Positions 1 through 64,000 of a stretch of 64,000 bases of DNA are shown piece by piece; within the stretch, counting starts at the first letter, position 1; each line of letters begins with the position of its first letter. A model generated the notes under the pieces. It did no database searches, was not told the DNA's origin, and was given only the letters and a program-made list of their open reading frames with translations. The translations under genes and the position numbers were made by a program. The stretch comes from Ornithinimicrobium flavum (GTDB taxonomy: Bacteria; Actinomycetota; Actinomycetes; Actinomycetales; Dermatophilaceae): positions 2,480,001-2,544,000 of the forward strand of contig NZ_CP038213.1 in assembly GCF_004526345.1 (NCBI RefSeq), read 5' to 3'.

Positions 1-1438
1 GGACGCCTCCGGCGGCCTCGGTCATGGCCCTGACGACCTCGTCGTGGTCCCCCTCCGGGTCGAGCACCGCGACCGCGGCCAGACCCTCCACCAGCGTGCG
101 GGTCGGCACCACGTCGACCCTGACCCCGGCGGCGCGGGCCTCGACGGCGGCGGCCCGGGCCACCATCACGGTGTCGGCGTCGTTGGGGAGCACGACGACC
201 CGCTCGGCACCGCAGGCGCTCACCGCGGCGAGCAGCTGGCCGGCCGACGCGCGGTGCCGCGGGCCGCTGGAGACGACGGTGGCGCCGGCCGAGGAGAAGA
301 GCTCGCTGACCCCCTCCCCCAGGGCGCACGCCACCACGGCCAGGCCACCGGCCGCGCACGAGGCGCCCACCTCCGCCCCCTCGGCTGCGACCTCCGCGCC
401 GTCGGCCAGGGAGGTGACCCGCACCTGGGTCACCAGACCCGCCAGGCTCCCCGCCTCCACCGCGGCCCGCGGGTCGCGCAGGTGGACGTGGACGCTGAAG
501 TCCTCCGGACCGCCACCGACCACGACGGAGGTCCCGAGCCGGGCCAGGTGGCTCCGCAGCCGGTCGGCGCGCTCACGGTCGCTGGCCGTCAGGAGGTACA
601 TCACCTCCACCTCGTCCGGGTCCCCGTCGGCCCCCTCGCACGTCGAGCCCCCCTGCCCGGCCACCGGGTCCTCTCCGGGCACCCGGTCGGATGCCTGCGC
701 GGACCCGCCGGGGCCGCCCGTGCGGCGTGCACCGGGCAGCTCCCACCAGTCGGGCAGGTCCTGCCCGGCGCCCGGGGGACGGTCCTCCAGGATGGCCTGC
801 AGGGCCTCCACGACCAGGACCAGCCCGGCACCGCCCGCGTCGACGACACCCGCGGCGTCGAGCTCGGGCAGCTGCTGGGGGGTGCGGGCCAGCGCCTCCT
901 CGGCGGCGTCCAGGGCCTCGGTCACGACGTGACCCACCTCGAGGGGACCGTCACCGGCCGCGGGTCGGCCCCGACTCACCGCACCGCGGGCCCCCTCGGC
1001 GGCGGCGCGGGCGACCGTGAGGATGGTCCCTTCCACGGGGTCCGCGAGGGCGTCCCACGCGGTCCGCGCGGCGGACTCGAAGGCCTGCGCCACGTCCTCG
1101 GGCCCGGCCTCCTCCACCTCGGGGCCCACCGCGTCGGCGAGCCCACGCGTCAGCTGGGACAGGATCACCCCGGAGTTCCCCCGGGCCGACAGCAGCATGC
1201 CGCGGGAGATGAGCGCCAGGCCCTCCTGCAGGCGATCGGTCCCCGCCCCCAGCTCGAACTGGCCGCGCACGTAGTCCAGCGCCCCGTCCATCGTGAGGTA
1301 CATGTTGGTGCCGGTGTCGCCGTCGGCCACGGGGAAGACGTTGAGCGCGTCGATCCGCTCGCGCGCGGCACCGAGCATCAGCCGTGCCGTCATCGCCCAG
1401 CGGCGGGCGGTGACGAGGTCGAGGACGGGACGGGGCAC
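1..1438 (-). CDS. DAK2-domain protein (YloV-like), C-terminus beyond window
   Basis: Reading leftwards from a GTG at 1438, the first ~190 residues form a DAK2 (dihydroxyacetone kinase L-domain-like) module: [18 protein letters not shown] near residue 34 carries the conserved aspartates that hold Mg-ATP phosphates, followed by a Gly-rich [12 protein letters not shown] motif. The frame stays open to position 1, giving about 479 codons; relatives are about 530-600 aa, so the C-terminal end is outside the window. In Gram-positives this family (with DegV-like lipid-binding partners) is linked to fatty-acid kinase activity, but the substrate here is not shown. It is divergent from rpmB, an arrangement that is conserved in actinobacteria. 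Family assignment is firm; function is inferred. Confidence 0.85.
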
Positions 1439-1527
1439 GTGGCCAACGCTAGCCTCTCCCCCGGACGGGCCCGGGGTCCGTCCCCAGGGGTCAGACCGGG
1501 GTCGGCCCAGGGGTGGCCCCGGACAAT

Positions 1528-1557
1528 TTGGGTCACCCCCGGCGCGTCCGGTACTCT
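1528..1557 (+). promoter_or_regulatory. candidate rpmB promoter
   Basis: TTGGGT (1528-1533) and TACTCT (1552-1557) are separated by 18 nt and resemble a housekeeping -35/-10 pair. Transcription would start near 1565 and leave a leader of about 85 nt before rpmB. Only sequence resemblance supports this. Confidence 0.3.
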
Positions 1558-1649
1558 GGACCGGTTGCCTGAGCGCCCGGTGCACGCCTCGAGCTGCGCC
1601 CGGCGACCGGCGGAGAACCATCCCACTCATTCGACCTAGGAGTTACACC

Positions 1650-1835
1650 GTGGCTGCCACGTGCGACGTCTGCGGCAAGGGACCGAGCTTCGGTCACAGC
1701 ATCTCTCACTCGCACCGTCGCACCAAGCGTCGGTGGAACCCGAACATCCAGCGGGTGCGCGCCATGGTGGGGGCCACCCCCAAGCGCCTCAACGTGTGCA
1801 CCTCCTGCCTGAAGGCCGGCAAGGTCACCCGCTGA
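1650..1835 (+). CDS. rpmB: 50S ribosomal protein L28 (zinc-ribbon form)
   Basis: This 61-aa protein is L28 of the large ribosomal subunit. It starts at a GTG preceded by TAGGAG. It begins [11 protein letters not shown] and ends with [12 protein letters not shown], so it has two CxxC pairs and is the zinc-binding (C+) form; the [22 protein letters not shown] segment is the L28 signature. Actinobacteria often keep a second, zinc-independent L28 elsewhere under Zur control, so this copy is probably the zinc-replete one. It converges on thiL with a terminator-like hairpin between them. Confidence 0.95.
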
Positions 1836-1860
1836 CCTCGGCCTCCTCGGCCAGACCCGG

Positions 1861-1889
1861 GCCGGCGTCCACCTCACGGTGACGCCGGC
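1861..1889. terminator. bidirectional terminator-like hairpin between rpmB and thiL
   Basis: GCCGGCGT (1861-1868) and ACGCCGGC (1882-1889) are complementary; the stem extends to CACC/GGTG with one bulged C and a TCAC loop. It lies between two convergent genes and has no long T-tract. Confidence 0.55.
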
Positions 1890-1894
1890 TCTCG

Positions 1895-2917
1895 TCATCC
1901 CCCGAAGTGGTCCCAACCACCCTGCCGGGGGTCGACGAGCTCGCCCCGCCACCGCACGCCCGGGGTCCGGCCCTCCAGGACCTGGCCCAGCACCGTCCAT
2001 CCCGGTGGCACCGCGCCGGCGGGGAGGCTGGCGAGCAGCTCGTGCTCCTCACCACCGCGCAGCACCGCGCCGAGCGCCGTCTGCTGCCCCGGTGCCCCGT
2101 CGTCGACCAGCCGGCGCGCGAGCCCGGTGACGACGTCCTCGTCCAGCTCCAGCACGACCCCGCTGGCCCGGGCGATCCGGTCGGCGTCCCGCAGCAACCC
2201 GTCCGACACGTCGATCATGGCCGTGGCGCCGGCCCTGGCGGCCAGCACGCCCTGCCCCAGGTCGGTCACCGGCCGCCGGTGGTGGTCGACGAGCGGGCCG
2301 CTGCGCCGACCCGCCCGCAGCAGCTCCAGCCCCGCGCCGGACCGGCCCAGGGGCCCGGAGACCGCCAGCACGTCCCCGGCCCTGGCCCCCGAGCGGAGCA
2401 CGGGCTGCGCCACCCCCTCGCCCAGCTCCCCGAGCGCGGTGACCGAGACCGCGACGGTACCCTCGGGGGCGGCGCTCAGATCGCCGCCCAGGACGGGCAC
2501 CCCGGTGCGGGAGGCCCCGGCGGCCAGCCCCTCGGTGAGCTCACGCGCCCAGGACAGCGGCAGGGACCGCTCGGCGACGAGGGTGAGGAGCAGACCGGTG
2601 CCCACCCCACCCATCGCGGCGAGGTCCGCGAGGTTCTGGGTCACGGCCTTCAGCCCCACGTCCCGGGCGGTCGACCACTCGTCGAGCCAGTCCTCCCCGC
2701 GGACCATCGTGTCCGTGGTGGCCAGCACCGCACCACGACCCACGGTCAGCAGCGCGGTGTCGTCCCCCGGGCCGACCACCACCCCCGCACCCGGAAGGTC
2801 CCGGAGCGCGGCGAAGACCTCGGTGAGCACCCCCCGCTCCCCCACCTCCCCCAGCCGCGGACCGCGTGCGGCGTCCTCGGCCGCGGCGCGCGGCATACCG
2901 TCCGACGTGGAGCTCAC
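1895..2917 (-). CDS. thiL: thiamine-monophosphate kinase
   Basis: ThiL phosphorylates thiamine monophosphate to thiamine diphosphate using ATP, the last step of cofactor synthesis, in the cytoplasm. From the GTG at 2917 it is 340 aa, close to the family's usual 320-340. Visible motifs in order: VVGPGDDTALL (N-terminal Asp-rich ATP/Mg site), ATTDTMVRG, NLADLAAMG and MIDVSDGLLRDADRI, all standard for the AIR-synthase-like fold. An ATG 21 nt further in (2896) is an alternative start. It is divergent from the small Lrp-type gene, with 48 nt between them. No TPP riboswitch is seen in the leader. Confidence 0.95.
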   Translation of the reverse strand: MSSTSDGMPRAAAEDAARGPRLGEVGERGVLTEVFAALRDLPGAGVVVGPGDDTALLTVGRGAVLATTDTMVRGEDWLDEWSTARDVGLKAVTQNLADLAAMGGVGTGLLLTLVAERSLPLSWARELTEGLAAGASRTGVPVLGGDLSAAPEGTVAVSVTALGELGEGVAQPVLRSGARAGDVLAVSGPLGRSGAGLELLRAGRRSGPLVDHHRRPVTDLGQGVLAARAGATAMIDVSDGLLRDADRIARASGVVLELDEDVVTGLARRLVDDGAPGQQTALGAVLRGGEEHELLASLPAGAVPPGWTVLGQVLEGRTPGVRWRGELVDPRQGGWDHFGG

Positions 2918-2965
2918 CCCGGCACGGTAACCTCCGAGGCACGCGATCGCCGATCGGAGGCTGCC

Positions 2966-3199
2966 ATGATCAAGGCGTACATCCTCGTGCAGACCGAGGT
3001 CGGTGCCTCGGCCCAGGTCACCCGGTCGATCCGGGAGATCCCCGGCGTCGTCACGGCGGAGGACGTGGCCGGGCCCTACGACTGCATCGTCGAGGTCCAG
3101 GCCCCCACCGTGCAGGACCTGGGGCGCGAGGTCATCTCGCGGGTGCAGGCCGTCCCGCGCATCACCCGCACCACCACATGCACCGTCGTCGAGCTCTGA
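2966..3199 (+). CDS. stand-alone Lrp/AsnC ligand-binding (RAM) domain protein
   Basis: This 77-aa protein consists only of the C-terminal alpha-beta (RAM) domain of Lrp/AsnC regulators; it has no helix-turn-helix. It starts MIKAYILVQTEVG and contains the typical VTAEDVAGPYDCIVEV core that forms the dimer/ligand site. GGAGG lies 6 nt before the ATG. Such stand-alone domains may sense amino acids and assemble as oligomers or with partners; the ligand is unknown. The gene overlaps the start of the DUF3515 gene by 22 nt in another frame, so the two are probably co-translated. Confidence 0.88.
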   Translation: MIKAYILVQTEVGASAQVTRSIREIPGVVTAEDVAGPYDCIVEVQAPTVQDLGREVISRVQAVPRITRTTTCTVVEL

Positions 3200-3645
3200 G
3201 GGCACCCCTCGCGCTGACCGTGCTCGCGCTCGTCGGCTGCGGGGAGCCGGCGGTCAGGGCCGTGCCCTTCGGCGGGTCCGACTCGATCCCCTGCCAGGCG
3301 GTGGCCGAGCGCTGGCCGGACACGATCGGCCCCTACGAGCCCCGGGTCACCGCCGTGGCCTCGGACGGGGTCGCGGCCTGGGGCGAGCCACCGATCGTGG
3401 CGCGCTGCGGCAAGGCCCCGCCTGGCCCCACCACCGACCCGTGCATCGACGTCAACGGCGTCGACTGGGTCGCCACCTCGCTCGACGACGGGGGCACCAT
3501 GTTCACCACCTACGGCAGGGACCCCGCCGTCGAGGTGCTCGTCCCGGCGGCCTACGAGGCACCTCCTCTGCTCCTGCCACCCTTCGGGGAGGCGGTCGGC
3601 GCGATCCCGCAGAGCCTCGGGGAGTGCTCGTCGGTGGGCGACTGA
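3178..3645 (+). CDS. DUF3515 family lipoprotein
   Basis: This 155-aa secreted lipoprotein of the actinobacterial DUF3515 family has an N-terminal basic region, a hydrophobic stretch and a lipobox LVGC at residues ~18-21, so it should be anchored outside the membrane by a diacylglyceryl Cys. Further features are the family-like GGSDSIPCQAVAERWPDTI and WGEPPIVARCG segments. Its partner position beside thiL and before ddl is conserved in mycobacteria and relatives. Function is unknown; context suggests an envelope role. It begins inside the preceding gene. Confidence 0.85.
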   Translation: MHRRRALRAPLALTVLALVGCGEPAVRAVPFGGSDSIPCQAVAERWPDTIGPYEPRVTAVASDGVAAWGEPPIVARCGKAPPGPTTDPCIDVNGVDWVATSLDDGGTMFTTYGRDPAVEVLVPAAYEAPPLLLPPFGEAVGAIPQSLGECSSVGD

Positions 3646-3714
3646 CCGGCCGGGTGCTGACGCGACGTCACCCCTAGACTGCAGCGCACGACCCGCACCT
3701 CCCGAGGAGCCTCG

Positions 3715-5310
3715 ATGAGCACCAACGCCACCCAGCTGACACCCCTGTCCTTCCTCGAGCGCTCCTCGCAGGTGTGGGGCGGCACGGTCGCCGCGGTCCT
3801 GGACGACCGGCAGCTGACGTATGCCGAGCTCGCCGAGGAGGCCCAACGCCTCGCCCGGGCCCTGGAGGGCGCCGGCGTCGCGCGGGGCGACCGGGTGGCC
3901 TACCTCATGCCGAACGTGCCCGAGATGCTCGTGGCCCACTTCGGGGTGCCGTTGGTCGGCGGGGTCCTGGTGGCCGTGAACACCCGCCTGTCCGCGGACG
4001 AGATCGCCTACATCCTCCAGCACTCCGGCGCCAAGGTCCTCGTGGCCGACCCGCAGCTGGCCGAGCTCGGGCAGCGGGCGCTGGGCGGGTCCGGCACGGA
4101 CGCCCCGCTCGTGGTCACCGGCCCGGCGGGCGAGGTGCCCGGGGGCGGCACGCCCTACGCCGACTTCCTCGCGGCCGGCAGCTCGACGGTCTTCGACTGG
4201 ACCGTCCCGGACGAGCACGACCCGATCACCCTCAACTACACCTCGGGCACGACCGGTCGCCCGAAGGGCGTCCTCTACACCCACCGCGGGGCCTACCTCA
4301 ACGCCCTGGGCGAGCTGCTCCACTCGCGGCACGGCACCGACTCGGTCTACCTGTGGACCTTGCCGATGTTCCACTGCAACGGCTGGTGCACGCCGTGGGC
4401 GATCACGGCGATCGGTGGCCGCCACGTCTGCCTGCGGGAGGTCAGGGGGGACCGGATCTGGGAGCTGGTCCGGGAGCAGGGCGTCACGCACCTCAACGCC
4501 GCGCCGACCGTGCTCACCGCGATCATGACCTCGCCGCTGGCGGCACCGCTGGACCACCCTGTCATCGTCACGACCGCCGGCGCGCCCCCCAGCCCGACCA
4601 CCATCGCCCAGATGGAGGATTTGGGCTTCGACCTCGTCCACGTCTACGGGCTGACCGAGACCTACGGGCCCTACGCCGTGTGCGAGGTCCAGGCCGGCTG
4701 GAGCGGGCTGGAGGGCCCGGAGCGGGCCCGGCTCAAGGCGCGCCAGGGGGTCGGGATGATCCAGGCGGAGCGGCTGCGGGTCGTCGACGAGCAGATGCAG
4801 GACGTCCCGCGGGACGGGGAGACGATGGGCGAGATCGTCATGCGCGGCAACAACGTCATGGCCGGGTACTTCCGGGACGAGGAGGGCACGGCCGAGGCCT
4901 TCCGCGGCGGCTGGTTCCACTCCGGCGACCTGGGGGTCATGCACCCCGACGGCTACGTCGAGCTGCGGGACCGGGCCAAGGACGTCATCATCTCCGGCGG
5001 GGAGAACATCTCCACCGTGGAGGTGGAGCAGGCCCTCATGAGTCATCCCGACGTGCTGGAGGTCGCGGTCGTCGCCGTGCCCGACGAGCGCTGGGGCGAG
5101 CGTCCCAAGGGCTTCGTCGTCGTGCGCCCGGGCAGCACCCCCACCGGCGAGGAGCTCGTGCAGCACGTGCGTTCCCGGATCGCCCACTACAAGGCCCCCC
5201 GGGAGATCACGGTCGTGGAGGACCTGCCCAAGACCTCGACCGGCAAGATCCAGAAGTTCGTCCTCCGCGAGGCGGAGTGGCAGGGTCACGAGACCCGCAT
5301 CCAGGGCTGA
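3715..5310 (+). CDS. acyl-CoA synthetase (AMP-binding family)
   Basis: This is a 531-aa adenylate-forming enzyme that activates a carboxylic acid with ATP and joins it to CoA. Motifs in order: the P-loop-like YTSGTTGRPKGVLYTHRG (about residues 174-191), VYGLTETYGP, GWFHSGDLGVMHPDGY, RAKDVIISGGENIS, and the terminal TSTGKIQKF whose Lys (about residue 511) catalyses adenylation. The layout fits the medium/long-chain or methylmercaptopropionate-type (DmdB-like) ligases; the exact acyl substrate cannot be read from the sequence. GAGGAG lies 6 nt before the ATG. It is followed after 13 nt by the dioxygenase gene, implying an operon. Confidence 0.88.
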   Translation: MSTNATQLTPLSFLERSSQVWGGTVAAVLDDRQLTYAELAEEAQRLARALEGAGVARGDRVAYLMPNVPEMLVAHFGVPLVGGVLVAVNTRLSADEIAYILQHSGAKVLVADPQLAELGQRALGGSGTDAPLVVTGPAGEVPGGGTPYADFLAAGSSTVFDWTVPDEHDPITLNYTSGTTGRPKGVLYTHRGAYLNALGELLHSRHGTDSVYLWTLPMFHCNGWCTPWAITAIGGRHVCLREVRGDRIWELVREQGVTHLNAAPTVLTAIMTSPLAAPLDHPVIVTTAGAPPSPTTIAQMEDLGFDLVHVYGLTETYGPYAVCEVQAGWSGLEGPERARLKARQGVGMIQAERLRVVDEQMQDVPRDGETMGEIVMRGNNVMAGYFRDEEGTAEAFRGGWFHSGDLGVMHPDGYVELRDRAKDVIISGGENISTVEVEQALMSHPDVLEVAVVAVPDERWGERPKGFVVVRPGSTPTGEELVQHVRSRIAHYKAPREITVVEDLPKTSTGKIQKFVLREAEWQGHETRIQG

Positions 5311-5323
5311 GGAAGGACCCGGC

Positions 5324-6223
5324 GTGAGCACGACCAGCACCCGCATGCCGGCGGCCTTCCTGGGCCACGGGAACCCGATGAACGCCCTGGAGCGCAACCG
5401 CTACACGCAGGCGTGGCAGCTCTTCGGGCGCTCGGTGCCGACGCCCCGGGCCATCCTGGTCATCTCGGCGCACTGGTACACCAACGCCACCGCCGTCACC
5501 TCCATGCCCCGCCCGCGCACCATCCACGACTTCTACGGGTTCCCCCAGCAGCTCTTCGACGTGCAGTACCCCGCGCCGGGGGCCCCCGACGTCGCCGAGC
5601 TCGTCGCCGACGTGGTCAGGCCGACCTGGGTCGGGCAGGACATCGACAGCTGGGGCATCGACCACGGCACGTGGTCGGTCCTGCTCCACGCCTTCCCCGA
5701 CGCCTCGGTGCCGGTCGTCCAGCTGTCGCTCAACGCCTTCAAGGACTTCGACCACCACCTCGAGCTGGGCCGCAAGCTCGGGGCCCTGCGGGACGAGGGG
5801 GTGCTCATCGTCGGCAGCGGCAACATCGTGCACAACCTGCGCGCCGTCGACTTCTCGCGCCCCGACGAGGGCTACGACTGGGCCCGCCGGTTCGACGACG
5901 TGGCCCGGGAGACGCTGACGCAGGACCCGGCCGGGGTGGCGGCCCTGGACGGGCATGCCGACTTCGAGGCGGCCGTCCCGACCCCCGACCACTACCTGCC
6001 CCTGCTGTATGTCGCCGGCCTGGCTGACGGGGAGCCGCTGGACCTCTTGGTCGACGGGCACGCCGCGGGGTCGATCTCGATGGCGGCCTACACGCTGGGG
6101 ATGGACCTCGACCAGGCCCGCCGGGCCGCCGCGGACGCGGACGGGGAGAGCGACGCGGCCGGCTCCGACGCCGGCGCGGCGGACCTCCCTCCTGGGTTCC
6201 CGGCCCTGGACAGCAACCTCTGA
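5324..6223 (+). CDS. 4,5-DOPA/extradiol dioxygenase family protein (YgiD-like)
   Basis: A 299-aa LigB-superfamily enzyme resembling E. coli YgiD, which opens catechol rings of DOPA-like substrates using Zn/Fe. Candidate metal ligands are His in FLGHGNPMNA (near residue 14), ISAHWY (near 49) and GNIVHNLRAVD (near 172). The last ~35 residues are an Asp/Ala-rich tail not typical of the family. It starts at GTG and sits 13 nt behind the acyl-CoA ligase, so the two may handle an aromatic or acyl compound together; that link is inference. It converges on the next gene with only 4 nt between stop codons. Confidence 0.82.
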   Translation: MSTTSTRMPAAFLGHGNPMNALERNRYTQAWQLFGRSVPTPRAILVISAHWYTNATAVTSMPRPRTIHDFYGFPQQLFDVQYPAPGAPDVAELVADVVRPTWVGQDIDSWGIDHGTWSVLLHAFPDASVPVVQLSLNAFKDFDHHLELGRKLGALRDEGVLIVGSGNIVHNLRAVDFSRPDEGYDWARRFDDVARETLTQDPAGVAALDGHADFEAAVPTPDHYLPLLYVAGLADGEPLDLLVDGHAAGSISMAAYTLGMDLDQARRAAADADGESDAAGSDAGAADLPPGFPALDSNL

Positions 6224-6227
6224 GAGC

Positions 6228-8585
6228 TCACCGGAGGTACTCCGAGAGCCGTGCGAGCGTCGCGTCGGTCACCCCTCCCGGTCCGCCCAGGACGAACATC
6301 GCCCACGGGTCCTGCCGGGTCAGCGCCGCTCCCGTGCTGCCGGGCACGCGCTCGTCGGCGGTGAGGACGACGGGCACCCCGCGCAGGCCGCCCGCGAGGG
6401 CTGCCGCCACCAGGGCGTCGGGGAAGTCCTCGCCGGAGGCGACGTAGGCGGGGGACCGACCGGCCGGGAACTGCTCCGCCACCCGGGCCATCGTCGCGTA
6501 GCGGTCGGCTCCGGAGAGCCGCCGGGACGACCCCCCGCTGTGCACGGCAGCCTGCTCGGCGACGGCGTCGGAGACCGCGGAGACGCCCCCGAGCACGACG
6601 ACCTCCGTAGCGCCGAGACGGCGCAGCTGGGAGATGGTGGCCGCGTCGAGACGATCGCCGCGGGTGAGGAGCATGGGTGCCCGCTCGTGCGCCGCCAGGG
6701 CCGCCCCCGCCAGCGCGTCCGGGAAGTCCTCCCCGCTGGCGAGGTAGACGCGCGGGCGGCCTGCGGGGTAGTAGGAGGCCATGGCGGCCGCCGTCCCGTA
6801 GCGGTCCGCCCCGCTGACACGCGTGACGTCCCCGCTGGTGGTGTGCCCGCGCAGCTGCTCCGCCACGGCGGAGGACACCGCCCCGGGTCCCCCGACCACG
6901 ACGATGCGCGTGGGAGCCAGCCGGCCGAGGGCGCTCACGGTCGCCGCGGGCAGGCTGTCGGGGCGCGTGAGCAGGACGGGCGCCTGGTAGACACCGGCGC
7001 GCGCCCCGGCCGCCACAGCGTCCGCGTGGTCCCGGCCGCTGGCGACGTAGACGACCTCCGTGCCCGCCCCCCACGACCGACTGACCTCCGCCGCCGTCGC
7101 GTAGCGGTCCTCCCCCGTGATGCGCTCCGCGGTCCGCTCCTGCACGACGGTGAAGTAGTGGGACGACAGACCGTTCGGGTTGCCCGGCCACGGGTTGGCC
7201 ATCTGCAGGCCCCCGCCGGAGGCGTAGGCCCAGGTGTAGACCCCGTCCGCGGTGAACCCCTCCACGCGGGCGTCCAGGATCCGGCCGCCCCACTGGCCGT
7301 GACCGTCGCGGCGCAGGATCTGCAGACGCTCCACCCTGTGGATGCCGTAGCGCTGCTGGAGGTGGCCGGCCGACAGCTCGGCGGACCAGGAGCTGCGGGG
7401 GTTGCTCGCGACCGCGTCGTAGGGGTCGGGCCGGGCGACGAGGTAGCCGTGACCCGCGCCGCCGGTCGTGGTGTGCCCGCCGGTGGACGAGGAGTACATG
7501 GTCGTGGCCAGCTGCCGGGTCCCGCCGCCGAAGTCGTAGGTGAGGACCTGGCCGGACGTGGCGTCGACGGCTGCGGTGGTGCTGGCGTGCTCGTACCACG
7601 AGATCGTGCCGTCGGCCCTGCGCACCCCCAGGCCTCGGTAGGCCTGGCACGCGGTCGTGTCGCAGGTGTCGTAGTGGGCCGTGCCGCCGGCTCCCCGCAG
7701 CGCGTAGGTGCGGGCGGCCACGGCCTGGGCCCGCAGCGCGTGGGCGTGGAAGGTGACCGGCATCTCGGCCATGGTCACCGAGCGCAGGTAGTGCTGCATC
7801 GGGAGGTGGTTGACGGTGAGCAGGCTCGTCGTCCCGCGGAAGGTCGCGGTCAGCGTGTCGCGGTAGATGCGTCGTGAGCCGTCGGGCAGGACGAGGTCGA
7901 CGGAGCCGTCCGTCGGGGAGCTGAACGAGACGGGGCACGACCGGGTCATCCCTGCCGGCCAGCCGGTGCGCCATACCCCCTCGGCGTCCAGACCCTCGAG
8001 CGTGCACCCGTCGGCCGAGGCAGCGGTGCTCCGGACGCGCCACTGGCTGTGGCCGGACGGCAGGGGGTAGGTGGTGGCGCCCGGCGCGCCGCTCACCACC
8101 AGCCCCGGCCGGTGGGCGACCTGGGTCACGCCGTCGTGGTCGAGCGTGATGCCAATCCGGATCGTGCCCGTGGGCCGTGTCTCCAGGACCGTCCCGGGGT
8201 AGTAGAAGTCCAGGATCTCCTCGTGGCCGAGACCCTGCGTCCCTGCGCCGTGCGCGCCGTACTGGGACATGCCGATGCCGTGGCCGAAGCCGCCGCCGAC
8301 GAGGCGGTACACCCCGCTCTCCGGGAGGGGGTACACCTCTGCCCCCGGCTCGGGGGCAGGCAGGGACGTGATCCCGGGCTCGACGACCGCCTGGGGCCCG
8401 GTGAGCAGGTCGTCCCCGGCCTGCAGCAGACCGAAGCGCTGGTCCTGCTCCTGGACCGGTGCGTCGTGGTCGATCACCGGGGCCGTGGCAGGGCGAGCGC
8501 GCTCGCTCTCCTCGGCGGCGGCCACCGTGCCCGGTGCGAGGAGGAGAGTCAGGGCGGAGCAGAGGGCGATGACGCGACGGCGCAC
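6228..8585 (-). CDS. secreted SpoIID/LytB-domain protein with three cell-wall-binding repeats (CWB2)
   Basis: From the GTG at 8585 (GGAGG 10 nt upstream) this is 785 aa. A signal peptide (about residues 1-25, ending TVAAAEE) is followed by a SpoIID/LytB-type domain (about 85-370) with YGAHGAGTQGLGHEEILDFYYPG and SVTMAEMPVTFHAHALRAQ cores; SpoIID is a lytic transglycosylase of sporulation, and non-sporulating actinobacteria use relatives in wall remodelling. Residues ~490-785 hold three CWB2 repeats, each with a TGEDRYATA- or SGADRYGTA-like start and a VVVGGPGAVS- or VVLGGVSAVS-like turn; in Gram-positives these repeats bind wall polymers. The role is inferred to be surface peptidoglycan cleavage. 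Upstream lies an MtrA-like repeat. Confidence 0.85.
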   Translation of the reverse strand: MRRRVIALCSALTLLLAPGTVAAAEESERARPATAPVIDHDAPVQEQDQRFGLLQAGDDLLTGPQAVVEPGITSLPAPEPGAEVYPLPESGVYRLVGGGFGHGIGMSQYGAHGAGTQGLGHEEILDFYYPGTVLETRPTGTIRIGITLDHDGVTQVAHRPGLVVSGAPGATTYPLPSGHSQWRVRSTAASADGCTLEGLDAEGVWRTGWPAGMTRSCPVSFSSPTDGSVDLVLPDGSRRIYRDTLTATFRGTTSLLTVNHLPMQHYLRSVTMAEMPVTFHAHALRAQAVAARTYALRGAGGTAHYDTCDTTACQAYRGLGVRRADGTISWYEHASTTAAVDATSGQVLTYDFGGGTRQLATTMYSSSTGGHTTTGGAGHGYLVARPDPYDAVASNPRSSWSAELSAGHLQQRYGIHRVERLQILRRDGHGQWGGRILDARVEGFTADGVYTWAYASGGGLQMANPWPGNPNGLSSHYFTVVQERTAERITGEDRYATAAEVSRSWGAGTEVVYVASGRDHADAVAAGARAGVYQAPVLLTRPDSLPAATVSALGRLAPTRIVVVGGPGAVSSAVAEQLRGHTTSGDVTRVSGADRYGTAAAMASYYPAGRPRVYLASGEDFPDALAGAALAAHERAPMLLTRGDRLDAATISQLRRLGATEVVVLGGVSAVSDAVAEQAAVHSGGSSRRLSGADRYATMARVAEQFPAGRSPAYVASGEDFPDALVAAALAGGLRGVPVVLTADERVPGSTGAALTRQDPWAMFVLGGPGGVTDATLARLSEYLR

Positions 8586-8625
8586 GAGGGCTACCTCCGG
8601 AGGGGTAGGCGAGTCGAGGGACAGA

Positions 8626-8640
8626 TGTGACAGGTGTGAC
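8626..8640 (-). promoter_or_regulatory. MtrA-like direct repeat upstream of the SpoIID/CWB2 gene
   Basis: On the minus strand the sequence is GTCACACCTGTCACA, two GTCACA hexamers with a 9-nt period, 41-55 nt before the start codon. It resembles the direct repeats bound by MtrA, the actinobacterial response regulator that controls wall hydrolases. Assignment is by motif resemblance only. Confidence 0.35.
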
Positions 8641-8760
8641 GAATGAGGCAAGAGTAGTCTTCTAACGGGTCACATCCGCGGACCCGGCACACCCGGGGCG
8701 TGCTCGCACCGAACGCCGGGAGTCACCACGACGGCGGCCCGAGGCCGCAGGACCAGGCGC

Positions 8761-9912
8761 TCAGCGCAGGCCGAGCGGCCGCTCCAGCGCCAGGGCCACC
8801 AGCTCGTCGACGAGCTCGGGGTAGCTCAGCCCCGAGGCGGCCCAGGCCTGGGGGTACATCGAGAACGGGGTGAAGCCGGGCATCGTGTTGATCTCGTTGA
8901 GCAGCACCTCGCCACGGTCGGTGACGAAGCAGTCGACCCGGGCCAACCCCTCGCAGCCGGCCACCTCGAAGGCCGTGCGCGCGATCTCCTGGACCCGCGC
9001 CCGGACCTCGTCGTCGATCTGCGCCGGGGCGGTGATCCGGACGCTGTCCTCGTCGAGGTACTTCGCCTCGAAGTCGTAGAACTCGTGCCCGCTGACCACC
9101 TCGATCTCGCCGCACTCGCTCACCCGCGGCGCATCGGTCCCCCGCCCCTGCAGGACACCGCACTCGATCTCCCGGCCCACGATCCCCTGCTCCACGAGCA
9201 CCTTGGGGTCGTGGTCGCGAGCCTTGTCGATCGCGACCTCGAGGTCCTCGGGCCGGTCCACCTTGAACACGCCCACCGAGGACCCCGCCCTGGCGGGCTT
9301 GACGAAGACCGGGAAGCTCAGGGCTTTGGCGGCGTCCAGGGCGGCGGCGCGGTCACGGCGCCACTGCACGTCGGGGATGACGACGTAGGGCCCGACGGGC
9401 AGACCGGCGGAGGCGAAGACGACCTTCATGATGTGCTTGTCCATCATGGCCGCGGAGGCCAGCACACCGCACCCGACGTAGCGGATGTCCGCCAGCTCCA
9501 GCAGGCCCTGGATGGTGCCGTCCTCGCCGAAGGGCCCGTGCAGCAGCGGGAAGACGACGTCCACCTCACCGAGATCCTCCAGCCCGTCGGGTCCCACGGC
9601 CCGCCACACGGTCTCCACCCCGCCGAGCGGGACGATGACCGCGCGTCCGGTGTCCTCGACCTGCGGCAGCCGGCCGTCCCGGATCTCCAGCGCGTCCGGG
9701 TCGTCGGGGACGAGCACCCATGCCGACGGGCACCACGTCATTATGCCGACCCCGTCATACCGGGTCCGGTCGAGCGTGCGCAGGACGCTGGCCGCGGTGG
9801 CGCACGAGATCGCGTGCTCCTCCGAGCGGCCGCCGAAGACGACGGCGACCCGGATGCGACCGGATCGGGGCACGGGGTCGACGTCGGTCTGGGTGCGGGG
9901 CTGGCTGTCCAT
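8761..9912 (-). CDS. ddl: D-alanine--D-alanine ligase
   Basis: This 383-aa cytoplasmic ATP-grasp enzyme joins two D-alanines for peptidoglycan precursors. Visible motifs: VAVVFGGRSEEHAISC near residue 23, LLHGPFGEDGTIQGLLEL, FVKPARAGSSVGVFKV (ATP-grasp Lys and Gly loop), and the C-terminal GLARVDCFVTDRGEVLLNEINTMPGFTPFSMYP with the metal-binding Glu/Asn pair. The length is slightly above the usual 300-375 because of a ~20-residue polar N-terminal extension. It belongs to the same strand and neighbourhood as gpsA, as in mycobacteria. Confidence 0.95.
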   Translation of the reverse strand: MDSQPRTQTDVDPVPRSGRIRVAVVFGGRSEEHAISCATAASVLRTLDRTRYDGVGIMTWCPSAWVLVPDDPDALEIRDGRLPQVEDTGRAVIVPLGGVETVWRAVGPDGLEDLGEVDVVFPLLHGPFGEDGTIQGLLELADIRYVGCGVLASAAMMDKHIMKVVFASAGLPVGPYVVIPDVQWRRDRAAALDAAKALSFPVFVKPARAGSSVGVFKVDRPEDLEVAIDKARDHDPKVLVEQGIVGREIECGVLQGRGTDAPRVSECGEIEVVSGHEFYDFEAKYLDEDSVRITAPAQIDDEVRARVQEIARTAFEVAGCEGLARVDCFVTDRGEVLLNEINTMPGFTPFSMYPQAWAASGLSYPELVDELVALALERPLGLR

Positions 9913-10029
9913 CGGGCCCGAGCCTAGTCGGGTGCCGGACGGTGCCCCGGTATGACGCGCCCCTCGGGCCGGTCAGGGGGCAGGGGTACCGTCGGGAGGA
10001 CACGTATCCCGTCGTCGTCGGAGGAGAAC

Positions 10030-10395
10030 ATGACCAGGGAGCCCTGGACCCAGCGCATCGACGTGGCCGGCAACCAGCTCGTCGACCGCGTCAAGGAGAT
10101 CGCCAAGGACGCCAACGCGCGCCGTGTCATCATCCGTGACCAGCACGGCACGCAGATCCTGACCGTCCCCCTCGGCTGGGGCGTCGCCGGCGGGGCCGTG
10201 GCCGTGATGGCGGCGCCGGTGCTCGCCGTGCTCGCCGCCGTGGGGGGCGCTGCGGCGAAGGTGCGCATCGAGGTGGAGCGCGTCGACCCCGGGCCCACCC
10301 CGTTCCCCGGCGGGGGCGAGGGCGGGACCGACGGTATGCCGGTCATCCGCACCGAGGCGCCGCGGTGGGAGTCGGCGCCCGACGACCGGCCCTGA
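10030..10395 (+). CDS. DUF4342 domain protein
   Basis: A 121-aa protein starting at ATG 10030 with GGAGGAGAAC directly upstream. The N-terminal part, TQRIDVAGNQLVDRVKEIAKDANARRVIIRD, matches DUF4342 (a small domain shared with some UBA-like proteins), then a hydrophobic segment GVAGGAVAVMAAPVLAVLAAVGG (about 56-78) suggests membrane association, and a Pro/Gly-rich tail follows. The function is unknown. It is encoded opposite to, and converges with, gpsA. Confidence 0.75.
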   Translation: MTREPWTQRIDVAGNQLVDRVKEIAKDANARRVIIRDQHGTQILTVPLGWGVAGGAVAVMAAPVLAVLAAVGGAAAKVRIEVERVDPGPTPFPGGGEGGTDGMPVIRTEAPRWESAPDDRP

Positions 10396-10404
10396 CCCCG
10401 CGGC

Positions 10405-11406
10405 TCAGCCGCGCTCGTGCTTGCGGGCCCGTGACATCAGGGCGGCCGTGAGCTGCTCCGGGGTGACCTGGCCCTCCACCACGCCGGTCACTCCCTGGCA
10501 GATCGGCATGTCGACCCCGTGCCGACGCGCCAGGTCCACCACGCTGCGGCACGACTTCACGCCCTCCGCGGTCTGGTGGGGCACGGCCAGGATCTGCTCG
10601 ACCGTGGTCCCCTGCCCGAGCGCGACCCCCACCCGGTGGTTGCGCGACAGGGGGGACATGCACGTGGCGATGAGGTCGCCGACACCGGCCAGCCCCATGA
10701 GGGTGCTCGGGTCGGCCCCGAGCCGCTCGCCGAGGCGGGCGGTCTCGGCCAGCCCCCGGGTGATGAGGCTCGACTTGGTGTTGTCGCCGTAGCCCAGGCC
10801 CTCGGCCATTCCCACGGCGAGCGCGATGACGTTCTTGACCGCCCCGCCGATCTCGGCCCCGACCACGTCCGTCTGGGTGTAGGGCCGGAAGTAGGGGGTG
10901 GCCACGGCGCTCGCCACCTGCTCGGCGGTGGCGAGGTCGGCCCCCGCCACGACGGTCGCGGCCGGCTGCCGGGCGGCGATCTCCTTGGACAGGTTGGGCC
11001 CGGAGACGACGACGACCCGGGCGGGGTCCAGGCCCGAGGCGACCATGACCTCGCTCATCCGCAGGCCGGTCCCGAGCTCGATGCCCTTCATGAGCGAGAC
11101 CACCGGCGCCCCGGCGGGGATGGCCCGGCCCCAGACCGCGAGGTTGTCCCGCAGGCTCTGCGAGGGGACCGCGAGGACGACGAGGTCGGCCCCGGCCGCG
11201 GCCTCCGTGGGGTCGGCGGTGGCGGTGATGGCCGGCGGGAGCTCGAGGTCCCCCAGGTAGTCGGGGTTGCGGTGCCCGTCGCGGATGGCTGCGGCGACCT
11301 CCTCCCGACGGGCCCAGAGGGTGACCCGCTCGGCCCCCGCGTCCGCGAGGACCTGGGCGAAGGCGGTGGCCCAGCTGCCGGCGCCGTAGATCGTGGCCCG
11401 GGTCAT
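10405..11406 (-). CDS. gpsA: glycerol-3-phosphate dehydrogenase [NAD(P)+]
   Basis: GpsA reduces dihydroxyacetone phosphate to sn-glycerol 3-phosphate, the backbone for phospholipids. The 333-aa protein has the Rossmann start ATIYGAGSWATAFAQVLADAG, VLAVPSQSLRDNL, SLMKGIELGTG, VVSGPNLSKEIA, the catalytic-lysine region AEIGGAVKNVIALAVGMAEGLGYGDNTKSSLITRGLAE, and the C-terminal substrate helix region. Its ATG overlaps the plsC stop in ATGA, so translation is coupled. The pairing puts glycerol-3-phosphate supply next to the acyltransferase that uses its products. Confidence 0.96.
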   Translation of the reverse strand: MTRATIYGAGSWATAFAQVLADAGAERVTLWARREEVAAAIRDGHRNPDYLGDLELPPAITATADPTEAAAGADLVVLAVPSQSLRDNLAVWGRAIPAGAPVVSLMKGIELGTGLRMSEVMVASGLDPARVVVVSGPNLSKEIAARQPAATVVAGADLATAEQVASAVATPYFRPYTQTDVVGAEIGGAVKNVIALAVGMAEGLGYGDNTKSSLITRGLAETARLGERLGADPSTLMGLAGVGDLIATCMSPLSRNHRVGVALGQGTTVEQILAVPHQTAEGVKSCRSVVDLARRHGVDMPICQGVTGVVEGQVTPEQLTAALMSRARKHERG

Positions 11407-12176
11407 GAGTCGCGCTTCGAGCCCCGTCGGCGCCCGCCCGGCCTCGGCCTGGCCGAGCCGTCGCGCGCCATGTCGTAGGGCCGGGCCGGCGGGTCCTCCC
11501 CCCGGATCTGCGACAGCAGGTCGGTGATGGCCGCCATGACCCGGCGGGTCGCCTCGGCGTGGGCGCGGGGGTCGTCGGCGCGCTCGTAGAGGTCCGTGAG
11601 GTCGACGGGCGGCCCCACCCTCACGTGCTGCACCGGGCGCCGCAGCACGTTGCCGGGGCGACGCGCGTAGCGGTCCAGCACCTCCTGGGCCCCCCACTGC
11701 GCGAGCGGGATGACCGGCGCCCGCGAGGTGAGCGCCAGGCGACCCACCCCGGACTTGCCCTTCATCGGCCAGAGGTCCGGGTCCCGGGTCAGCGTGCCCT
11801 CCGGCGTGATCCCGATGACCTTCCCCTCCGCCAGGGCCGCCCGGGCGGCCTCGAGGGCGTCACCGGCCTGCGACGTCGCCCGGTAGACCGGCACCTGCTC
11901 CAGGTGCCGCAGCGCGTGCCCGAGACCGGGCACCTGGAAGAGGTTGGACTTGGCCAGGAAGAACGGAGGATGGCCGTGGTCGACGAGGAAGTGGGCCATG
12001 GTGAAGGGGTCGACCTCGGAGTAGTGGTTGGCCGCGACGATGAAGCCACCCTCCTCCGGCAGGTGCTCGCCGCCGGACCAGTCGCGCCGGGTCAGGCCCA
12101 TGAGCATCGGGCGCAGGACCCCGATGACGGCGTGGTAGGACCAGGGCAGCGGATGACGGCTGGGGCGGCGCTTCAC
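11403..12176 (-). CDS. plsC: 1-acyl-sn-glycerol-3-phosphate acyltransferase (PlsC family)
   Basis: This 257-aa membrane-associated acyltransferase adds the second acyl chain to lysophosphatidate. The NHYSEVD motif (the Hx4D catalytic block, where the commonest form is NHxSxxD) is near residue 50, followed by FFLAKSNLF, PVYRAT and ITPEGTLTRD, the usual blocks II-IV. The start chosen is the GTG at 12176, which begins MKRRPSRHPLPWSY; no strong ribosome site is visible, and the transcript may begin close to it. It is translationally coupled to gpsA and divergent from cofC with a 45-nt gap. Confidence 0.93.
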   Translation of the reverse strand: MKRRPSRHPLPWSYHAVIGVLRPMLMGLTRRDWSGGEHLPEEGGFIVAANHYSEVDPFTMAHFLVDHGHPPFFLAKSNLFQVPGLGHALRHLEQVPVYRATSQAGDALEAARAALAEGKVIGITPEGTLTRDPDLWPMKGKSGVGRLALTSRAPVIPLAQWGAQEVLDRYARRPGNVLRRPVQHVRVGPPVDLTDLYERADDPRAHAEATRRVMAAITDLLSQIRGEDPPARPYDMARDGSARPRPGGRRRGSKRDS

Positions 12177-12221
12177 GTGGTCATCTTTGCATCCGGCGTG
12201 CGCGCTCGCGAGGATGCTCCG

Positions 12222-12884
12222 GTGAGCCCCGCGCCCCCCGATCGCCCCCTCCCGCCGGTGACGTGGCACCTCGTCGTGCCGGTCAAGGAGGCCGTGCGGG
12301 CCAAGAGCCGCCTGGAGGCCCCTCACCCGCTGTCGCGCCCGGTGCTCGCCCGGGCCGTCGCCGAGGACACCCTCGAGCAGGCATGCCGTGCCGTCCCGCC
12401 CTCGCAGGTGGTCGTGGTGACCTCGGACCCTCACGCGGGGCGCTTCGCCCGCGGGTCGGGCGCCGTCGTGGTGCCGGACCCCGGAACCGGCCTGAACGCC
12501 GCCGTGCGTGCTGGCCTGGCCTCGGCGGGCCCGGCCACCCCGACCCCCGGGGCGCGGGACGGGTGGGCGGTGCTGCTCGGGGACCTCCCCGCCCTGCGCG
12601 CCGAGGACCTGCTGGCCGCCCTGGCGAGGTGTGCCGCATACCCTGCCTGCGTCGTCCCTGACGCCGACGGCACGGGCACGGTGCTGCTCACCTCCACCGT
12701 CGGTCCGCCACGACCTCGATTCGGGTCCGGGTCGGCACGACGGCACGCACTGTCCGCGACGGTGCTCCCGCTGGACCTTCCGCACCTGCGCCGCGACGTG
12801 GACACCGCGGCCGACCTGAGGACCGCCGTGGCGCTGGGGGTCGGGCCGCGGACGGCCGCCGCCCTGGGCCTCTCCGACGCATAG
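12222..12884 (+). CDS. cofC: phospholactate/PEP guanylyltransferase of F420 synthesis
   Basis: CofC/FbiD transfers GMP to 2-phospholactate or, in mycobacteria, phosphoenolpyruvate, making the activated side chain used in coenzyme F420 synthesis. The 220-aa protein has the nucleotidyltransferase start WHLVVPVKEAVRAKSRLE, a Gly/Asn region PDPGTGLNAAVRAGLA, LLGDLPALRAEDL, and VVPDADGTGTVLLT. GTG at 12222 is chosen because GAGG lies 8 nt upstream; GTG at 12198 is an alternative. In M. tuberculosis the orthologue lies next to gpsA and ddl as well. No other F420 genes are in the window. Confidence 0.92.
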   Translation: MSPAPPDRPLPPVTWHLVVPVKEAVRAKSRLEAPHPLSRPVLARAVAEDTLEQACRAVPPSQVVVVTSDPHAGRFARGSGAVVVPDPGTGLNAAVRAGLASAGPATPTPGARDGWAVLLGDLPALRAEDLLAALARCAAYPACVVPDADGTGTVLLTSTVGPPRPRFGSGSARRHALSATVLPLDLPHLRRDVDTAADLRTAVALGVGPRTAAALGLSDA

Positions 12885-12894
12885 GGTGGGGAGC

Positions 12895-13125
12895 ATGCAG
12901 GCCAGCGTGCACTCCTTCGACCCGGAGACCGGGGCCGGCCAGGTGCTGCTCGACACCGGCCGGCTGCTGCCCTTCGACGGACAGGTCTTCGCGGCCAGCG
13001 AGCTGCGGCACCTGCGGTTGGGGCAGCGGGTGAGCGTGGAGGCGTCCGGCAACCCTGAGGAGGAGGGGACGGTGCTCACGCGCCTGTGGATCGTCGGGAT
13101 CGGGGCGGGAGAGGTCATCCGGTAG
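12895..13125 (+). CDS. small cold-shock-domain-like protein
   Basis: A 76-aa protein with an OB-fold, cold-shock-like pattern: MQASVHSFDPETGAGQVLLDTGR resembles the start of CspA-type proteins, followed by LLPFDGQVFAASELRHLRLGQRVSVEA, which matches the usual DVFVH...L..GQRVxFE segment. The aromatic RNP1/RNP2 residues are mostly absent, so nucleic-acid binding is uncertain. GGGGAGC precedes the ATG. It follows cofC after 10 nt and is probably co-transcribed. Confidence 0.7.
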   Translation: MQASVHSFDPETGAGQVLLDTGRLLPFDGQVFAASELRHLRLGQRVSVEASGNPEEEGTVLTRLWIVGIGAGEVIR

Positions 13126-13223
13126 GGCTCGCCCCTGCCGCCAGCAGAGCCTCACTCCGTCGACCCGGCTCGTCGGTCAGCCCGTTCCCGTCGACCGGGC
13201 TCGTCGTCCGACCCCGGCCCGGG

Positions 13224-14111
13224 TCAGCCCTTCTTTCCCTTCCTGCCGGTGCTGCCCTTGGTGCCGGTCCCCTTCCCGCGGCCGCTCCCGCCCTTCGCGC
13301 TCCCCTTGCCCTTGGTGCCCTTGGTGCCCTTGGTGCCCTTCGCGCGGTCCTTGCCCGGCGAGTCGGTCCTGTCCTTCTTCGTCCCGTGCTTCCGCGCCTT
13401 CTTCCCCCTCGCCCGCTCGTCCCGTGCCCTGGCCAGCTGCGCCTTCTTCGCCGAGATCATGCTCTGGGTGATGTCCTCACCGCCCACGAGCATGCGACCG
13501 GCTTCGTCCTTCCTCGCCGCAGGCTGCCCCGCCGGCGCTGCCTGCGCCGCGTCCGGCTCCGTCTGCGGCCCGGGAGGCGCCTTGCGCACGGTCTCCGGTG
13601 CCCCCGACGTCACCTCCCGGACCCGCCGGCCTCCCGGGCGGGGCCCGTCGGAGGGCCGGTGCGTGTCCGGGCCCGTCGCGTCCGCGGTGCTGCCGTCGCC
13701 CTCGCGTGAGGGGCGTCCACCCCGGGGCACCTCCCCCTCGGTCCCGGTGCGCCGGACCGTGGCCGGCGCGCCCGCGCGCTCGACCTCCTCGTGCGTGGCC
13801 ACCCGGACCCCCGCCAGTCCCTCCTCGGGCAGGGTCGACGGGTCGGCCACGACCTGCTTGAAGTAGGTGGCCGGACGGAAGCGGGCGGACCGGGTCCCCG
13901 CGATGGGGACGGCCTCCCCCGTCCTCGGGTTGCGACCGGTGCGGGGTGCGCGTTCCACGCTCTCGAACACCCCGAAGCCGGTGATCCCGACCGTCCCCCC
14001 GGCCGCGACCTCCCTCAGGACGACGTCGACCAACGACTCGAGCGCCGCGGTGGCCTGCGCGCGGCCCCCCAGCCGGGGGGCCATGGCCTCGATGACATCA
14101 GCCTTGTTCAC
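13224..14111 (-). CDS. hupB: HU-family DNA-binding protein with long Lys/Gly-rich tail (HupB-like)
   Basis: Residues 1-92 are a complete HU domain: NKADVIEAMAPRLGG, then GTVGITGFGVFESVERAPRTGRNPRTGEAV with the DNA-inserting arm NPRTG. The rest (about 93-295) is a long disordered, basic extension ending in repeated KGTKG units encoded by a 9-nt direct repeat near 13310-13345. Mycobacterial HupB has a comparable Lys/Ala-rich tail that compacts DNA and is acetylated. GAGGAGGACGTC precedes the GTG start. An internal stretch GGEDITQSMISAKKAQLARARDERARG interrupts the low-complexity tail and may be a distinct helix. The terminator of the gltX-tRNA unit lies just upstream. Confidence 0.9.
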   Translation of the reverse strand: MNKADVIEAMAPRLGGRAQATAALESLVDVVLREVAAGGTVGITGFGVFESVERAPRTGRNPRTGEAVPIAGTRSARFRPATYFKQVVADPSTLPEEGLAGVRVATHEEVERAGAPATVRRTGTEGEVPRGGRPSREGDGSTADATGPDTHRPSDGPRPGGRRVREVTSGAPETVRKAPPGPQTEPDAAQAAPAGQPAARKDEAGRMLVGGEDITQSMISAKKAQLARARDERARGKKARKHGTKKDRTDSPGKDRAKGTKGTKGTKGKGSAKGGSGRGKGTGTKGSTGRKGKKG

Positions 14112-14231
14112 GACGTCCTCCTCGTGCTCCCCGACCCCTCGGGCGAGGGGTCGCGCGGTCCTCACACGCTACGCCCCGCCGCTGCTCGTCGTCCATGCGG
14201 CACAGCGCATCTCGGCACGAGCGGGCATGAC

Positions 14232-14267
14232 GAAAGGCCTCCACCCCGCACGGGGTGGAGGCCTTTC
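14232..14267 (-). terminator. strong terminator after the tRNA genes
   Basis: GAAAGGCCTCCACCCCG (14232-14248) is perfectly complementary to 14251-14267, giving a 17-bp stem whose minus-strand transcript ends in a T-containing arm. It lies between the tRNA-Glu 3' end and hupB, so it should end the gltX-tRNA transcript. Confidence 0.8.
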
Positions 14268-14275
14268 ACTCGACG

Positions 14276-14348
14276 TAGCCCCGACGGGATTCGAACCCGC
14301 GCTACCGCCTTGAGAGGGCGGCGTGCTAGGCCACTACACAACGGGGCC
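14276..14348 (-). tRNA. tRNA-Glu (anticodon CTC)
   Basis: The minus strand folds as a 73-nt cloverleaf: acceptor GGCCCCG/CGGGGCT with a G1-U72 wobble as in other actinobacterial tRNA-Glu, D-arm GTGT...GCAC, anticodon stem CCGCC/GGCGG with loop CTCTCAA (anticodon CTC), and T-arm GCGGG-TTCGAAT-CCCGT. CCA is not encoded. It reads codon GAG and is downstream of tRNA-Gln and gltX. Confidence 0.95.
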
Positions 14349-14434
14349 GAGTGCGCGGCGCGACCTGCGCGCCGAACGGAGACACTACCTCATGGGCCGT
14401 GCTCCTGCGAAATCACCAGAACCGGTGATCTGCG

Positions 14435-14506
14435 CTGGGGTACCAGGACTCGAACCTAGACTAACTGAACCAGAATCAGTCGTGCTGCCAATTACACCAT
14501 ACCCCA
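14435..14506 (-). tRNA. tRNA-Gln (anticodon CTG)
   Basis: A 72-nt cloverleaf on the minus strand: acceptor TGGGGTA/TACCCCA, D-arm GTGTAATTGGCAGCAC, anticodon stem ACTGA/TCAGT with loop TTCTGGT (anticodon CTG), and T-arm CTAGG-TTCGAGT-CCTGG. No CCA is encoded. It lies between gltX and tRNA-Glu on the same strand. Confidence 0.95.
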
Positions 14507-14591
14507 AGGGGTATCGCTGACCCCCGTTCCGGGGAGCGAACCGAGGCGTTACTCTACCCGCTACCGACGGCTTGCCCAAATCCCCTGGCGC

Positions 14592-16145
14592 TCACAGGGA
14601 GCCACGCAACCGGCGGAGCCGCTGCAGGGTCTCGTGCTTGCCGAGGATCTCCATCGACTCGAAGAGCGGCGGGCTGATCCGCTGCCCCGAGACCGCCGTG
14701 CGCAGGGGGCCGAACGCGAACCGGGGCTTGAGCCCGAGACCCTCGATCAGGGCTTCCCTCAGCACCTGTTCGATCCGTTCGGTCGTCCACTCCACGCCGC
14801 CACCCAGAGGCTGGGGGAAGGCCCCCGAGACCTGCTCCAGGGCGGAGACGGCCGCGTCGAGCACCGCGGGGGCGTCCTCCTTGAGCTGGGCCCGGGCGTC
14901 GTCGGCGACGACGAGGTCGTCGGCCGCGACGTAGAAGGGGGCGACCAGCGGCACGGCCTCCGAGAGCACCTGGATGCGCGTCTGGATGAGGTCGGCGACC
15001 TGCTCCAACCGGGCGAGCTCGCCCATGTCGGACTGCGGACCCAGCACCCCAGCACCGCGCAGGACGGGGAGGAGGCGGGCAGTGAACTCCGGCAGGGGCA
15101 GCCGGCGCAGGTGGTCGCCGTTGATCGACTCCGCCTTCTTCTGGTCCCACCGCGCCGGGTTGGGGTTGACGTCGCGCACGTCGAAGGCCTCGACCAGGTG
15201 CTCGGGGTCGAAGAGGTCACGGTCCGGCCCGATCGACCAGCCCAGGAGCGCGAGGTAGTTGATCATGCCCTCGCGCACGAAGCCGCGCTCCCGGTGCAGG
15301 AAGAGGTTGGACTCGGGGTCGCGCTTGGACAGCTTCTTGCTCCCCTCCCCGAGCACCAGCGGCAGGTGGGCGAAGGTCGGGACCCTCTCGGCCACCCCGA
15401 TCTCCATGAGGGCGCGGTAGAGCGCGATCTGGCGGGGCGTGGAGGACAGGAGGTCCTCACCGCGGATGACGTGGGTGATGCGCATCATCGCGTCGTCGGT
15501 GGGGTTGGTCAGGGTGTAGAGGGGCTGCCCGTTGCCCCGGACGATGACGAAGTCCGGCACCGAGCCGGCGCGGAAGGTGACCTCCCCACGCACCAGGTCG
15601 TGGAAGGTGAGGTCCTCGTCCGGCATCCGCAGGCGCAGCACGGGGTCGCGACCCTCACGCCGGAAGGCCTCGCGCTGCTCGGGGGTCAGGTCGCGGTCGT
15701 GGTTGTCGTAGCCGAGCTTGACGTCCCGGCCGGCCGCGCGACGCCGCGCCTCGACCTCCTCCGACGTGCTGAACGACTCGTAGGCCAGGCCGGAGCGCAG
15801 GAGACGCTGCGCGACGTCGGCGTAGATCTCGCCCCGCTCGCTCTGCCGGTACGGGCCGTAGGGACCGCCCACGTCCGGGCCCTCCTGGTAGTCCAGCCCC
15901 AGCCAGTCGAGAGCCTCGACGATCTGGTCCATCGACTCCTGGGAGTCGCGGGCGGCGTCGGTGTCCTCCACGCGGAAGACCAGGGTGCCACCGTGATGGC
16001 GGGCGAAGGCCCAGTTGAACAGCGCGGTGCGCGCCAGTCCGACGTGGGGCGTGCCCGTCGGGCTGGGGCAGAAGCGGGCGCGGACGTCGCTGCCGGTGAC
16101 CTCGTCGTGCTCGGTGGGGCTGGGCGGCGCGGAGTGAGTCGTCAT
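14592..16145 (-). CDS. gltX: glutamate--tRNA ligase
   Basis: GltX charges tRNA-Glu and, in bacteria lacking GlnRS, also mischarges tRNA-Gln, which GatCAB then amidates. The 517-aa class I synthetase has the HIGH-type motif [11 protein letters not shown] (about residues 30-40), VFRVEDTD, the KMSKS-type motif KKLSKRD (about 262) and a C-terminal anticodon-binding helical domain. ATG 16145 is chosen; a GTG at the [10 protein letters not shown] segment ~15 codons on would give a more usual N-terminus. tRNA-Gln and tRNA-Glu, both substrates of a non-discriminating enzyme, follow directly. Confidence 0.95.
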
Positions 16146-16194
16146 GATGGCGGCCAGTCTAGGGACATCCCCCGGGGGACGGCCCCGACGGCCC

Positions 16195-16778
16195 TCAGCG
16201 CGACAGCATGGCGGTGGTGAGCGACTCCTGGACCCAGGAGAGGAAGTCGTAGTACGCCATCATCTGGGCGGCTCCCGGGTCCAGCTCCCGCTCGCCGGCG
16301 AGAGCCGCCTCGAGCTCCTCGTGCAGGCGTTCGGAGTCCTCGTCGGTCCGCATGCCCAGCCGTTCACCAGGATGAGCCGGGCGTCCGTCAGGCCGATCGC
16401 CAGCGCCCGTGCCTGGTCGAGGTCCAGGTCGACCCGGGGTGGGGAGGCCTCCTCGAGGGCGGCGATCGCGGTCGCCAGGGTGGCAGCCTTGCGCGAGCGC
16501 AGACCGTGCTCGGTCATCCTGCGGAAGTCGGCCGCCTGCTCCGGATCCTCGCGCGAGGCCGAGGGCAGCAGCCTGGCCAGGGCGGGATCCTCGGGCTCGG
16601 TGGGGTCGACCTCGTCTCCCAGGCCGGCCACGAGGTCGAGGAACGGGTCCCCCGTGTCCGGGCGCTCGGGCGCGACGAAGGCATGGGTGAGGCCGAGCAC
16701 GTGCACGATCACCGCGATCTCCTCCTCGTCGAACCCCCCGACCAGGCGGGATCCCTTGCGGCGGAACGCTGTCGCCAT
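16195..16778 (-). CDS. DUF2017 family protein, frameshifted near the 3' end
   Basis: DUF2017 proteins are ~190-aa actinobacterial proteins of unknown function that neighbour clpS. From ATG 16778 the frame reads a normal family sequence ([20 protein letters not shown]..., LTDARLIL), then is lost at about 16367. One additional G in the minus-strand run CTGGTG would restore [19 protein letters not shown] and the usual ending [16 protein letters not shown], stopping at 16195. As given, translation would run on in a wrong frame to a stop at 16260, yielding 172 aa. A single missing base, by sequencing error or mutation, is the simplest reading. Confidence 0.85.
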
Positions 16779-16809
16779 ACCTGTCCTTCCTCGTCAGGCC
16801 CGGGCCGGC

Positions 16810-17142
16810 TCAGCGGTCCTGCTGGAAGGTGGCCCACAGGCCGTAGCCGTGCATGGCCTCGGTGTCGGCCTCCATCTTCTCCCGCGTCCCGGTCGAGACG
16901 ACCGCGCGGCCCTCGGTGTGCACGTCCATCATCAGCTTCTCCGCCTTGGCTCGGGAGTAGCCGAAATGGCTCTGGAACACCCAGGTGACGTAGCTCATGA
17001 GGTTGACCGGGTCGTTCCACACCAGGGTGACCCAGGGAGCGTCCTCGTCGGGGCGCTCGAGCAGGCCCACCGAGCTCTCCCTCCGGGGCGTCGTCCCGGG
17101 CCCGGCGGGTGGCGGGGGCGGCTCAGGCGTGTCGATCGGCAC
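16810..17142 (-). CDS. clpS: ATP-dependent Clp protease adaptor
   Basis: ClpS delivers N-degron substrates to ClpC/ClpA-ClpP. The 110-aa protein has a Pro-rich disordered N-terminus (1-35), then the ClpS core [46 protein letters not shown], where NDP...Y and the hydrophobic pocket residues that bind N-terminal bulky residues are present. The start is GTG 17142. It precedes DUF2017 by 31 nt on the same strand, a conserved pair, and diverges from pncB with a 22-nt gap. Confidence 0.94.
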
Positions 17143-17164
17143 ACCGCCACTCTAGGCTGACGGG

Positions 17165-18466
17165 GTGAACGCGAGCACCGCCCTGCTGACCGACCACTAC
17201 GAGCTGACGATGATCCAGGCCGCCCTGGCCAGCGGGCACGCCGAGCGGCGGTGCGTCTTCGAGACCTTCGCCCGTCGGCTTCCGGACGGGCGCCGCTTCG
17301 GCGTCCTGGCCGGGACGGGGCGCTTCCTGCAGGCGCTGCGGGACTTCCGGTTCGCGGAGGAGGCGCTCGACTTCCTGGGCGCCCGGCGCGTGGTCGACGA
17401 GCGGACGTTGGCCTGGCTGGCGGACTTCCGCTTCAGCGGGGACATCTGGGGGTATGCCGAGGGCGAGATCTACTTCCCGGGGTCCCCGGTGCTGGTGGTC
17501 GAGTCGACCTTCGCCGAGGGTGTGGTCCTGGAGACGCTGGCGCTGTCGATCCTCAACCACGACTCCGCCGTCGCCTCGGCCGCCTCGCGCATGACCGCGG
17601 CCGCCGGTGACCGGCCGTGCATCGAGATGGGCTCACGGCGCACCCACGAGCAGTCCGCCGTGGCGGCCGCCCGGGCCGCCTACCTCGCCGGTTTCGCCTC
17701 CACGTCCAACCTCGAGGCCGGGCGCCGGCACGACATCCCGACGGCCGGCACGGCGGCGCACTCCTACACCCTCCTGCACGACCAGGAACGTGAGGCCTTC
17801 TCCAACCAGCTCGCCTCGCTCGGGCTGGACACGACCCTGCTCGTGGACACCTACGACGTGACCGCCGCGGTGGAGCTCGCGGTCGAGCTCGCCGGGGCCG
17901 GGCTCGGCGGGGTCCGTCTGGACTCCGGCGACCTGGTGGGTCAGGCCCACGAGGTCCGGGCCCAGCTGGACCGGCTGGGGGCCACGGACACCCGCATCGT
18001 GGTCACCTCCGACCTGGACGAGCACGCCATCGCCGCGCTCGCCGCCGCCCCCGTGGACGTCTACGGCGTGGGGACCAGCGTGGTGACCGGGTCGGGACAC
18101 CCGGCCGCGGGGATGGTCTACAAGCTGGTCAGCAGGGAGAACGTCGGCGGGGAGATGGAGGGGGTGGCCAAGGCGAGCAAGGACAAGACCTCGGTCGGTG
18201 GCCGCAAGTACGCCCTGCGCCGCCGCGACGCGGACGGTCGCGCCCAGGCCGAGATCGTCGGCATCAACGAGCAGCCGCGGGACGACGGCGACGACCGCCA
18301 GCTCCTGGTCCCGCTCGTCCGCGGTGGCGAGGTCGTCGGGCCCACGGACGTCCGCACGGCCCGGGAGCACCACGCCATGGCCCGTGCCGAGCTGCCGCTG
18401 CGGGCTCTGAGGCTCTCGCACGGTGAGCCGGCGATCCCCACGACCTACCTGGACGACTGGGGCTGA
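17165..18466 (+). CDS. pncB: nicotinate phosphoribosyltransferase
   Basis: PncB converts nicotinate and PRPP to nicotinate mononucleotide in the Preiss-Handler NAD pathway. The 433-aa protein has LLTDHYELTMIQAAL at the N-terminus, GSRRTHEQSAVAAARAAYLAGFASTSN (near 160), the phosphorylatable His in GTAAHSYTLL (about residue 199) and VRLDSGDLVGQAHEVRAQLD (PRPP site). GTG 17165 is the start. The nicotinamidase gene, which makes its substrate, lies convergently 122 nt downstream. Confidence 0.95.
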   Translation: MNASTALLTDHYELTMIQAALASGHAERRCVFETFARRLPDGRRFGVLAGTGRFLQALRDFRFAEEALDFLGARRVVDERTLAWLADFRFSGDIWGYAEGEIYFPGSPVLVVESTFAEGVVLETLALSILNHDSAVASAASRMTAAAGDRPCIEMGSRRTHEQSAVAAARAAYLAGFASTSNLEAGRRHDIPTAGTAAHSYTLLHDQEREAFSNQLASLGLDTTLLVDTYDVTAAVELAVELAGAGLGGVRLDSGDLVGQAHEVRAQLDRLGATDTRIVVTSDLDEHAIAALAAAPVDVYGVGTSVVTGSGHPAAGMVYKLVSRENVGGEMEGVAKASKDKTSVGGRKYALRRRDADGRAQAEIVGINEQPRDDGDDRQLLVPLVRGGEVVGPTDVRTAREHHAMARAELPLRALRLSHGEPAIPTTYLDDWG

Positions 18467-18588
18467 GCGCCCACCCGGGTGGCTCGACCGTCGGTCAACG
18501 GCGTGACAGGCGCAGGTCTGCCGCCCGCTCGGGTCGGTCGCCCGTATGGCTCAGGCCGGCCACCCGCCCGTGTCGGTCGCCCGCGCCA

Positions 18589-19161
18589 TCAGCCCACGTG
18601 CACGCCGGCGGCACGAAGCTCGGCGAGCGCGTCCTCGGTGGTCCGCGGGTCCACGCCCGCGCACAGGTCCAGGAGCACGGTGGTGTCCAACCCCTCCCGC
18701 CGGGCGTCCAGCGCGGTGGCCCGGACGCAGTGGTCGGTCGCGATGCCGCAGACGTCCACCTCGCTGATCCCCCGCTCACGCAGCCACTGCCCCAGACCGA
18801 CGCGCGTGCCGTGCACGTCGGTGCTGCCCTCGAAGCCCGAGTATGCGGCCTCGTGCTCGCCCTTGCGGAACACCGCATGGACGTGCGCGAGAGCCGGGTC
18901 CAGCTCGGGACGAAAGTCCGCGCCCCGGGTGCCTACCCGGCAGTGCACCGGCCAGGAGGTGCGGTAGTCGGGCTGCTCCGACCAGTGCTCCCCGGGGTCG
19001 ACGTGCCAGTCGGCCGTCGCGACGACGGCGGCATACTCCTGGCCGTGCTCGTCGACGTGCCGGCTGATGCCGGTGGCGACGGCCGTGCCACCGGCCACGG
19101 CCAGGCTCCCGCCCTCGCAGAAGTCGTGCTGGACGTCGACGATGATCAGCGCTCGGCTCAT
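18589..19161 (-). CDS. pncA: nicotinamidase (isochorismatase family)
   Basis: PncA hydrolyses nicotinamide to nicotinate, the first salvage step feeding PncB. In the 190-aa protein the catalytic Asp is in IVDVQHDFCEGGSL (near residue 9), zinc ligands are in ATADWHVDPGEHW, the catalytic Lys in FRKGEHEAAYSGF, and the nucleophilic Cys in GIATDHCVRATA (about residue 145). In actinobacteria this enzyme also activates pyrazinamide. It converges on pncB; nothing recognisable lies in the 122 nt between them apart from an imperfect repeat of CGGTCGCCCG. Confidence 0.94.
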   Translation of the reverse strand: MSRALIIVDVQHDFCEGGSLAVAGGTAVATGISRHVDEHGQEYAAVVATADWHVDPGEHWSEQPDYRTSWPVHCRVGTRGADFRPELDPALAHVHAVFRKGEHEAAYSGFEGSTDVHGTRVGLGQWLRERGISEVDVCGIATDHCVRATALDARREGLDTTVLLDLCAGVDPRTTEDALAELRAAGVHVG

Positions 19162-19207
19162 GCGTCGAGCATGCCACCATCTCGCGCTGAGGACGTCCTC
19201 CTGGGGG

Positions 19208-20155
19208 CTAGCGCTTGCGGACGACGTTGGTCTTGGCGACCTTGTCGTGCAGGGCCTGACGGTTCTTGTCCCACAGCGGCCACAGCACGTTGACCAGGGT
19301 GAACAGGCTGACGAAGCTCAGGGCCGGGTTGAGGTTCCCGAGGATTCCCGGGCCCTGGTAGACCAGGGCCCGCAGCAGGGACGGGAGCCAGCCGACGTTG
19401 CCAGGCTCGTCGCGCAGCCGCACGCGCAGCCCGGTGGCCAGCTTGCCCAGCGTCCCGCCCAGCAGGGTCACCAGGACGACCTCGTACGCCAGGCCCACGA
19501 CGCCCACCAGCATCGTGAACATCGCCAGCCCGCGCGACAGCTCGGCCGGTGGAAGGGCGAAGGGATCGGTGCCGGTCTGGGTCAAGGACCAGTCGAGGTA
19601 GTCGGCGAAGAAGCCGGGCATCAGGAGGTTGCCGAGCACAAGACCCAGGATGGCCAGGACGATGCCGTCCAGGATGCGCGCGGCGACCCGGTGCCACCAC
19701 CCGGCCAGCGGCTGACCGTCCGGCGTCGACGACCGCGGGTCGACCTGCGGCTGATAGCCGCCACCCGGCATCGGCGCCCCCTGCCACTGGCCCTGGTACG
19801 GGTTCTGGCCCGTCTGACCCGCGTAGGGGTTCTGGCCGCCCTGGCCGTACGGGTTGCCCTGGCCCTGCTGGCCGTACGGGTTGCCCTGGCCCTGCTGACC
19901 GTACGGGTTGCCCTGGCCCTGACCGCCGTACCCGGACTGGCCCCCATAATCCACAGGCCCCTGCGCCCCGCCGGCCTGGCCCGGCCCCGCCTGCTGGCCC
20001 CACCCCGAACCGGCGTCCCCCTGCTGCCCCTGGCCTGCCCGCTCCAGGCCGGGCTTCTGCTTGGGGGACGTGTGGTTGGTCCACTGGACGCCGTCCCAGT
20101 ACCGGAGGTTGCTGTCGTCCTGTGGGTCGTCGTACCACCCTGCCTGCTGACTCAT
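19208..20155 (-). CDS. DUF2510/RDD-family membrane protein with Gly-Gln-Asn-Pro-Tyr repeats
   Basis: The 315-aa protein begins with a DUF2510 motif (GWYDDPQDDSNLRYWDGVQW), typical of actinobacterial membrane proteins. A low-complexity linker (about 35-140) contains three near-identical 9-residue units of GQGNPYGQQ. The C-terminal part (about 155-310) is an RDD domain with three hydrophobic segments (GIVLAILGLVLGNLLM, MLVGVVGLAYEVVLVTLLGG, VSLFTLVNVLWPLW). RDD proteins are small membrane proteins, some linked to Na+/H+ exchange. ATG 20155 is clear. Function in this organism is unknown. Confidence 0.85.
   Translation of the reverse strand: MSQQAGWYDDPQDDSNLRYWDGVQWTNHTSPKQKPGLERAGQGQQGDAGSGWGQQAGPGQAGGAQGPVDYGGQSGYGGQGQGNPYGQQGQGNPYGQQGQGNPYGQGGQNPYAGQTGQNPYQGQWQGAPMPGGGYQPQVDPRSSTPDGQPLAGWWHRVAARILDGIVLAILGLVLGNLLMPGFFADYLDWSLTQTGTDPFALPPAELSRGLAMFTMLVGVVGLAYEVVLVTLLGGTLGKLATGLRVRLRDEPGNVGWLPSLLRALVYQGPGILGNLNPALSFVSLFTLVNVLWPLWDKNRQALHDKVAKTNVVRKR
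19843..19923 (-). repeat. three in-frame 27-bp repeats in the RDD gene
   Basis: A 27-bp unit (GGCCGTACGGGTTGCCCTGG plus CCCTGCT on the + strand) occurs at 19843-19869 and 19870-19896, with a third, slightly diverged copy ending near 19923. It encodes the GQGNPYGQQ linker repeat and could vary in copy number between strains. Confidence 0.8.
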
Positions 20156-20237
20156 GGTCGTAAGCCTGCCACAGCGCACAGTGCTCCTTGGCCCACGCCA
20201 CCCTGGCCACCCCGTGACACCCCACCCTGCCCCACCA

Positions 20238-20861
20238 TCAGGTGGATGCCGTGACCTCACCACCCGCGATCCGCTGCAGCTCGGCGACGACCAGGTGCTG
20301 GTCGGCCCGGAAGATCTCGGCCGGAACGGGTGGGAGCAGCTCGTCCCAGTGCGAGAGGAAGGTCCCGCGCAGCTGGAGCATGCCGGTCGGCCGCGCGTAG
20401 AGCCACCAGTGCAGGTGCTCACCCCCGTCGCCCCACCGGGCCACCTGGATGCGGGGCACGGGGAGCACCGCGCAGGCGGCCTGCTCCACGGCGCTGAGCA
20501 GCTCACCCTGACGACGTGCCTCCTCGGTCGTGAGGTCCTGGAGGTCGGCATGCCGCCTGGGCATGAGGAACAGGGCGAAGGGCAGGGCCCGCGACTCGAG
20601 GGGCAGCCCGAGCATCCACTCGGAGTCGTGCCAGAGGACGTACCCGGGGTCGAGCGAGCGGGCCGACTCACACGTGCGGCAGTCCCGTCCCCCGGCACCC
20701 CCGCGTGGGGGCTCCTCGTCGGCCGGTGGGTCCAGCGGCTTGGCCCGCAGCTTCCCGGTCCAGGGCCACGACGACCAGGACTCCAGGTCGGCCTCGCGGT
20801 ACCCGGAGGTGTCGATCGTGGACCTCGTCCGGGCGTACCACTCCTGAGGGGTCTCCGGCAT
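20238..20861 (-). CDS. HIT-like hydrolase family protein
   Basis: A 207-aa cytoplasmic protein with a probable histidine-triad fold. EHLHWWLYARP near residue 147 resembles the HxHxxxx catalytic motif of HIT hydrolases/transferases with an Arg replacing the last His, as in the galactose-1-phosphate uridylyltransferase-like branch. A DCRTCES pair near residue 60 may bind zinc, and FALFLMPRRHADLQDLTTEE matches the HIT substrate strand. The substrate is unknown; a nucleotide ester is likely. It follows the DUF222 gene (same strand) after 61 nt. Confidence 0.65.
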   Translation of the reverse strand: MPETPQEWYARTRSTIDTSGYREADLESWSSWPWTGKLRAKPLDPPADEEPPRGGAGGRDCRTCESARSLDPGYVLWHDSEWMLGLPLESRALPFALFLMPRRHADLQDLTTEEARRQGELLSAVEQAACAVLPVPRIQVARWGDGGEHLHWWLYARPTGMLQLRGTFLSHWDELLPPVPAEIFRADQHLVVAELQRIAGGEVTAST

Positions 20862-20922
20862 GGCAGGACACTACCGGTCCGGGTGCACCACCAGGGGTGA
20901 TCGGCCGGCCGGAGCGTCAGGG

Positions 20923-22788
20923 TCATTGATGCTCCGGATCCCCCTCGTCACCGTCCCGCCTGTCCTGGCCACCGGCAGGCGGACCTCCGGACCGCGACCT
21001 GGGGGCGACCGGGACGGCACGAGTCGCGGGCGGGACCGGAGTCGTCGCATGCGTCGGAGGTGGAGCTGCTGGTAGCTGTGGAGCCGCTGGTGGCTGTGGA
21101 GGGGTGGGTGGCGGTGGAGGGGTGGGTCGCGACCGCGACTCGGAGACCCCAGGAGGCGCGGGCAGCGAGGGAGCTGAGGGGATCGAGGGAGGTGCCGGGA
21201 GCGGGGGAAGAGCCGGGAGCAAGGGAAGAGCCGGGAGCAATGGAGGCGCCGGGAGGTAGTGGTCCGGCCCCGTCCTGAGGGCACGCGGACGTTCGCGCGC
21301 GAGGTTGCAGCGCTCGCACAGCCCTTGTCCGTTGTCGACGTCCGTGGGCCCTCCGTCGGCATGCCGGCGGATGTGGTCGACGGTCCTGATCGGGGCCCCG
21401 CACCACCGGTTGCGGCAGCTGCGGTCGCGGGCGACGACCAGCTCGCGCAGGGCATCGGTGAAGAAGCGCCGGCGCGGGTCCCGCTGGGTCAGGACACCGG
21501 TCACCGGATCGGTGTAGAGCCTGCGGATCCACACCCGGGCCGCGCGGAGCGCGGATCGTGCCGGCTCCTGCCGCGCGCCGTCGAGCTGGGCCTTGTCCGC
21601 CCCACCGGCCGACGCCACCGAGCCGGGCATCCCGGAGCCAGGATCTCCGTGGACGTGCGGGCACAGGGCGTCGGCGCAAGCCCCTCCGTCCGGGCAGCAC
21701 GTCGGCGCCGTCCCTGTGCCGGCCGGGCCGGACGTCGGTCCCGCCCCCTCGCGGGCCGGGCCGGCCGTCGGTCCCGCCCCCTCGCCAGCCGGGCCGGACG
21801 TCGGTCCCGCCCCCTCGAGGGCCTGATCGGTGGTGGACGGCTCCGGCTCCTCCGCGGTGCCGGGATCGGCGAGCCGGGGTCGCAGAAGCTCACGGGCGTA
21901 GTCAGCGGGGACAGGACCGTGTCCGAGGAGCTCGGCCGGGTCGCTGGTGCCGGCAAGGAGCGCGGCGTCGGTGATGACCAGGCCCACCTCGACGTCCACC
22001 CCGTCCACCACGCGGCGGCCGGTCGCGCGCTCGAAGAGCTCGTCCGCCCGGAGCTGGTCGACCGTCCGGGGGTCGCCCGAGGCGCGCTTGGCCCGGGCGG
22101 CACCGTCCAGGCTCTGGTAGACGGCGATGGCCTGCGGGGCAGGCAGCCGAGCGGTGAGGATGCCCATCACGTCCGGGGCCGGTCGCACCGAGACACCTCG
22201 GTCCGAGGCGGCCCTGCGTGCCCGGGCCACGAACCCGGACGGGTCGACCTCGTAGACCAGAGCACGCACGGCCGCCTCCAGCTCACGGTTGGAGATGCCC
22301 GGCAGCCGCGGCTCCAACCGCTCGTCGATCTCGGCCCGGTGCTCGGGGTCGACGCACGTGGTGCCCTCGGCCACCAGCCGGGCCTGGTAGGGCGAGATCA
22401 CACCGGCCACGAGAGCCCGAAGGGTGCGGGGCAGGTGCTCGCACAGGCCCTTGGCGGCCGTGAGGTCGCGCGAGCCCCAGTAGGGCGAGCACATGCGGGC
22501 CGTGGCCAGGTCGTCCGGCACCGCGCCGCCGGCTCGCCTCGGGGACACCCCGGCCTGCAGCTGCGCGCCGACCTGCGACGCGTGGAAGGCCACCTGCACC
22601 GTGGCCGAGACGGCCGCCAGCGTGCGGGTGAGCAGCTCGATCTGGTGCAGCAGCTCCAGACGTCCGTCGTCGGAGAGCCCACGCAGGTCCGCAGCGGGCA
22701 GCCCCTCCCGGAGGGCGACCACCCGTCGGATCACCTCGTCCGGCTGCGCGCCCTCGCGGGTGAGATCGGTGGCGGTATCGGTCGTCAT
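20923..22788 (-). CDS. DUF222/HNH endonuclease-domain protein
   Basis: This 621-aa protein has an N-terminal DUF222 domain (about 20-330) and a C-terminal HNH motif: FFTDALRELVVARDRSCRNRWCGAPIRTVDHIRRHADGGPTDVDNGQGLCERCN (about 470-525) with zinc Cys pairs and DHI...H. Such genes are multicopy in high-GC actinobacteria, often called 13E12-repeat proteins; their role is unclear. Between the domains are three 11-residue units of EGAGPTSGPAG type (DNA near 21718-21825). The tail is rich in PALPPLPAP repeats. ATG 22788 (GAGG just upstream) is preferred over longer starts. Confidence 0.85.
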   Translation of the reverse strand: MTTDTATDLTREGAQPDEVIRRVVALREGLPAADLRGLSDDGRLELLHQIELLTRTLAAVSATVQVAFHASQVGAQLQAGVSPRRAGGAVPDDLATARMCSPYWGSRDLTAAKGLCEHLPRTLRALVAGVISPYQARLVAEGTTCVDPEHRAEIDERLEPRLPGISNRELEAAVRALVYEVDPSGFVARARRAASDRGVSVRPAPDVMGILTARLPAPQAIAVYQSLDGAARAKRASGDPRTVDQLRADELFERATGRRVVDGVDVEVGLVITDAALLAGTSDPAELLGHGPVPADYARELLRPRLADPGTAEEPEPSTTDQALEGAGPTSGPAGEGAGPTAGPAREGAGPTSGPAGTGTAPTCCPDGGACADALCPHVHGDPGSGMPGSVASAGGADKAQLDGARQEPARSALRAARVWIRRLYTDPVTGVLTQRDPRRRFFTDALRELVVARDRSCRNRWCGAPIRTVDHIRRHADGGPTDVDNGQGLCERCNLARERPRALRTGPDHYLPAPPLLPALPLLPALPPLPAPPSIPSAPSLPAPPGVSESRSRPTPPPPPTPPQPPAAPQLPAAPPPTHATTPVPPATRAVPVAPRSRSGGPPAGGQDRRDGDEGDPEHQ

Positions 22789-22960
22789 CGGCCTCGAGGA
22801 CCCGCCCGCCGGACCTCGGCCCTCGTCCCCCCGCCCTGACGGTCGCCGCATCGCCCCCACCCCCTCGGTGTCCCTCCGGCCGACCCACCTCGACCTCGTA
22901 CACACATGCTAGACGGGGGCTCCGACATACCCCTTCGTCCGACACCACGCCTGCCCCTGG

Positions 22961-24651
22961 TCAGGGGCGACGGTCCCCCGGACGGACCGCGCGGCGGCGG
23001 GCGTCCTTGCGGTCGGTGACGACCACGTAGACCACCAGCGCCAGCCCGCCCACGGCGGCGAGGAGGAAGAAGACGATGGCGACCGCCGGATAACCGAGCA
23101 GCGTGTCGGCGGTCTCGACCTGCATGGTGAGAGCCGCGCCCACGATGATGGCGGAGAGCACCATGCCGACGACGACGCGGGTGGTCAGGTGCTGCGCCAC
23201 CCGCAGGAGGCGCTCCTCGTCGAAGGCGTCGACCCGCAGGGTGAGCTCGCCGTCGCCGAGGGCGTCCATCAACCGGTTGGCCCGGCGCGGCAGCTGGGAG
23301 GCGAACTCCTTCGCCTCGATGGCCGAGGCCATCAGCCGGCCGGGCGCCAGGCTCAGCCCGCCCCGCAGGATCTGGTCGATGTTGCGCCGCACCGCCGCCG
23401 ACGGCTCGAACGAGGGGTCGAGGTGGGTCGTCGCCTGGTCCAGGTTGAGCAACGCCTTGCCGATCATCGCCATCTCCGGCGGCGGACGCAGCCCGTGGGT
23501 CCCGGACAGCCGGGACAGCTCGAGCATGATCCCACCGGCCTCCAGGCCACCACCCGCGGCGACCGCCGAGGAGACGAGGTGCCCCACGTCGTCCCGGAAA
23601 CGGGCGGCGTCGTAGTCGTCCAGCGGATGTCCCATCTCGGACAGCACCCGCGCGCTCTCCTCCCCGTCCCCGTCCGAGATCGCCAGGAGCAGCTTGACGA
23701 TGTGCTCCTGGACCCGGCGGGGGACGGTGGCGACCATCCCCAGGTCGATGAGGGCCAGCCGGCCGTCAGGGGTGAGGATCATGTTCCCCGGGTGGGGATC
23801 GGCGTGGAGGACGCCGTCCTCGAGGATCATCACGAGGTAGGCCCGGAAGAGCTCCTCGCTGAGAGCCTGCCCGTCGACCTCGAGCATGCCCACCCCGCCG
23901 ATGTCGGTGACCTTGCGACCCTCGACCCGCTCCATCGTCAGGATCCTGGAGGTGGAGTAGTCCTCCAGCGGCTGCGGGACGAACAGGTGGTCGTAGGCGG
24001 CGGTGAGCTCGCCGAAGGCGCGCAGGTTGCGGGCCTCCTGGACGTAGTCGAGCTCGCCGGTCAGCGACCGGCGGAACTGCTCCAGCAGGTCCCGCGCACC
24101 GAAGCGACGGCCCAGGTCGGTATGCCGGTCGGCCGCCCTGGCCAGCTTGCCCAGCACCTCCATGTCCTCGGCGATGGTCTCCCGCACCCCGGGCCGCTGC
24201 ACCTTGACCACGACGTCCTTGCCGCTGCGCGTCCGGGCCCGGTGCACCTGGCCCAGGGAGGCGGCGGCCATGGGCGCGCGGTCGAACTCCGCGAACAGGT
24301 GGCGCAGGTCGCTGCCCAGCTCCTCCTCCACGATGGCCACGGCCTCGTCCCCATCGAAGGGCTCCACCTCGTCCTGCAGCCGACCGAGCGCCTCGGTGTA
24401 GGCGGACGGCAGCAGGTCGTGGCGGGTGGACAGCAGCTGGCCCAGCTTGATCCAGGTCGGGCCCATCTGCTCCAGGTCGGGCCAGCTCCGGTCGGCGGCC
24501 AGGTCGCCCGGGTGCCCGGCTCCGCCGCCGCCCCGGGGACGGCCGAGCCGTCCAGACCGATGCTGGAGACCAGGTCGGACCGGCCGTAGCGCACGAGCAG
24601 GCGCGCCAGGTCGGCGTAGCGGGTCAGGGAGCCCGCGGCAGGCTGGGTCAC
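22961..24651 (-). CDS. AarF/ABC1/UbiB atypical kinase, frameshifted near the 5' end
   Basis: UbiB-family proteins are membrane-linked atypical kinases/ATPases acting in isoprenoid-lipid metabolism. The N-terminal piece (GTG 24651: MTQPAAGSLTRYADLARLLVRYGRSDLVSS) is in one frame and the rest, from LEQMGPTWIKLGQLLSTR (the KxGQ motif), in another; one extra base somewhere in the G/C-rich stretch 24511-24545 (for example in the CCC at 24515-24517) would join them. The downstream frame alone (22961-24466) is an intact 501-aa reading frame from MGPTWIK, with the Ala-rich loop AAASLGQVHRA, VVKVQRPGV, HADPHPGNMILTPDGRLALIDLGM and two C-terminal transmembrane segments. The shift may be a sequence error, or the short frame may be the real protein. 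Confidence 0.85.
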
Positions 24652-24752
24652 GGGGAACGCTCCTCGGAGACGTCGGGGACGGCGTCGGAAACGGCGTCGG
24701 AACGGCGACGGGACGCCAGCGTCAGACTACCGTCGGCGCCCCGGGGTGGCGC

Positions 24753-26507
24753 TCAACGGCGCCCGACGAACCAGTGACGGATGCGTTCGACCCGGGCCTG
24801 CACCTGCTCGGTCGTCGCCGTGGCCAGCTCGGGCCCGCCGCACACCCGACGCAGCTCCGCGTGGACGACGGCGTGGGGCTGCCCCTTCTTCTGCGCGTAG
24901 GCGGACACCAGCTTGTTGAGCTCCTTGCGCTGCTCGGCCAGGGCGCGGTGCGCCGAGACCGCCTCGGCACGCTCCTTGCCCCCGCCGCGGCCCACCTGCT
25001 TCTTCTGCCGCTCGCGCAGCACGTGCGCCACCTGGTCGGGCTCCAGCAGCCCCGGCAGGCCGAGGTAGTCCTCCTCGTCCTCGGACCCCGGCAGGCCGCC
25101 GAGGCCGAACTGCTCGGCGTCGAAGAGCACGTGGTCGAACTCGGCGGCCGAGTGCAGTGCCTCGAAGGATCCCTCGAGCTCGTCGGAGGCGGAGTCCGTG
25201 GCGTTGGCGGCCGCGAGGAGGCCGTCCTCCTCGGACCACAGCAGCTCCTCGTCATCACCTGTCGCCTTCTTGCTGAGGGCGTGGTCGCGCTCGGCCTCCA
25301 TCGACCCCGCGTGGGCGAGCAGGAGCGAGACGTTGGGCAGGAAGATCGAGGCGGTCTCACCACGACGCCGGGCCCGCACGAAACGGCCGACCGCCTGCGC
25401 GAAGAAGAGGGGTGTCGAGGTGGACGTGGCGTAGACACCGACGCACAGCCGTGGCACGTCGACACCCTCGGACACCATCCGCACGGCCACCATCCAGCGG
25501 GAGGTGTCCTCGGCATACTCCTCGATCTTGGCCGAGGCGCCCGCGTCGTCGGACAGCACGACCGTCGGCCGTTCGCCCGTGATCTCGTGCAGCTGCCTGG
25601 CGTAGGCGCGGGCCGAGCGCTGGTCCGAGGCGATGACCAGCCCTCCGGCGTCCTCGACGTGCCGGCGCACCTCGGTGAGCCGCTTGTCGGCGGCCCGCAG
25701 CACGGAGGGCACCCACTCCCCCGCCGGGTCCAGGGCGGTGCGCCACGCCTGCTTGGTGACGTCCTTGGTCAACGGCTCCCCGAGCCTGGCCTCCAGCTCG
25801 TCGCCGACCTTGGTGCGCCAGCGCATCGTGCCGCCGTAGGACAGGAAGAGGACGGGGCGCACGACGCCGTCGCGCAGGGCGTCGGCGTAGCCGTAGGTGT
25901 AGTCGGCGGAGGACCGCAGGATGCCCTCGCCGTCCATCTCGTAGCGGACGAAGGGGATGGCCACGGTGTCGGAGCGGAACGGCGTGCCGGTGAGCGAGAG
26001 CCGCCGCTGCGCGGGCTCGAACGCCTCCCGGATGGCCTCCCCCCACGACAGGGCGTCGCCGCCGTGGTGGATCTCGTCGAGGATCACCAGGGTCCGCGCG
26101 GCCTCGGTGCGGGCGCGGTGCAGCAGCGGCTTGCTCGCGACACCGGCGTACGTGACGGCGATGCCGTCGTAGTCCCGGCCGTGCCTGCCCTGGGCATTGG
26201 CGAAGCGCGGGTCGATCCGGATGCCGACCTTGGCGGCCGCCTCGGCCCACTGGACCTTCAGGTGCTCGGTCGGGGCGACCACGGTGATGCGCTGCACCTC
26301 GCCGCGGTCGAGCAGCTCGGTCGCCACGCGCAGGGCGAAGGTCGTCTTGCCAGCCCCCGGCGTGGCCACGGCGAGGAAGTCGCGGGGCCGCTCGGCGAGG
26401 TAGCGCTCGAGCGCCGCGGCCTGCCAGGCACGCAGCTTCCCCGCCGTCCCCCAGGCTGCGCGTTCGGGATAGGCGGGCGAGAGATGGGAGGCGGCGGCTG
26501 TCGACAT
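24753..26507 (-). CDS. DEAD/DEAH-box superfamily 2 helicase
   Basis: A 584-aa ATP-dependent helicase/translocase of an actinobacterial family found beside DUF3039. Motif I is AVATPGAGKTTFALRVA (about residue 48), Ia VVAPTEHLKVQW, II LVILDEIHHGGD (DEIH), III SLTGTPFRSD; helicase motifs V/VI are seen in MVSEGVDVPRLCVGVY and FFAQAVGRFVRARR. The C-terminal ~120 residues are charged and helical. Its DNA or RNA substrate is unknown. It is downstream of DUF3039 on the same strand by about 108 nt. Confidence 0.88.
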   Translation of the reverse strand: MSTAAASHLSPAYPERAAWGTAGKLRAWQAAALERYLAERPRDFLAVATPGAGKTTFALRVATELLDRGEVQRITVVAPTEHLKVQWAEAAAKVGIRIDPRFANAQGRHGRDYDGIAVTYAGVASKPLLHRARTEAARTLVILDEIHHGGDALSWGEAIREAFEPAQRRLSLTGTPFRSDTVAIPFVRYEMDGEGILRSSADYTYGYADALRDGVVRPVLFLSYGGTMRWRTKVGDELEARLGEPLTKDVTKQAWRTALDPAGEWVPSVLRAADKRLTEVRRHVEDAGGLVIASDQRSARAYARQLHEITGERPTVVLSDDAGASAKIEEYAEDTSRWMVAVRMVSEGVDVPRLCVGVYATSTSTPLFFAQAVGRFVRARRRGETASIFLPNVSLLLAHAGSMEAERDHALSKKATGDDEELLWSEEDGLLAAANATDSASDELEGSFEALHSAAEFDHVLFDAEQFGLGGLPGSEDEEDYLGLPGLLEPDQVAHVLRERQKKQVGRGGGKERAEAVSAHRALAEQRKELNKLVSAYAQKKGQPHAVVHAELRRVCGGPELATATTEQVQARVERIRHWFVGRR

Positions 26508-26615
26508 GGCCCGGTCAGTCTAGGTCGTCCCGCGGACAGACTCACCGCGCCTGACGCGCCCGGGCGGTCGGCCGACGGCGTGGTATGGCGTGTCGCCCCC
26601 GGCGCCGACGGGGTG

Positions 26616-26951
26616 TCAGCCCTGGCCGTCGCCGGGCCCCCCGGAGCCGCCGTCCTGAGGCTCGCGCAGCCCCTCGTAGATCTCCTTGCACATGGGGCAG
26701 ACGGGGAACTTCTGGGGGTCGCGACCGGGGATCCAGACCTTGCCGCACAGGGCGATGACCGGGTTCCCGGTCATCGCCGACTCCATGATCTTCTCCTTGC
26801 GCACGTAGTGCGCGAAGCGTTCGTGGTCGCCCGGCTCCTGCAGGTCGGGCGAGACCCTCGTGTCCTCTCGCTCCAGCAGCGCCGTCTGCGTGGACGGGGC
26901 GGTCGGGGCCTCGGGCGCGTCGAGGGGCTGGTCGGACATCCGGCTGCTCAT
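26616..26951 (-). CDS. DUF3039 family protein
   Basis: A 111-aa actinobacterial DUF3039 protein. The N-terminal 40 residues are disordered; the conserved core is DHERFAHYVRKEKIMESAMTGNPVIALCGKVWIPGRDPQKFPVCPMCKEIYEGL, where CGK...CPMC gives three Cys of a likely zinc site. It is consistently found next to the helicase just downstream, which suggests a shared, unknown function. ATG 26951 is the start. Confidence 0.9.
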   Translation of the reverse strand: MSSRMSDQPLDAPEAPTAPSTQTALLEREDTRVSPDLQEPGDHERFAHYVRKEKIMESAMTGNPVIALCGKVWIPGRDPQKFPVCPMCKEIYEGLREPQDGGSGGPGDGQG

Positions 26952-27012
26952 ACCGCCAGTGTAGGCAGCGCGGGGTCGCCGCGCCCCCGGCCGGACGCCC
27001 GGCGGGTGCGGG

Positions 27013-27603
27013 TCAGTTGCGCTCGGGGTCCGCGGTCCAGGTGGTGGCGAAGGAGACCGCGGACCGCTGCCGCAGCAGGACCGCCCGCCACAGGTCGGTG
27101 GTGTCCTCCTGGAAGGGGTCGCGGGGCTCCCGCGGGAGGACGTACCAGGCGCCCTGGCGGATCTCCTCGTCGAGCTGCCCCGGGCCCCACCCGCTGTAGC
27201 CCACAAAGATGCGGAAGGCCCCGAGCTCCGGGACCACCAGCGGCGCGGGTGCGTCCAGGTCGACCAGACCGATCCCGCCGAAGAGCAGCTGGGTGCCGAG
27301 CGGGGCGTCGCCCGGGTCGTGCCCCGGCACGCTCACCAGGCCCATGGCGGTGTCCAGGCCCACCGGCCCGCCTCGGAAGAGCACACCGGGCTCGGTGACG
27401 AAGGGCTGCCACTGGGGCAGCACCACGTCGACCGAGGCGTCGAGCGGGGCGTTGAGGACCAGGCCGTGCGCGCCCTCCTCATCGTGGTGCAGCACGAGCA
27501 CGACCGCCCGCTCGAACGGCTCCCCCGTGAGGGGCGTGGCCACCAGGAGCCGCCCGGAGACGTGCCCCGTCGGGGCCCACGGCCCTCGCTGGGTGCGGGC
27601 CAT
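27013..27603 (-). CDS. YqgE/AlgH family protein (DUF179)
   Basis: A 196-aa DUF179 protein. Typical features are GRLLVATPLTGEPFERAVVLVLHHDEEGAHGLVLNAPLD at the N-terminus, LFRGGPVGLDTAMGLVSV and FVGYSGWGPGQLDEEIRQGAWYVLP. The fold is known from structures but the role is not settled; a transcriptional-regulator function was proposed for AlgH. The ATG shares its A with the upstream VanZ-like stop (TGATG), so translation is coupled; GGAGAGGTG is the ribosome site. Confidence 0.93.
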   Translation of the reverse strand: MARTQRGPWAPTGHVSGRLLVATPLTGEPFERAVVLVLHHDEEGAHGLVLNAPLDASVDVVLPQWQPFVTEPGVLFRGGPVGLDTAMGLVSVPGHDPGDAPLGTQLLFGGIGLVDLDAPAPLVVPELGAFRIFVGYSGWGPGQLDEEIRQGAWYVLPREPRDPFQEDTTDLWRAVLLRQRSAVSFATTWTADPERN

Positions 27604-27980
27604 CACCTCTCCTGCGTTCCCGAAGGCATACCTCCATGATGACGTCTCGCACGGGCCGCCGCCGCCGCGAACGCCACCCCCAGGGCCAGGCCGAGCAGGT
27701 TGGCCAGGGTGTCGCGCCAGTCGGTCATCCGCTCTGGTGAGATGCGCTGCTGGACGGGCTCGCTGACCAGGGCGTGCACGACCATGGTCGCCACCCACCA
27801 CCGGCCGCCGAGCCACCAGGCCAGCGCGGCCGGAGCACCGAACCCGATCAGGTGCCCGAGCTTGTCCGTCCCGGCGGGACCGGTCGTGGGCGGGGAGGGT
27901 GTGTAGAGGCCCCATACCTGGACCAGAAGGAGCACCACCAGCAGCGCCCAGCCGACCAGTCGAACGGGCCTCGGCCCCAC
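27603..27980 (-). CDS. VanZ-like small membrane protein
   Basis: A ~125-aa membrane protein of the VanZ-like family. Hydrophobic segments are LVGWALLVVLLLVQVWGLY, HLIGFGAPAALAWWLGG and TLANLLGLALGVAFAAAAA, with the family pattern DKLGHLIGFGA and the DWRDTLANLLG motif before the last helix. No good ATG or Shine-Dalgarno is present; GTG 27980 is used, while a CTG overlapping the malic-enzyme stop would add 15 residues. Function is unknown (VanZ confers low-level teicoplanin resistance, which should not be assumed here). Confidence 0.75.
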   Translation of the reverse strand: MGPRPVRLVGWALLVVLLLVQVWGLYTPSPPTTGPAGTDKLGHLIGFGAPAALAWWLGGRWWVATMVVHALVSEPVQQRISPERMTDWRDTLANLLGLALGVAFAAAAARARRHHGGMPSGTQER

Positions 27981-28024
27981 CCGGCGACGCGGAGAACCGG
28001 AGGGAGCCCGGTCGTCGCGGACGG

Positions 28025-29437
28025 TCAGCTCCGCGCCCTCCGCGACAGGGCGGCCTGCTTGACCGCCTCGGCGACGGCGGTCGTCGCCTCGGGGTTGAAG
28101 ACGCTCGGGATGATGTAGGTGGGGTTCAGCTCGTCGGGGGCCACCACGTCGGCGAGCGCGGACGCCGCCGCCAGCAGCATGTCGTCGTCGATGTGGTCGC
28201 TGGCGGCGTCGAGCAGGCCGCGGAACACACCGGGGAAGACGAGGACGTTGTTGATCTGGTTGGCGAAGTCGCTGCGCCCCGTGGCCACGACCGTGGCGTG
28301 CCGGCCCGCCTCGACCGGGTCGACCTCCGGCACCGGGTTGGCCATCGCGAAGACGATCGCCTCCTCGTTCATCTGCGCGATGTCCTCGCCGGTGAGGATG
28401 TTGCCGGCGGAGACGCCGACGAAGACGTCGGCGCCCACGAGCGCCTCCTTGAGGGTGCCGGTCTCCATCGCCCGGTTGGTCTGGCTGGCGATCCAGGCGA
28501 GGTTGCCGTTGTGGCCCGACATGACGTCGGGCCGACGGGCGTGGATGACCCCGTCGACGTCGGCGACGACCAGGTCGGTGGCGCCGGCGCGCAGCAGAAG
28601 GCGGATGATGGCCGAGCCGGCGGCCCCGGCGCCGGACATGACGATCTTGACGTCGTCGAGCTGCTTGCCGACGACGCGCAGGGCGTTCTTCAGCGCCGCG
28701 AGCGCGACGATCGCGGTGCCGTGCTGGTCGTCGTGGAAGACGGGGATGTCCAGCTCCTCGCGCAGCCGCTGCTCGATGTGGAAGCACCGCGGTGCGGAGA
28801 TGTCCTCCAGGTTGATGCCGGCGAAACCGGGCGCCAGGGCCTTGACGATCCGGACGATCTCGTCGGCGTCGTGGGCGTCCAGGCAGATCGGGAAGGCGTC
28901 GATGTCGGCGAACCTCTTGAACAACGCGGCCTTGCCCTCCATGACTGGCAGCGCCGCGAGCGGGCCGATGTTGCCCAGGCCCAGGACGGCCGTGCCGTCG
29001 GTGACGACCGCCACCGTGTTGCGCTTGATGGTCAGGCTGCGGGCGTCCTCGGGGTTCTCGGCGATGGCCTGGCAGATCTTGGCCACGCCCGGGGTGTAGA
29101 CGAGGGAGAGGTCGTCACGGTTGCGGATCGGCAGCTTGGACCTGACCTCGAGCTTGCCCCCCAGGTGCGCGAGGAAGGTGCGGTCGCTAACCCGACCGAT
29201 CTCCACCCCCGCCACCTTGCCGATCGCGTCCACGACCTCGGCCGCGTGGTCGGTGCCCCGCGTGGCCACGGTGAGGTCGGCCTGGAGACGCTCGGTGCCC
29301 GACTCGCTGATGTCGACGGCCGTCACCATGCCCCCTACGTCCGAGACGGCGGTGGTGATCTCGGAGACGGCGGTGACCCGGGCCGGCAGCTCCAGCCGTA
29401 CGGTGATCGAGTTGGACACGGAAGGCACGGGGCTCAT
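28025..29437 (-). CDS. NAD(P)-dependent malic enzyme with N-terminal ACT domain
   Basis: This 470-aa enzyme decarboxylates malate to pyruvate, reducing NAD(P). Residues 1-85 form an ACT-like sensor domain ([27 protein letters not shown]). The catalytic part has [15 protein letters not shown], the Lys-containing [61 protein letters not shown] (metal ligands), the Rossmann motif [17 protein letters not shown], and [14 protein letters not shown] 29437 is used. The ACT domain suggests control by a small ligand. Divergent from thioredoxin. Confidence 0.94.
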
Positions 29438-29491
29438 GACCGACCATTCTCCCTCACGTCCCTGCGCGCCCCTCAGGTGCGTACCACCGGC

Positions 29492-29517
29492 GGAAGAGAT
29501 CCCCGGGAATCGGTGTT
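29492..29517 (+). promoter_or_regulatory. SigR/SigH-type promoter candidate for thioredoxin
   Basis: GGAAG (29492-29496) is followed after exactly 18 nt by GTT (29515-29517), close to the GGAAT-N18-GTT consensus of the thiol-oxidative-stress sigma factor. The thioredoxin ATG is at 29527, about where transcription would start, and no ribosome site is visible. Confidence 0.5.
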
Positions 29518-29526
29518 GAACGCGCC

Positions 29527-29892
29527 ATGAGCACCGTGAACCTGACCGCCGACACCTTCGAGCAGACCGTCACCGGCAACGACATCGTGCTGGTCGACTG
29601 GTGGGCCGAGTGGTGCGGGCCGTGCAAGATGTTCGCCCCGATCTACGACAAGCTGGCCGGGCAGCACGACGACGTCGTCTTCGGCAAGGTCGACACCGAG
29701 GACCAGCAGGCGCTGGCCGCCGGGGCCGGGATCACCTCGATCCCCACGATCATGGCGTTCAAGGACGGCATGCTCGTCTTCCGTCAGTCGGGCGCTCTGC
29801 CCGCGCGCGACCTGGAGTCGGTCATCACCCAGGTCAAGGCCCTGGACATGGACGACGTCCGCGCCAAGCTGGCGACGCAGCAGGAGGCCTGA
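29527..29892 (+). CDS. trxA: thioredoxin
   Basis: A 121-aa thioredoxin, the general cytoplasmic disulfide reductant. The active site is WAEWCGPCKMFAPIYDKLA (residues ~27-45), with the cis-Pro loop SIPTIMAFKDGMLV near 75. The length, slightly over 105 aa, reflects a helical C-terminal tail. No Shine-Dalgarno precedes ATG 29527, and a SigR-type promoter is placed so that the message would be leaderless. Gene-symbol use follows the general family; the organism may have several thioredoxins. Confidence 0.94.
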   Translation: MSTVNLTADTFEQTVTGNDIVLVDWWAEWCGPCKMFAPIYDKLAGQHDDVVFGKVDTEDQQALAAGAGITSIPTIMAFKDGMLVFRQSGALPARDLESVITQVKALDMDDVRAKLATQQEA

Positions 29893-29941
29893 GCCACCGC
29901 CCCCGCCGAGGTCAGGGAGCGCGCCTGCGGGTGGAGCAGCC

Positions 29942-30118
29942 TCAGGTGCGGTCCTGCTTGTTGCGCTCCGAGGTGATCCGGCGGCCCCCGCCGGCCCCGT
30001 CGTCCTCGCTCTCGTCGTCGTCGGCGGTGATGACCACCTGGACGTCCACGTCGTACACGCGCCGGATCTCGGCCAGGACGTCCTCGAGGGGGACGTCGTC
30101 GCTGATGGTGAAGGTCAT
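29942..30118 (-). CDS. small acidic hypothetical protein (58 aa)
   Basis: A short frame from ATG 30118 to TGA at 29942 encodes 58 residues: MTFTISDDVPLEDVLAEI, a VQVVITADDDESEDD acidic stretch, and a basic end RRITSERNKQDRT. The codon third positions are mostly G/C, as in real genes here. It converges on thioredoxin with 49 nt between them. It is not recognised; it could be a regulatory small protein. No membrane or signal segment is visible. Confidence 0.45.
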   Translation of the reverse strand: MTFTISDDVPLEDVLAEIRRVYDVDVQVVITADDDESEDDGAGGGRRITSERNKQDRT

Positions 30119-30227
30119 CCCCGCAACCTAGGGCATCCCCGCCCCGCTGTCACCCGGTCCTGACACCTGCGTGCCCGACGCCGGGAAAGGTCTTCCCTTC
30201 CAGGTCAGGCGGTGCTTGACTGCCTCC

Positions 30228-31251
30228 ATGCGTGCGCAGGGGCAGGCGATGACGGTCTCGTGGATCCCCTCGGCCTCGGTCGAGGGCTGGCTGAAGAGCG
30301 GGTTCGACGTGGGTCTGTCCCACTACGACGACCCGCCCACGGACGTGATCGCCGGGGCCGAGGACCTGCGCGCGCTGCGGGACGACGACAGGTTCCGCTT
30401 CGCGAACCTGCTGCAGGGGTGGGCCGAGTTCTCCCCGGAGGGCACCACGGGCGGGTATGCCGAGGGCTCGGACCTGCTCATGGGCAGCACGACCGTCCGG
30501 GTCGGGGTCGCCGCCGTGAGCTTCCTCGGCTACTCCCTGCCCGTGCTGCGCTCCGAGCCCGTGGTCGAGCAGGACCGGGTCGTGCTGCGGCAGACGGTGG
30601 GCGGCCGCACGGGGGTCCCGCTCCCCCGCCGGGTGAAGCACCCACCCTTCGTCCGCTGGCACGCCCCCCATCGTCTGGACGACGCTCCAGCTCACCCTCA
30701 CCCGGGACGGGGAGCGGCTGGTCGAGCTGGTCGGGGCCTCCGCCTTCCCGCGGCACTGGGTCTACGACAGCGACGGCCGGCTGAGCCGCAAGAGCGGTCT
30801 GACCCAGCTGCAGGACTGGATGGACCACAGCTTCGGGGACCGCACGCCCTGGGGGGACCAGGACTCGACCGCCCTGACCGTGGCTGCGGAGTCGGGGGCG
30901 GAACGACGCCTGTCCGGGGTCATCATGGGCGGCCGGCCCGAGATCGTGCGTCTCGGCGAGGGCGTTGAGCTCCTACGCCAGGGCGAGGAGGGGACCGACG
31001 TCTTCCTCGTCCTCGACGGCGTCCTGGACGTGAGCGTGGACGGGGACGTCGTGGCCGAGGTGGGGCCCGGAGCGGTGCTCGGGGAGCGGGCGGCGCTGGA
31101 GCACGGTCGCCGGTCCGCGACGGTGACCACCCGGACCGCGGCGCGTCTGGCGCGGGTGCCCGCCTCCTCCCTCGAACCGGGCGGGCTCGGCGAGGTGGCG
31201 CAGGAGCACCGCCGCGAGGAGCAGGGGCCCGGTGGTGGGAACGGGGGCTGA
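30228..31251 (+). CDS. cyclic-nucleotide-binding-domain protein, frameshifted in the middle
   Basis: The N-terminal half (about 1-145) is an unrecognised domain (MTVSWIPSASVEGWLKSGFDVG; FLGYSLPVLRSEPV). At 30664-30669 a run of six C disrupts the frame; with five, KHPPFVRWHAPIVWTTLQL continues through LTRDGERLVELVGASAFPRHWVYD into a cyclic-nucleotide-binding domain: VEHLR-like VELLRQGEEGTDVFLVLDGVLDVSVDGDVVAEVGPGAVLGERAALEHGRRSATVTTRTAARLARV. The RSA segment after GERAALEHGR is the expected phosphate-binding cassette (family: GExALL...RxA). ATG 30228 or 30249 may be the start. It overlaps the cyclase gene by 20 nt. Confidence 0.75.
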
Positions 31252-33849
31252 GGACCCGGCCGGGGATCCGCGCGAGGCCCCTGGGGCCCTGCCGGACGGC
31301 ACCCTGACGCTGCTCTTCACCGACATCCAGGGCTCGACCCTCCTGCTCGACCGGCTGGGGCTGGACTACCGGGAGGTGCTGAGCCGGCAGCGTCAGATCA
31401 TGCGGCAGGCCATCGACGACCACGGCGGTCGGGAGATGGGGACCGAGGGTGACTCCTTCTTCGTCGTCTTCCGCACCGCCCCGGCCGCCGTGGCCGCCGC
31501 CGTCCAGGCGCAGGAACGGCTCGCGGCCACCGACTGGCCCGAGCAGGTCGACGTGCGCGTGCGGATGGGGATGCACACCGGATCACCGACGTTGCACGAG
31601 GACGGGTACGTCGGGATGGACGTCCACCTCGCGGCCCGGGTCGCCTCCACCGCGACCGGGGGCCAGGTGCTCCTCAGCGACGCCACCAGGGCGCTGCTGT
31701 CGGGGGACCCCGCGATCGAGCTCCGGGACCTGGGGCTGCACCGGCTCAAGGATGTGGCGACACCCGTGCGGCTGCACGAGGTGGTCCTCCCCGGCGTGCC
31801 CGAGCGCCGGCCGTCGGTGCGGTCCCTGGGCTCCCTGGCGGACCTGCCGGCGGTCCACGGAGGCCTGGTCGGCCGGGACGAGGAGGTGGAGCAGGTCCTG
31901 CGGTTGCTGACGCCGGGGCGGGTCGTCACGGTCGTGGGGCCCGGCGGGGTGGGCAAGTCGCGCCTGGCGATCGAGGTCGCCCGTCGTCGGGACGACCTGC
32001 CGGACGGTGTCTACTTCGTGCCGCTGGCCGGTGCGTCCACGCAGGAGGAGGTATGGGGCTCGCTCGCCGCGGCGGCCGGGCTCACCGCAGGCGCGGCCGC
32101 CTCGAGGGAGCAGGTCCTGGGCGGGCTCGCCGACCGCCGTCTGCTGCTGGTGCTGGACAACCTCGAGCACCTCCCCGGGGCCGCGGACGCCGTCGGCGCG
32201 ATCGTGAGGTCCGCGACCCGGGCCGAGGTCCTGGTGACGTCCCGGTCGCCCCTGCGCCTCCAGACCGAACAGCTGCTGCCCCTGCAGCCCCTCGGGCGGG
32301 AGCACGCGAGCCGACTCTTCGTCGACCAGGTCCGCCGGCAACGGCCGGGGTGGACCCCTGCCCGGGAGGACCTGCAGGTCGTCGGTGACATCTGCGACCG
32401 CCTCGACGGGCTGCCCCTGGCCGTCGAGCTGGTCGCCGCCCGGAGCCGCCTGCTCACCCCCCGGGCGATGCTGGCGCACCTCGACGGCGCCCTCGACGTC
32501 AGCGGCCGCGCGACGGACCGCTCGGTGCGGCAGCACACCCTGCGCAGCACCCTGGACTGGAGCTGGCGGCTCCTCGCGCCCGACACCGCTCGGGCCCTGG
32601 CCCGGCTGGGGGTCTTCCGGGGCCCGTTCGGCATCGAGGCCGCCGCGGCCGTCATGGACCGCCCGGTAGACGACGCGGTCGACACCCTGCTCGACCTCGT
32701 CGACGCCAGCCTCGTCCAGGCCGACGAGTCCTCCGGTGACCCGAGGTTCCGCATCCTGCGGGTCGTCCGCAGCTACGCCCAGGAGCGGCTCGCAGAGCAG
32801 CGTGAGGAGGTCGCGGACGCCAGGACCCGGCACGCTGAGGTGGTCGCGGCGGTCGTCCGACGCGAGTGCCCCCGACTGCGCGGCACCCACCACGTGGCGG
32901 CGGTGGACGTGCTGGACGAGCAGCACGGCAACATCGCCCACGCTCTCGACTGGTGCCTGCGGGAGGGCTGCCGCAGCTGACCACCGGGATGGACCTGTGT
33001 CGGCTGCTGAGCTGGCACTGGCACACCTCCTGGCACCATCCGGAGGGCCTGCGCTGGCTGACCAGGGCGTGCGAGGTGGTCGGCGAGACGGAGGACCCGG
33101 CGGCGCTGGCCACCTGGCACGGACTCGGCATACTCCTGGACCAGCACGGCGAGCTCGACCGGGCTGCGGCCATCCTGCAGCGGTGCCTCGACGCGGCGGT
33201 GGCCCGCGGCGACCGGGTCGGGCAGGGGCGGGAGTCCAACAGCCTGGCGCTGGTCCAGATGCGTCGCGGCGACCCCGTGCGGGCGCGGGAGCTCTTCGTC
33301 GACGCGCACCGGCTGGCGCAGGAGGACGGCGACGAGGAGAGGATCTCGACGTCCCTGAGCAACCTGGCGATGCTCGAGCTGGACCTCGGCCACGGCGAGC
33401 GGGCCCTCGCCCTGCTGCAGGAGGTCCTGGGTATCGACCGGCGGCTGGGTGACGTCTGGGGCGAGGCCGTCGACCGGCTCAACCTGGCCCAGGCCCAGCT
33501 GGCGGTCGGAGACCTGGCCTCGGCCCACGGCACGCTTGTCGGCCGGGGAGGGGAGCTGCTGGCGCTCGCGGACGCCGAGGTCGACGCGGAGCTCCTGGAG
33601 CAGCTCGGCGTGCTGGCGACCGCCGGGGGTCATCATGAGACCGTGCCGGTCCTGCTGGGTGCCGCGGACGCTGTGCGCCTCGCCGCCGCCGTGCCGCGGG
33701 CCGACGCCTATGACCGTCGGCTGGAGGAGTCGACCCGCGAGGCCCGCGCCGCGCTCGGGGAGCAACGGTGGTCCGAGCTGCTCGCGCAGGGGGCGTCCGT
33801 CAGCCCGCAGGAGGCCTGGCGCACCTGCGCCGCACTGCTGCCGGCATGA
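31232..33849 (+). CDS. class III nucleotide cyclase / NB-ARC-type ATPase / TPR regulator, frameshifted
   Basis: A large regulator (~870 aa when joined). Residues ~20-190: class III cyclase homology domain with metal-site Asp in LLFTDIQGSTLL and EGDSFFVVF; the usual NxxxR transition-state Asn is His in GMDVHLAARVAS, a variant common in this subfamily. Residues ~220-560: STAND/NB-ARC-like ATPase with Walker A VGPGGVGKSRLA and LLLVLDNLEHL. After CLREG at 32967 the frame is lost; one extra G (GGG to GGGG at 32965-32967) gives LREGLPQLTTGMDLCRLL and a TPR-rich C-terminus to 33849. Relatives (Rv0386-like) have LuxR tails; none is seen here. Coupled to the CNB gene. Confidence 0.78.
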
Positions 33850-33851
33850 CG

Positions 33852-33885
33852 GAGCCCGACCCTGCCGGGAGGCAGGGCCGGGCTC
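33852..33885. terminator. bidirectional terminator hairpin
   Basis: GAGCCCGACCCTGCC (33852-33866) pairs with 33871-33885 over 15 positions with one mismatch around a GGGA loop, between the convergent cyclase and nuclease genes. Confidence 0.7.
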
Positions 33886-33894
33886 AGCCGATGT

Positions 33895-36800
33895 TCAGCG
33901 GCGCTGGTTCAGGGTGCCGCCGGTGTTGAAGGTCTCCTCGAGCTGGGCCTCGACGGCCTCGCTGAGGGCGACCTCGCCACCGAGGATGAAGACCGCGGCG
34001 GGGCTGATGCCGACCATCGCGCTCAGGACACCGCTGGGCACGCTGTCCTGCCGGCTCAGCATGACCGGCACGTCCTGCGAGCCGGCGAGAGCCGACCCGG
34101 CCAGGGCGTCGGGGTAGTCCTCACCGGTCGCCACGTAGACGGCGTCGGCCGGGTTCTCCTCGGAGTAGCCGAAGCGCTCGGCCACGGCCACGGAGGTCAG
34201 GTACCGGTCCGCGCCCGCGAGCCGGTCGGTCGCGCCGAGCTCGTCGGCCACGTCCTCGCTGACCGCGACCTCGCCACCGAGGATGGTGACCGCGGGGTCG
34301 CCCAGGTGGGCGAGGACCTGGGTCACCGCGCCGGGGACGCTGTCACCACGGACCAGGAGCACCGGCACACCCTCGGAGCCGGCCAGGGCACCACCGGACA
34401 ACGCGTCCGGGAAGTTCTCACCCTCGCCGGTGGCCACGTAGACGTGGTCCACCTCGCCGTACTGGGCAGCCAGCAGCGCGGCCGTGTGGTAGCGGTCCTT
34501 CCCGGCGATCCGGGTCACCGTGCCGTAGGCCTCCAGCTCGGCCTCGACAGCCTCGGAGACCGCGACCTCGCCACCGAGGATCACGATGTTCGAGGGGTCG
34601 ATCGCCTCCAGGGCGGCCTCGGTCGCGCTCGGCAGGCTGCCGACGCGCGTCAGCAGGACGGGAGCCGGCGAGCCGTCGGGGGCGACGGTCATCTGCTCCA
34701 TACCCGACCCGGCGGCACCGCTGGGCACGAGACCCTTGGCGGCCGGGGCCGCACCCGCGAGGGCGTCGGCGAACTGGTTACCGGTGGCGATGTAGACGGT
34801 GTCCACGTCGGTCGGGTACTCCATGGCGATCTTCGCCGCCGTGGCGTAACGGTCCTTGCCCGCGATCCGGTCCACGATGTCCGTGACTTCGGGGCCGCCC
34901 AGCGACAGACCCACGATGACGGGGTCGTGGTCGCTGGTCCGGTAGGCGTCGGCCTCGTAGAGCGGGAGCGCGTCGGACTCCCGCTCGAAGGCAGCCTCGC
35001 CGAGGTCGCGGATGTCGTCGTTGTAGTCGAACAGGGGCACCTCGTCGGCGTTGATCTTCCACCCGCCGGCACCGGTGACCTGCTCGGTGAGCGACGCGTT
35101 GGCCAGGGCGTGGTCGAGGTTGCCCAGGAGACCGTCGAAGAGGTAGCCGTAGAAGCCCGTGCCGGCGAAGGCTTCGAGCAGGTCCACGTACCCGGCGGCC
35201 TCGAGGGTGGTGATCGGGCGCTCCATGGAGTAGGAGTTGAGGTCCCCGATGACCAGGACGTCGGGGTCGCCGCTGCCCGTCGGGTCGCCGGCCAGGTAGT
35301 CCGCGAGGGCGGCGGCCGCCTCCGTGCGGGTGCCGTCGCAGTTGCCGGACCCGTCCTGCGGCGAGTCGTCGCCCTCGCCGCAGCCGGAGCCCTTGCTCTT
35401 GAGGTGGTTCACCGCGACGGTGAAGCGCTCGCCGGTGGCGATCTCGTCGAAGGACTGGACCAGGGCCGGACGGTTGCGGTCGTCGTCGAAGCGTGCGTCG
35501 ACCGCCTCCGTCAGGAGGGCGAAGTCACCCACCGGCTCGACGGTCGTCGTGTCGTAGACGTAGGCCTGCTTGATGGCGTCGGTGCCGATGAAGCCCGTGT
35601 CGATGAAGTCGTACCGGCCCGGGGCCGTCGCGGCGTTGAGCGCGTCGACGATCTGCTGGGTGGCCTCACCCTCGTCGTTCTGGATCTCGATCAACCCGTA
35701 GACGTCGGCGTCGATCTCGGTCAGAGCTGCGGCGATCTTGGCCAGCTGACGCTCCCGCTCGACCTCGGAGTCGGCACCGCGGCAGTCCATGGTGCCGCTG
35801 GGACCGCAGGTCCCGACGTCGTTGGACGACGTGGTGTCGATCGTGGCGAAGTAGTTGAGCACGTTGAAGCTCGCGACCTGCAGGCGACCACCGACCTCGT
35901 CGGGGGTGGCAGGGCGCGGGTTGGCGGGCTCGAAGGTGTAGTCCAGGCCCGGCACCGGGCGCAGCTTCCAGGCGCCGAAGGAGTACTCCATGGCACCAGT
36001 GAGGTCGGTGATGGTGTCACCGCCGCGGAAGTAGTTGCCCGTGCTGAGGCCCGGCGTGGGGTAGTAGTACGGCTCGTTGTCCATCGGGCCGCTGGTCGCG
36101 TCGTTCTGGTCGTTGCTGTCGTCGTCCAGGACGATGCGACGGGTGGCCAGGTCGTCCAGGAACGCCTGGTACCCCTCGACGCTCGGCGCGTTGGTCTCGG
36201 TGTACTGGTACTCCCGCTCGTCCGCCGTGAGCACGATCTCGCCGTAGCGGGCGAGGTTGAAGTACTCGCTGACGGCGAGCGTGGTCGAGAACGTCGTGAG
36301 CATGCCCTCGACGGCCTCGAAGGTCGCGGGGTCCTCGGTCGAGGAGCCGGCCGGGAGTGTCACGACCGCGGCGGTCGGCAGTGCCAGGCCGCTCTCCACG
36401 ACCTCGATCGACCCGCCGGTGGCGTTGATCTGCGTGTTGTCGAAGAACTCGTCGACCGTGCCGATGACTTCCACCAGGTCGCCCGACGACAGGTCGGCCG
36501 GGCAGGTCGAGCCGCAGAAGACGTAGACGCCCTCGGACGTGGCGGGATCGGCGTCAGCGTCCTCGTCCTCCTCCTGCACGTAGAAGCCGTTGAGCGCGTC
36601 GGCGGACGTGATGAGTGAGGTGACGACCGCCTCGACCTGCACCTCCTCACCGTCGAGCGGGGAGGACGCACCGGAGCCCTGCACGTCGGAGATCAGGGTC
36701 GGGGCCAGCGGCTCGGAGACGGTCACGGCGACGGTGCACGTGGCCTGGGCGCCGTCGTCGGACGTCGCGGTGATCTCCACCTGGTAGTCGCCGAGGGCGG

Positions 36801-37635
36801 TCGTGGGGGCGATCGTCAGCGTCGCGGTGGCCGCCACGCCCTCCGCCGTCGGAGCGGTGACGTCCTCGAGGGTGATCCCGTCGACGGGCTCGGAGGTGAT
36901 GACCAGGGTCTCGATGCCGCTGTCCTGGTCGACGGCCGACAGCGGGGAGGTCGCTCCCTCACCCTGGGTGGCGCTGACAGCGGTCTGGCAGGACATCGTC
37001 GGCGGCAGCGGGTCCCCCGACGCCACGAACACCTGGTCGTTGTTGGTCGCACCGGGCGTCTCGACGGCCGGTGCCTGCCAGGTGAAGTCTCCGTAGGAGT
37101 CGCCGGTGCCGCTGAGCTGGAGGGAGTGACCAACCGGAGTAGTGTCGGGCTCCGAGACCCCGATGTCCGTGCTCGTCTGACCGTCGGCGGCCCCACCCAC
37201 GGCATCGAATGTGCCCTCGTAGGAGAGGAACTGTACGAGGGAGTCCGAAGCATCGACCAGCGCGACGCCATCCGGTGAGCCGTTCTGCAGGACGATCGGC
37301 AACGAAAGGTATCCGAAGCCGGTGCCGCTGTCGTCCCCCAGCGTGCCGGACAGGGCCTCGGTGGCGTACACGGCTCCACCGTTGCCGTTGTAGAGGACGA
37401 TCGACCAGCCGGTCAGGTCCGTTCCCGCCGGTCCGGCGACCTCGACGAACTCACCGACATCGGTGCCGACGTTGTCGTAGTGCAGCTCGTTGATGAAGAC
37501 GGCGGAGTCGGGGGCGACGGCGGCCGCCGGTGGGACGACGGCGAGCATGCTGCCGAGCACCGCGAGGGATGCGCTGGCCGAGACGGCCGTCGAGGCCCGC
37601 CTGCGTCGTTGCAGGCGAGAGGGTAGAGCGGTCAT
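33895..37635 (-). CDS. secreted ExeM/NucH-type nuclease with wall-binding repeats
   Basis: A 1246-aa exported protein. Signal peptide 1-39 (ends VPPAAAVA). Lamin-tail-like domain ~42-200 (SAVFINELHYDNVGTDVGEFVEVAGPAG). Ig-like region ~210-310. NucH/YhcR OB-fold ~315-420 (ISDVQGSGASSPLDGEEVQVEAVVTS). Endonuclease/exonuclease/phosphatase domain ~580-910 with LQVASFNVLNYF, AVNHLKSKGSGCG and the catalytic TSDHDPVIVGL. CWB2 repeats ~915-1240 (three or more units starting IAGKDRYATAAK, IAGKDRYHTAAL, LAGADRYLTSVA). ExeM nucleases cut extracellular DNA and RNA; the CWB2 repeats should hold this one on the wall, so it may feed on or remodel biofilm DNA (inferred). Confidence 0.9.
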   Translation of the reverse strand: MTALPSRLQRRRRASTAVSASASLAVLGSMLAVVPPAAAVAPDSAVFINELHYDNVGTDVGEFVEVAGPAGTDLTGWSIVLYNGNGGAVYATEALSGTLGDDSGTGFGYLSLPIVLQNGSPDGVALVDASDSLVQFLSYEGTFDAVGGAADGQTSTDIGVSEPDTTPVGHSLQLSGTGDSYGDFTWQAPAVETPGATNNDQVFVASGDPLPPTMSCQTAVSATQGEGATSPLSAVDQDSGIETLVITSEPVDGITLEDVTAPTAEGVAATATLTIAPTTALGDYQVEITATSDDGAQATCTVAVTVSEPLAPTLISDVQGSGASSPLDGEEVQVEAVVTSLITSADALNGFYVQEEDEDADADPATSEGVYVFCGSTCPADLSSGDLVEVIGTVDEFFDNTQINATGGSIEVVESGLALPTAAVVTLPAGSSTEDPATFEAVEGMLTTFSTTLAVSEYFNLARYGEIVLTADEREYQYTETNAPSVEGYQAFLDDLATRRIVLDDDSNDQNDATSGPMDNEPYYYPTPGLSTGNYFRGGDTITDLTGAMEYSFGAWKLRPVPGLDYTFEPANPRPATPDEVGGRLQVASFNVLNYFATIDTTSSNDVGTCGPSGTMDCRGADSEVERERQLAKIAAALTEIDADVYGLIEIQNDEGEATQQIVDALNAATAPGRYDFIDTGFIGTDAIKQAYVYDTTTVEPVGDFALLTEAVDARFDDDRNRPALVQSFDEIATGERFTVAVNHLKSKGSGCGEGDDSPQDGSGNCDGTRTEAAAALADYLAGDPTGSGDPDVLVIGDLNSYSMERPITTLEAAGYVDLLEAFAGTGFYGYLFDGLLGNLDHALANASLTEQVTGAGGWKINADEVPLFDYNDDIRDLGEAAFERESDALPLYEADAYRTSDHDPVIVGLSLGGPEVTDIVDRIAGKDRYATAAKIAMEYPTDVDTVYIATGNQFADALAGAAPAAKGLVPSGAAGSGMEQMTVAPDGSPAPVLLTRVGSLPSATEAALEAIDPSNIVILGGEVAVSEAVEAELEAYGTVTRIAGKDRYHTAALLAAQYGEVDHVYVATGEGENFPDALSGGALAGSEGVPVLLVRGDSVPGAVTQVLAHLGDPAVTILGGEVAVSEDVADELGATDRLAGADRYLTSVAVAERFGYSEENPADAVYVATGEDYPDALAGSALAGSQDVPVMLSRQDSVPSGVLSAMVGISPAAVFILGGEVALSEAVEAQLEETFNTGGTLNQRR

Positions 37636-37769
37636 GGGTGGTCCTTTGGATCGGGGAGGGATTTTCGCATGCTAGTCCGCCCCGATGGACCGTGGCCAGA
37701 GACACAACGACAACAGGGAGAACTCAACGGCAACAAGTCCCCTCGTGCCTGACCGGCGTCGGAGGCTCC

Positions 37770-39902
37770 TCAGGACGCCTGGAGGCTGAGCCGCTCCCCC
37801 AGGGCGTCCTCGAGGAGGGCGACGAGGGCCTCGAGCTGCACGTCGGAGGAGTCGGTGATCTCCTCGTCAGCGCCGTCGAGCGCCCGGGCGGCCAGCCCCG
37901 CCTTGGCGTCGATGAGCTCGGCGATCCGGGCGTCCATCGTCTGCGCGGCGATGATCCGCCACGCGGTGACCGGCTCCTCCTGCCCGATCCGGTGGACCCG
38001 GTCGATCGCCTGGGTCTGCTCGGCGTCCGTCCACGACAGCTCGGCGAGGACCATGTTGGAGGCGACCTGGAGGTTGATGCCGACGCCGGCGGCCGTCAAC
38101 GAGCACACGGCGACGGCGACGTCGGGGTCGGAGGTAAACGCGTCGATGTTCTTCTGCCGGGCCGAGCTGGTCTGGTCGCCCCGGATGGAGGCGTAGCGAA
38201 GGCCCCGCTGGGCGAAGGTCGCCTCGGCGGCGTCCATGACGTCGATGTGCTTGGCGAAGAAGACGACCTTCCCGGCGCTGCGCGCGAGCTGTGCCGCGTA
38301 GTCGGCGGCGAGGCCGGCCTTGGCCTCCCCGATACGTCGCATCATCGTGAAGACGTTCTCGCCCGACTTCTTGGAGGCGGTGCTGGCCCGCTCCCGCGCG
38401 GCGACCTGACGCACGAGGTCGTGGTCGATGCCCTCGACGACCGCCCCCGTCCTCCGGGTCTCCAGCGCCTTCTCGTAGCGCGTGACGAGGCGACGGGCGA
38501 GCCTCTGCTCGGCGGCCCGGACCGACCGCCCGGCCTCGTCGTCGATCTCGACGGGGACGTCGGCCACCCTGCGCGCGGGCAGGTCGGCGGCCACGTCCAC
38601 CTTGCGGCGCCGGACGATGCCTCGTTCGATGACCGCCGACCGGGCGGCGGCGGAGAAGCCGCGGTCCGCCGGCGTCAGCCCGGTCTCCTCGAGCGCGGTC
38701 ATGAGCTCGCCGAGCGGCCTGGTCTCGTCGATCCAGCCGAGGAACTGCCAGATCGCCGTGAAGTCCTCGATGTCGTTGATCAGCGGTGTGCCCGTCAGCG
38801 CCATGAGCAGCGGGTCGGCGGTCCGCGTGCGGATGCGCTCGGACAGGCGCAGCACGTTCTGGGACCGCTGGGACTTCCGGTTCTTGATGTAGTGCGCCTC
38901 GTCGACGACCATCCCGCGCAGGCCCAGGTCGCCGAGCCAGCCCACGTGGCGGTCGAGGATCTCGTAGTTGACGACGATGATGTCCGCGAAACCGTCGATG
39001 GTGTCGCCGTCGCCGTGGACGACCGTCGCGGGGTGGTTCGGGGTCCAGAGACCGGCCTCGCGCGCCCAGTTCATCTTGACGACGTTGGGCACGACGACGA
39101 GCAGGGGGTAGGCGTCAGCCGCCTCGGCGGCGAGCAACGCCTGAGCCGTCTTGCCCAGGCCCGGCTCGTCGGCGAGCAGGAAGGTCCGGTGACCCTCGGC
39201 CGCGGCGGCGACCAGCCGCGCCTGGTGCGGCATGAGCTCCAGCGTCCCCGCGGCGCGGCGCGCGACCGGCTCCGGCAGCTCCATGCAGGACAGGGTGCCG
39301 CCGTCCTCGAAGGAGCGCAGGAGGGGCTCGATGAGCTCCCACCCGGCCAGGCGCCGGGGCTTGGCGTTGGCCCTGGCCACGGCGGAGTAGTCCGGCGGGA
39401 GAAAGGGGTTGGCGAGCTGGCGGGACACCACGGACCGGGGCACCACCCTGCGCTGGGCCTCGGCCGGGGCTTCGGCCGGCTCCTCAGGCTCCTGCGGCTC
39501 GTCCGGGACCTCGACGCCGGCGTCCTCGAGGAGCTCCCGGCGCAGCGACCGGGCACGGTCGGAGAGGACGGCGTCGTCGGCGAGCAGCCCGAGCAGCGAG
39601 CTGTCGCGGGCGGCCGTGGTGGCGAGGATGGTGGCGATGCCGTCGAGACGCTTGAGCTCCTCCGTGCGCCGCGCTGCCGAGATGGCCTCGTCGCTCCTGA
39701 CGCGGGCGCGCTCCTCACGCATGAGCAGGGCGACCACCTGGAACTTCGTCCGGGTGGAGGGCACGGAGCGGCCGCGCTGCACCGCGGACTCGACCTCGCG
39801 GACCACCCTGGCGAGCACCGGGATGATGCCGTCGTTGTCCGGGCGGGGTCCCCGCCGGGTGCGCGTGCGTGCGCCGTGCTGGCGCTGGGCTCCTCGAGCC
39901 AC
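37770..39902 (-). CDS. SNF2-family DEAD/DEAH helicase
   Basis: A 710-aa SWI2/SNF2-type ATPase. From GTG 39902: N-terminal helical region (~1-200), then DEPGLGKTAQALLA (motif I), VVPNVVKMNWAREAG (Ia), MVVDEAHYIKN (II, DEAH), MALTGTPLINDIED (III), and C-terminal motifs VVFFAKHIDVMDAAE, VCSLTAAGVGINLQ and QAIDRVHRIGQ (VI). This is the SMARCAL1-like HARP-free branch often near DNA-repair genes; substrate and role are not shown. Its upstream region marks the left end of the integrated element at 40131. Confidence 0.9.
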   Translation of the reverse strand: MARGAQRQHGARTRTRRGPRPDNDGIIPVLARVVREVESAVQRGRSVPSTRTKFQVVALLMREERARVRSDEAISAARRTEELKRLDGIATILATTAARDSSLLGLLADDAVLSDRARSLRRELLEDAGVEVPDEPQEPEEPAEAPAEAQRRVVPRSVVSRQLANPFLPPDYSAVARANAKPRRLAGWELIEPLLRSFEDGGTLSCMELPEPVARRAAGTLELMPHQARLVAAAAEGHRTFLLADEPGLGKTAQALLAAEAADAYPLLVVVPNVVKMNWAREAGLWTPNHPATVVHGDGDTIDGFADIIVVNYEILDRHVGWLGDLGLRGMVVDEAHYIKNRKSQRSQNVLRLSERIRTRTADPLLMALTGTPLINDIEDFTAIWQFLGWIDETRPLGELMTALEETGLTPADRGFSAAARSAVIERGIVRRRKVDVAADLPARRVADVPVEIDDEAGRSVRAAEQRLARRLVTRYEKALETRRTGAVVEGIDHDLVRQVAARERASTASKKSGENVFTMMRRIGEAKAGLAADYAAQLARSAGKVVFFAKHIDVMDAAEATFAQRGLRYASIRGDQTSSARQKNIDAFTSDPDVAVAVCSLTAAGVGINLQVASNMVLAELSWTDAEQTQAIDRVHRIGQEEPVTAWRIIAAQTMDARIAELIDAKAGLAARALDGADEEITDSSDVQLEALVALLEDALGERLSLQAS

Positions 39903-40130
39903 GAACTCCTCCTCGGAGCGATCGGTTCTTCCCCGGCGGCGGGACGGGCCCGCACCGCACCAACAGCGGGCGACGACGAGGAGCAGCTCGGCTGCCCGAC
40001 GTCCCCGGCGCCCAGGCTGGTCCGGCGGATCTGCAGGAGATCGACGCGTCGAACGGGTCCAGCCGCGATGGCCTCACCAGCGTACCTCCTGCTGGACCGC
40101 AGGGGGTACAGGACGTGCCGGGCGACAACG

Positions 40131-40168
40131 GCACAGCGTGAGACACGAGGGGCGGAGGTGGCGGGAAT
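40131..40168 (+). repeat. distal att-like repeat (partial ssrA 3' end plus trailer)
   Basis: GCACAGCGTGAGACACG (40131-40147), then a 6-nt diverged stretch, then GGAGGTGGCGGGAAT (40154-40168). The first and last blocks are identical to 47154-47170 and 47176-47190. The copy breaks off before the tmRNA TCAA loop, as expected for an attachment site rather than a gene. Confidence 0.8.
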
Positions 40169-40214
40169 CTCCCCGCCAATGCGCTGAACAGCGTCTTCGC
40201 GCGATTCTGCTCAC

Positions 40215-40234
40215 CTGTGTCAGTCCTGTGTCAG
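40215..40234 (+). repeat. two CTGTGTCAG repeats (left arm-type sites)
   Basis: CTGTGTCAG occurs at 40215-40223 and 40226-40234, an 11-nt period. The same unit occurs three times at 47017-47047 near the other end. This arrangement resembles arm-type sites for a tyrosine integrase. Nothing else recognised lies in 39903-40279 apart from the att repeat. Confidence 0.6.
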
Positions 40235-40279
40235 TTTCAGGTTGCCGGATTCCCGCACGCGGGACACGGGCGAGGTGCT

Positions 40280-40600
40280 TCAGAGCTGACGTAAGCGGTC
40301 GGCCAGGGGCCCGAGGTGGTTGTCGACGATGTCGAGGATCAACTCGGCATCCACACGGAAGTACTCGTGCACGACGACGTTGCGCAACCCCGCGATCGCT
40401 CCCCAGGGGACGTCTGGCGCGCGGTCGCGGGTCTCGCTGGGTAGCGCCCGGACCGCTTCCCCGATCACGGCCAAGTTGCGCAGCACCGCGTCGTAGGCCA
40501 TCGCGCGGAACTCTTCGGAACCAAGATGCTGCGTGTAGTTCTGACAGCGCTCGATCGCGTGCAGGATGTCGGCGAAGCGTTCTCGCTCGGATCGGGTCAC
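40280..40600 (-). CDS. hepT: HepT-family toxin (DUF86)
   Basis: A 106-aa all-helical HEPN-superfamily protein. The RNVVVHEYF motif near residue 73 is the RX4HXY catalytic signature; the Tyr is the residue that MntA antitoxins modify by adding AMP units in the characterised Shewanella system. HEPN proteins are typically RNases or bind nucleotides. The GTG start overlaps the mntA stop by 4 nt, antitoxin first. It sits next to the left att repeat, a usual place for stabilising cargo. Confidence 0.88.
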   Translation of the reverse strand: MTRSERERFADILHAIERCQNYTQHLGSEEFRAMAYDAVLRNLAVIGEAVRALPSETRDRAPDVPWGAIAGLRNVVVHEYFRVDAELILDIVDNHLGPLADRLRQL

Positions 40601-40917
40601 ACCGGCACCGCATCGTTGAGCGCGGTAGTCGACACCTCATCGCGCAGAAGGGCCGTCGTCACCACATCGACGCGGCGTCCCACTACCTCGCTGAGCTCCT
40701 CGCTCATGCCTGCCACGCGCAACAGGGGGTTCCCAGCGTCGGGCAGCAGATCCACGAGAAGGTCGAGATCGCTGTCCGCGTCGGCGTCGCCTCGGGCGAC
40801 CGAGCCAAACATTCTCGGATTCGTCGCGCCGTAACGCTTGAGGATCTCGTCGAGAGCGTCACGATGCGCGGCCACAACCGCTCGGAGGGCGGCGCTGTCG
40901 GACGTGACGGTGCTCAT
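40597..40917 (-). CDS. mntA: MntA-family nucleotidyltransferase antitoxin
   Basis: A 106-aa minimal nucleotidyltransferase. The GSVARGDADADSDLDLLVDL motif (about residues 38-57) matches GSX10DXD with both metal-binding aspartates. MntA enzymes neutralise HepT by AMPylating a Tyr next to its active site. ATG 40917 is the start; the stop overlaps the hepT start. Together with HepT it is a type VII-like toxin-antitoxin module. Confidence 0.88.
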   Translation of the reverse strand: MSTVTSDSAALRAVVAAHRDALDEILKRYGATNPRMFGSVARGDADADSDLDLLVDLLPDAGNPLLRVAGMSEELSEVVGRRVDVVTTALLRDEVSTTALNDAVPV

Positions 40918-40990
40918 GGCTCAAGGGTAGAGGGCTGTCACCACGCACGAACCGGACTCGCCTCGCGGGAGATGCGCGCGTGTGGTCGGG

Positions 40991-42112
40991 TCAGGGCTGG
41001 ATGACTGGCACCGGTCGCGGGTCGGTGTCCGTGTCGGTCACCCAGGCCAAGTCCGGCAGTGGCTCGTCGGGGGTCAGGCTCGCCAGGGTGACCAGGGCGG
41101 CGTGCAGCGTCGGTTCTCCCTCCTGGGCGTCCAGCCTGAGGGTCGTGAGCGTAGTGCCGTCCTGAAGGCGCAGTTCGCCGATGTCTTTGGGGAGCACCAC
41201 CACGACCTCGACCCCGTCGGTGGTGTCGGTCGGGAAGGCGACGGCGTAGGGCTCGGCCGAGACGGGAAACGGTCCGTTCACCTTCCCGTCGCGCATGACC
41301 CACTGCTGCTCCTGCCGGTCCTGACCCACCCAGGTGTCCGTGATCCGGGCAGCAGGGTCGTGCCCCTGCCACACACGTGAGGTGATCCCTGCGCTCCAGG
41401 AGGTGTGGACCAGCCCGTCGGTGCCTCGCCAGACCTGGGCGAGGTCCTCACCATCGGGCCAGGAATCCTCGAAGACGACCGCGTCCAGGTTCGTCCCCGG
41501 GACCCGTACGGGACTGGTCGAGGGCGCCTCCACACTGTCCGGGCCTACGCGGACCAAGTCTGTCGCGCCGTGCGACAGCATGACCCCCGTGACCCGTCGA
41601 CCGTCCGGAAGCTGCAGGCCGCTCCACCATGAGGACAACTCCTCCATGTGCGGGTCGACATCGTTGCCGAGGGCGCCCTGGACGGGCACGGTCGCGGGCA
41701 GTGCGTCGGCCGGCTCCGGGGTGGCAGACATGAGCAGAAGGTCACCTTCGGGACACCCCTGCGCCAGCCCGGCCACCACGGTGCTGCCGTCCCGCAGGGG
41801 GATGGCCACGTGCTCGAGGTCGGCGAGCTGAATGGCTCGCTCACCCGAGAGGGAACCGGAGATAGGACACCCCGACCACGGGGAGGCGGGCAGGGCACGC
41901 TACACCTCGCCTGGCAGCCAACCCCCGGCCCAGGCGACAGGTCCAAGAACTGCGAGGGAGGCCATACCTGCCACCAGGGCCTGGCCGGTGCGCCGGCGAC
42001 GGTGGCTGCGAGAGGCGACCCGGGTCACCGCGTCGGCGTCGAGCCGCAGCCCGGCGGGGTCAGGGGCGCTCGCGAGGCTGGCGCGGACGCGCTGCTCGAT
42101 GTCGGTGCTCAC
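40991..42112 (-). pseudogene. anti-sigma-like membrane protein interrupted by an in-frame TAG
   Basis: The first 70 codons from GTG 42112 encode VSTDIEQRVRASLASAPDPAG, a basic patch SHRRRRTGQ and one transmembrane segment (ALVAGMASLAVLGPVAWAGG), then a TAG at 41900-41902. The same frame continues without another stop for over 300 codons (ERAIQLADLEHVAIPLRDGSTVVAGLAQG ... WVTDTDTDPRPVPVIQP) to 40991, an apparent extracellular domain. Because the frame is kept, a W (TGG) to TAG change in one gene is the simplest view; alternatively two genes with a 41,809 start. The first codon overlaps the sigma-factor stop (GTGA), the usual layout for a sigma factor and its regulator. The outer domain is not recognised. 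Confidence 0.65.
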
Positions 42113-42627
42113 GGGTGGACCTCCTGTGTCGCGAGGTGTTCCCGCAGGCGGGCAAGCCCGCGGGAGGCCGCGCTCTTCACGGCCCCGGTGGAGATGCCGA
42201 GCTCGTCGGCGCACTGCTGCTCGGACAGGTCGCCGTAGCAGCGCAGCACCACGACCGTCCGTTGCCGCTCGGGCAGCAGGCGCAGGCCTCGCACCAGCCG
42301 GTCCTGCTCACCGGTGACCTCGGCGTGGTCCGGGGTGTGCGGCAGCAGGTCACCGGCGTCGGCGTCCGGGCGCACGCGGCCCCGGCCCTCACGCCGCCAG
42401 TCCTGACGGGTGAGGTTCAGCATGACGGTGCGGGTATAGGCGACTGCGCGGGGCGGGTCGACGCGGTGCCAGGCACGGTAGGTGCTCAGCAACGCACCCT
42501 GCACCAGGTCCTGGGCACGGTGCACGTCACCGGTGATGAACCAGGCGATGCGCAGCAGTTCCGGGCTCGCCTGCTCGACGAACTCGGTGAACTCCGCGTC
42601 GCGCTGACGCCGCCCGCGTGCTCCCAC
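42109..42627 (-). CDS. SigE-family ECF RNA polymerase sigma factor
   Basis: A 172-aa extracytoplasmic-function sigma factor of the SigE family. Region 2: EFVEQASPELLRIAWFITGDVHRAQDLVQGALLSTYRAWHRVD (about 15-57). Region 4: LRLLPERQRTVVVLRCYGDLSEQQCADELGISTGAVKSAASRGLARLREHL (about 115-165) with the HTH. The GTG start has a near-perfect AGGAGGTTGGC ribosome site. It is coupled by a 4-nt overlap to the transmembrane partner that is interrupted here. Carried on the ssrA element; its regulon is unknown. Confidence 0.92.
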   Translation of the reverse strand: MGARGRRQRDAEFTEFVEQASPELLRIAWFITGDVHRAQDLVQGALLSTYRAWHRVDPPRAVAYTRTVMLNLTRQDWRREGRGRVRPDADAGDLLPHTPDHAEVTGEQDRLVRGLRLLPERQRTVVVLRCYGDLSEQQCADELGISTGAVKSAASRGLARLREHLATQEVHP

Positions 42628-42764
42628 GCCAACCTCCTGTGTCGGACCTCACCCTCTCCTAGTCACCCACGGCGACAAAGGTTGCCTTCGGCTGAGCGGC
42701 ACCCCTGAAGAACCGGTGCTGGCCGAAGTGACACCGTCGGTGACAGAAGAATGCGCCGTTGGGC

Positions 42765-43268
42765 TCAGTCAGCGAACGGCTCAGCCCAGTTGGGCAGAGT
42801 GCCTAGGTGTGCAAGGAGCACCCAGGGTCCTTCGATCGTGAGGTTGTACTCCTCGTCGTTGACCAGGAGTGTCCAGCGCGCTTCGACCGCCTTCTTGGGG
42901 CGCCACCAGGGACCGAGGTGCTGGGCACCTTGCAGCCGAAGGCCGGACACCGGCAAGTCCATCTCTGCCCAGCGGGGTGTAATCGTCAGCCGATCCCGGC
43001 GGACGGTGCCAAGTTGCGGTCCGAAGCTGGCCGCTGGCATTGCTGGTCCACCCCCGCCGACCAGGACGTGGCCATAGCTGTCGGAGTCGATGCGAGGGTC
43101 GATCTCGTCCTCGGTGGCAATGACACCAGCGCCTCCAGAGCCACCTGTCGCCACGGACTGCAGCAGGCCAAGAGCGGTGAAAAACCCCAGCTTCGCGGCC
43201 CGGTTCATCCCTAGACGTGGCACGTGCGACCAGGTAATCGTCTGCGACAACCGCGGAGCCCGGCTCAT
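42765..43268 (-). CDS. hypothetical protein (167 aa)
   Basis: Not recognised. From ATG 43268 (MSRAPRLSQTITW) there is a weakly hydrophobic stretch GFFTALGLLQSVATGGSGGAGVI (about residues 28-50), which could be a signal/anchor, followed by a soluble C-terminal part with several Trp (WWRPKKAVEARWTLLVNDEEYNLTIEGPWVLL). An ATG 20 codons later (MNRAAKLGF) would place the hydrophobic region at the N-terminus. It lies between the sigma factor and the IS110 copy on the element. Confidence 0.5.
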   Translation of the reverse strand: MSRAPRLSQTITWSHVPRLGMNRAAKLGFFTALGLLQSVATGGSGGAGVIATEDEIDPRIDSDSYGHVLVGGGGPAMPAASFGPQLGTVRRDRLTITPRWAEMDLPVSGLRLQGAQHLGPWWRPKKAVEARWTLLVNDEEYNLTIEGPWVLLAHLGTLPNWAEPFAD

Positions 43269-43473
43269 GGCCTGAGAGTAGGGCCCCAACTTCGATGAGG
43301 CGCTCCTGGAAGGACTGGAGTGTTAAGGCCGCAGCTACGCGGTACACCTCGAGAACGTGCGGAGGTGTCGACCACGACCGGCTCACCTGCCGTGCGGCGA
43401 CTCGGCTCGAAGGAGCGCTCAGCGGCTACGTGTTTCATTGACGTCAGGATTGGGCCGGCCAGGCTCGGTTCTA

Positions 43474-43556
43474 GGTGACCGGGACGGTCGTTCTCTTTGC
43501 GGCTGCCCACGCTCCTGGCGTGAGGCTCACAATTGGCGTGCGTCGTCCCGGTCACC
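43474..43556 (+). ncRNA. candidate bridge-RNA region of the IS110 element
   Basis: GGTGACCGGGACG (43474-43486) and CGTCCCGGTCACC (43544-43556) are perfectly complementary 13-mers enclosing 57 nt that include a second hairpin CACGC-TCCTG-GCGTG (43508-43522). This lies ~100 nt upstream of the IS110 transposase, where IS110-group elements encode their structured bridge RNA. Element ends were not determined, and the loops cannot be matched to donor/target from sequence inspection alone. Confidence 0.4.
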
Positions 43557-43657
43557 GCCAGGGCTGCGAGAGGCTCAAGAGGGGTATGCCCAGCCGTACG
43601 TAGCGGTGCCCTCCCAGCTCGACACCACCAGGGTTGGCACGAGCAAGGGAGCAGAGC

Positions 43658-44842
43658 ATGGACGAGCAGGAGTCACCGCGGGTCGTGATCGGGATGGACC
43701 CGCACAAGCGCAGCGTCACGATCGAGGTCATGACCGCCGACGAGAGCATCGTCGGCGGGGGCCGGTTTCCCACCGACGCCGACGGGTACGGACGGCTGCT
43801 GGGGTACGCCCGCCAGTGGCCTGAGCGGGTCTGGGCGGTCGAGGGTTGCGCCGGCATCGGCAAGCACGTGGCCGACCGGCTGGTCGCCGACGGTGAGGAC
43901 GTCGTGGACGTGCCGGCGAAGATGTCGGCGCGGGTGCGGATCTTCACCACCGGGCAGGGGCGTAAGACCGACGTCACCGACGCCCACTCCATCGCCCTGG
44001 TCGGGGTACGCATGTCCGGGCTGCGCCCGGTCATCAACGACGAGCAGCTGGAGGTGCTGCGGATGTGCGTGGACCGGCGCCGGTCCCTGGGCGAGGAGCA
44101 CACCCGCAAGGTCTGCCAGCTGCACAAGCTCCTGCTCGAACTCATCCCCGGCGGGGCCAAGACGTTCCTGTCCGCGGCCCAGGCCAAGGAGCTGCTCAAG
44201 AAGGTCCGCCCCACCACGGCGGCCGGTAAGGTCCGCAAGGCCCACGCCCTGGAGCTGACAGCTGACCTGGCCACGATCTACGCCCGAACCAAGGCTGCCG
44301 ACAAGGAGCTGAAGACGCTGGTGGAGGCGACCGGGTCCTCGCTGCTCGGCCTGCACGGCATCGGACCCTCCGGCGCCGCCCGACTCCTAGTGGAGGTCGG
44401 CGACATCACCCGCTTCCCCGACCGCAACCACTTCGCGTCCTGGACCGGCACCGCCCCGATCGACGCCTCCTCCGGCGAGCACGTCCGTCACCGCCTCTCC
44501 CGGGGCGGGAACCGTCAGATCAACCGGGTGCTGCACATCATGGCCATCGTTCAGCTGCGCACCAGGACCACCGAGGGCCGGGCCTACTACGACCGGAAGA
44601 AAGCCGCCGGCAAGACGTCCATGGAAGCGCTGCGCTGCCTGAAACGACGCCTGTCCGACCTGGTGTACAAGCAGATGCTCAACGACCTTGCCGGGCACAC
44701 GGCGACGGGCCCGGGAGGGCACCTGGGCGACGACTCTGACTCCAGCGCGACCGGCTCACAACCCGACACCGGCTCTTCGGACAAGCCACTTCCCGGACCC
44801 GCCACCACCGAGCCTAGAACGACACTCCCGACGGCGTCTTGA
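43658..44842 (+). CDS. IS110-family transposase
   Basis: A 394-aa DEDD transposase. N-terminal RuvC-like half: VVIGMDPHKRSVTIEVM (first catalytic Asp), WAVEGCAGIGKHVADRL (Glu), KTDVTDAHSIALVGV (Asp pair). C-terminal Transposase_20 half: SLLGLHGIGPSGAARLLVEVGDITRFPDRNHFASWTGTAPIDASSG and RGGNRQINRVLHIMA, with the Ser of the serine-recombinase-like site in the DASSG segment. The start is ATG 43658 behind AAGGGAG. The C-terminal ~50 residues are disordered. Complete and probably able to act; no terminal inverted repeats were found, as is normal for this family. Confidence 0.92.
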   Translation: MDEQESPRVVIGMDPHKRSVTIEVMTADESIVGGGRFPTDADGYGRLLGYARQWPERVWAVEGCAGIGKHVADRLVADGEDVVDVPAKMSARVRIFTTGQGRKTDVTDAHSIALVGVRMSGLRPVINDEQLEVLRMCVDRRRSLGEEHTRKVCQLHKLLLELIPGGAKTFLSAAQAKELLKKVRPTTAAGKVRKAHALELTADLATIYARTKAADKELKTLVEATGSSLLGLHGIGPSGAARLLVEVGDITRFPDRNHFASWTGTAPIDASSGEHVRHRLSRGGNRQINRVLHIMAIVQLRTRTTEGRAYYDRKKAAGKTSMEALRCLKRRLSDLVYKQMLNDLAGHTATGPGGHLGDDSDSSATGSQPDTGSSDKPLPGPATTEPRTTLPTAS

Positions 44843-44904
44843 CATAGAGGGGTGCCAGATGCGCGTCTGGTGGGCCGCAACCGCCAAGTTGAACCGTCAC
44901 GCGG

Positions 44905-45234
44905 TCAGGATCCAGTTGCCGTCGTCCACCATCCGGAGGAGACCGCTTGCTGCCACTCCTCTTCGGTCGGCACAAGCAGACCTGCATAGTGACCGTCTTC
45001 ATCGTGGTCGAAGCCCACCGCAAAGCTGATCGGCTCATCCTCGAGTCCGACAAACTGAACGATGCAATGATTGCCTCCCGGGCCGTAGAACTTCTGGACG
45101 ACGCCGGGGTGGTGGCGCACCAGAATGTGCCCACGCTGCAGCAGATCAGGGTCAGCAATTGCGAGGGTGTCCGCGGGCCCCGCGTACAACACGCGCTGCC
45201 CGACAGACACCTCGTCTGAATGCAAGAACCGCAT
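44905..45234 (-). CDS. hypothetical protein (109 aa)
   Basis: Not recognised. It starts MRFLHSDEVSVGQRVLYAGPADTLAI and has DPDLLQRGHILVRHHPGVVQKFYGPGGNHCIVQFVGLEDEPISFAVGFDHDEDGHYAGLLVPTEEEWQQA-type content with many acidic residues and no signal or membrane segment. The phrase YGPGGNHCIVQFVG suggests a small beta-barrel. It lies just downstream of IS110, so its right part could have been affected by the insertion. Confidence 0.5.
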   Translation of the reverse strand: MRFLHSDEVSVGQRVLYAGPADTLAIADPDLLQRGHILVRHHPGVVQKFYGPGGNHCIVQFVGLEDEPISFAVGFDHDEDGHYAGLLVPTEEEWQQAVSSGWWTTATGS

Positions 45235-45383
45235 GTCTCAGTCTGTCACCGAGAGCACGAAGATCGGCGGTACCGCGCGCCCTGATGGGGGGGGTACCTT
45301 CGGTGCCGGAGGTGTCGCCGCGATCGGCGCTGGACAGGAACCTCTGAGACGTGTCATACCTAAGGGGCGGTAAGGAGCACAGC

Positions 45384-45587
45384 ATGAAGTTCCGCTTGGC
45401 CCCTAAAGGGGAGCACACGATCTACATCGAGCACGGCGTCTGGTACGACCATTCGACCAAGCACATCCACGTCACTGTTCACGGCGCCAAGGGCGCCCAC
45501 TGGGCCTATGGCAAGTCCGATAAGCGCTACCTGCAGTACAAAGCGATGCTGCAGGAGGCCGGCCGCTGGCCGGAACGTATCGACTAG
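45384..45587 (+). CDS. small hypothetical protein (67 aa)
   Basis: Not recognised. ATG 45384 follows AAGGAGCACAGC. The product, MKFRLAPKGEHTIYIEHGVWYDHSTKHIHVTVHGAKGAHWAYGKSDKRYLQYKAMLQEAGRWPERID in shortened form, is rich in His, Tyr and Lys, has no hydrophobic segment, and is probably cytoplasmic. It lies in the lower-GC part of the element. Confidence 0.5.
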   Translation: MKFRLAPKGEHTIYIEHGVWYDHSTKHIHVTVHGAKGAHWAYGKSDKRYLQYKAMLQEAGRWPERID

Positions 45588-45673
45588 GGGGCGTTCAGGA
45601 CGACACACCGGCCGCGGCACGGTCGGACGCTACGCGACCGCAGCGGCATAGGTGAGTCTCGCTCGTCGGACTC

Positions 45674-46359
45674 TTGACGCCGTGGTGTGCGGGGAGTATC
45701 GTCCCGCCTCACCGGAGCGTGGAATCTCGTGCACGTTCTACTTACGCAGGGGGGGCTATTGAGATGCGGGTGCAATCCTTCGTGGGCGCACCGAACAAGT
45801 CAGGGCAGTCCACCTACTCCTTCGGAAATCGGCAAACCACATCCTGGCCGGGCAATGCGGACATCTACGGTGACTTCACATTTCTGGGCGTGCACCAGGG
45901 TACGATGCCAGCATCTGGACTTCGAACACGACCACGGATTCCATCAAGGCGGCCTACTGGCACCCGCGTAGTGTTGACTCGCAATTGTGCGCTAGCGGCC
46001 GAAGCGCCACGAAGTGCCGCTATCACATCATCAGCATTGAAGGCACGGTGTGGCTGGGCGCCCCCCCCTTCCTGACGGAAGTCTGGCCGGTGACGATGAT
46101 GAGATACCGCCCCGACCATGTCAACGACTCCTGTGACGGGTGGATAGGGGGCGACTCCGGGGGTGCGGTGTATTTCAGCCATTGGTCTGGCTCGGGTCGG
46201 GTGGCACACGGTCTCATCACAGGGTCCACAGACTCTTGCCCACCACTCTCCAAGAAGAATTATTACTCCTCAGAACTGTGGGGTGTCGGACGTTGGGGTG
46301 ACACCGCCGGCAGGTCTGTAGGTATCCCCCTCGACGGTGGCGGCTATTCATGGTACTGA
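45674..46359 (+). pseudogene. S1-like serine protease fragment, frameshifted and 5'-truncated
   Basis: The second half reads SQLCASGRSATKCRYHIISIEG..., then DSCDGWIGGDSGGAVYFSHWSGSGRVAHGLITG, where GGDSGGA is the catalytic-Ser motif of chymotrypsin-like proteases. The first half is in another frame (MRVQSFVGAPNKSGQSTYSFGN... GDFTFLGVHQG) and one extra G at 45898-45900 (CAGGGTAC to CAGGGGTAC) joins it to YDASIWTSNTTT, which may hold the catalytic Asp. No AGHC-like catalytic-His motif or signal peptide is found upstream, so the gene seems to have lost its 5' end as well. The lipoprotein gene starts 10 nt before its stop. Confidence 0.6.
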
Positions 46360-46874
46360 CGCGCAGTGAAGCGGCCCTGCGACCGTCTCGCAAGCTAGGG
46401 GGCGCGGCCTGCCTTCGACTCCTCTTGATCGGCGTCGCCGGGGCTGCCCTCGCAGGGTGCGGAGACCGGAGCAGCCCCGAGCCCGCGGCTTGGACGCTCG
46501 ACCCCACAGACGGCGTGATCTCCGCGGAGTCATTCACCGTTCCCGACCAGGTCGCGGCCGGTGACCAGTTCGACGTGACCTTCGAGGAGTCGGTGGACCG
46601 GGAGATGGTGTACGACCTCTACCACGACGACGCCGAGGTCTGGACGGCGCGCTACCAGCTGTTCCCCCCGGGATCCGGCTCCGGGTCGTCCGAACCGTCC
46701 TGGGTCGCTGCGGGCGAGGAGGTCAACATCGCCTCTGTCGGCCTGACAGGCACGGGCCCGGACCGCCTCGTCATCCCACAGGACGCAGATCCTGGACGCT
46801 ACGTGCTGTGCGTCCGCGAGGCCGTCGACCCGCCCCGGACCCGGTGCGCACCGCTGGAGGTGGTGGCACCCTGA
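46350..46874 (+). CDS. putative lipoprotein overlapping the protease fragment
   Basis: A 174-aa protein with a long N-region, a hydrophobic stretch LLLIGVAGAALAGC and lipobox ALAGC at residues ~32-36, so it should be a membrane-anchored lipoprotein. The mature part has a beta-rich look (FTVPDQVAAGDQFDVTFEESVDREMVYDLYHDD, PGRYVLCVREAVDPPRTRCAPLEVV), with Cys in VLCVRE and TRCAP that may pair. It starts inside the last codons of the protease frame, suggesting coupled expression. Not recognised as a named family. Confidence 0.65.
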   Translation: MVLTRSEAALRPSRKLGGAACLRLLLIGVAGAALAGCGDRSSPEPAAWTLDPTDGVISAESFTVPDQVAAGDQFDVTFEESVDREMVYDLYHDDAEVWTARYQLFPPGSGSGSSEPSWVAAGEEVNIASVGLTGTGPDRLVIPQDADPGRYVLCVREAVDPPRTRCAPLEVVAP

Positions 46875-46879
46875 GGGGA

Positions 46880-46990
46880 CGCGACCCCGAGCGATTGGGT
46901 CGTGCCCTGGTAGTCCATCCGGACCCGGTAGCGGCCCCTGAACCGGGCGATGCCACGAGGCAGGCGGGCCCCCGCGTCCTTCGCGCTCAC
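46880..46990 (-). pseudogene. truncated tyrosine integrase start (~36 codons)
   Basis: From GTG 46990, behind GGAGGGGGATGAC, the frame reads VSAKDAGARLPRGIARFRGRYRVRMDYQGTTQSLG in two parts (shown here in fragments: LPRGIARFRGRYRVRM, YQGTTQSLG), the arm-binding N-terminus of phage-type integrases. Homology stops at about 46880, where the lipoprotein gene ends. The catalytic domain is absent from the window. It is oriented away from ssrA and directly beside the att repeat, as for ssrA-specific integrases. Confidence 0.6.
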
Positions 46991-47016
46991 GTCATCCCCC
47001 TCCGGGTCGAGCCAGG

Positions 47017-47047
47017 GTGTGTCAGCCCTGTGTCAGTTCTGTGTCAG
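47017..47047 (+). repeat. three CTGTGTCAG-type repeats (right arm-type sites)
   Basis: Units at 47017-47025 (GTGTGTCAG), 47028-47036 and 47039-47047 (both CTGTGTCAG) recur with an exact 11-nt period. They match the pair at 40215-40234. Confidence 0.65.
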
Positions 47048-47097
47048 TTTTTCTGCCAGCTTGAGGCTACTCCTGACCACCCGTGTCCAGACGCACG

Positions 47098-47139
47098 AAA
47101 CCCCCAGATCCGCGTCCTGATGCGGCATTCTGGGGGTTG
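47098..47139 (-). terminator. terminator-like hairpin downstream of ssrA
   Basis: AACCCCCAGA (47099-47108) pairs perfectly with TCTGGGGGTT (47129-47138), with an inner CCGC/GCGG stem. In the minus-strand transcript it follows the tmRNA trailer and is followed by TTTCG. Confidence 0.55.
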
Positions 47140-47153
47140 ACGTGCGACAACTC

Positions 47154-47190
47154 GCACAGCGTGAGACACGTGGGTGGAGGTGGCGGGAAT
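47154..47190 (+). repeat. ssrA-proximal att-like repeat
   Basis: GCACAGCGTGAGACACG (47154-47170), TGGGT, then GGAGGTGGCGGGAAT (47176-47190): the 3' end of tmRNA plus its trailer. Repeated at 40131-40168 with a few differences in the middle. Confidence 0.8.
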
Positions 47191-47538
47191 TGAACCCGCG
47201 TCCGTTACCGGGAAATCAGGGCTTCTCCGGGTGCAGTGCGCTAGGGATTTTCTCGGCCCCAGGGCTCGCGCGCACACGTTCCCTGACAGGCCCAGTCACG
47301 TAGGAGTCCCGCACCGTCCCGTGACCTGACGGTGAAGCAAGTCCTCTAGCTGATGCCAGACACTGAGTCGAGGACTAGCTCAGGCTGACAGACTTCGGGC
47401 TCGCTCAGGCGGCGAGGGCGAAGTCGCTGCGCTTGGAATTGGCAGCTATTGGTTTCGCAAGGAGCGTTGACGAGATGACCTTGCATCCTCGACCCGCTTC
47501 CCCTGAAGTGCCGTGCAACGTCGAAACCGATCACCCCC
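47172..47538 (-). ncRNA. ssrA: transfer-messenger RNA (tmRNA)
   Basis: tmRNA rescues stalled ribosomes with SmpB. The 5' end GGGGGTG (47538 downwards) pairs with CACCTCC (47182-47176) as the acceptor stem; GGTTTCGAC near the 5' end and the T-arm GCGGGTTCAATTCCCGC near the 3' end are diagnostic. The tag reading frame (47446-47405, minus) encodes (A)ANSKRSDFALAA and stop. The tail encodes ACCC instead of ACCA, so the terminal A must be added after trimming. It lies beside smpB on the same strand, and the integrated element follows its 3' end. Confidence 0.96.
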
Positions 47539-47544
47539 ATGGGG

Positions 47545-47560
47545 GTGTCTCACGCTGTGC
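47545..47560 (-). other. tmRNA leader half of a precursor stem
   Basis: On the minus strand this is GCACAGCGTGAGACAC, six bases before tmRNA position 1. It is perfectly complementary over 16 nt to the trailer (47154-47169), so the precursor can form a stem continuing the acceptor helix across a small internal loop. Confidence 0.6.
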
Positions 47561-47574
47561 AGTTGTCAATCGAC

Positions 47575-47592
47575 CCGCCTCGCAGGAGGCGG
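47575..47592 (-). terminator. hairpin between smpB and ssrA
   Basis: CCGCCTC (47575-47581) pairs with GAGGCGG (47586-47592) around a GCAG loop. It may end the smpB transcript or lie in the ssrA leader; no T-run follows. Confidence 0.4.
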
Positions 47593-47651
47593 ACGTCTCA
47601 GTCTAGTGCGTCAACGCCGTCCGGTCCACGACCATTCCCCGTGCGCGTGCC

Positions 47652-48128
47652 TCAGCCGTGCTGCTTGAGGTGGGCGGACATGGCCCGCTCCGCCTCGCGC
47701 CGGTCCTGGCGCTCGCGCAGGGTCTGTCGCTTGTCGTGCAGCTTCTTGCCCTTGGCCAGCGCGATCTCGACCTTGGCCCGCCCGTCCTTGAAGTAGAGGG
47801 ACAGCGGCACGATGGTGTGGCCGGCCTGCTCGGCCTTGCTCACCAGCTTGTCGATCTGGTCACGGTGCAGGAGCAGCTTGCGCCGACGCCGGGCGGAGTG
47901 GTTGGTCCACGTCCCCTGGGAGTACTCCGGGATGTGCACCCCCTCCAGCCACAGCTCGTCCCCGTAGACGGTGGCGTAGCCGTCCACGAGCGAGGCCCTC
48001 CCCTGACGCAACGACTTCACCTCGGTCCCGGTCAGCACGAGGCCGGCCTCGACCGTGTCCTCGATGAGGTACTCGTGCCGGGCCTTCTTGTTGCTCGCGA
48101 TGAGCTTGCGACCGGTTTCCTTGGGCAT
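47652..48128 (-). CDS. smpB: SsrA-binding protein
   Basis: SmpB (158 aa) binds the tRNA-like part of tmRNA and carries it into stalled ribosomes. Visible features: [40 protein letters not shown] (OB-fold core), [26 protein letters not shown], and the basic C-terminal tail [24 protein letters not shown] that probes the mRNA channel. The start is ATG 48128. It is upstream of ssrA on the same strand, a common pairing. Confidence 0.97.
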
Positions 48129-48269
48129 GACCGCCCCAGTCTACCGACCCGAGGTATGTCGTTCCTCCGGTTTGACCGGCGGCACCACCGTGGCCGTTGC
48201 GCTTGCCCGCCCTCCGGGGAGCGGGCAGGGTGAGGCGCACCGCATACCCCACCCCGAAGGAGAACCGCC

Positions 48270-48689
48270 ATGACGACCGCCCGAGACATCATGAGCACCC
48301 AGGTCCGCACCGTCTCCGAGGACCAGTCCCTGGTGGACGCCGCAGTCCTCATGCGCGACCACAGCGTCGGGGCGGTGCCGGTGACCGCCGCCGACGGCCG
48401 CCTGGTCGGCATCGTCACCGACCGGGACATCGTCGTCTCCGGGGTGGCCAGCGGCCGGGACCTGGCCGCGACCGCCGCGGGCCAGCTGGCCCAGGGCATC
48501 GTGTCGACCGTCTCCCCCGACGAGGACATCGACCGCATCGTGGCCACGATGGGCGACCAGCAGATCAAGCGGCTCGTGGTGATGGAGGGCACCCAGCTGG
48601 TCGGCATGATCAGCGAGGCCGACCTGGCACGCCACGTCGCCGACGACAAGGTCGTGGACTTCGTGAAGATGGTCTACGGTCGCGGCTGA
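48270..48689 (+). CDS. CBS-domain-pair protein
   Basis: A 139-aa protein made of two CBS motifs in tandem: DIMSTQVRTVSEDQSLVDAAVLMRDHSVGAVPVTAADGRLVGIVTDRDIV (1-53 region) and GIVSTVSPDEDIDRIVATMGDQQIKRLVVMEGTQLVGMISEADLARHV. CBS pairs bind adenosine nucleotides such as AMP or ATP. The stand-alone form is common in actinobacteria as hypoxia- or stress-related regulators; the partner is unknown. GAAGGAGAACCGCC gives a good ribosome site before ATG 48270. Confidence 0.93.
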   Translation: MTTARDIMSTQVRTVSEDQSLVDAAVLMRDHSVGAVPVTAADGRLVGIVTDRDIVVSGVASGRDLAATAAGQLAQGIVSTVSPDEDIDRIVATMGDQQIKRLVVMEGTQLVGMISEADLARHVADDKVVDFVKMVYGRG

Positions 48690-48716
48690 GCCTCCACAGC
48701 CCTGGGACCCGGGGGG

Positions 48717-50375
48717 CTAGAGCCAGGTGCGCGGGTTGACCGGCGTGCCGTTCTCCCGGGTCTCGAAGTGCAGGTGGCATCCCGTGGAGTTGCCGGTGGT
48801 GCCCACGTAGCCGATCACCTGGCCGCGGGAGACGCTCTGCCCCGACGACACCGCAAAACTCTCCAGGTGCAGGTAGCTCGTGGTCAGGTTGACCCCTCGC
48901 TGCACCCCGTGGTCGACGATGACGGTGTTGCCGCCCCCGCTGTCGAAGAACGTGCTAAAGACGACGCCGTCGGCCGCCGCCATGACCGGGGCACCGCACG
49001 GGGCACCGAAGTCCATCCCGGCGTGGAGCCGGTAGGTGCCGAGGATGGGGTGCAGCCGCATGCCGAACTCGCTGGTGACCGGACCGTTGACGGGGTAGGA
49101 CAGGGTGAAGCCCACGGGCGGGGGCTCGGGCGCCGGGGCGGGTGGCTGCGGTGCCGGGGCGGGCGGCGGCGGCGGGGTGGGCTGGCTGCGCTCCTGCTGC
49201 CGGCTGGCCCGGGCCTGGTCCTCGCGGGCCTTGCGTGCCTCCTCCTCGGCGGCAGCCTCCCGGCGTCGCGCCTCCTCGGCCGCCTGCTCGTCCTGGCGCC
49301 GCTGAGCCTCCGCGGCGGCCTGACGCTGCCGCTCGGCCTCCCGCTCCGCGGCCCGGGCCCGGGCCGCGTCCTCCTCCGCCTTCTTCCGCGCCGCCTCCTC
49401 CGCGGCCTGCCGCCGGGCCTCCTCCTCAGCCCGGAGGCGGGCCTCCTCGGCGCGGATCCGCTCGATCTCGTCGGCCTCGGCCACCTGCAACCCGTGCTTG
49501 GTGCGGGCCAGCTCGGCCAGCTGCGTCTCCAGGTCCGTGGACAGCTGCTCCTCCGCCGCGAGGTCGGCCTCGACCTTGGCCTTCTCCTGCTCCAGGGCGG
49601 CCTTGTCCTGGGCCTGCTGCGCCTCGAGCGCCTCGAGCTCGCTCTTCGCCTCGTCGGCGGCCGCGCGGGCCTGGTCCTTGGCGACCACGACGGCTTCCGC
49701 CCGCGCCAGCAGGAAGGCGATGTCCGTGCGCACGCCGGCGAGCCGGTCCTGCTCGGCCACCTGCTCGGCCTCCTGGGTCGCCAGCGACCGGATCTGCTGG
49801 TCCTGCACCCGCAGGACGGTGCGGGCCATCGCCATCCGGTCCACCGCGTCGTCCTCGCCCGAGAGCAGCTCCAGGGTCGAGGCGAGTGTCCCCATACCTC
49901 CCTGCTTGTAGTTCTCCCGTGCGATCGCCCCCACCGTGCTCCGGCTGGTCTCCTGCTCCTGGGCGTTCACGGCCAGGGAGTCCTCGATCTGGGCCTCGTC
50001 GGCCCGGGCGAGCGCGAGCTCGGTGTCGATCCGGTCGGCCTCCGCCTCGGCGTCCGCCAGGTCGAGCTCGGCCTCCTGCAGGTCGATCCGGGCCTGGTCG
50101 ACCCGTGCGGTGGTCTGCCTCAGCCGCTCGTCGGCGGCGACGAGCTCGGCCGTCGTGTGCTCAAGGTCCTCCCCCAGCTCGGCGCTGCGGCGCTCCGCGG
50201 CGGCCCGGTCCTGCGCCGTGCGTCCGGTCTGCTCCTCGACCTCGTCGATGCGGTCGCGGATCTCGTCGAGGTCCGCGGCCAGGGCCGGGGAGGACAGCCC
50301 GATCGCCCCGGCGAGGGCGAGGCTGACGGCGCGCCGGTATGAGGTGCGGCGGCGGGCGGCGGGTGGGACGGGCAT
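48717..50375 (-). CDS. secreted M23 peptidase with long coiled coil (EnvC/NlpD-like)
   Basis: A 552-aa exported cell-wall hydrolase or activator. Signal peptide 1-33 (LALAGAIGLSSPALA). Residues ~35-400 are a long coiled coil with heptad-like A/E/R content (DEIRDRIDEVEEQTGRTAQ, EAERRRRE...). A Pro-rich linker (PTPPPPPAPAPQPPAP) precedes the M23 domain ~430-552: YRLHAGMDFGAPCGAPV (zinc HxxxD) and STGCHLHFETRENG (HxH). The intact zinc ligands suggest an active endopeptidase. It follows ftsX by 10 nt, matching the FtsEX-controlled wall hydrolase arrangement of actinobacteria. Confidence 0.93.
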   Translation of the reverse strand: MPVPPAARRRTSYRRAVSLALAGAIGLSSPALAADLDEIRDRIDEVEEQTGRTAQDRAAAERRSAELGEDLEHTTAELVAADERLRQTTARVDQARIDLQEAELDLADAEAEADRIDTELALARADEAQIEDSLAVNAQEQETSRSTVGAIARENYKQGGMGTLASTLELLSGEDDAVDRMAMARTVLRVQDQQIRSLATQEAEQVAEQDRLAGVRTDIAFLLARAEAVVVAKDQARAAADEAKSELEALEAQQAQDKAALEQEKAKVEADLAAEEQLSTDLETQLAELARTKHGLQVAEADEIERIRAEEARLRAEEEARRQAAEEAARKKAEEDAARARAAEREAERQRQAAAEAQRRQDEQAAEEARRREAAAEEEARKAREDQARASRQQERSQPTPPPPPAPAPQPPAPAPEPPPVGFTLSYPVNGPVTSEFGMRLHPILGTYRLHAGMDFGAPCGAPVMAAADGVVFSTFFDSGGGNTVIVDHGVQRGVNLTTSYLHLESFAVSSGQSVSRGQVIGYVGTTGNSTGCHLHFETRENGTPVNPRTWL

Positions 50376-50385
50376 CGGTATCTCC

Positions 50386-51309
50386 TTAGACCCTGACGTG
50401 GCGCCGCAGCGCCGACCAGGCGGTGACCACGGCCAGCAGCAGCGCGCCGCCGACCAGGACAGGGGTGATGAGCCACAGGTCGGTCGTCCCGACCAGGCTG
50501 ATCAGGCCGCTCTCCCCCGCGAGCAGCTCGGACAGGAAGCCGCTGATCCCGAAGCGCACCGTGGCCCACAGCAGTCCGACCGCCAGGGCGGCGCCGACGA
50601 GGGTCGCGATGATGGTCTCCAGGATGAACGGCAGGTGGATGGAGAAGGCGGAGGCCCCGACCATCCGTTGGATCGCGGTCTCCCGGCGCCGGGTCCAGGC
50701 GGTGAGGCGGATCGTGGTCGAGATGAGCAGGACGGCGCAGACGACCATGGCGACGGCGAGGGCCAGCGCCCCCAGGCTCAGCACCTGCAGGAAGGTGAAG
50801 AGCTTGTCGACGACCTCGCGCTGGTCCTCCACCGAGTCGACGCCCGGGGCCTGCTCGAAGGCCGCGCGGATCACCTCGTACTTGCCCGGGTCCGACAGGT
50901 TGACGCGGAACGAGGCGGGGATGGACTCCTTCGGCACCGAGTCGATGACCGAGGAGTTGCGGAACTGCTCCTGGAAACGTTCGTAGGCCTGGTCGTTCGA
51001 CTCGTAGTAGACGTCGGTGACCAGCGGTCGCAGCGCCTCGAGGTCCTGCTCGACCTGGGTGCGCTGCTCGGGCGTCACCGCGCCCTGCGTGCAGCCGGCG
51101 GCGTCGGTGGAGTCGGGCGTGCACAGGAAGATCGAGACCTGGACCCGGTCGTACCAGTAGCCCTTGGCGGTGCTCACCTGCTGCTGCGCGAGCAGGCCGA
51201 TGCCCAGGAAGAAGAGCGAGACCATCGTCACCAGGACGACGGAGACGAACATCGCCCCGTTGCGCCGCAGGCCGTTGCCGACCTCGCCCAGCAGGAAGCC
51301 GGCCCTCAC
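50386..51309 (-). CDS. ftsX: cell-division permease-like protein FtsX
   Basis: FtsX (307 aa) is the membrane half of the FtsEX complex that transmits ATP hydrolysis to septal wall hydrolases. TM1 is NGAMFVSVVLVTMVSLFFLGIGLL; a large extracellular loop (about 55-165) includes VEQDLEALRPLVTDVYYESNDQAYERFQEQF; TM2-4 follow (GALALAVAMVVCAVLLIS; ETIIATLVGAALAVGLLW; LITPVLVGGALLLAVVTAW). It starts GTG 51309, overlapping the ftsE stop by 4 nt, and the M23 hydrolase follows immediately. Confidence 0.96.
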   Translation of the reverse strand: MRAGFLLGEVGNGLRRNGAMFVSVVLVTMVSLFFLGIGLLAQQQVSTAKGYWYDRVQVSIFLCTPDSTDAAGCTQGAVTPEQRTQVEQDLEALRPLVTDVYYESNDQAYERFQEQFRNSSVIDSVPKESIPASFRVNLSDPGKYEVIRAAFEQAPGVDSVEDQREVVDKLFTFLQVLSLGALALAVAMVVCAVLLISTTIRLTAWTRRRETAIQRMVGASAFSIHLPFILETIIATLVGAALAVGLLWATVRFGISGFLSELLAGESGLISLVGTTDLWLITPVLVGGALLLAVVTAWSALRRHVRV

Positions 51310-52001
51310 GGGGCGACCACCTCCCGGTAGCCACCCTCGGCCTGGTCCCGGACCACCCGGCCCTGGTGCAGCTGGACGACCCGCTTGCGGAACTGGTCAA
51401 CGATCGTGGTGTCGTGCGTGGCCATGAGCACGGTGGTGCCGGCGCGGTTGATGCGCTCCAGGATGGCCACGATCTCCTGGGAGGTGTCCGGATCGAGGTT
51501 GCCGGTCGGCTCGTCGGCCAGCAGGATCGGTGGCTTGTTGACCATGGCCCGGGCGATCGCGACGCGCTGCTGCTCACCACCGGAGAGCTCGTGCGGCAGC
51601 CGGCGGCCCTTGTCCTCCAGCCCGACCAGGGCCAGGGTCTCGGGCACCCGCTGGCGGATCTCGTGCCGCTTGGCGCCCAGGACGTTCAGGACGTAGGCGA
51701 CGTTCTGGTAGACGGTCTTGCCGGACAGCAGCCGGAAGTCCTGGAAGACGGTGCCGATCTGGCGACGCAGCAGGTGCACGCGGCGGTGCGGGAGGGCGCC
51801 GAGGTCGTGGCCGGCCACCAGGATCCGACCGGTGGTCGGCGCCTGCTCCAGGATGACCATCCGCAGCATGGAGCTCTTGCCCGAGCCGGACTGGCCGACG
51901 ACGAAGCAGAACTCCCCGCGCGTCACGTCCAGGTCCACGTCCTGCAGCGCCCAGGGGTCACCCTTGGCGTAGCGGAGGCTGACGTGCTCCAGGGTGATCA
52001 T
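51306..52001 (-). CDS. ftsE: cell-division ATP-binding protein FtsE
   Basis: A 231-aa ABC ATPase that powers FtsX. Walker A is VVGQSGSGKSSMLRMV (about residue 33), the Q-loop FQDFRLL, the signature ELSGGEQQRVAIARAMVNKP, Walker B ILLADEPTGNLDPD and the H-loop ATHD. ATG 52001 is the start. prfB, which usually precedes ftsE, is about 3.4 kb away here, separated by the M28 peptidase and aldehyde dehydrogenase genes. Confidence 0.96.
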   Translation of the reverse strand: MITLEHVSLRYAKGDPWALQDVDLDVTRGEFCFVVGQSGSGKSSMLRMVILEQAPTTGRILVAGHDLGALPHRRVHLLRRQIGTVFQDFRLLSGKTVYQNVAYVLNVLGAKRHEIRQRVPETLALVGLEDKGRRLPHELSGGEQQRVAIARAMVNKPPILLADEPTGNLDPDTSQEIVAILERINRAGTTVLMATHDTTIVDQFRKRVVQLHQGRVVRDQAEGGYREVVAP

Positions 52002-52257
52002 GGGACGAGCTCCCGGGTGCGGCTAGAGGGACAGGTGCGGTGCAGGTGACGAGTGGGGCGGCTGGGATGGCCGGGCATCACCGTAACCGACCTACGGGGC
52101 ACGGCCAAGGACCCACGCCGCCAGGCCCGGGGCCCGAAGGTCAGGCGCTGGTCAAGGGAGGGTAAAGAACGGGTAAGGAACGCGAGCGGACCCTTCCGAG
52201 CGGCGCCGGAGAGGCCTGTGGTGCGGCGGACCCCCCATCCGTCAAAGGAGACGACAC

Positions 52258-53799
52258 ATGCGCAACCCCCGTGCCGTGGCGGTGTCCGCCGCCACCGCCT
52301 TCGTGGTCGCCGGCCTCGCCAGCCCCGCCCTCGCCGGACCCGGCAAGGGCCCGGGCAACAACAACGGCAACCCCAACAACCCGACCAAGATGGCGCGGGC
52401 CATCCAGGTCGACAACGTCATGGCCCACCTCGAGGCGTTCCAGGAGATCGCCGACGCCAACGGCGGCAACCGCGCCGTCGGCACCCCGGGCTACCAGGCG
52501 AGCGCTGAGTATGTCGAGCAGGTGCTGGAGGCCGCCGGCTACACCCCGGAGCGGCAGTACTTCACCATCGACCTCTCACGCACCGAGTTCCAGCTGCTGC
52601 GGGAGAACTCTCCCGAGCAGCGGGAGATCACCCACCGCGCCATGAGCTACAGCCCCAGCACGCCCGAGGGCGGTGTGACGGCTGACCTCGCCGCTCCGTC
52701 GGTCGACGCGCAGGGCTGTGACGCCGACGCGTGGGGCGGCACGGACCTCACCGACAAGATCGCCCTGGTCAGCCGCGGCACCTGCGCCTTCGGCGTCAAG
52801 TCGCTGGTCGCGGGCAGCCTCGGCGCCGAGGGCGTCATCGTCTACAACAACACGGCGGGCATCCTCAACGGCACCCTGGGCGGGCTGGACGACGACCACG
52901 TGCCGGCCACGGGGATCACCCAGGCCGAGGGCCAGGTGCTGCTGGGCAAGATGGCGAACGGCGCGGTCAACGTCACGCTCGACATCCAGGCCTTCGCCGG
53001 TGAGGTGGAGACCTTCAACATCATCGCCGAGACCAGCAAGGGCCGCACCGACAACGTGGTCATGGCCGGTGCTCACCTCGACGGCGCCTTCGAGGGGGCC
53101 GGGATCAACGACAACGGCTCCGGCTCCGGCTCGATCCTCGAGGCGGCCGTGCAGCTGGCGAGGGTGAACACGCTCAACAACCAGGTGCGCTTCGTCTGGT
53201 GGGGCGCCGAGGAGAACGGTCTGCTCGGCTCCAACCACTACGTCGCCGACCTCGCGGCCAACGACCCGGACGAGCTGGACAACATCGCGACCTACCTCAA
53301 CTTCGACATGGTCGCCTCGCCCAACTACATCATCGGGGTCTACGACGCCGACGAGTCGACGTATGACGCGAGCGTGCCCCCGCCCGCGGGGTCCATCGCC
53401 ACGGAGAAGGTCCTCACCGACTGGTTCGACGCCACCGGTCAGCCCTGGGTCGACACCGCCTACTCGGGCCGCTCGGACTACCAGGCCTTCATCCTCAACG
53501 GGATCCCGGCCTCGGGCCTGTTCACCGGTGCCGACGGCACCAAGACCGCGGCGGAGGCCGAGCTCTTCGGCGGCACCGCGGGCATCACCTACGACCCGAA
53601 CTACCACACCGCGCTCGACGACATCGACAACGTCGACGAGACGGCGCTGGAGATCATGTCCAAGGCGATCGGTGCGGCCGTGATCTCGCTCGCGCAGGAC
53701 ACCTCGGCCATCAACGGTGAGCGCAGCGCCGGCAAGTCCGGCAAGCCGCACCCCGGCGGCCCGGTGCCGGTCGAGGAGGAGGCTCCCGACGCGGCCTGA
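52258..53799 (+). CDS. secreted M28-family aminopeptidase with PA domain
   Basis: A 513-aa exported zinc aminopeptidase resembling the Streptomyces griseus type. Signal peptide 1-26 (ends SPALA), then an N-terminal segment with Asn/Gly repeats, a PA domain (~150-245: LTDKIALVSRGTCAFGVKSLVAGSLGAEGVIVYNNTAG) and the M28 domain with zinc ligands in VVMAGAHLDG, GAGINDNGSGSGSILE, WWGAEENGLLGS, NFDMVASPNYI and TYDPNYHTALDD. GGAGACGACAC precedes the ATG. It is opposite in strand to its neighbours and splits the prfB-ftsE order. Confidence 0.93.
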   Translation: MRNPRAVAVSAATAFVVAGLASPALAGPGKGPGNNNGNPNNPTKMARAIQVDNVMAHLEAFQEIADANGGNRAVGTPGYQASAEYVEQVLEAAGYTPERQYFTIDLSRTEFQLLRENSPEQREITHRAMSYSPSTPEGGVTADLAAPSVDAQGCDADAWGGTDLTDKIALVSRGTCAFGVKSLVAGSLGAEGVIVYNNTAGILNGTLGGLDDDHVPATGITQAEGQVLLGKMANGAVNVTLDIQAFAGEVETFNIIAETSKGRTDNVVMAGAHLDGAFEGAGINDNGSGSGSILEAAVQLARVNTLNNQVRFVWWGAEENGLLGSNHYVADLAANDPDELDNIATYLNFDMVASPNYIIGVYDADESTYDASVPPPAGSIATEKVLTDWFDATGQPWVDTAYSGRSDYQAFILNGIPASGLFTGADGTKTAAEAELFGGTAGITYDPNYHTALDDIDNVDETALEIMSKAIGAAVISLAQDTSAINGERSAGKSGKPHPGGPVPVEEEAPDAA

Positions 53800-53829
53800 C
53801 GGCACGCCGGGAGGCGCACGCCTGACGAG

Positions 53830-53858
53830 GGGCCCCACGCACCTGGTGCGTGGGGCCC
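53830..53858. terminator. terminator hairpin after the M28 gene
   Basis: GGGCCCCACGCACC (53830-53843) and GGTGCGTGGGGCCC (53845-53858) are perfectly complementary, followed by TT; it lies between the convergent M28 and aldehyde dehydrogenase genes. Confidence 0.75.
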
Positions 53859-53882
53859 TTCCCCGTCCGGGGGTGGGTCGGG

Positions 53883-55346
53883 CTAGCGCCTGCCGGTGAC
53901 GCGCCGGAGGAGACCGCGGACCGGGCCGGGCAGCGCGGGCCGCTGCAGCGGCAGGGCGACCCGGCGGACGAGGGTCTGCTTCCAGGCCGGGTAGGGCGGG
54001 TAGACGACCCGCAGGGTGTCAGGCGTGGCCGGCTTGGTGAGGACGGAGCGGTGGTGGCTCAGCTCCTCCAGGGAGCGGCGGCCGTGGTAGCTGCCCATGC
54101 CGGAGGCGCCGACCCCGCCGAAGGGGAGCTCCGGGGTGGCGAGGTGCAGGAGCGGCACGCCGACCGCCATACCCCCCGAGGTGGTGCGCCGCTCGAAGGT
54201 GCGCCGCACCGCCTCGTCGTCGGAGAAGACGTAGAGCGCCAACGGGTGCTCCCGCTCGCGGACGAAGGCGGCGGCCGCCTCCGCGTCGGCGACGGTGACC
54301 ACCGGCAGGACCGGGCCGAAGATCTCCTCGGTCATCAGCGGCGAGGCGAGGTCAGGGTCGACCACCACGGTGGGCGCGAGGTAGAACCGGTCGGCGGCGT
54401 CGTGCTCGCCGCCGAGGACCACCCGGCCGCCGTGACCGTCCAGCAGACCGACCAGCCGCTCGTGCTGGGCTGCGTCGATGACACGGCCCAGATCGGGGCT
54501 GAGCTGCGGGTCGGCCCCGAAGAGCTCCTCGACCGCCTCCCGCAGCGCGGCCAGCAGCGGCTCCCGGGCGCCGGGCGTGACCAGCACGTAGTCGGGCGCG
54601 ACGCAGGTCTGACCGGCGTTCGTCAGCTTGCCCCACACCAGCCGGCGCGCCGAGACGCGCACGTCCATCGTCCCGTCGACGAAGGCCGGCGACTTGCCGC
54701 CGAGCTCCAGGGTCACGGGGGTGAGGTGCTCGGCGGCGGCCCGCATGACGATCCGGCCGACCCGGGTCGACCCGGTGAAGACGATGTGGTCGAAGCGCTC
54801 GGCGAGCAGGGCGGTCGTCTCCGGCACTCCCCCGGTGACCACGCGGGCCACCTCGGGCTCCAGGTGCTGCGGCGTCAGGCGGGCGAGCAGCTCGGAGAGG
54901 CGGGGCGTGAGCTCGCTGGGCTTGAGGACCACGGTGTTGCCGGCCGCGAGCGCGCCCGCGACCGGGGACAGGAGGAGCTGGAGGGGGTAGTTCCACGGGG
55001 CGATGACCAGCACCACACCCTTGGGCTGGAGGTGGATCTGCGCCGTCGCGGGCCGCAGGGCCAGCGGGACGCCGACCCGCCGCGGCGCGGTCCACTCCCC
55101 CAGGTGGGCCAGCAGCTCGTCGATCTCCTGGACGACGAAGGAGGTCTCGGTCGTCCGCACCTCGAGCGCGGGCTTGCCGACGTCGGCGGTGACCGCCGCG
55201 GTGATCTCCTCCTCGTGCTCGGTGACGAGGCGGCGCAGCGCGAGCAGCTGGGTGCGGCGCCAGTCCAGGTCCAGGGTGGCACCGGAGGTGACGGTGCCGC
55301 GCAGAGCGGCGAGGTCGAGGGCGAGGTCAGGGGTGGCCGACGGCAT
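53883..55346 (-). CDS. aldehyde dehydrogenase family protein (class 3-like)
   Basis: A 487-aa NAD(P)-dependent aldehyde dehydrogenase. The nucleotide-binding region has VIAPWNYPLQLLLSPVAGALAAGN and VVLKPSELTP; the catalytic Glu is in LELGGKSPAFVD and the Cys in NAGQTCVAPDYVLV (about residue 247), the latter wording being typical of the ALDH3 class that handles fatty and aromatic aldehydes. EIFGPVLPVVTV and LPFGGVGASGMGSYHG complete the pattern. It starts at ATG 55346, 18 nt beyond the prfB stop, on the same strand. Confidence 0.92.
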   Translation of the reverse strand: MPSATPDLALDLAALRGTVTSGATLDLDWRRTQLLALRRLVTEHEEEITAAVTADVGKPALEVRTTETSFVVQEIDELLAHLGEWTAPRRVGVPLALRPATAQIHLQPKGVVLVIAPWNYPLQLLLSPVAGALAAGNTVVLKPSELTPRLSELLARLTPQHLEPEVARVVTGGVPETTALLAERFDHIVFTGSTRVGRIVMRAAAEHLTPVTLELGGKSPAFVDGTMDVRVSARRLVWGKLTNAGQTCVAPDYVLVTPGAREPLLAALREAVEELFGADPQLSPDLGRVIDAAQHERLVGLLDGHGGRVVLGGEHDAADRFYLAPTVVVDPDLASPLMTEEIFGPVLPVVTVADAEAAAAFVREREHPLALYVFSDDEAVRRTFERRTTSGGMAVGVPLLHLATPELPFGGVGASGMGSYHGRRSLEELSHHRSVLTKPATPDTLRVVYPPYPAWKQTLVRRVALPLQRPALPGPVRGLLRRVTGRR

Positions 55347-55364
55347 ACCCCCTAGCGTATGAGG

Positions 55365-56477
55365 TCAGTCCTCCGCCTTCTCCAGCGACCGCTTCCAGCG
55401 GATGCCGGCGTCGATGAAGTCGTCGATGTCCCCGTCCAGCACCGCCGCCGTCGAGCCGACCTCGTGGTTGGTGCGCAGGTCCTTGACCATCTGGTAGGGG
55501 TGCAGCACGTAGGAGCGCATCTGGTCCCCCCAGCTGGCCTTGACGTCACCCGCCATCTCCTTGCGCTCGGCGGCCTCCTCGGCCTTCTTGAGCAGCAGCA
55601 GACGGGACTGCAGGACGCGCAGCGCCGCCGCCCGGTTCTGGATCTGCGACTTCTCGTTCTGCATGGAGACGACCGTCCCGGTCGGGATGTGCGTCATACG
55701 GACGGCCGAGTCGGTGGTGTTGACCGACTGCCCACCGGGGCCCGAGGACCGGAAGACGTCGATCTTCAGGTCGCTCTCCGGGATCTCGATGGAGTCGGTG
55801 CTCTCGATGAGTGGGATGACCTCCACGGCGGCGAAGCTGGTCTGGCGCCGGCCCTGGTTGTCGAAGGGGCTGATGCGCACGAGCCGGTGGGTGCCGGCCT
55901 CGACACCGAGCGTGCCGAAGGCGTAGGGCGCCTTGACCTCGAACGTGGCCGACTTCAGCCCGGCCTCCTCGGCGTAGGAGGTGTCCAGCACGGTGGTGGG
56001 GTAGCCGTGTCGCTCGGCCCAGCGCAGGTACATCCGCATGAGCATCTCGGCGAAGTCCGCCGCGTCGACCCCGCCCGCCCCGGCGCGGATCGTCACGACC
56101 GCCTCGCGCTCGTCGTACTCCCCGTTGAGCAGGGTGCGGACCTCGAGCATGGCGACGTCCTTGCGCAGCGTGGCCAGGTCGCGCTCCGCCTCCTCCAGGG
56201 TCGCGGCGTCGCCTTCCTCCACCCCCAGCTCGACCAGCGCCTCGAGGTCGTCGATGCGGACGTCCATCCCGACGACCTTGTCGTGCTCGGCCTTCGTGCG
56301 GGACAGCGTGGAGGTCACCTGCTGGGCCCGCTCGACGTCGTCCCACAGGTCGGGGGCGGAGGCCTGGGTCTCGAGCTCGGTGATCTGCTCCTGCAGCCGG
56401 TCGAGGTTGGTCACCTCGCGCACGGACGCCATGGTCGCGCGGAGGTTCTTGATCTCGGTCTCGAAGTCGACTGCCAC
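55365..56477 (-). CDS. prfB: peptide chain release factor 2
   Basis: RF2 (370 aa from GTG 56477) terminates at UGA and UAA. The codon-recognition segment [20 protein letters not shown] (SPF motif) and the catalytic GGQ loop in [20 protein letters not shown] are intact. There is no in-frame UGA requiring programmed +1 shifting near codon 25, unlike E. coli. It is normally followed by ftsE in actinobacteria; here ALDH and M28 genes lie between. The N-terminal coiled domain ([21 protein letters not shown]) is typical. Confidence 0.96.
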
Positions 56478-56539
56478 GAGGGTCAAGCCTACGCGCTCGC
56501 AGCCGTCCGGAGGACCCACCAGGCCCTACCCTGGCCGGT

Positions 56540-57094
56540 ATGCCGCAGCACAGCACCGACGAGCAGGGCCGGCCCGAGCCGCCGCTGGTGGCCGACGAGG
56601 CCGCCACGCTGGTCGGCTTCCTGGACTTCCAGCGGGCAACCCTGGAGTGGAAGACCCGGGGTCTGGACGAGGCGGGTCTGCGGCGCCGGCTCGACGCCCA
56701 CCCGTCGGAGCTCACGCTGGCCGGGCTGCTGAGCCACCTCGCCTGGGTGGAGGACTTCTACCTCGCCTCCGGGGCCACCGGCTCGCCGATGCCCGCCGAG
56801 TGGGGATCCACCGACGACGGGTCGGACTTCGTCAGGGCCTGGACGTCGGCGGCGACGCTGCCGGCCGAGGAGGTCCGCCGGCGGTGGGAGGGCGCGGTGG
56901 CCCGGTCCCGGGCGGTGGTGGCGGAGCTGCTCGGGCACGGGCCGGACGCGCTGGACCTCACCTACCCCGCCTGGGACGGCCGGGAGCAGGTGACGCTGCG
57001 CTGGCTGCTCACCCACCTGGTGGAGGAGTACGCCCGGCACAACGGCCACGCCGACCTGCTGCGCGAGCTCGTGGACGGCCGGACCGGGGAGTGA
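56540..57094 (+). CDS. DinB/DUF664-family protein
   Basis: A 184-aa four-helix DinB-like protein (DUF664 group). Metal ligands expected in this fold are His in LSHLAWVEDFYL (about residue 66) and the C-terminal LLTHLVEEYARHNGHADLLRE (HxxEYxRHxGHA), which is intact. Related actinobacterial proteins are mycothiol-dependent S-transferases or maleylpyruvate-isomerase-like enzymes; the substrate is not shown. ATG 56540 has only a weak ribosome site. Divergent from prfB, 62 nt apart. Confidence 0.88.
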   Translation: MPQHSTDEQGRPEPPLVADEAATLVGFLDFQRATLEWKTRGLDEAGLRRRLDAHPSELTLAGLLSHLAWVEDFYLASGATGSPMPAEWGSTDDGSDFVRAWTSAATLPAEEVRRRWEGAVARSRAVVAELLGHGPDALDLTYPAWDGREQVTLRWLLTHLVEEYARHNGHADLLRELVDGRTGE

Positions 57095-57118
57095 GGTGCC
57101 GGAGCGGCCGACGACCGG

Positions 57119-58624
57119 TCAGGCGATCGCGACCAGGTGGGCCGACGCGCTGGCGGCGACGGCCTCCTGCAGGTAGGACAGTGCCTGCCTGGCGGTCCAC
57201 CCCTCGGGGTGCCGCGCGATCAGCGCCTGAGCACCCTCGAGGTCCTGCCCCAGCGTGACCAGGGTGTCCTCGACGTAGCCGTCCTTGCGGTGCTGCTCCA
57301 GGCCGATGTTGGCCATCAGCCCGTTGCACAGGCACTTGCGCCCGACGGTGTCCTCCAGGTCGCCGCCCTTCTTGAGGTACATGTGCACCGGCTCGGAGGC
57401 GCAGCGGTAGCCGACCTCGCCGTCCTCGCGTTCGTAGGGCTGGCGCAGGTAGGACAGGTCGCACAGGCGCGGGCGCGCCTCATAAACCTCGACCTGGCTG
57501 GCCGTGCCCTCCAGCGTGGCAACCTTGAAGGGGAAGCCGGTCGGGCTGGCGCGGGGGTCGTTGCGCACCTCGAGGCCGCCGGCCCGGAGCCTGTCGAGCA
57601 TCTGGGCCCTCATGCGGTCGGCGAGACCGGAGTCGCGGGACATGGCGAAGAGGGTGCCGACCTGGACACCGACGGCGCCGGCGGCCACGGCCTTGGCGAC
57701 CCGCTCGGGCGTCCCGTAGGCACCGGCCAGCCAGAACGGCAGTCCCAGGGCGGCCATCTTCTCCAGGTTGGCCTCGTCGCGGGCACCGTAGACGGGGTCA
57801 CCGTGCTCGTCGAGCTGCATCCTGCCGCGCGGAGGCGCGGAGTGGCCACCGGCCGGCGGCCGCTCCACGACGAAGCCGTCGGGGCGGATCTCGGGGTCGC
57901 GGTGCAGGTATGAGGCGAGCTGGTCGACCGAGACGATGGCCAGGAAGTCGGGGCGGACGAGGGCGGGCAGCTCCTCCCCCAGCAGGTCGACCGGGTCGAC
58001 CTCGACGTAGCGGCGCAACCGTCCCCCGGCGACGTCGGCGCTGATCCGGCCGACGGTCCCGGCGGCCAGCGCGCGCAGCAGGGCGGGGATCTCCCGCGGG
58101 ATGCCCGCGCCCATGAGCACGTAGTCGACACCGGCCAGCATCGCCCCGAACAGGGCCGTGGGGGTCGCCATCTGGACCTTCTCGAGGCAGTTGATGCCCA
58201 CGACGCCGTCGTGGCCCTCCTTGGCCAGCCACACCTCGGCGAAGTTGCCGAGCACACCCAGCTCCTGGCCCGCGCGAGCGGTCTCCAGGGTCAGCTTGGG
58301 GATGGGCTTGTAGGGCGCGTCGGGGTGGCGCCCACCCTCGACGAAGTACTTCTCCAGCACCCGCTCGACCATGGCCGGCGACGGGAAGTGGGCCAGGGCC
58401 CGCCGGTAGTGCCCGCCCGGGTCCCCGTCCTGCAGCACCCGCGACAGCACGGCGTCCATGGCGGTCCCGGAGACGACCCCCAGGTGGCCCGCGGTGGAGA
58501 CCTCGCGGGCCAGGCGCCAGCCGGAGACGGCCACCCCCATGCCGCCCTGGATGACCATGGGGCGGTGACGGACGGGGTGCCCGGGCGAGGGCGCGTGCTG
58601 GTGCTCGGTGGGGACAGCAGCCAT
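57119..58624 (-). CDS. nitronate monooxygenase-family protein
   Basis: A 501-aa FMN-dependent 2-nitropropane-dioxygenase/nitronate-monooxygenase-like protein. FMN-barrel motifs: MVIQGGMGVAVSGWRLAREVSTAGHLGVVSG (1-55), LAKEGHDGVVGINCLEKVQ, FWLAGAYGTPERVAKAVAAGAVGVQVGT. The second half (~375-500) has a Cys-rich segment (RKCLCNGLMANIG) and Tyr/His-rich stretches unusual for the shorter enzymes, a long form seen in other actinobacteria. Two tandem palindromes lie 27-77 nt upstream of the ATG and probably control it. Confidence 0.85.
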   Translation of the reverse strand: MAAVPTEHQHAPSPGHPVRHRPMVIQGGMGVAVSGWRLAREVSTAGHLGVVSGTAMDAVLSRVLQDGDPGGHYRRALAHFPSPAMVERVLEKYFVEGGRHPDAPYKPIPKLTLETARAGQELGVLGNFAEVWLAKEGHDGVVGINCLEKVQMATPTALFGAMLAGVDYVLMGAGIPREIPALLRALAAGTVGRISADVAGGRLRRYVEVDPVDLLGEELPALVRPDFLAIVSVDQLASYLHRDPEIRPDGFVVERPPAGGHSAPPRGRMQLDEHGDPVYGARDEANLEKMAALGLPFWLAGAYGTPERVAKAVAAGAVGVQVGTLFAMSRDSGLADRMRAQMLDRLRAGGLEVRNDPRASPTGFPFKVATLEGTASQVEVYEARPRLCDLSYLRQPYEREDGEVGYRCASEPVHMYLKKGGDLEDTVGRKCLCNGLMANIGLEQHRKDGYVEDTLVTLGQDLEGAQALIARHPEGWTARQALSYLQEAVAASASAHLVAIA

Positions 58625-58651
58625 ACGAGGGGAGACCTCTCGTGTCGGGGG

Positions 58652-58701
58652 AACCTACGGACACGTAGGTTTCGCTTGCGTAAGTTACGGTAACGTAGGT
58701 T
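58652..58701. promoter_or_regulatory. two tandem operator-like palindromes
   Basis: AACCTACG-GACA-CGTAGGTT (58652-58671) is a perfect palindrome with a 4-nt spacer; AAGTTACG-GTAA-CGTAGGTT (58682-58701) has the same right half and a diverged left half. Centres are 30 bp apart (three helical turns). They lie between the nitronate monooxygenase and the divergent phosphatase gene and fit binding by a dimeric TetR-like regulator; the protein is not in this window. Confidence 0.6.
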
Positions 58702-58772
58702 GGCCCTCCTGTCGCATCACGCAGGTCAGGCGCGTCGGCGCGCATCCGCACAACCCCGGGCGTACACTGGTT

Positions 58773-58794
58773 GTTCACCTGGCGTTCACCTAGG
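58773..58794 (+). promoter_or_regulatory. PHO-box-like direct repeat
   Basis: GTTCACCTGGC (58773-58783) and GTTCACCTAGG (58784-58794) are adjacent 11-bp direct repeats matching the GTTCACC core of Streptomyces PhoP boxes. They lie 26 nt before the phosphatase ATG. Confidence 0.5.
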
Positions 58795-58820
58795 GTGGAG
58801 TTTGCAGGAGGAGCGCGACG

Positions 58821-59480
58821 ATGAGGCTGCACAGCCGGATGTACGAGCAGACGGTGGGGCGTGTGCTGGAGGAGCTGACCGAACGCTTCTCCGACGGCTT
58901 CACCGCCGACGAGGTCGCGGCCGTCGTGGCCCGCGGCCGGGCCGAGCTCGAGGCCGGGAGGCACCCCGAGTTCATCCCCGCGCTGCTCGACCACTGGGCC
59001 CGTGACGAGCTGCTCCGCATCGCGCGGGAGGAGGGTCGGGCCCTGTCGCCGCTGCCCAAGATCCTCTTCGTGTGCGAGCGCAACGAGGGCCGCTCCCAGG
59101 TGGCGGCCGCGCTGGCCGAGCACCTCTCCGACTGCGGGGTGCTGACCCGTTCCGCAGGAGTGCATCCCACCGGCCGGCTCAACCCGCACGCCCGCACCGT
59201 CCTGGCCGAGCGTGGTATCGAGCTGCGCAACCCGCTGCCCTCGGAGGTGCAGGCGGACGCCCTCGACGCGGCGGACGTCCTCGTCCTCATCGGGTGCGGG
59301 TCGTGCGACCTGGCCGGTCGCCGGACCGTGCGCTGGGACGTGGAGGACCCTCACGCCCAGGACCTGGAGACGACCCGCCGGATCGCCGACGACCTCGAGG
59401 TGAGGGTGCGCGAGCTGCTGGCCGAGCTCGAGGTGCCGGTGGTGGACCGGCGGCCGGCGGCGCACCCCGTCGCCGGCTGA
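58821..59480 (+). CDS. low-molecular-weight phosphatase / arsenate reductase-like protein
   Basis: A 219-aa protein. Residues 1-80 are an N-terminal helical domain (RMYEQTVGRVLEELTERFSDGF...FIPALLDHWARDELLRIA) seen in actinobacterial arsenate-mycothiol transferase-like proteins. Residues ~80-205 form an LMW-PTP fold: ILFVCERNEGRSQVAAALAEHL (CX5R nucleophile loop, Cys near residue 86) and DVLVLIGCGSCDLAGRRTVRWDVEDPHAQD with the acid DP. It may act on phosphotyrosine or arsenate. GGAGGAGCG is the ribosome site. Upstream is a PHO-box-like repeat, which would suit a phosphate/arsenate role. Confidence 0.83.
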   Translation: MRLHSRMYEQTVGRVLEELTERFSDGFTADEVAAVVARGRAELEAGRHPEFIPALLDHWARDELLRIAREEGRALSPLPKILFVCERNEGRSQVAAALAEHLSDCGVLTRSAGVHPTGRLNPHARTVLAERGIELRNPLPSEVQADALDAADVLVLIGCGSCDLAGRRTVRWDVEDPHAQDLETTRRIADDLEVRVRELLAELEVPVVDRRPAAHPVAG

Positions 59481-59497
59481 GCCAGGAAGCCCGGGTC

Positions 59498-60151
59498 TCA
59501 GACCGCGCGCACCCGGACGCCGGAGGCGACCGCCACCAGCTCCACGGCGGACAGGTCCGCCACGACCAGGTCGGCCAGCGGCACCAGCTGCGCGGCCCGG
59601 CTCGTCGTCGTGAGCGCCAGCGTGGCCGCCCCGGCGGCCCGCGCCGAGGCCAGCCCGGCCGGGGCGTCCTCCACCACCAGGCAGCGTGAGGGCTCCACCC
59701 CGAGCCGGTGAGCGGCGAGGAGGTAGGGCTCGGGGTCGGGCTTGCCGCGGGTGATGTCGTCGGCGGCGACCAGCACGGCGGGTGGCCGCAGCCCGGCGGC
59801 ACCCAGGCGCAGCAGCGCCAGCTCGCGGGACGCGGAGGTCACCAGGGCCGCCCGCCCGCCCACCGCGGCGAGCGCGTCCGCCGCACCCGGCAGCGCGGCG
59901 ACGCCGTCGAGGTCCGCGAGCTCGCGGGAGTCGATGTCGGCCGTGGCGGCGGTGACGTCCAGCTGCGGCGCCACCGCCCGGACGATGGAGCTGGTGGGCA
60001 CCCCGTGGAAGGCGACGAGCACGGCCGGGTCGACCCCGTGGTCGACCGCCCACGCGACCCAGGAGCGCTCCACCGCTGCCCGGGAGTCGGTGAGGGTGCC
60101 GTCGTTGTCGAAGAGGACGGCGGCGAAGGTCCGGGTGGTCAGGTCGCTCAC
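59498..60151 (-). CDS. HAD-superfamily sugar-phosphatase-like hydrolase
   Basis: A 217-aa haloacid-dehalogenase hydrolase. Motif I is VLFDNDGTLTDSRAAVERSW (DxDxT; Asp nucleophile, about residue 15), motif II ALVTSAS, motif III-IV GKPDPEPYLLAAHRLGVEPSRCLVVEDAPAGLASARAAG. The DNDGTL pattern and small cap (about 20-85) resemble the beta-phosphoglucomutase/DOG-phosphatase group. The substrate is not defined. It converges on the phosphatase gene, ending 17 nt away. Confidence 0.9.
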   Translation of the reverse strand: MSDLTTRTFAAVLFDNDGTLTDSRAAVERSWVAWAVDHGVDPAVLVAFHGVPTSSIVRAVAPQLDVTAATADIDSRELADLDGVAALPGAADALAAVGGRAALVTSASRELALLRLGAAGLRPPAVLVAADDITRGKPDPEPYLLAAHRLGVEPSRCLVVEDAPAGLASARAAGAATLALTTTSRAAQLVPLADLVVADLSAVELVAVASGVRVRAV

Positions 60152-60170
60152 CCGGTCATCCTGGCAAGCC

Positions 60171-60662
60171 TCAGGGGAGGATCTCGGACCGGGCCGTCGA
60201 GGTGACCGTGATGTCCACTCCCCCGCCGAAGGCCGACAGGACGGGGGTCACGACCGGGATCCGGGCCGTGCCCGTCACCGTCACCACGGCGGTCCGACCG
60301 TCGGGCGTCCCCGCGCTCGCCACCGACCACCCGCTCAGGCGGCCCGGCAGGGGTCTGACCGCGAGGTGCTCCGTCGCGGCCCGGGCCACCGTGGCGTCGG
60401 TGACGGGCACCCCGGACCCCAGGCCCTCGGCATACGCACGTTGCTCGGCGAGGGCGTCGCTCGCGTCCAGGGCGGCGGCGTCCGCCGCGTCGAGCAGATG
60501 GATCCGGCTGAGCTGCACCGAGGTGGCGCCCACGATCCCCAGGACGATGCTGAGCGTGACCGAGACCAGCCCCACGAGCAGGACGCTGATCTGACCGCTG
60601 TCCGTCCGGTCCCGGACCGGGGAGCGGCGACCGGTGCGCCGTGCTCCGGCCGACGGTGTCAC
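60171..60662 (-). CDS. Rv3654c-type TadG/TadE-like pilus protein
   Basis: A 163-aa protein, the last gene of the Tad operon. One N-terminal transmembrane segment (ISVLLVGLVSVTLSIVLGIVGAT, about 25-48) is followed by the LHLLDAADAAALDASDALAEQRAYAE-type pattern of Rv3654c-family proteins and a beta-rich exported part. The GTG start overlaps the previous stop by 4 nt. Rv3654c-like proteins are predicted pilin-like/secreted; a structural role in the pilus is inferred. Confidence 0.75.
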   Translation of the reverse strand: MTPSAGARRTGRRSPVRDRTDSGQISVLLVGLVSVTLSIVLGIVGATSVQLSRIHLLDAADAAALDASDALAEQRAYAEGLGSGVPVTDATVARAATEHLAVRPLPGRLSGWSVASAGTPDGRTAVVTVTGTARIPVVTPVLSAFGGGVDITVTSTARSEILP

Positions 60663-61114
60663 CTCGAGCCCCCCTCGCGGAAGGCGTCGACCGGCTCGAG
60701 GTGACGGGCGGTGAGGGTGACGGTCGCGGGCACCGCTGAGCGGACGAAGTCCGGGACGAGAGGGAGCGGGACGACGACCTGCGTGTCCACCTGCACGGTC
60801 GACCCGGGGGCCAGGCAGGGACCGCCGCACCCCACGGTGACCACGCCCTCGCCCCCATCGAAGCCGTGCGCGGCGTACACGAGGTCCGCGGCCACCCTGG
60901 CCCGCCCCGGTGCCAGGTCGGCCGAGTCGGCGGTCGCGAAGGCCCGACCCGCCTCCCGTGCGGCGGCGGTCACGGCGTACGCGCCGGCCTGGACCCGACC
61001 GAGGGTGCCGACCAGGTAGAACAGCGGGACCACGAGGAGAACCAGGAGGAAGGCCACCTCGACCGTCATGGACCCCCGGTCCAGGTGACGGAAGGACGCT
61101 CCGCCGGCCATCAC
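60659..61114 (-). CDS. TadE-like pilus protein
   Basis: A 151-aa protein with the TadE motif DRGSMTVEVAFLLVLLVVPLFYLVGTLGRVQAGAYAVTAAAREAGRAFA at the N-terminus: a Glu five residues into a transmembrane helix, as in pseudopilins cleaved by TadV-type peptidase. The rest (VVTVGCGG, VDTQVVVPLPLVPDFVRS) is exported. ATG 61114 overlaps the preceding stop by 4 nt. Confidence 0.85.
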   Translation of the reverse strand: MMAGGASFRHLDRGSMTVEVAFLLVLLVVPLFYLVGTLGRVQAGAYAVTAAAREAGRAFATADSADLAPGRARVAADLVYAAHGFDGGEGVVTVGCGGPCLAPGSTVQVDTQVVVPLPLVPDFVRSAVPATVTLTARHLEPVDAFREGGSR

Positions 61115-61503
61115 TGGTCCTCGGCGAAGGCGTGACCGGTGACCGTCATGGCCTCGGCGGGACCGAAGGGGCCGAAGACGGGGAGACTGATGCGGGCGGT
61201 GACCTCGACCACCGCGATCCCGCCGACGGTCGACCGGCCTGCCTGCACCGCGACCCCACCGGACGAGGGCAGGCTCCCACCGAGCAGCTCGCGGGCCCGC
61301 TGTGCGCCTGCGGCCGGTGAGCTGTCGGCACGGGCTCCCAGGCGAGCCCCTTCGACGACGTGGGCCGTCGCCGTGTTGTGGACGTGCAGCGCGAACGCCA
61401 GCTGCATCGCGGCCAGCAGGATGACGCTGACCAGCCCGGCCAGCAGGGCGAACTCGGGTGCGGCGGCCCCCCGGTCGCTCCGCAGTCCTCGACCGCTAAC
61501 CAC
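61111..61503 (-). CDS. TadE/TadF-like pilus protein
   Basis: A 130-aa TadE-family protein: DRGAAAPEFALLAGLVSVILLAAMQLAFALHVHNTATAHVVEGARLGAR contains the Glu+5-type TadE transmembrane segment. The mature domain is short (VQAGRSTVGGIAVVEVTARISLPVFGPF). The GTG start overlaps the flp-like stop by 8 nt. Confidence 0.83.
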   Translation of the reverse strand: MVSGRGLRSDRGAAAPEFALLAGLVSVILLAAMQLAFALHVHNTATAHVVEGARLGARADSSPAAGAQRARELLGGSLPSSGGVAVQAGRSTVGGIAVVEVTARISLPVFGPFGPAEAMTVTGHAFAEDQ

Positions 61504-61684
61504 CGACGCTGTTGATGGCGCTCGCGAACAGCGAGGTCAGCAGGGGCTCCGCGACGAGCCAGAGCGCGGCGACCAGACCGGCCGTCATGATCGTGATGAG
61601 CACCCAACCGGGCACGTCACCGCGGTCGGGCTCATCCAGCCAGGACTCGACCCGGCGACGCAGGACCGTGAGGCGTGGGGACAT
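61496..61684 (-). CDS. Flp-pilin-like/small membrane protein of the Tad operon
   Basis: A 62-aa protein with a single hydrophobic helix VLITIMTAGLVAALWLVAEPLLTSLF (residues ~28-53), preceded by a charged N-terminus (SWLDEPDRGDVPGW). Position between tadC and the TadE genes, and size, fit an Flp-type pilin or DUF4244-like protein, but the classic Glu+5 pilin cleavage site is not obvious. AGGAGAAACGATC is a strong ribosome site. Confidence 0.65.
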   Translation of the reverse strand: MSPRLTVLRRRVESWLDEPDRGDVPGWVLITIMTAGLVAALWLVAEPLLTSLFASAINSVGG

Positions 61685-61709
61685 GATCGTTTCTCCTTCG
61701 TGGGGTGGT

Positions 61710-62645
61710 TCAGACAGTCAGGCGGAGCATCGTGACGCCGGGGTAGACGGCGAAGAGGACGGTGACGGGCAGCACGAGGAAGACGACGGGGACCATCATC
61801 GAGATCTCCTTCTTGCCGCCCTGCTCGATGAGGCTCTGACGCGCGGCCTCCCGGGCGTCGGCCGCCTGGGCGCGGAGGACCTCGCCCAGGGGTGTTCCCC
61901 GCTGGATGGCGATGACCAGGCCGTCGACGAATCGCACGAGCGGTGGCAGTCCGGTGCGGCGACTCATCCCCAGCAGCGCCTCGGGCAGGCTGGCTCCCGT
62001 CCTGGCCTCCGCAAGACAGAGGTCCAGCTCGGAGGACAGCTCCCCCCGGGACAGGCGGGCGACCCGCTCCAGGGCCTGGGCGGTCCCCTCACCGGCGGTG
62101 ACCGACAGGGCGAGCAGCTCGGCGATCGAGGGGAACTCGGCCATGATCTGCGCCTCACGGCGCTCGGCCGCCCGCGTGAGAAGCATGTCGCGCAGCACCA
62201 CCCCGCCGAGGAACGCGCACCCGACGAGGACGGCGAGCGCGACGACCGAGGCCCCCCTTGCCCACCACAGGACGGTGCCCGCCGCCAGGGCGAGGGTCGC
62301 CGTGCCGGTGCCCCAGAGCACCTGCTGGACGCGGAAGCTCTCCGGGTCCGGAGCAGCACCCGCCCGTTGCTGCCGGGTTCTCACCGACTCCGTGCCGCCC
62401 AGGACGCGGTCCAGGGCGGCGGCCAGCCTCCGGGTCAGAGGCGTGGCCAGGTCGGACAGGCGCCAGGGTGACGGGTCGTCCAGCGTCAGCAGCCGGGACC
62501 TGCGGGGAGCCCGATCCAGGTAGGGCTCGATCCGCTGGTCCAGGGCGACCTGCCGGTTCACCGGCAGCCCCTTCCACACCAGGACGAGACCGACCCCGAG
62601 CAGGAGGCCGAGCAGGGCGCCCCACCAGGGCGTCACCGCGGTCAC
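61710..62645 (-). CDS. tadC: Tad secretion inner-membrane protein TadC
   Basis: A 311-aa type II secretion F-domain protein, one of the two polytopic membrane subunits of the Tad pilus machine. Hydrophobic segments: WWGALLGLLLGVGLVLVW at the N-terminus, TATLALAAGTVLWW, VVALAVLVGCAFLGGVVL and a C-terminal MMVPVVFLVLPVTVLFAVYPGV. The T2SF core FPSIAELLALSVTAGEGTAQALERVARLSRGEL is clear. The GTG start overlaps the tadB stop by 4 nt (GTGA). Confidence 0.88.
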   Translation of the reverse strand: MTAVTPWWGALLGLLLGVGLVLVWKGLPVNRQVALDQRIEPYLDRAPRRSRLLTLDDPSPWRLSDLATPLTRRLAAALDRVLGGTESVRTRQQRAGAAPDPESFRVQQVLWGTGTATLALAAGTVLWWARGASVVALAVLVGCAFLGGVVLRDMLLTRAAERREAQIMAEFPSIAELLALSVTAGEGTAQALERVARLSRGELSSELDLCLAEARTGASLPEALLGMSRRTGLPPLVRFVDGLVIAIQRGTPLGEVLRAQAADAREAARQSLIEQGGKKEISMMVPVVFLVLPVTVLFAVYPGVTMLRLTV

Positions 62646-63511
62646 CGCAGCACCCGTTGCTCGACGGGCAGCCGACCGAGGGTGAGCATGAGGCGGTAGG
62701 CGACGATGCTGACGGCACCGCCGATCCCGAGCACCAGGGCACCGGCGGGGGTGCCGTAGGCGTCCAGGGTGCTGCCGCGGGTGGCCAGGAGGAGCAGGAC
62801 CGCCCACGGGGCCGCGAGAGCCAGACGCGCGGCGTTGACCGTCCACGACTGACGCGCCTCGAGCTCAGCCCTGGCCCTCGCGTCGTCACGCAGGAACCCC
62901 GACAGGGTGCGCAGGACCCGTCCCAGGTCCGTGCCCCCGACGTCCCGGGCGATCCGCAGGGCCTCGACGAGCCGGTCGGCGACCGGGTCGGAGAGCCTCT
63001 CCTTGAGCAGGTCCAGGCTCTCGGAGAAGCGGCCGGTCGCCCGGTAGTCGTGGGCGAACTCCTGGAAGGCCGGGCGGAGCTCGGCCGGGCCACGGTCCCC
63101 GAGCTGGACCAGCGCCTCCGGCAGAGCCAGCCCCGCGCGCACCGCCGAGCTGACGTGGTCGACCACGTCCGGCCAGACGTCACGCAGCCTGGTCCGCCGG
63201 CGGCGTGCCCGACCGCGCACCACGAGAACGGGCCCGCAGGCCGCCATGACGGCGAAGCACAGGCTGACCGTGAGGACCTGGGTGACGGCATACCCGAGCA
63301 GCAGCACCACGAGGGCCGCCAGCGCGGAGAAGCCGAGGAGGGTCCGTGCCCCGACGCCACGCAGGCCGGCCAGCACGATCTCGTCCTGCAGCTGGTCGAT
63401 CCGACGCCGGCCCGTCGGGGCCGGTCCGGCGCCGCCCGCACGGGGCCAGAACGACCACCACACGGACGCGAGCCCCAGTCCCAGGACCAGACCCCAGCCC
63501 GCACCGCTCAC
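62642..63511 (-). CDS. tadB: Tad secretion inner-membrane protein TadB
   Basis: A 289-aa T2SF-domain protein. An N-terminal TM (GWGLVLGLGLASVWWSFW), TMs at LLGFSALAALVVLLLGYAVTQ and LTVSLCFAVMAACGPVLVV, the cytoplasmic T2SF core VWPDVVDHVSSAVRAGLALPEALVQLGDRGP, and C-terminal TMs LALAAPWAVLLLLATRG and LVLGIGGAVSIVAYRLML. It overlaps tadA and tadC by 4 nt each. Confidence 0.88.
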   Translation of the reverse strand: MSGAGWGLVLGLGLASVWWSFWPRAGGAGPAPTGRRRIDQLQDEIVLAGLRGVGARTLLGFSALAALVVLLLGYAVTQVLTVSLCFAVMAACGPVLVVRGRARRRRTRLRDVWPDVVDHVSSAVRAGLALPEALVQLGDRGPAELRPAFQEFAHDYRATGRFSESLDLLKERLSDPVADRLVEALRIARDVGGTDLGRVLRTLSGFLRDDARARAELEARQSWTVNAARLALAAPWAVLLLLATRGSTLDAYGTPAGALVLGIGGAVSIVAYRLMLTLGRLPVEQRVLR

Positions 63512-64000
63512 CGGGCGACCGCCAGGAGCTGCGCGAGGTCGTGGCCCGCGCGCACGAACCGCTCCGGATGGGGCGGGAAGCCGTCGGCGCGGACGAGGTC
63601 GCCCGACTCGTCGCGGACGAAGAGGTCGGAGACCTCCACGACCTCACCCTCCGACCGCCCGGGGAGCCCGACGATCTCCCGGACCCTGCGGCTGCCGTCC
63701 GCCTCCAGGCCGAGGTGCACGACCAGGTCGATCGAGCTGGCCACGGTGGGCACCACGAAGCTGCTGGAGACGTTGGACCCCGCCAGCAGCGGAAGGGTGC
63801 ACATCTTCGTGACCGCCTCGCGCGCGGAGTTGGCGTGCAGGGTGCACATGCCCGGAAGACCGCTGTTGAGGGCGATCAGCAGGTCGAGGCTCTCCTCCTG
63901 GCGGACCTCCCCCACGATGATGCGGCCCGGACGCATCCGCAGCGCCTCCTTCACGAGCCTGCGGAGCGGCACCTCGCCCGTTCCCTCCAGCGAGGGCTGC
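63508..64000 (-). CDS. tadA: Tad pilus ATPase TadA (5' part beyond window)
   Basis: The C-terminal 163 residues of the CpaF/TadA type II/IV secretion ATPase. Visible are MRPGRIIVGEVRQEESLDLLIALNSGLPGMCTLHANSAREAV (Walker B-type Glu and His box) and SIDLVVHLG...VREIVG. The Walker A region is outside the window to the right. It overlaps tadB by 4 nt. This ATPase drives Flp pilus assembly. Confidence 0.92.
   Translation of the reverse strand, partial: QPSLEGTGEVPLRRLVKEALRMRPGRIIVGEVRQEESLDLLIALNSGLPGMCTLHANSAREAVTKMCTLPLLAGSNVSSSFVVPTVASSIDLVVHLGLEADGSRRVREIVGLPGRSEGEVVEVSDLFVRDESGDLVRADGFPPHPERFVRAGHDLAQLLAVAR

Follow-up and report, generated by a model that had tools for sequence, protein, structure and literature searches.

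Probable remains of an integrative element at the 3' end of the tmRNA gene of Ornithinimicrobium flavum, and an attachment repeat that extends into the tmRNA trailer

The segment between 40.13 and 47.17 kb of the window (the whole analyzed stretch of 64,000 nucleotides from O. flavum) is very probably the remains of an integrative element that used a tyrosine integrase at the 3' end of ssrA, the tmRNA gene. Its repeat covers the tmRNA 3' end and the trailer, which is predicted to pair with the tmRNA leader. Paired attachment (att) copies, phased arm-type repeats, a truncated integrase gene, ends resembling those of fuller elements, and a decayed mosaic interior all point to this origin. The segment is classified as a decayed derivative of an ssrA-integrated island, not as a complete member. 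The family to which it belongs inserts into the ssrA 3' end in the genus Ornithinimicrobium. An earlier note on this DNA had read the segment as an ssrA-targeted element with a lost recombination gene, and the match of both ends to ssrA elements of relatives, together with the phased arm repeats, supports that reading.

Attachment copies and arm-type repeats

Near-identical direct repeats are located at 40131–40168 and 47154–47190, and their similarity extends outward to 40124 and 47147 (GACAAC). The 16-mer common to both, GCACAGCGTGAGACAC, occurs exactly three times in the 3.71-Mb genome, twice forward and once reverse, while the reversed pattern used as a control has no match genome-wide. 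The ~38-bp repeats reported earlier are thus real. With up to three mismatches allowed, 1.4 matches are expected in the window and three are found, all exact. The third copy, overlooked at the first reading, is inverted and lies at 47545–47567 in the tmRNA 5' leader.

The ssrA gene (47173–47538, minus strand) encodes the tag ANSKRSDFALAA and is followed by a terminator-like hairpin (47097–47138, minus strand). The displaced attachment copy (40124–40168, minus strand) consists of the last 16 nt of the tmRNA gene, with one difference, the spacer, and the trailer strand. As in an Islander-type island, an intact tmRNA gene marks one end, and a displaced 3' fragment, oriented alike, marks the opposite end. 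Inside both ends, at 40214–40237 and 47027–47050, are CCTGTGTCAGTYCTGTGTCAGTTT repeats (two found against 0.00 expected), which had also escaped notice. The left arm-type repeats (40214–40237, minus strand) are two CTGACAC units 11 bp apart in the tmRNA sense, and the right ones (47016–47050, minus strand) are three such units 11 bp apart. A core with arm-type sites on both sides, as in the att sites of tyrosine integrases, is therefore present as a sequence pattern of putative sites. A chance origin of the repeats is rejected by the genome count of the 16-mer, the mismatch expectation, and the CCTGTGTCAGTYCTGTGTCAGTTT repeats.

Displaced att copies are seen in 14 of the 31 genus genomes, O. 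flavum included, and G001 has three of them in a row. The CTGACAC units are at −67 and −56 in 14 of the 16 displaced copies of the genus; in G003 they are at −68 and −57, and G040 has one only. On the ssrA side (24 of the 30 loci examined), arm repeats are absent in G019, G006, and G040 despite displaced copies, and present in G041, G042, G015, and G005, all without a displaced copy. The displaced copies were gathered with the pattern TTCCCGCCNCCTCCNC, so their agreement in the core is by construction. This set leaves out four pattern matches without a trailer (G006:938801, one in G015, and two in G018) and six trailer-like matches without the core pattern (in G002, G014, G038, G040, G042, and G043, the last being exact).

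Gene content and related elements

Next to the displaced copy are a gene for a HepT-like RNase toxin (40280–40600, minus strand; PF01934, E 2.4e-24) and an adjacent one for an MntA-like nucleotidyltransferase antitoxin (40597–40917, minus strand; PF01909, E 2.2e-11; PADLOC PDC-S09, E 1.5e-28). The Pfam families HepT-like and NTP_transf_2 are above cut-off, and the NCBIfam equivalogs HepT_toxin and MntA are below theirs. A pseudogene follows (40991–42214, minus strand), composed of the frames 40991–41809 and 41900–42214, which share one reading frame with a stop between them. Its real start is inside the second frame, and an open homologue is present in G042. No family was matched, and its position adjoining a sigma gene suggests an anti-sigma factor. 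The sigma gene (42109–42627, minus strand) encodes a SigE-family ECF sigma factor (TIGR02983, above cut-off). Then come an unknown 174-aa ORF with no family (42765–43289, minus strand) and an IS110-family insertion sequence (43422–44857, plus strand; transposase 43634–44842), a 99% copy of which is at another place in the genome. Two further unknown ORFs encode 109 aa (44905–45234, minus strand; with 82–86% similar DNA at other sites of G010 and G012) and 78 aa (45351–45587, plus strand; DNA 80% alike in G043). A frame-broken ORF (45674–46359, plus strand) and an unknown 174-aa lipoprotein-like ORF with no family above cut-off (46350–46874, plus strand) complete this part.

The ECF sigma factor and the IS110 element named in the earlier note are borne out by Pfam and NCBIfam matches, and its toxin–antitoxin pair is a candidate HepT/MntA pair on the strength of the Pfam matches. 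Its broken protease stands in part: the ORF at 45674–46359 is frame-broken and contains a GDSGG motif, presumably a sign of a serine protease, of which it may be a remnant, but it has no family match at the Pfam and NCBIfam cut-offs used, so that the motif is all that speaks for a protease. Beside the ssrA copy, the first 36 codons of a tyrosine integrase gene are found where they had been reported (46883–46990, minus strand); they are 94% identical over 36 aa to the integrase of G002, and the homology ends here. This remnant takes the place of the complete integrase of an Islander-type island, none of which is found inside the interval. Among the scanned ORFs of the segment there is no relaxase or other transfer gene, as an integrative mobilizable element would have. 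It can be supposed that a tyrosine integrase inserted the element at the ssrA 3' end, that an internal deletion took away the integrase and any relaxase, and that IS110 landed inside; the element would now be stuck in place.

The 350 nt on the tmRNA side of the segment are 95% identical (332/350) to the element end in G002, and this identity breaks off at 46883, after the 36 integrase codons. The G002 element keeps a 408-aa integrase (PF00589) next to a TrwC relaxase, and several ssrA elements of relatives that are homologous to the segment likewise retain an intact tyrosine integrase. The opposite end, on the HepT/MntA side, recurs at 83–85% identity in the ssrA elements of G011, G017, G039, and G044, and a piece lies near ssrA in G006 and G041. 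The tmRNA-side flank does not follow the relationships of the host in a comparison with 13 relatives. O. flavum and G013 are 99% identical in the tmRNA 5' part and 69% in the 290 bases past the core, against 91% and 94% for O. flavum and G002.

These end matches already contradict the idea of a chromosomal segment whose repeat at 40.13 kb arose by chance or by duplication of a tmRNA fragment and is no integration scar. The lack of an intact integrase between the repeats would agree with that idea, as would middle parts that sit elsewhere in relatives, for example 40965–42703, which is 91% alike in G042. Arm-type repeats at fixed offsets and the displaced copies in 14 of 31 genomes speak against it as well, and it is hardly credible. 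The earlier note named, as the finding that would count against an element, these genes and flanks unchanged in every member. This does not appear among the matches listed; in no relative among them is the full gene set at the same place.

The element remains can be compared with known systems. According to PMC4383910, the tmRNA gene surpasses every tRNA isoacceptor type in its enrichment as an integration target. The Islander ssrA islands of that paper share with the present case an intact tDNA at one end, a displaced tDNA 3' fragment at the other, a tyrosine integrase in fuller relatives, and tandem arrays, whereas in O. flavum 36 codons of the integrase are left and the repeat passes the RNA 3' end through the leader-pairing trailer. 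The words "trailer" and "terminator" are absent from the main text of that paper. Dehalococcoides ssrA islands, as described in PMC3146451, show the same recurrent tandem occupancy of ssrA and displaced repeats, but they have a serine recombinase, a 20-bp repeat, and an insertion inferred in the T-loop. The prophage CP4So of Shewanella oneidensis (PMC5148205) is likewise anchored at the 3' end of ssrA by att copies that match imperfectly, and its excision would alter tmRNA. CP4So still excises, however, while the O. flavum segment is without an integrase and its displaced copy has an A-to-G difference at the base that follows the acceptor stem, as well as a different spacer. The ICEs of Actinobacteria, which according to PMC3218068 include ones with a TrwC (MOBF) relaxase, resemble the G002 element with its integrase next to TrwC, unlike the O. 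flavum segment, where the scanned ORFs include no relaxase.

Flanks of the segment

The earlier note has housekeeping genes beginning again right outside the repeats. This is correct for the ssrA/smpB side and fails on the other, where the left neighbor, an SNF2 helicase gene, is accessory. It has a close match in 9 of the 31 genus genomes, O. flavum included. Among the 8 relatives with a close match, it is near ssrA in G038 only, 7.8 kb apart; it is more than 400 kb from ssrA in G002, G013, and G041 and on another contig in G001, G003, G015, and G022. The SNF2 side itself is rearranged compared with relatives. The empty site that had been predicted (ssrA, one repeat, SNF2) was found in none of the relatives, and the empty sites of the genus read ssrA-trxA. 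The distance between trxA and ssrA is 1.0–3.1 kb in 9 relatives and 17 kb in O. flavum. From the displaced copy to trxA, it is 1.2 kb in G003 and 1.0 kb in G010.

The 17-kb distance, together with the proximity of SNF2 to ssrA in G038 alone, would suit a true insertion of 17 kb in which the outer 29.9–40.1 kb (SNF2, a CWB2-repeat nuclease, and more genes) forms a second ssrA element of greater age. A profile built from 32 copies detects no third att copy in the window, but it also misses the known displaced copy (1-nt length difference), so its result counts for little. Besides, the upstream region of SNF2, conserved along with SNF2 in relatives, reaches about 40,096, which indicates that SNF2 was probably the neighbor before the element arrived. 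The longer insertion is unlikely.

Leader–trailer stem and the extent of the repeat

The leader strand of pre-tmRNA (47545–47567, minus strand) is predicted to pair with 47147–47169, and the trailer strand with its spacer (47147–47172, minus strand) lies within the ssrA-side att copy. The minimum free energy (MFE) fold of the O. flavum pre-tmRNA contains this stem as 23 bp (z −8.15). Compensatory base changes in leader and trailer are seen across the bacterial family of the host: the 11-pair core of the stem has 168 two-sided changes against 9–56 in slid controls, in a comparison where the register was chosen per sequence for maximal pairing, which favors the unslid version. From this set, 9 of the 119 leaders were dropped for want of an anchor, and 4 others because they pair at only 8 of 14 positions, below the minimum of 9. 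The outer three stem positions are unpaired in 34–46 of the 81 distinct stems. Pairing at 12 or more of 14 positions is reached by 76 of 110 own pairs versus 3348 of 11416 cross pairs with foreign trailers. The own leader–trailer duplex is stronger than the cross median in 81 of the 89 family genomes from other genera (89 of the 90 best-scoring among 118 matching genomes beyond the genus) and in 26 of 30 in the genus (30/30 tmRNAs used). In the class-wide sample the signal is absent, with 33 of 69 (69 of 70 fetched tmRNAs, out of 88 genomes with a match). Two family members (L220 and L235) are in this sample, and L235 is the strongest of its five with z below −3.

Covariation thus shows trailer and leader as predicted pairing partners in this family, which seems to need the stem to mature its tmRNA. 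In rRNA processing stems, which are cut by RNase III, leader and trailer pair across the mature stable RNA. The same pairing is predicted here around tmRNA. The stem is probably a processing stalk that RNase III would cleave, the ends being completed by RNase P and exonucleases; the modeled 23-bp fold would fit. For an actinobacterial family, it offers an aspect of tmRNA maturation that can be tested, and no earlier description of a leader–trailer stem of pre-tmRNA was found in the accessible portion of the open-licence PMC literature. An RNase III mutant of S. venezuelae has raised ssrA levels, according to PMC12096830, which is neither for nor against the stem. The structured, FMN-binding tmRNA precursor of B. 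subtilis, as described in PMC5876405, is different from it.

Covariation would also arise in inverted DNA repeats to which one protein binds, and smpB and a CBS gene are locally rearranged beside the inverted repeat. A DNA-level site for a regulator or recombinase, with no RNA stem, is nevertheless quite improbable: the strands sit just outside both mature RNA ends, G-U accounts for 23 and all other non-Watson–Crick combinations for 16 of the 729 cells counted, and the stem forms in the predicted RNA and also occurs where a genome has no displaced copy.

Elements at the tmRNA gene are understood to restore the target gene. With a precursor stem, pairing of trailer and leader would explain why the repeat overruns the mature tmRNA end, and the presence of the trailer strand in both att copies implies that attP must carry it. 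On balance, the data lean toward the view that the ssrA elements of the family evolved an attP with a matching trailer strand (and terminator too, if the crossover is in the T arm), so that insertion rebuilds the whole maturation unit of a precursor with a covarying stem, not just the mature 3' end. The attP would carry the trailer strand because an inserted element must keep the leader–trailer stem intact.

In 15 of the 16 copy pairs, the trailer strands differ by one base at most, and both copies share an unusual spacer in G002, G006, and G010. Such agreement would also be expected if the trailer were repeated only as part of the integrase core site and the RNA stem were incidental to mobility. 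This is possible and rather doubtful: 8 of the 16 pairs have two different spacers between the trailer and the tmRNA end, so the copies need not match over the whole block, and the stem is conserved family-wide whether or not an element was noted. Mantel correlations of the spacer do not single out a side for the crossover. Among ssrA-side copies (17 of 30, one trailer type) they are −0.07 with the 3' flank, 0.09 with the host upstream region, and 0.32 with the host tmRNA; among displaced copies (14 of 16) they are 0.50 with the outer flank and 0.42 with the inner end. The copy pair of G003, where an indel misplaces the trailer in the comparison, is not counted among the 8 with differing spacers.

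If the restored unit must include the precursor stem, RNA maturation narrows the choice of elements able to occupy ssrA, and there is a reason for att repeats to extend past the RNA end. If attP indeed carries the trailer, the host range of an element would be tied to the tmRNA leader of the host.

The sequence TTGACAACTGCACAG upstream of ssrA was considered as a promoter and dropped, as the stem covaries and 29 of 69 genomes of the class sample have a similar leader motif whose end is only a few bases from the mature tmRNA 5' end. A likely −10 element, TAGACT, was read by eye at 47605–47600 (minus strand), upstream of the leader strand.

The element and its relatives at ssrA

The tmRNA gene occupies 47173-47538 on the minus strand, and its 3' end points left. 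The direct repeats at 40131-40168 and 47154-47190 are present as the earlier note gave them, and their similarity extends outward some further bases, to 40124 and 47147. The 16-mer GCACAGCGTGAGACAC is seen three times in the whole genome (3,712,913 bases), each time in the window. The third copy (47545-47560), absent from that note, is inverted and stands a short way before the tmRNA 5' end.

The segment between the repeats had been read as an integrated element, and both its ends match ssrA elements of relatives in the genus (genomes with G numbers), which bears this out. The sequence from 47232 down to 46883 is identical at 332 of 350 positions to the ssrA-side end of a 20.8-kb element in G002, bounded by ssrA and a displaced copy (the att repeat at the end away from ssrA). 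The window diverges from G002 after 36 integrase codons. Beyond this break, G002 encodes a protein of 408 aa, in which Phage_integrase (PF00589) and SAM-like domains are recognised, then a 1301-aa TrwC relaxase. At the other end, 40116-40935, which includes the HepT/MntA pair, shows 83-85% identity to the matching ssrA-element ends in G011, G017, G039, and G044. There is strong support for insertion at ssrA through a tyrosine integrase. As a further example of the ssrA elements, it is not new in kind.

The integrase of the window is truncated, and an internal deletion may have removed it. An integrase homologue is found elsewhere in this genome (G000) at 873276-874457, with 71% identity over residues 6-399 and one TAG in the matched stretch. 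The anti-sigma-like gene beside the sigma factor is broken by an in-frame stop; its homologue in G042 is open. For middle parts of the element, matching DNA lies at different places in G042, G012, G010, and G043, indicating that the interior is a mosaic. The IS110 copy inside the element (43422-44857; an RNA-guided transposase in NCBIfam) has a counterpart of 99% identity elsewhere in the genome, where several more full or partial copies show 76-99% identity.

Occupancy of ssrA and the left flank

At least one displaced copy is seen in 14 of the 31 genus genomes, G000 counted. In six of the 14 it is on a different contig from ssrA, and G001 has three. Open element-type integrase genes lie beside ssrA in eight genomes (G002, G003, G011, G013, G017, G019, G039, and G043); G044 and G005 carry split versions there, and G000 and G041 only remnants. 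The tmRNA and its flank were compared with 13 relatives. Upstream of the core (the 16-nt tmRNA 3' end in the att repeat), the tmRNA of G000 is 99% identical to that of G013 and 91% to that of G002, while the 290 bases after the core are 69% and 94% identical, respectively. Since these identities reverse across the core, the flank on this side has a history different from that of the gene.

The gene trxA follows ssrA at 1.0-3.1 kb in G016, G021, G020, G008, G018, G023, G014, and G012, all without a displaced copy, which shows the empty arrangement. The displaced copy is 1.2 kb from trxA in G003, 1.0 kb in G010, and about 10 kb here. In G007 and G022, trxA is 5.2-5.7 kb from ssrA. In G005 the distance is 2.3 kb, yet a split integrase is present. 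The ssrA-side stretch examined lacks trxA in G038, G041, G042, G015, and G009.

The earlier note expected housekeeping genes right outside the left end and an empty site joining ssrA to the SNF2 gene. No such junction was seen, and the left flank is not housekeeping. The SNF2 gene lies left of the displaced copy, its conserved upstream region ending near 40,096, and has a close match in only 9 of 31 genomes. Among the eight relatives with one, it is near ssrA only in G038, more than 400 kb away in G002, G013, and G041, and on another contig in the other four. The left flank thus has its own history. The approximately 10 kb between trxA and the element (29893-39902) encode a 1246-aa nuclease with CWB2 repeats, the SNF2 helicase and others; these genes were not seen at the matching place in the relatives examined, and trxA is a common ssrA neighbour. 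On the other side (47652-48689; loci L144-L172), smpB and a CBS-domain gene, which lie between ssrA and M23/ftsX/ftsE, change order and direction repeatedly in the genus: for example, ssrA, CBS, and smpB follow in this order and are co-oriented in G005, G009, G014, G019, and G038, and smpB is inverted relative to ftsEX in G016, G042, G001, and G013.

Pairing of the tmRNA leader and trailer

In the genus, the trailer and the leader (the stretch that precedes the tmRNA 5' end) have complementary sequences (30 loci; z below -3 against shuffled trailers in 29). In the predicted fold of the window, GACAACU-GCACAGCGUGAGACAC pairs with GUGUCUCACGCUGUGC-GAGUUGUC, forming 23 pairs outside the acceptor stem, from which a small internal loop parts them. 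The z is -8.15, equalled by 0 of 100 shuffles. Median duplex energies in the genus are -50.1 kcal/mol for own pairs, with leader and trailer from one genome, and -38.0 for cross pairs, which combine two genomes; own is ahead of the cross median in 26 of 30. For the family's other genera (90 tmRNAs fetched, 89 usable) they are -43.3 and -29.0 kcal/mol, with own better in 81 of 89 and z below -3 in 70. The class-wide sample (69 usable of 70) shows no own-pair advantage (-24.2 own against -25.0 kcal/mol cross; 33/69; z below -3 in 5/69).

Covariation supports a predicted leader-trailer stem in pre-tmRNA. Across 106 anchored stems, 81 of them distinct, two-sided changes number 6 to 36 at each of positions 4 and 6-13 and are absent at position 5. 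Positions 0-2 lack pairing in 34-46 of the distinct stems, so what the family shares is a core of 11 pairs, and the longer stem is a local feature. In this stem core, 95% of cells are paired, with 168 two-sided changes; with the partner slid by 1-3 bases as a control, 18-56% are paired, with 9-56 changes. Ten of 11 core pairs are reached by 99 of 110 own pairs; for cross pairs from genomes with leaders that differ at four or more places, the count is 1389 of 7136. Over all 14 positions, 12 pairs are reached by 76 of 110 own and 3348 of 11416 cross pairs. Positions 4-12 hold 690 Watson-Crick, 23 G-U, and 16 other cells, and this excess of G-U favours RNA over DNA. RNase III cuts precursor stems of rRNA; given its length, this stem would likewise be cut by RNase III, followed by RNase P and exonucleases. 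No description of a family-specific precursor stem, or of its inclusion in an att repeat, was found in the open-licence literature searched.

By a simple end-finding rule, CCA (site 47170-47173 in the window) is templated in only 11 of 30 ssrA genes of the genus. The counts are 77 of 89 for the family's other genera and 15 of 69 for the class sample. In 29 of the 69 actinobacterial genomes of that sample (L191-L260), only a few bases or fewer lie between the mature tmRNA 5' end and the end of a leader motif resembling AACTNNACA.

The attachment site

In each att copy, the trailer strand accompanies the tmRNA 3' end. Therefore attP, the site on the free element, must hold both, regardless of the crossover position. 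The core differs in 2 of 16 copy pairs, by one base each, an agreement limited by the core pattern used to gather displaced copies, which allows variation at just two positions. Between the two trailers of a pair the difference is 0-1 base in 15 of 16 cases; in G003 the ungapped count of 7 is, on inspection, one substitution and a 1-nt deletion. With this deletion allowed for, the spacer between core and trailer differs in 8 of 16 pairs. The 30 bases after the trailer differ at 0 to 25 positions, and the 20 bases before the core at 10-17, which places the start of the shared block in the T-loop. This sequence pattern would point to the T arm as the crossover site, a position also proposed for other ssrA elements. 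Comparison of spacers with flanks gave no deciding preference for either flank, and in G002, G006, and G010 an unusual spacer is common to both copies. It is plausible that elements are selected for a trailer that matches.

In 14 of 16 displaced copies, CTG(A/T/G)CAC units 11 bp apart, putative integrase arm sites, stand at -67 and -56 relative to the core (-68/-57 in G003; a single unit in G040). On the ssrA side, at least one unit is found about 123-150 bases beyond ssrA in 15 of 24 loci examined, and three units in G000, G002, G003, and G015. Among these 24, units are absent in G016, G021, G020, G018, G012, and G038, all without a displaced copy, and also in G019, G006, and G040 despite one. 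They are present in G041, G042, G015, and G005, none of which has a displaced copy. Broken integrase pieces adjoin ssrA in G041 and G005, and so a missing displaced copy does not imply a virgin site.

Were a family integrase to act in trans, excision through a crossover in the T arm would give ssrA the letters of the displaced copy, among them G for A directly after the acceptor stem. The argument is by analogy with CP4So, a Shewanella oneidensis prophage at the ssrA 3' end, excision of which would alter the tmRNA (PMC5148205). Six trailer-like 16-mers (0-1 mismatch) lacking the core pattern, in G002, G014, G038, G040, G042, and G043, are possibly older att scars.
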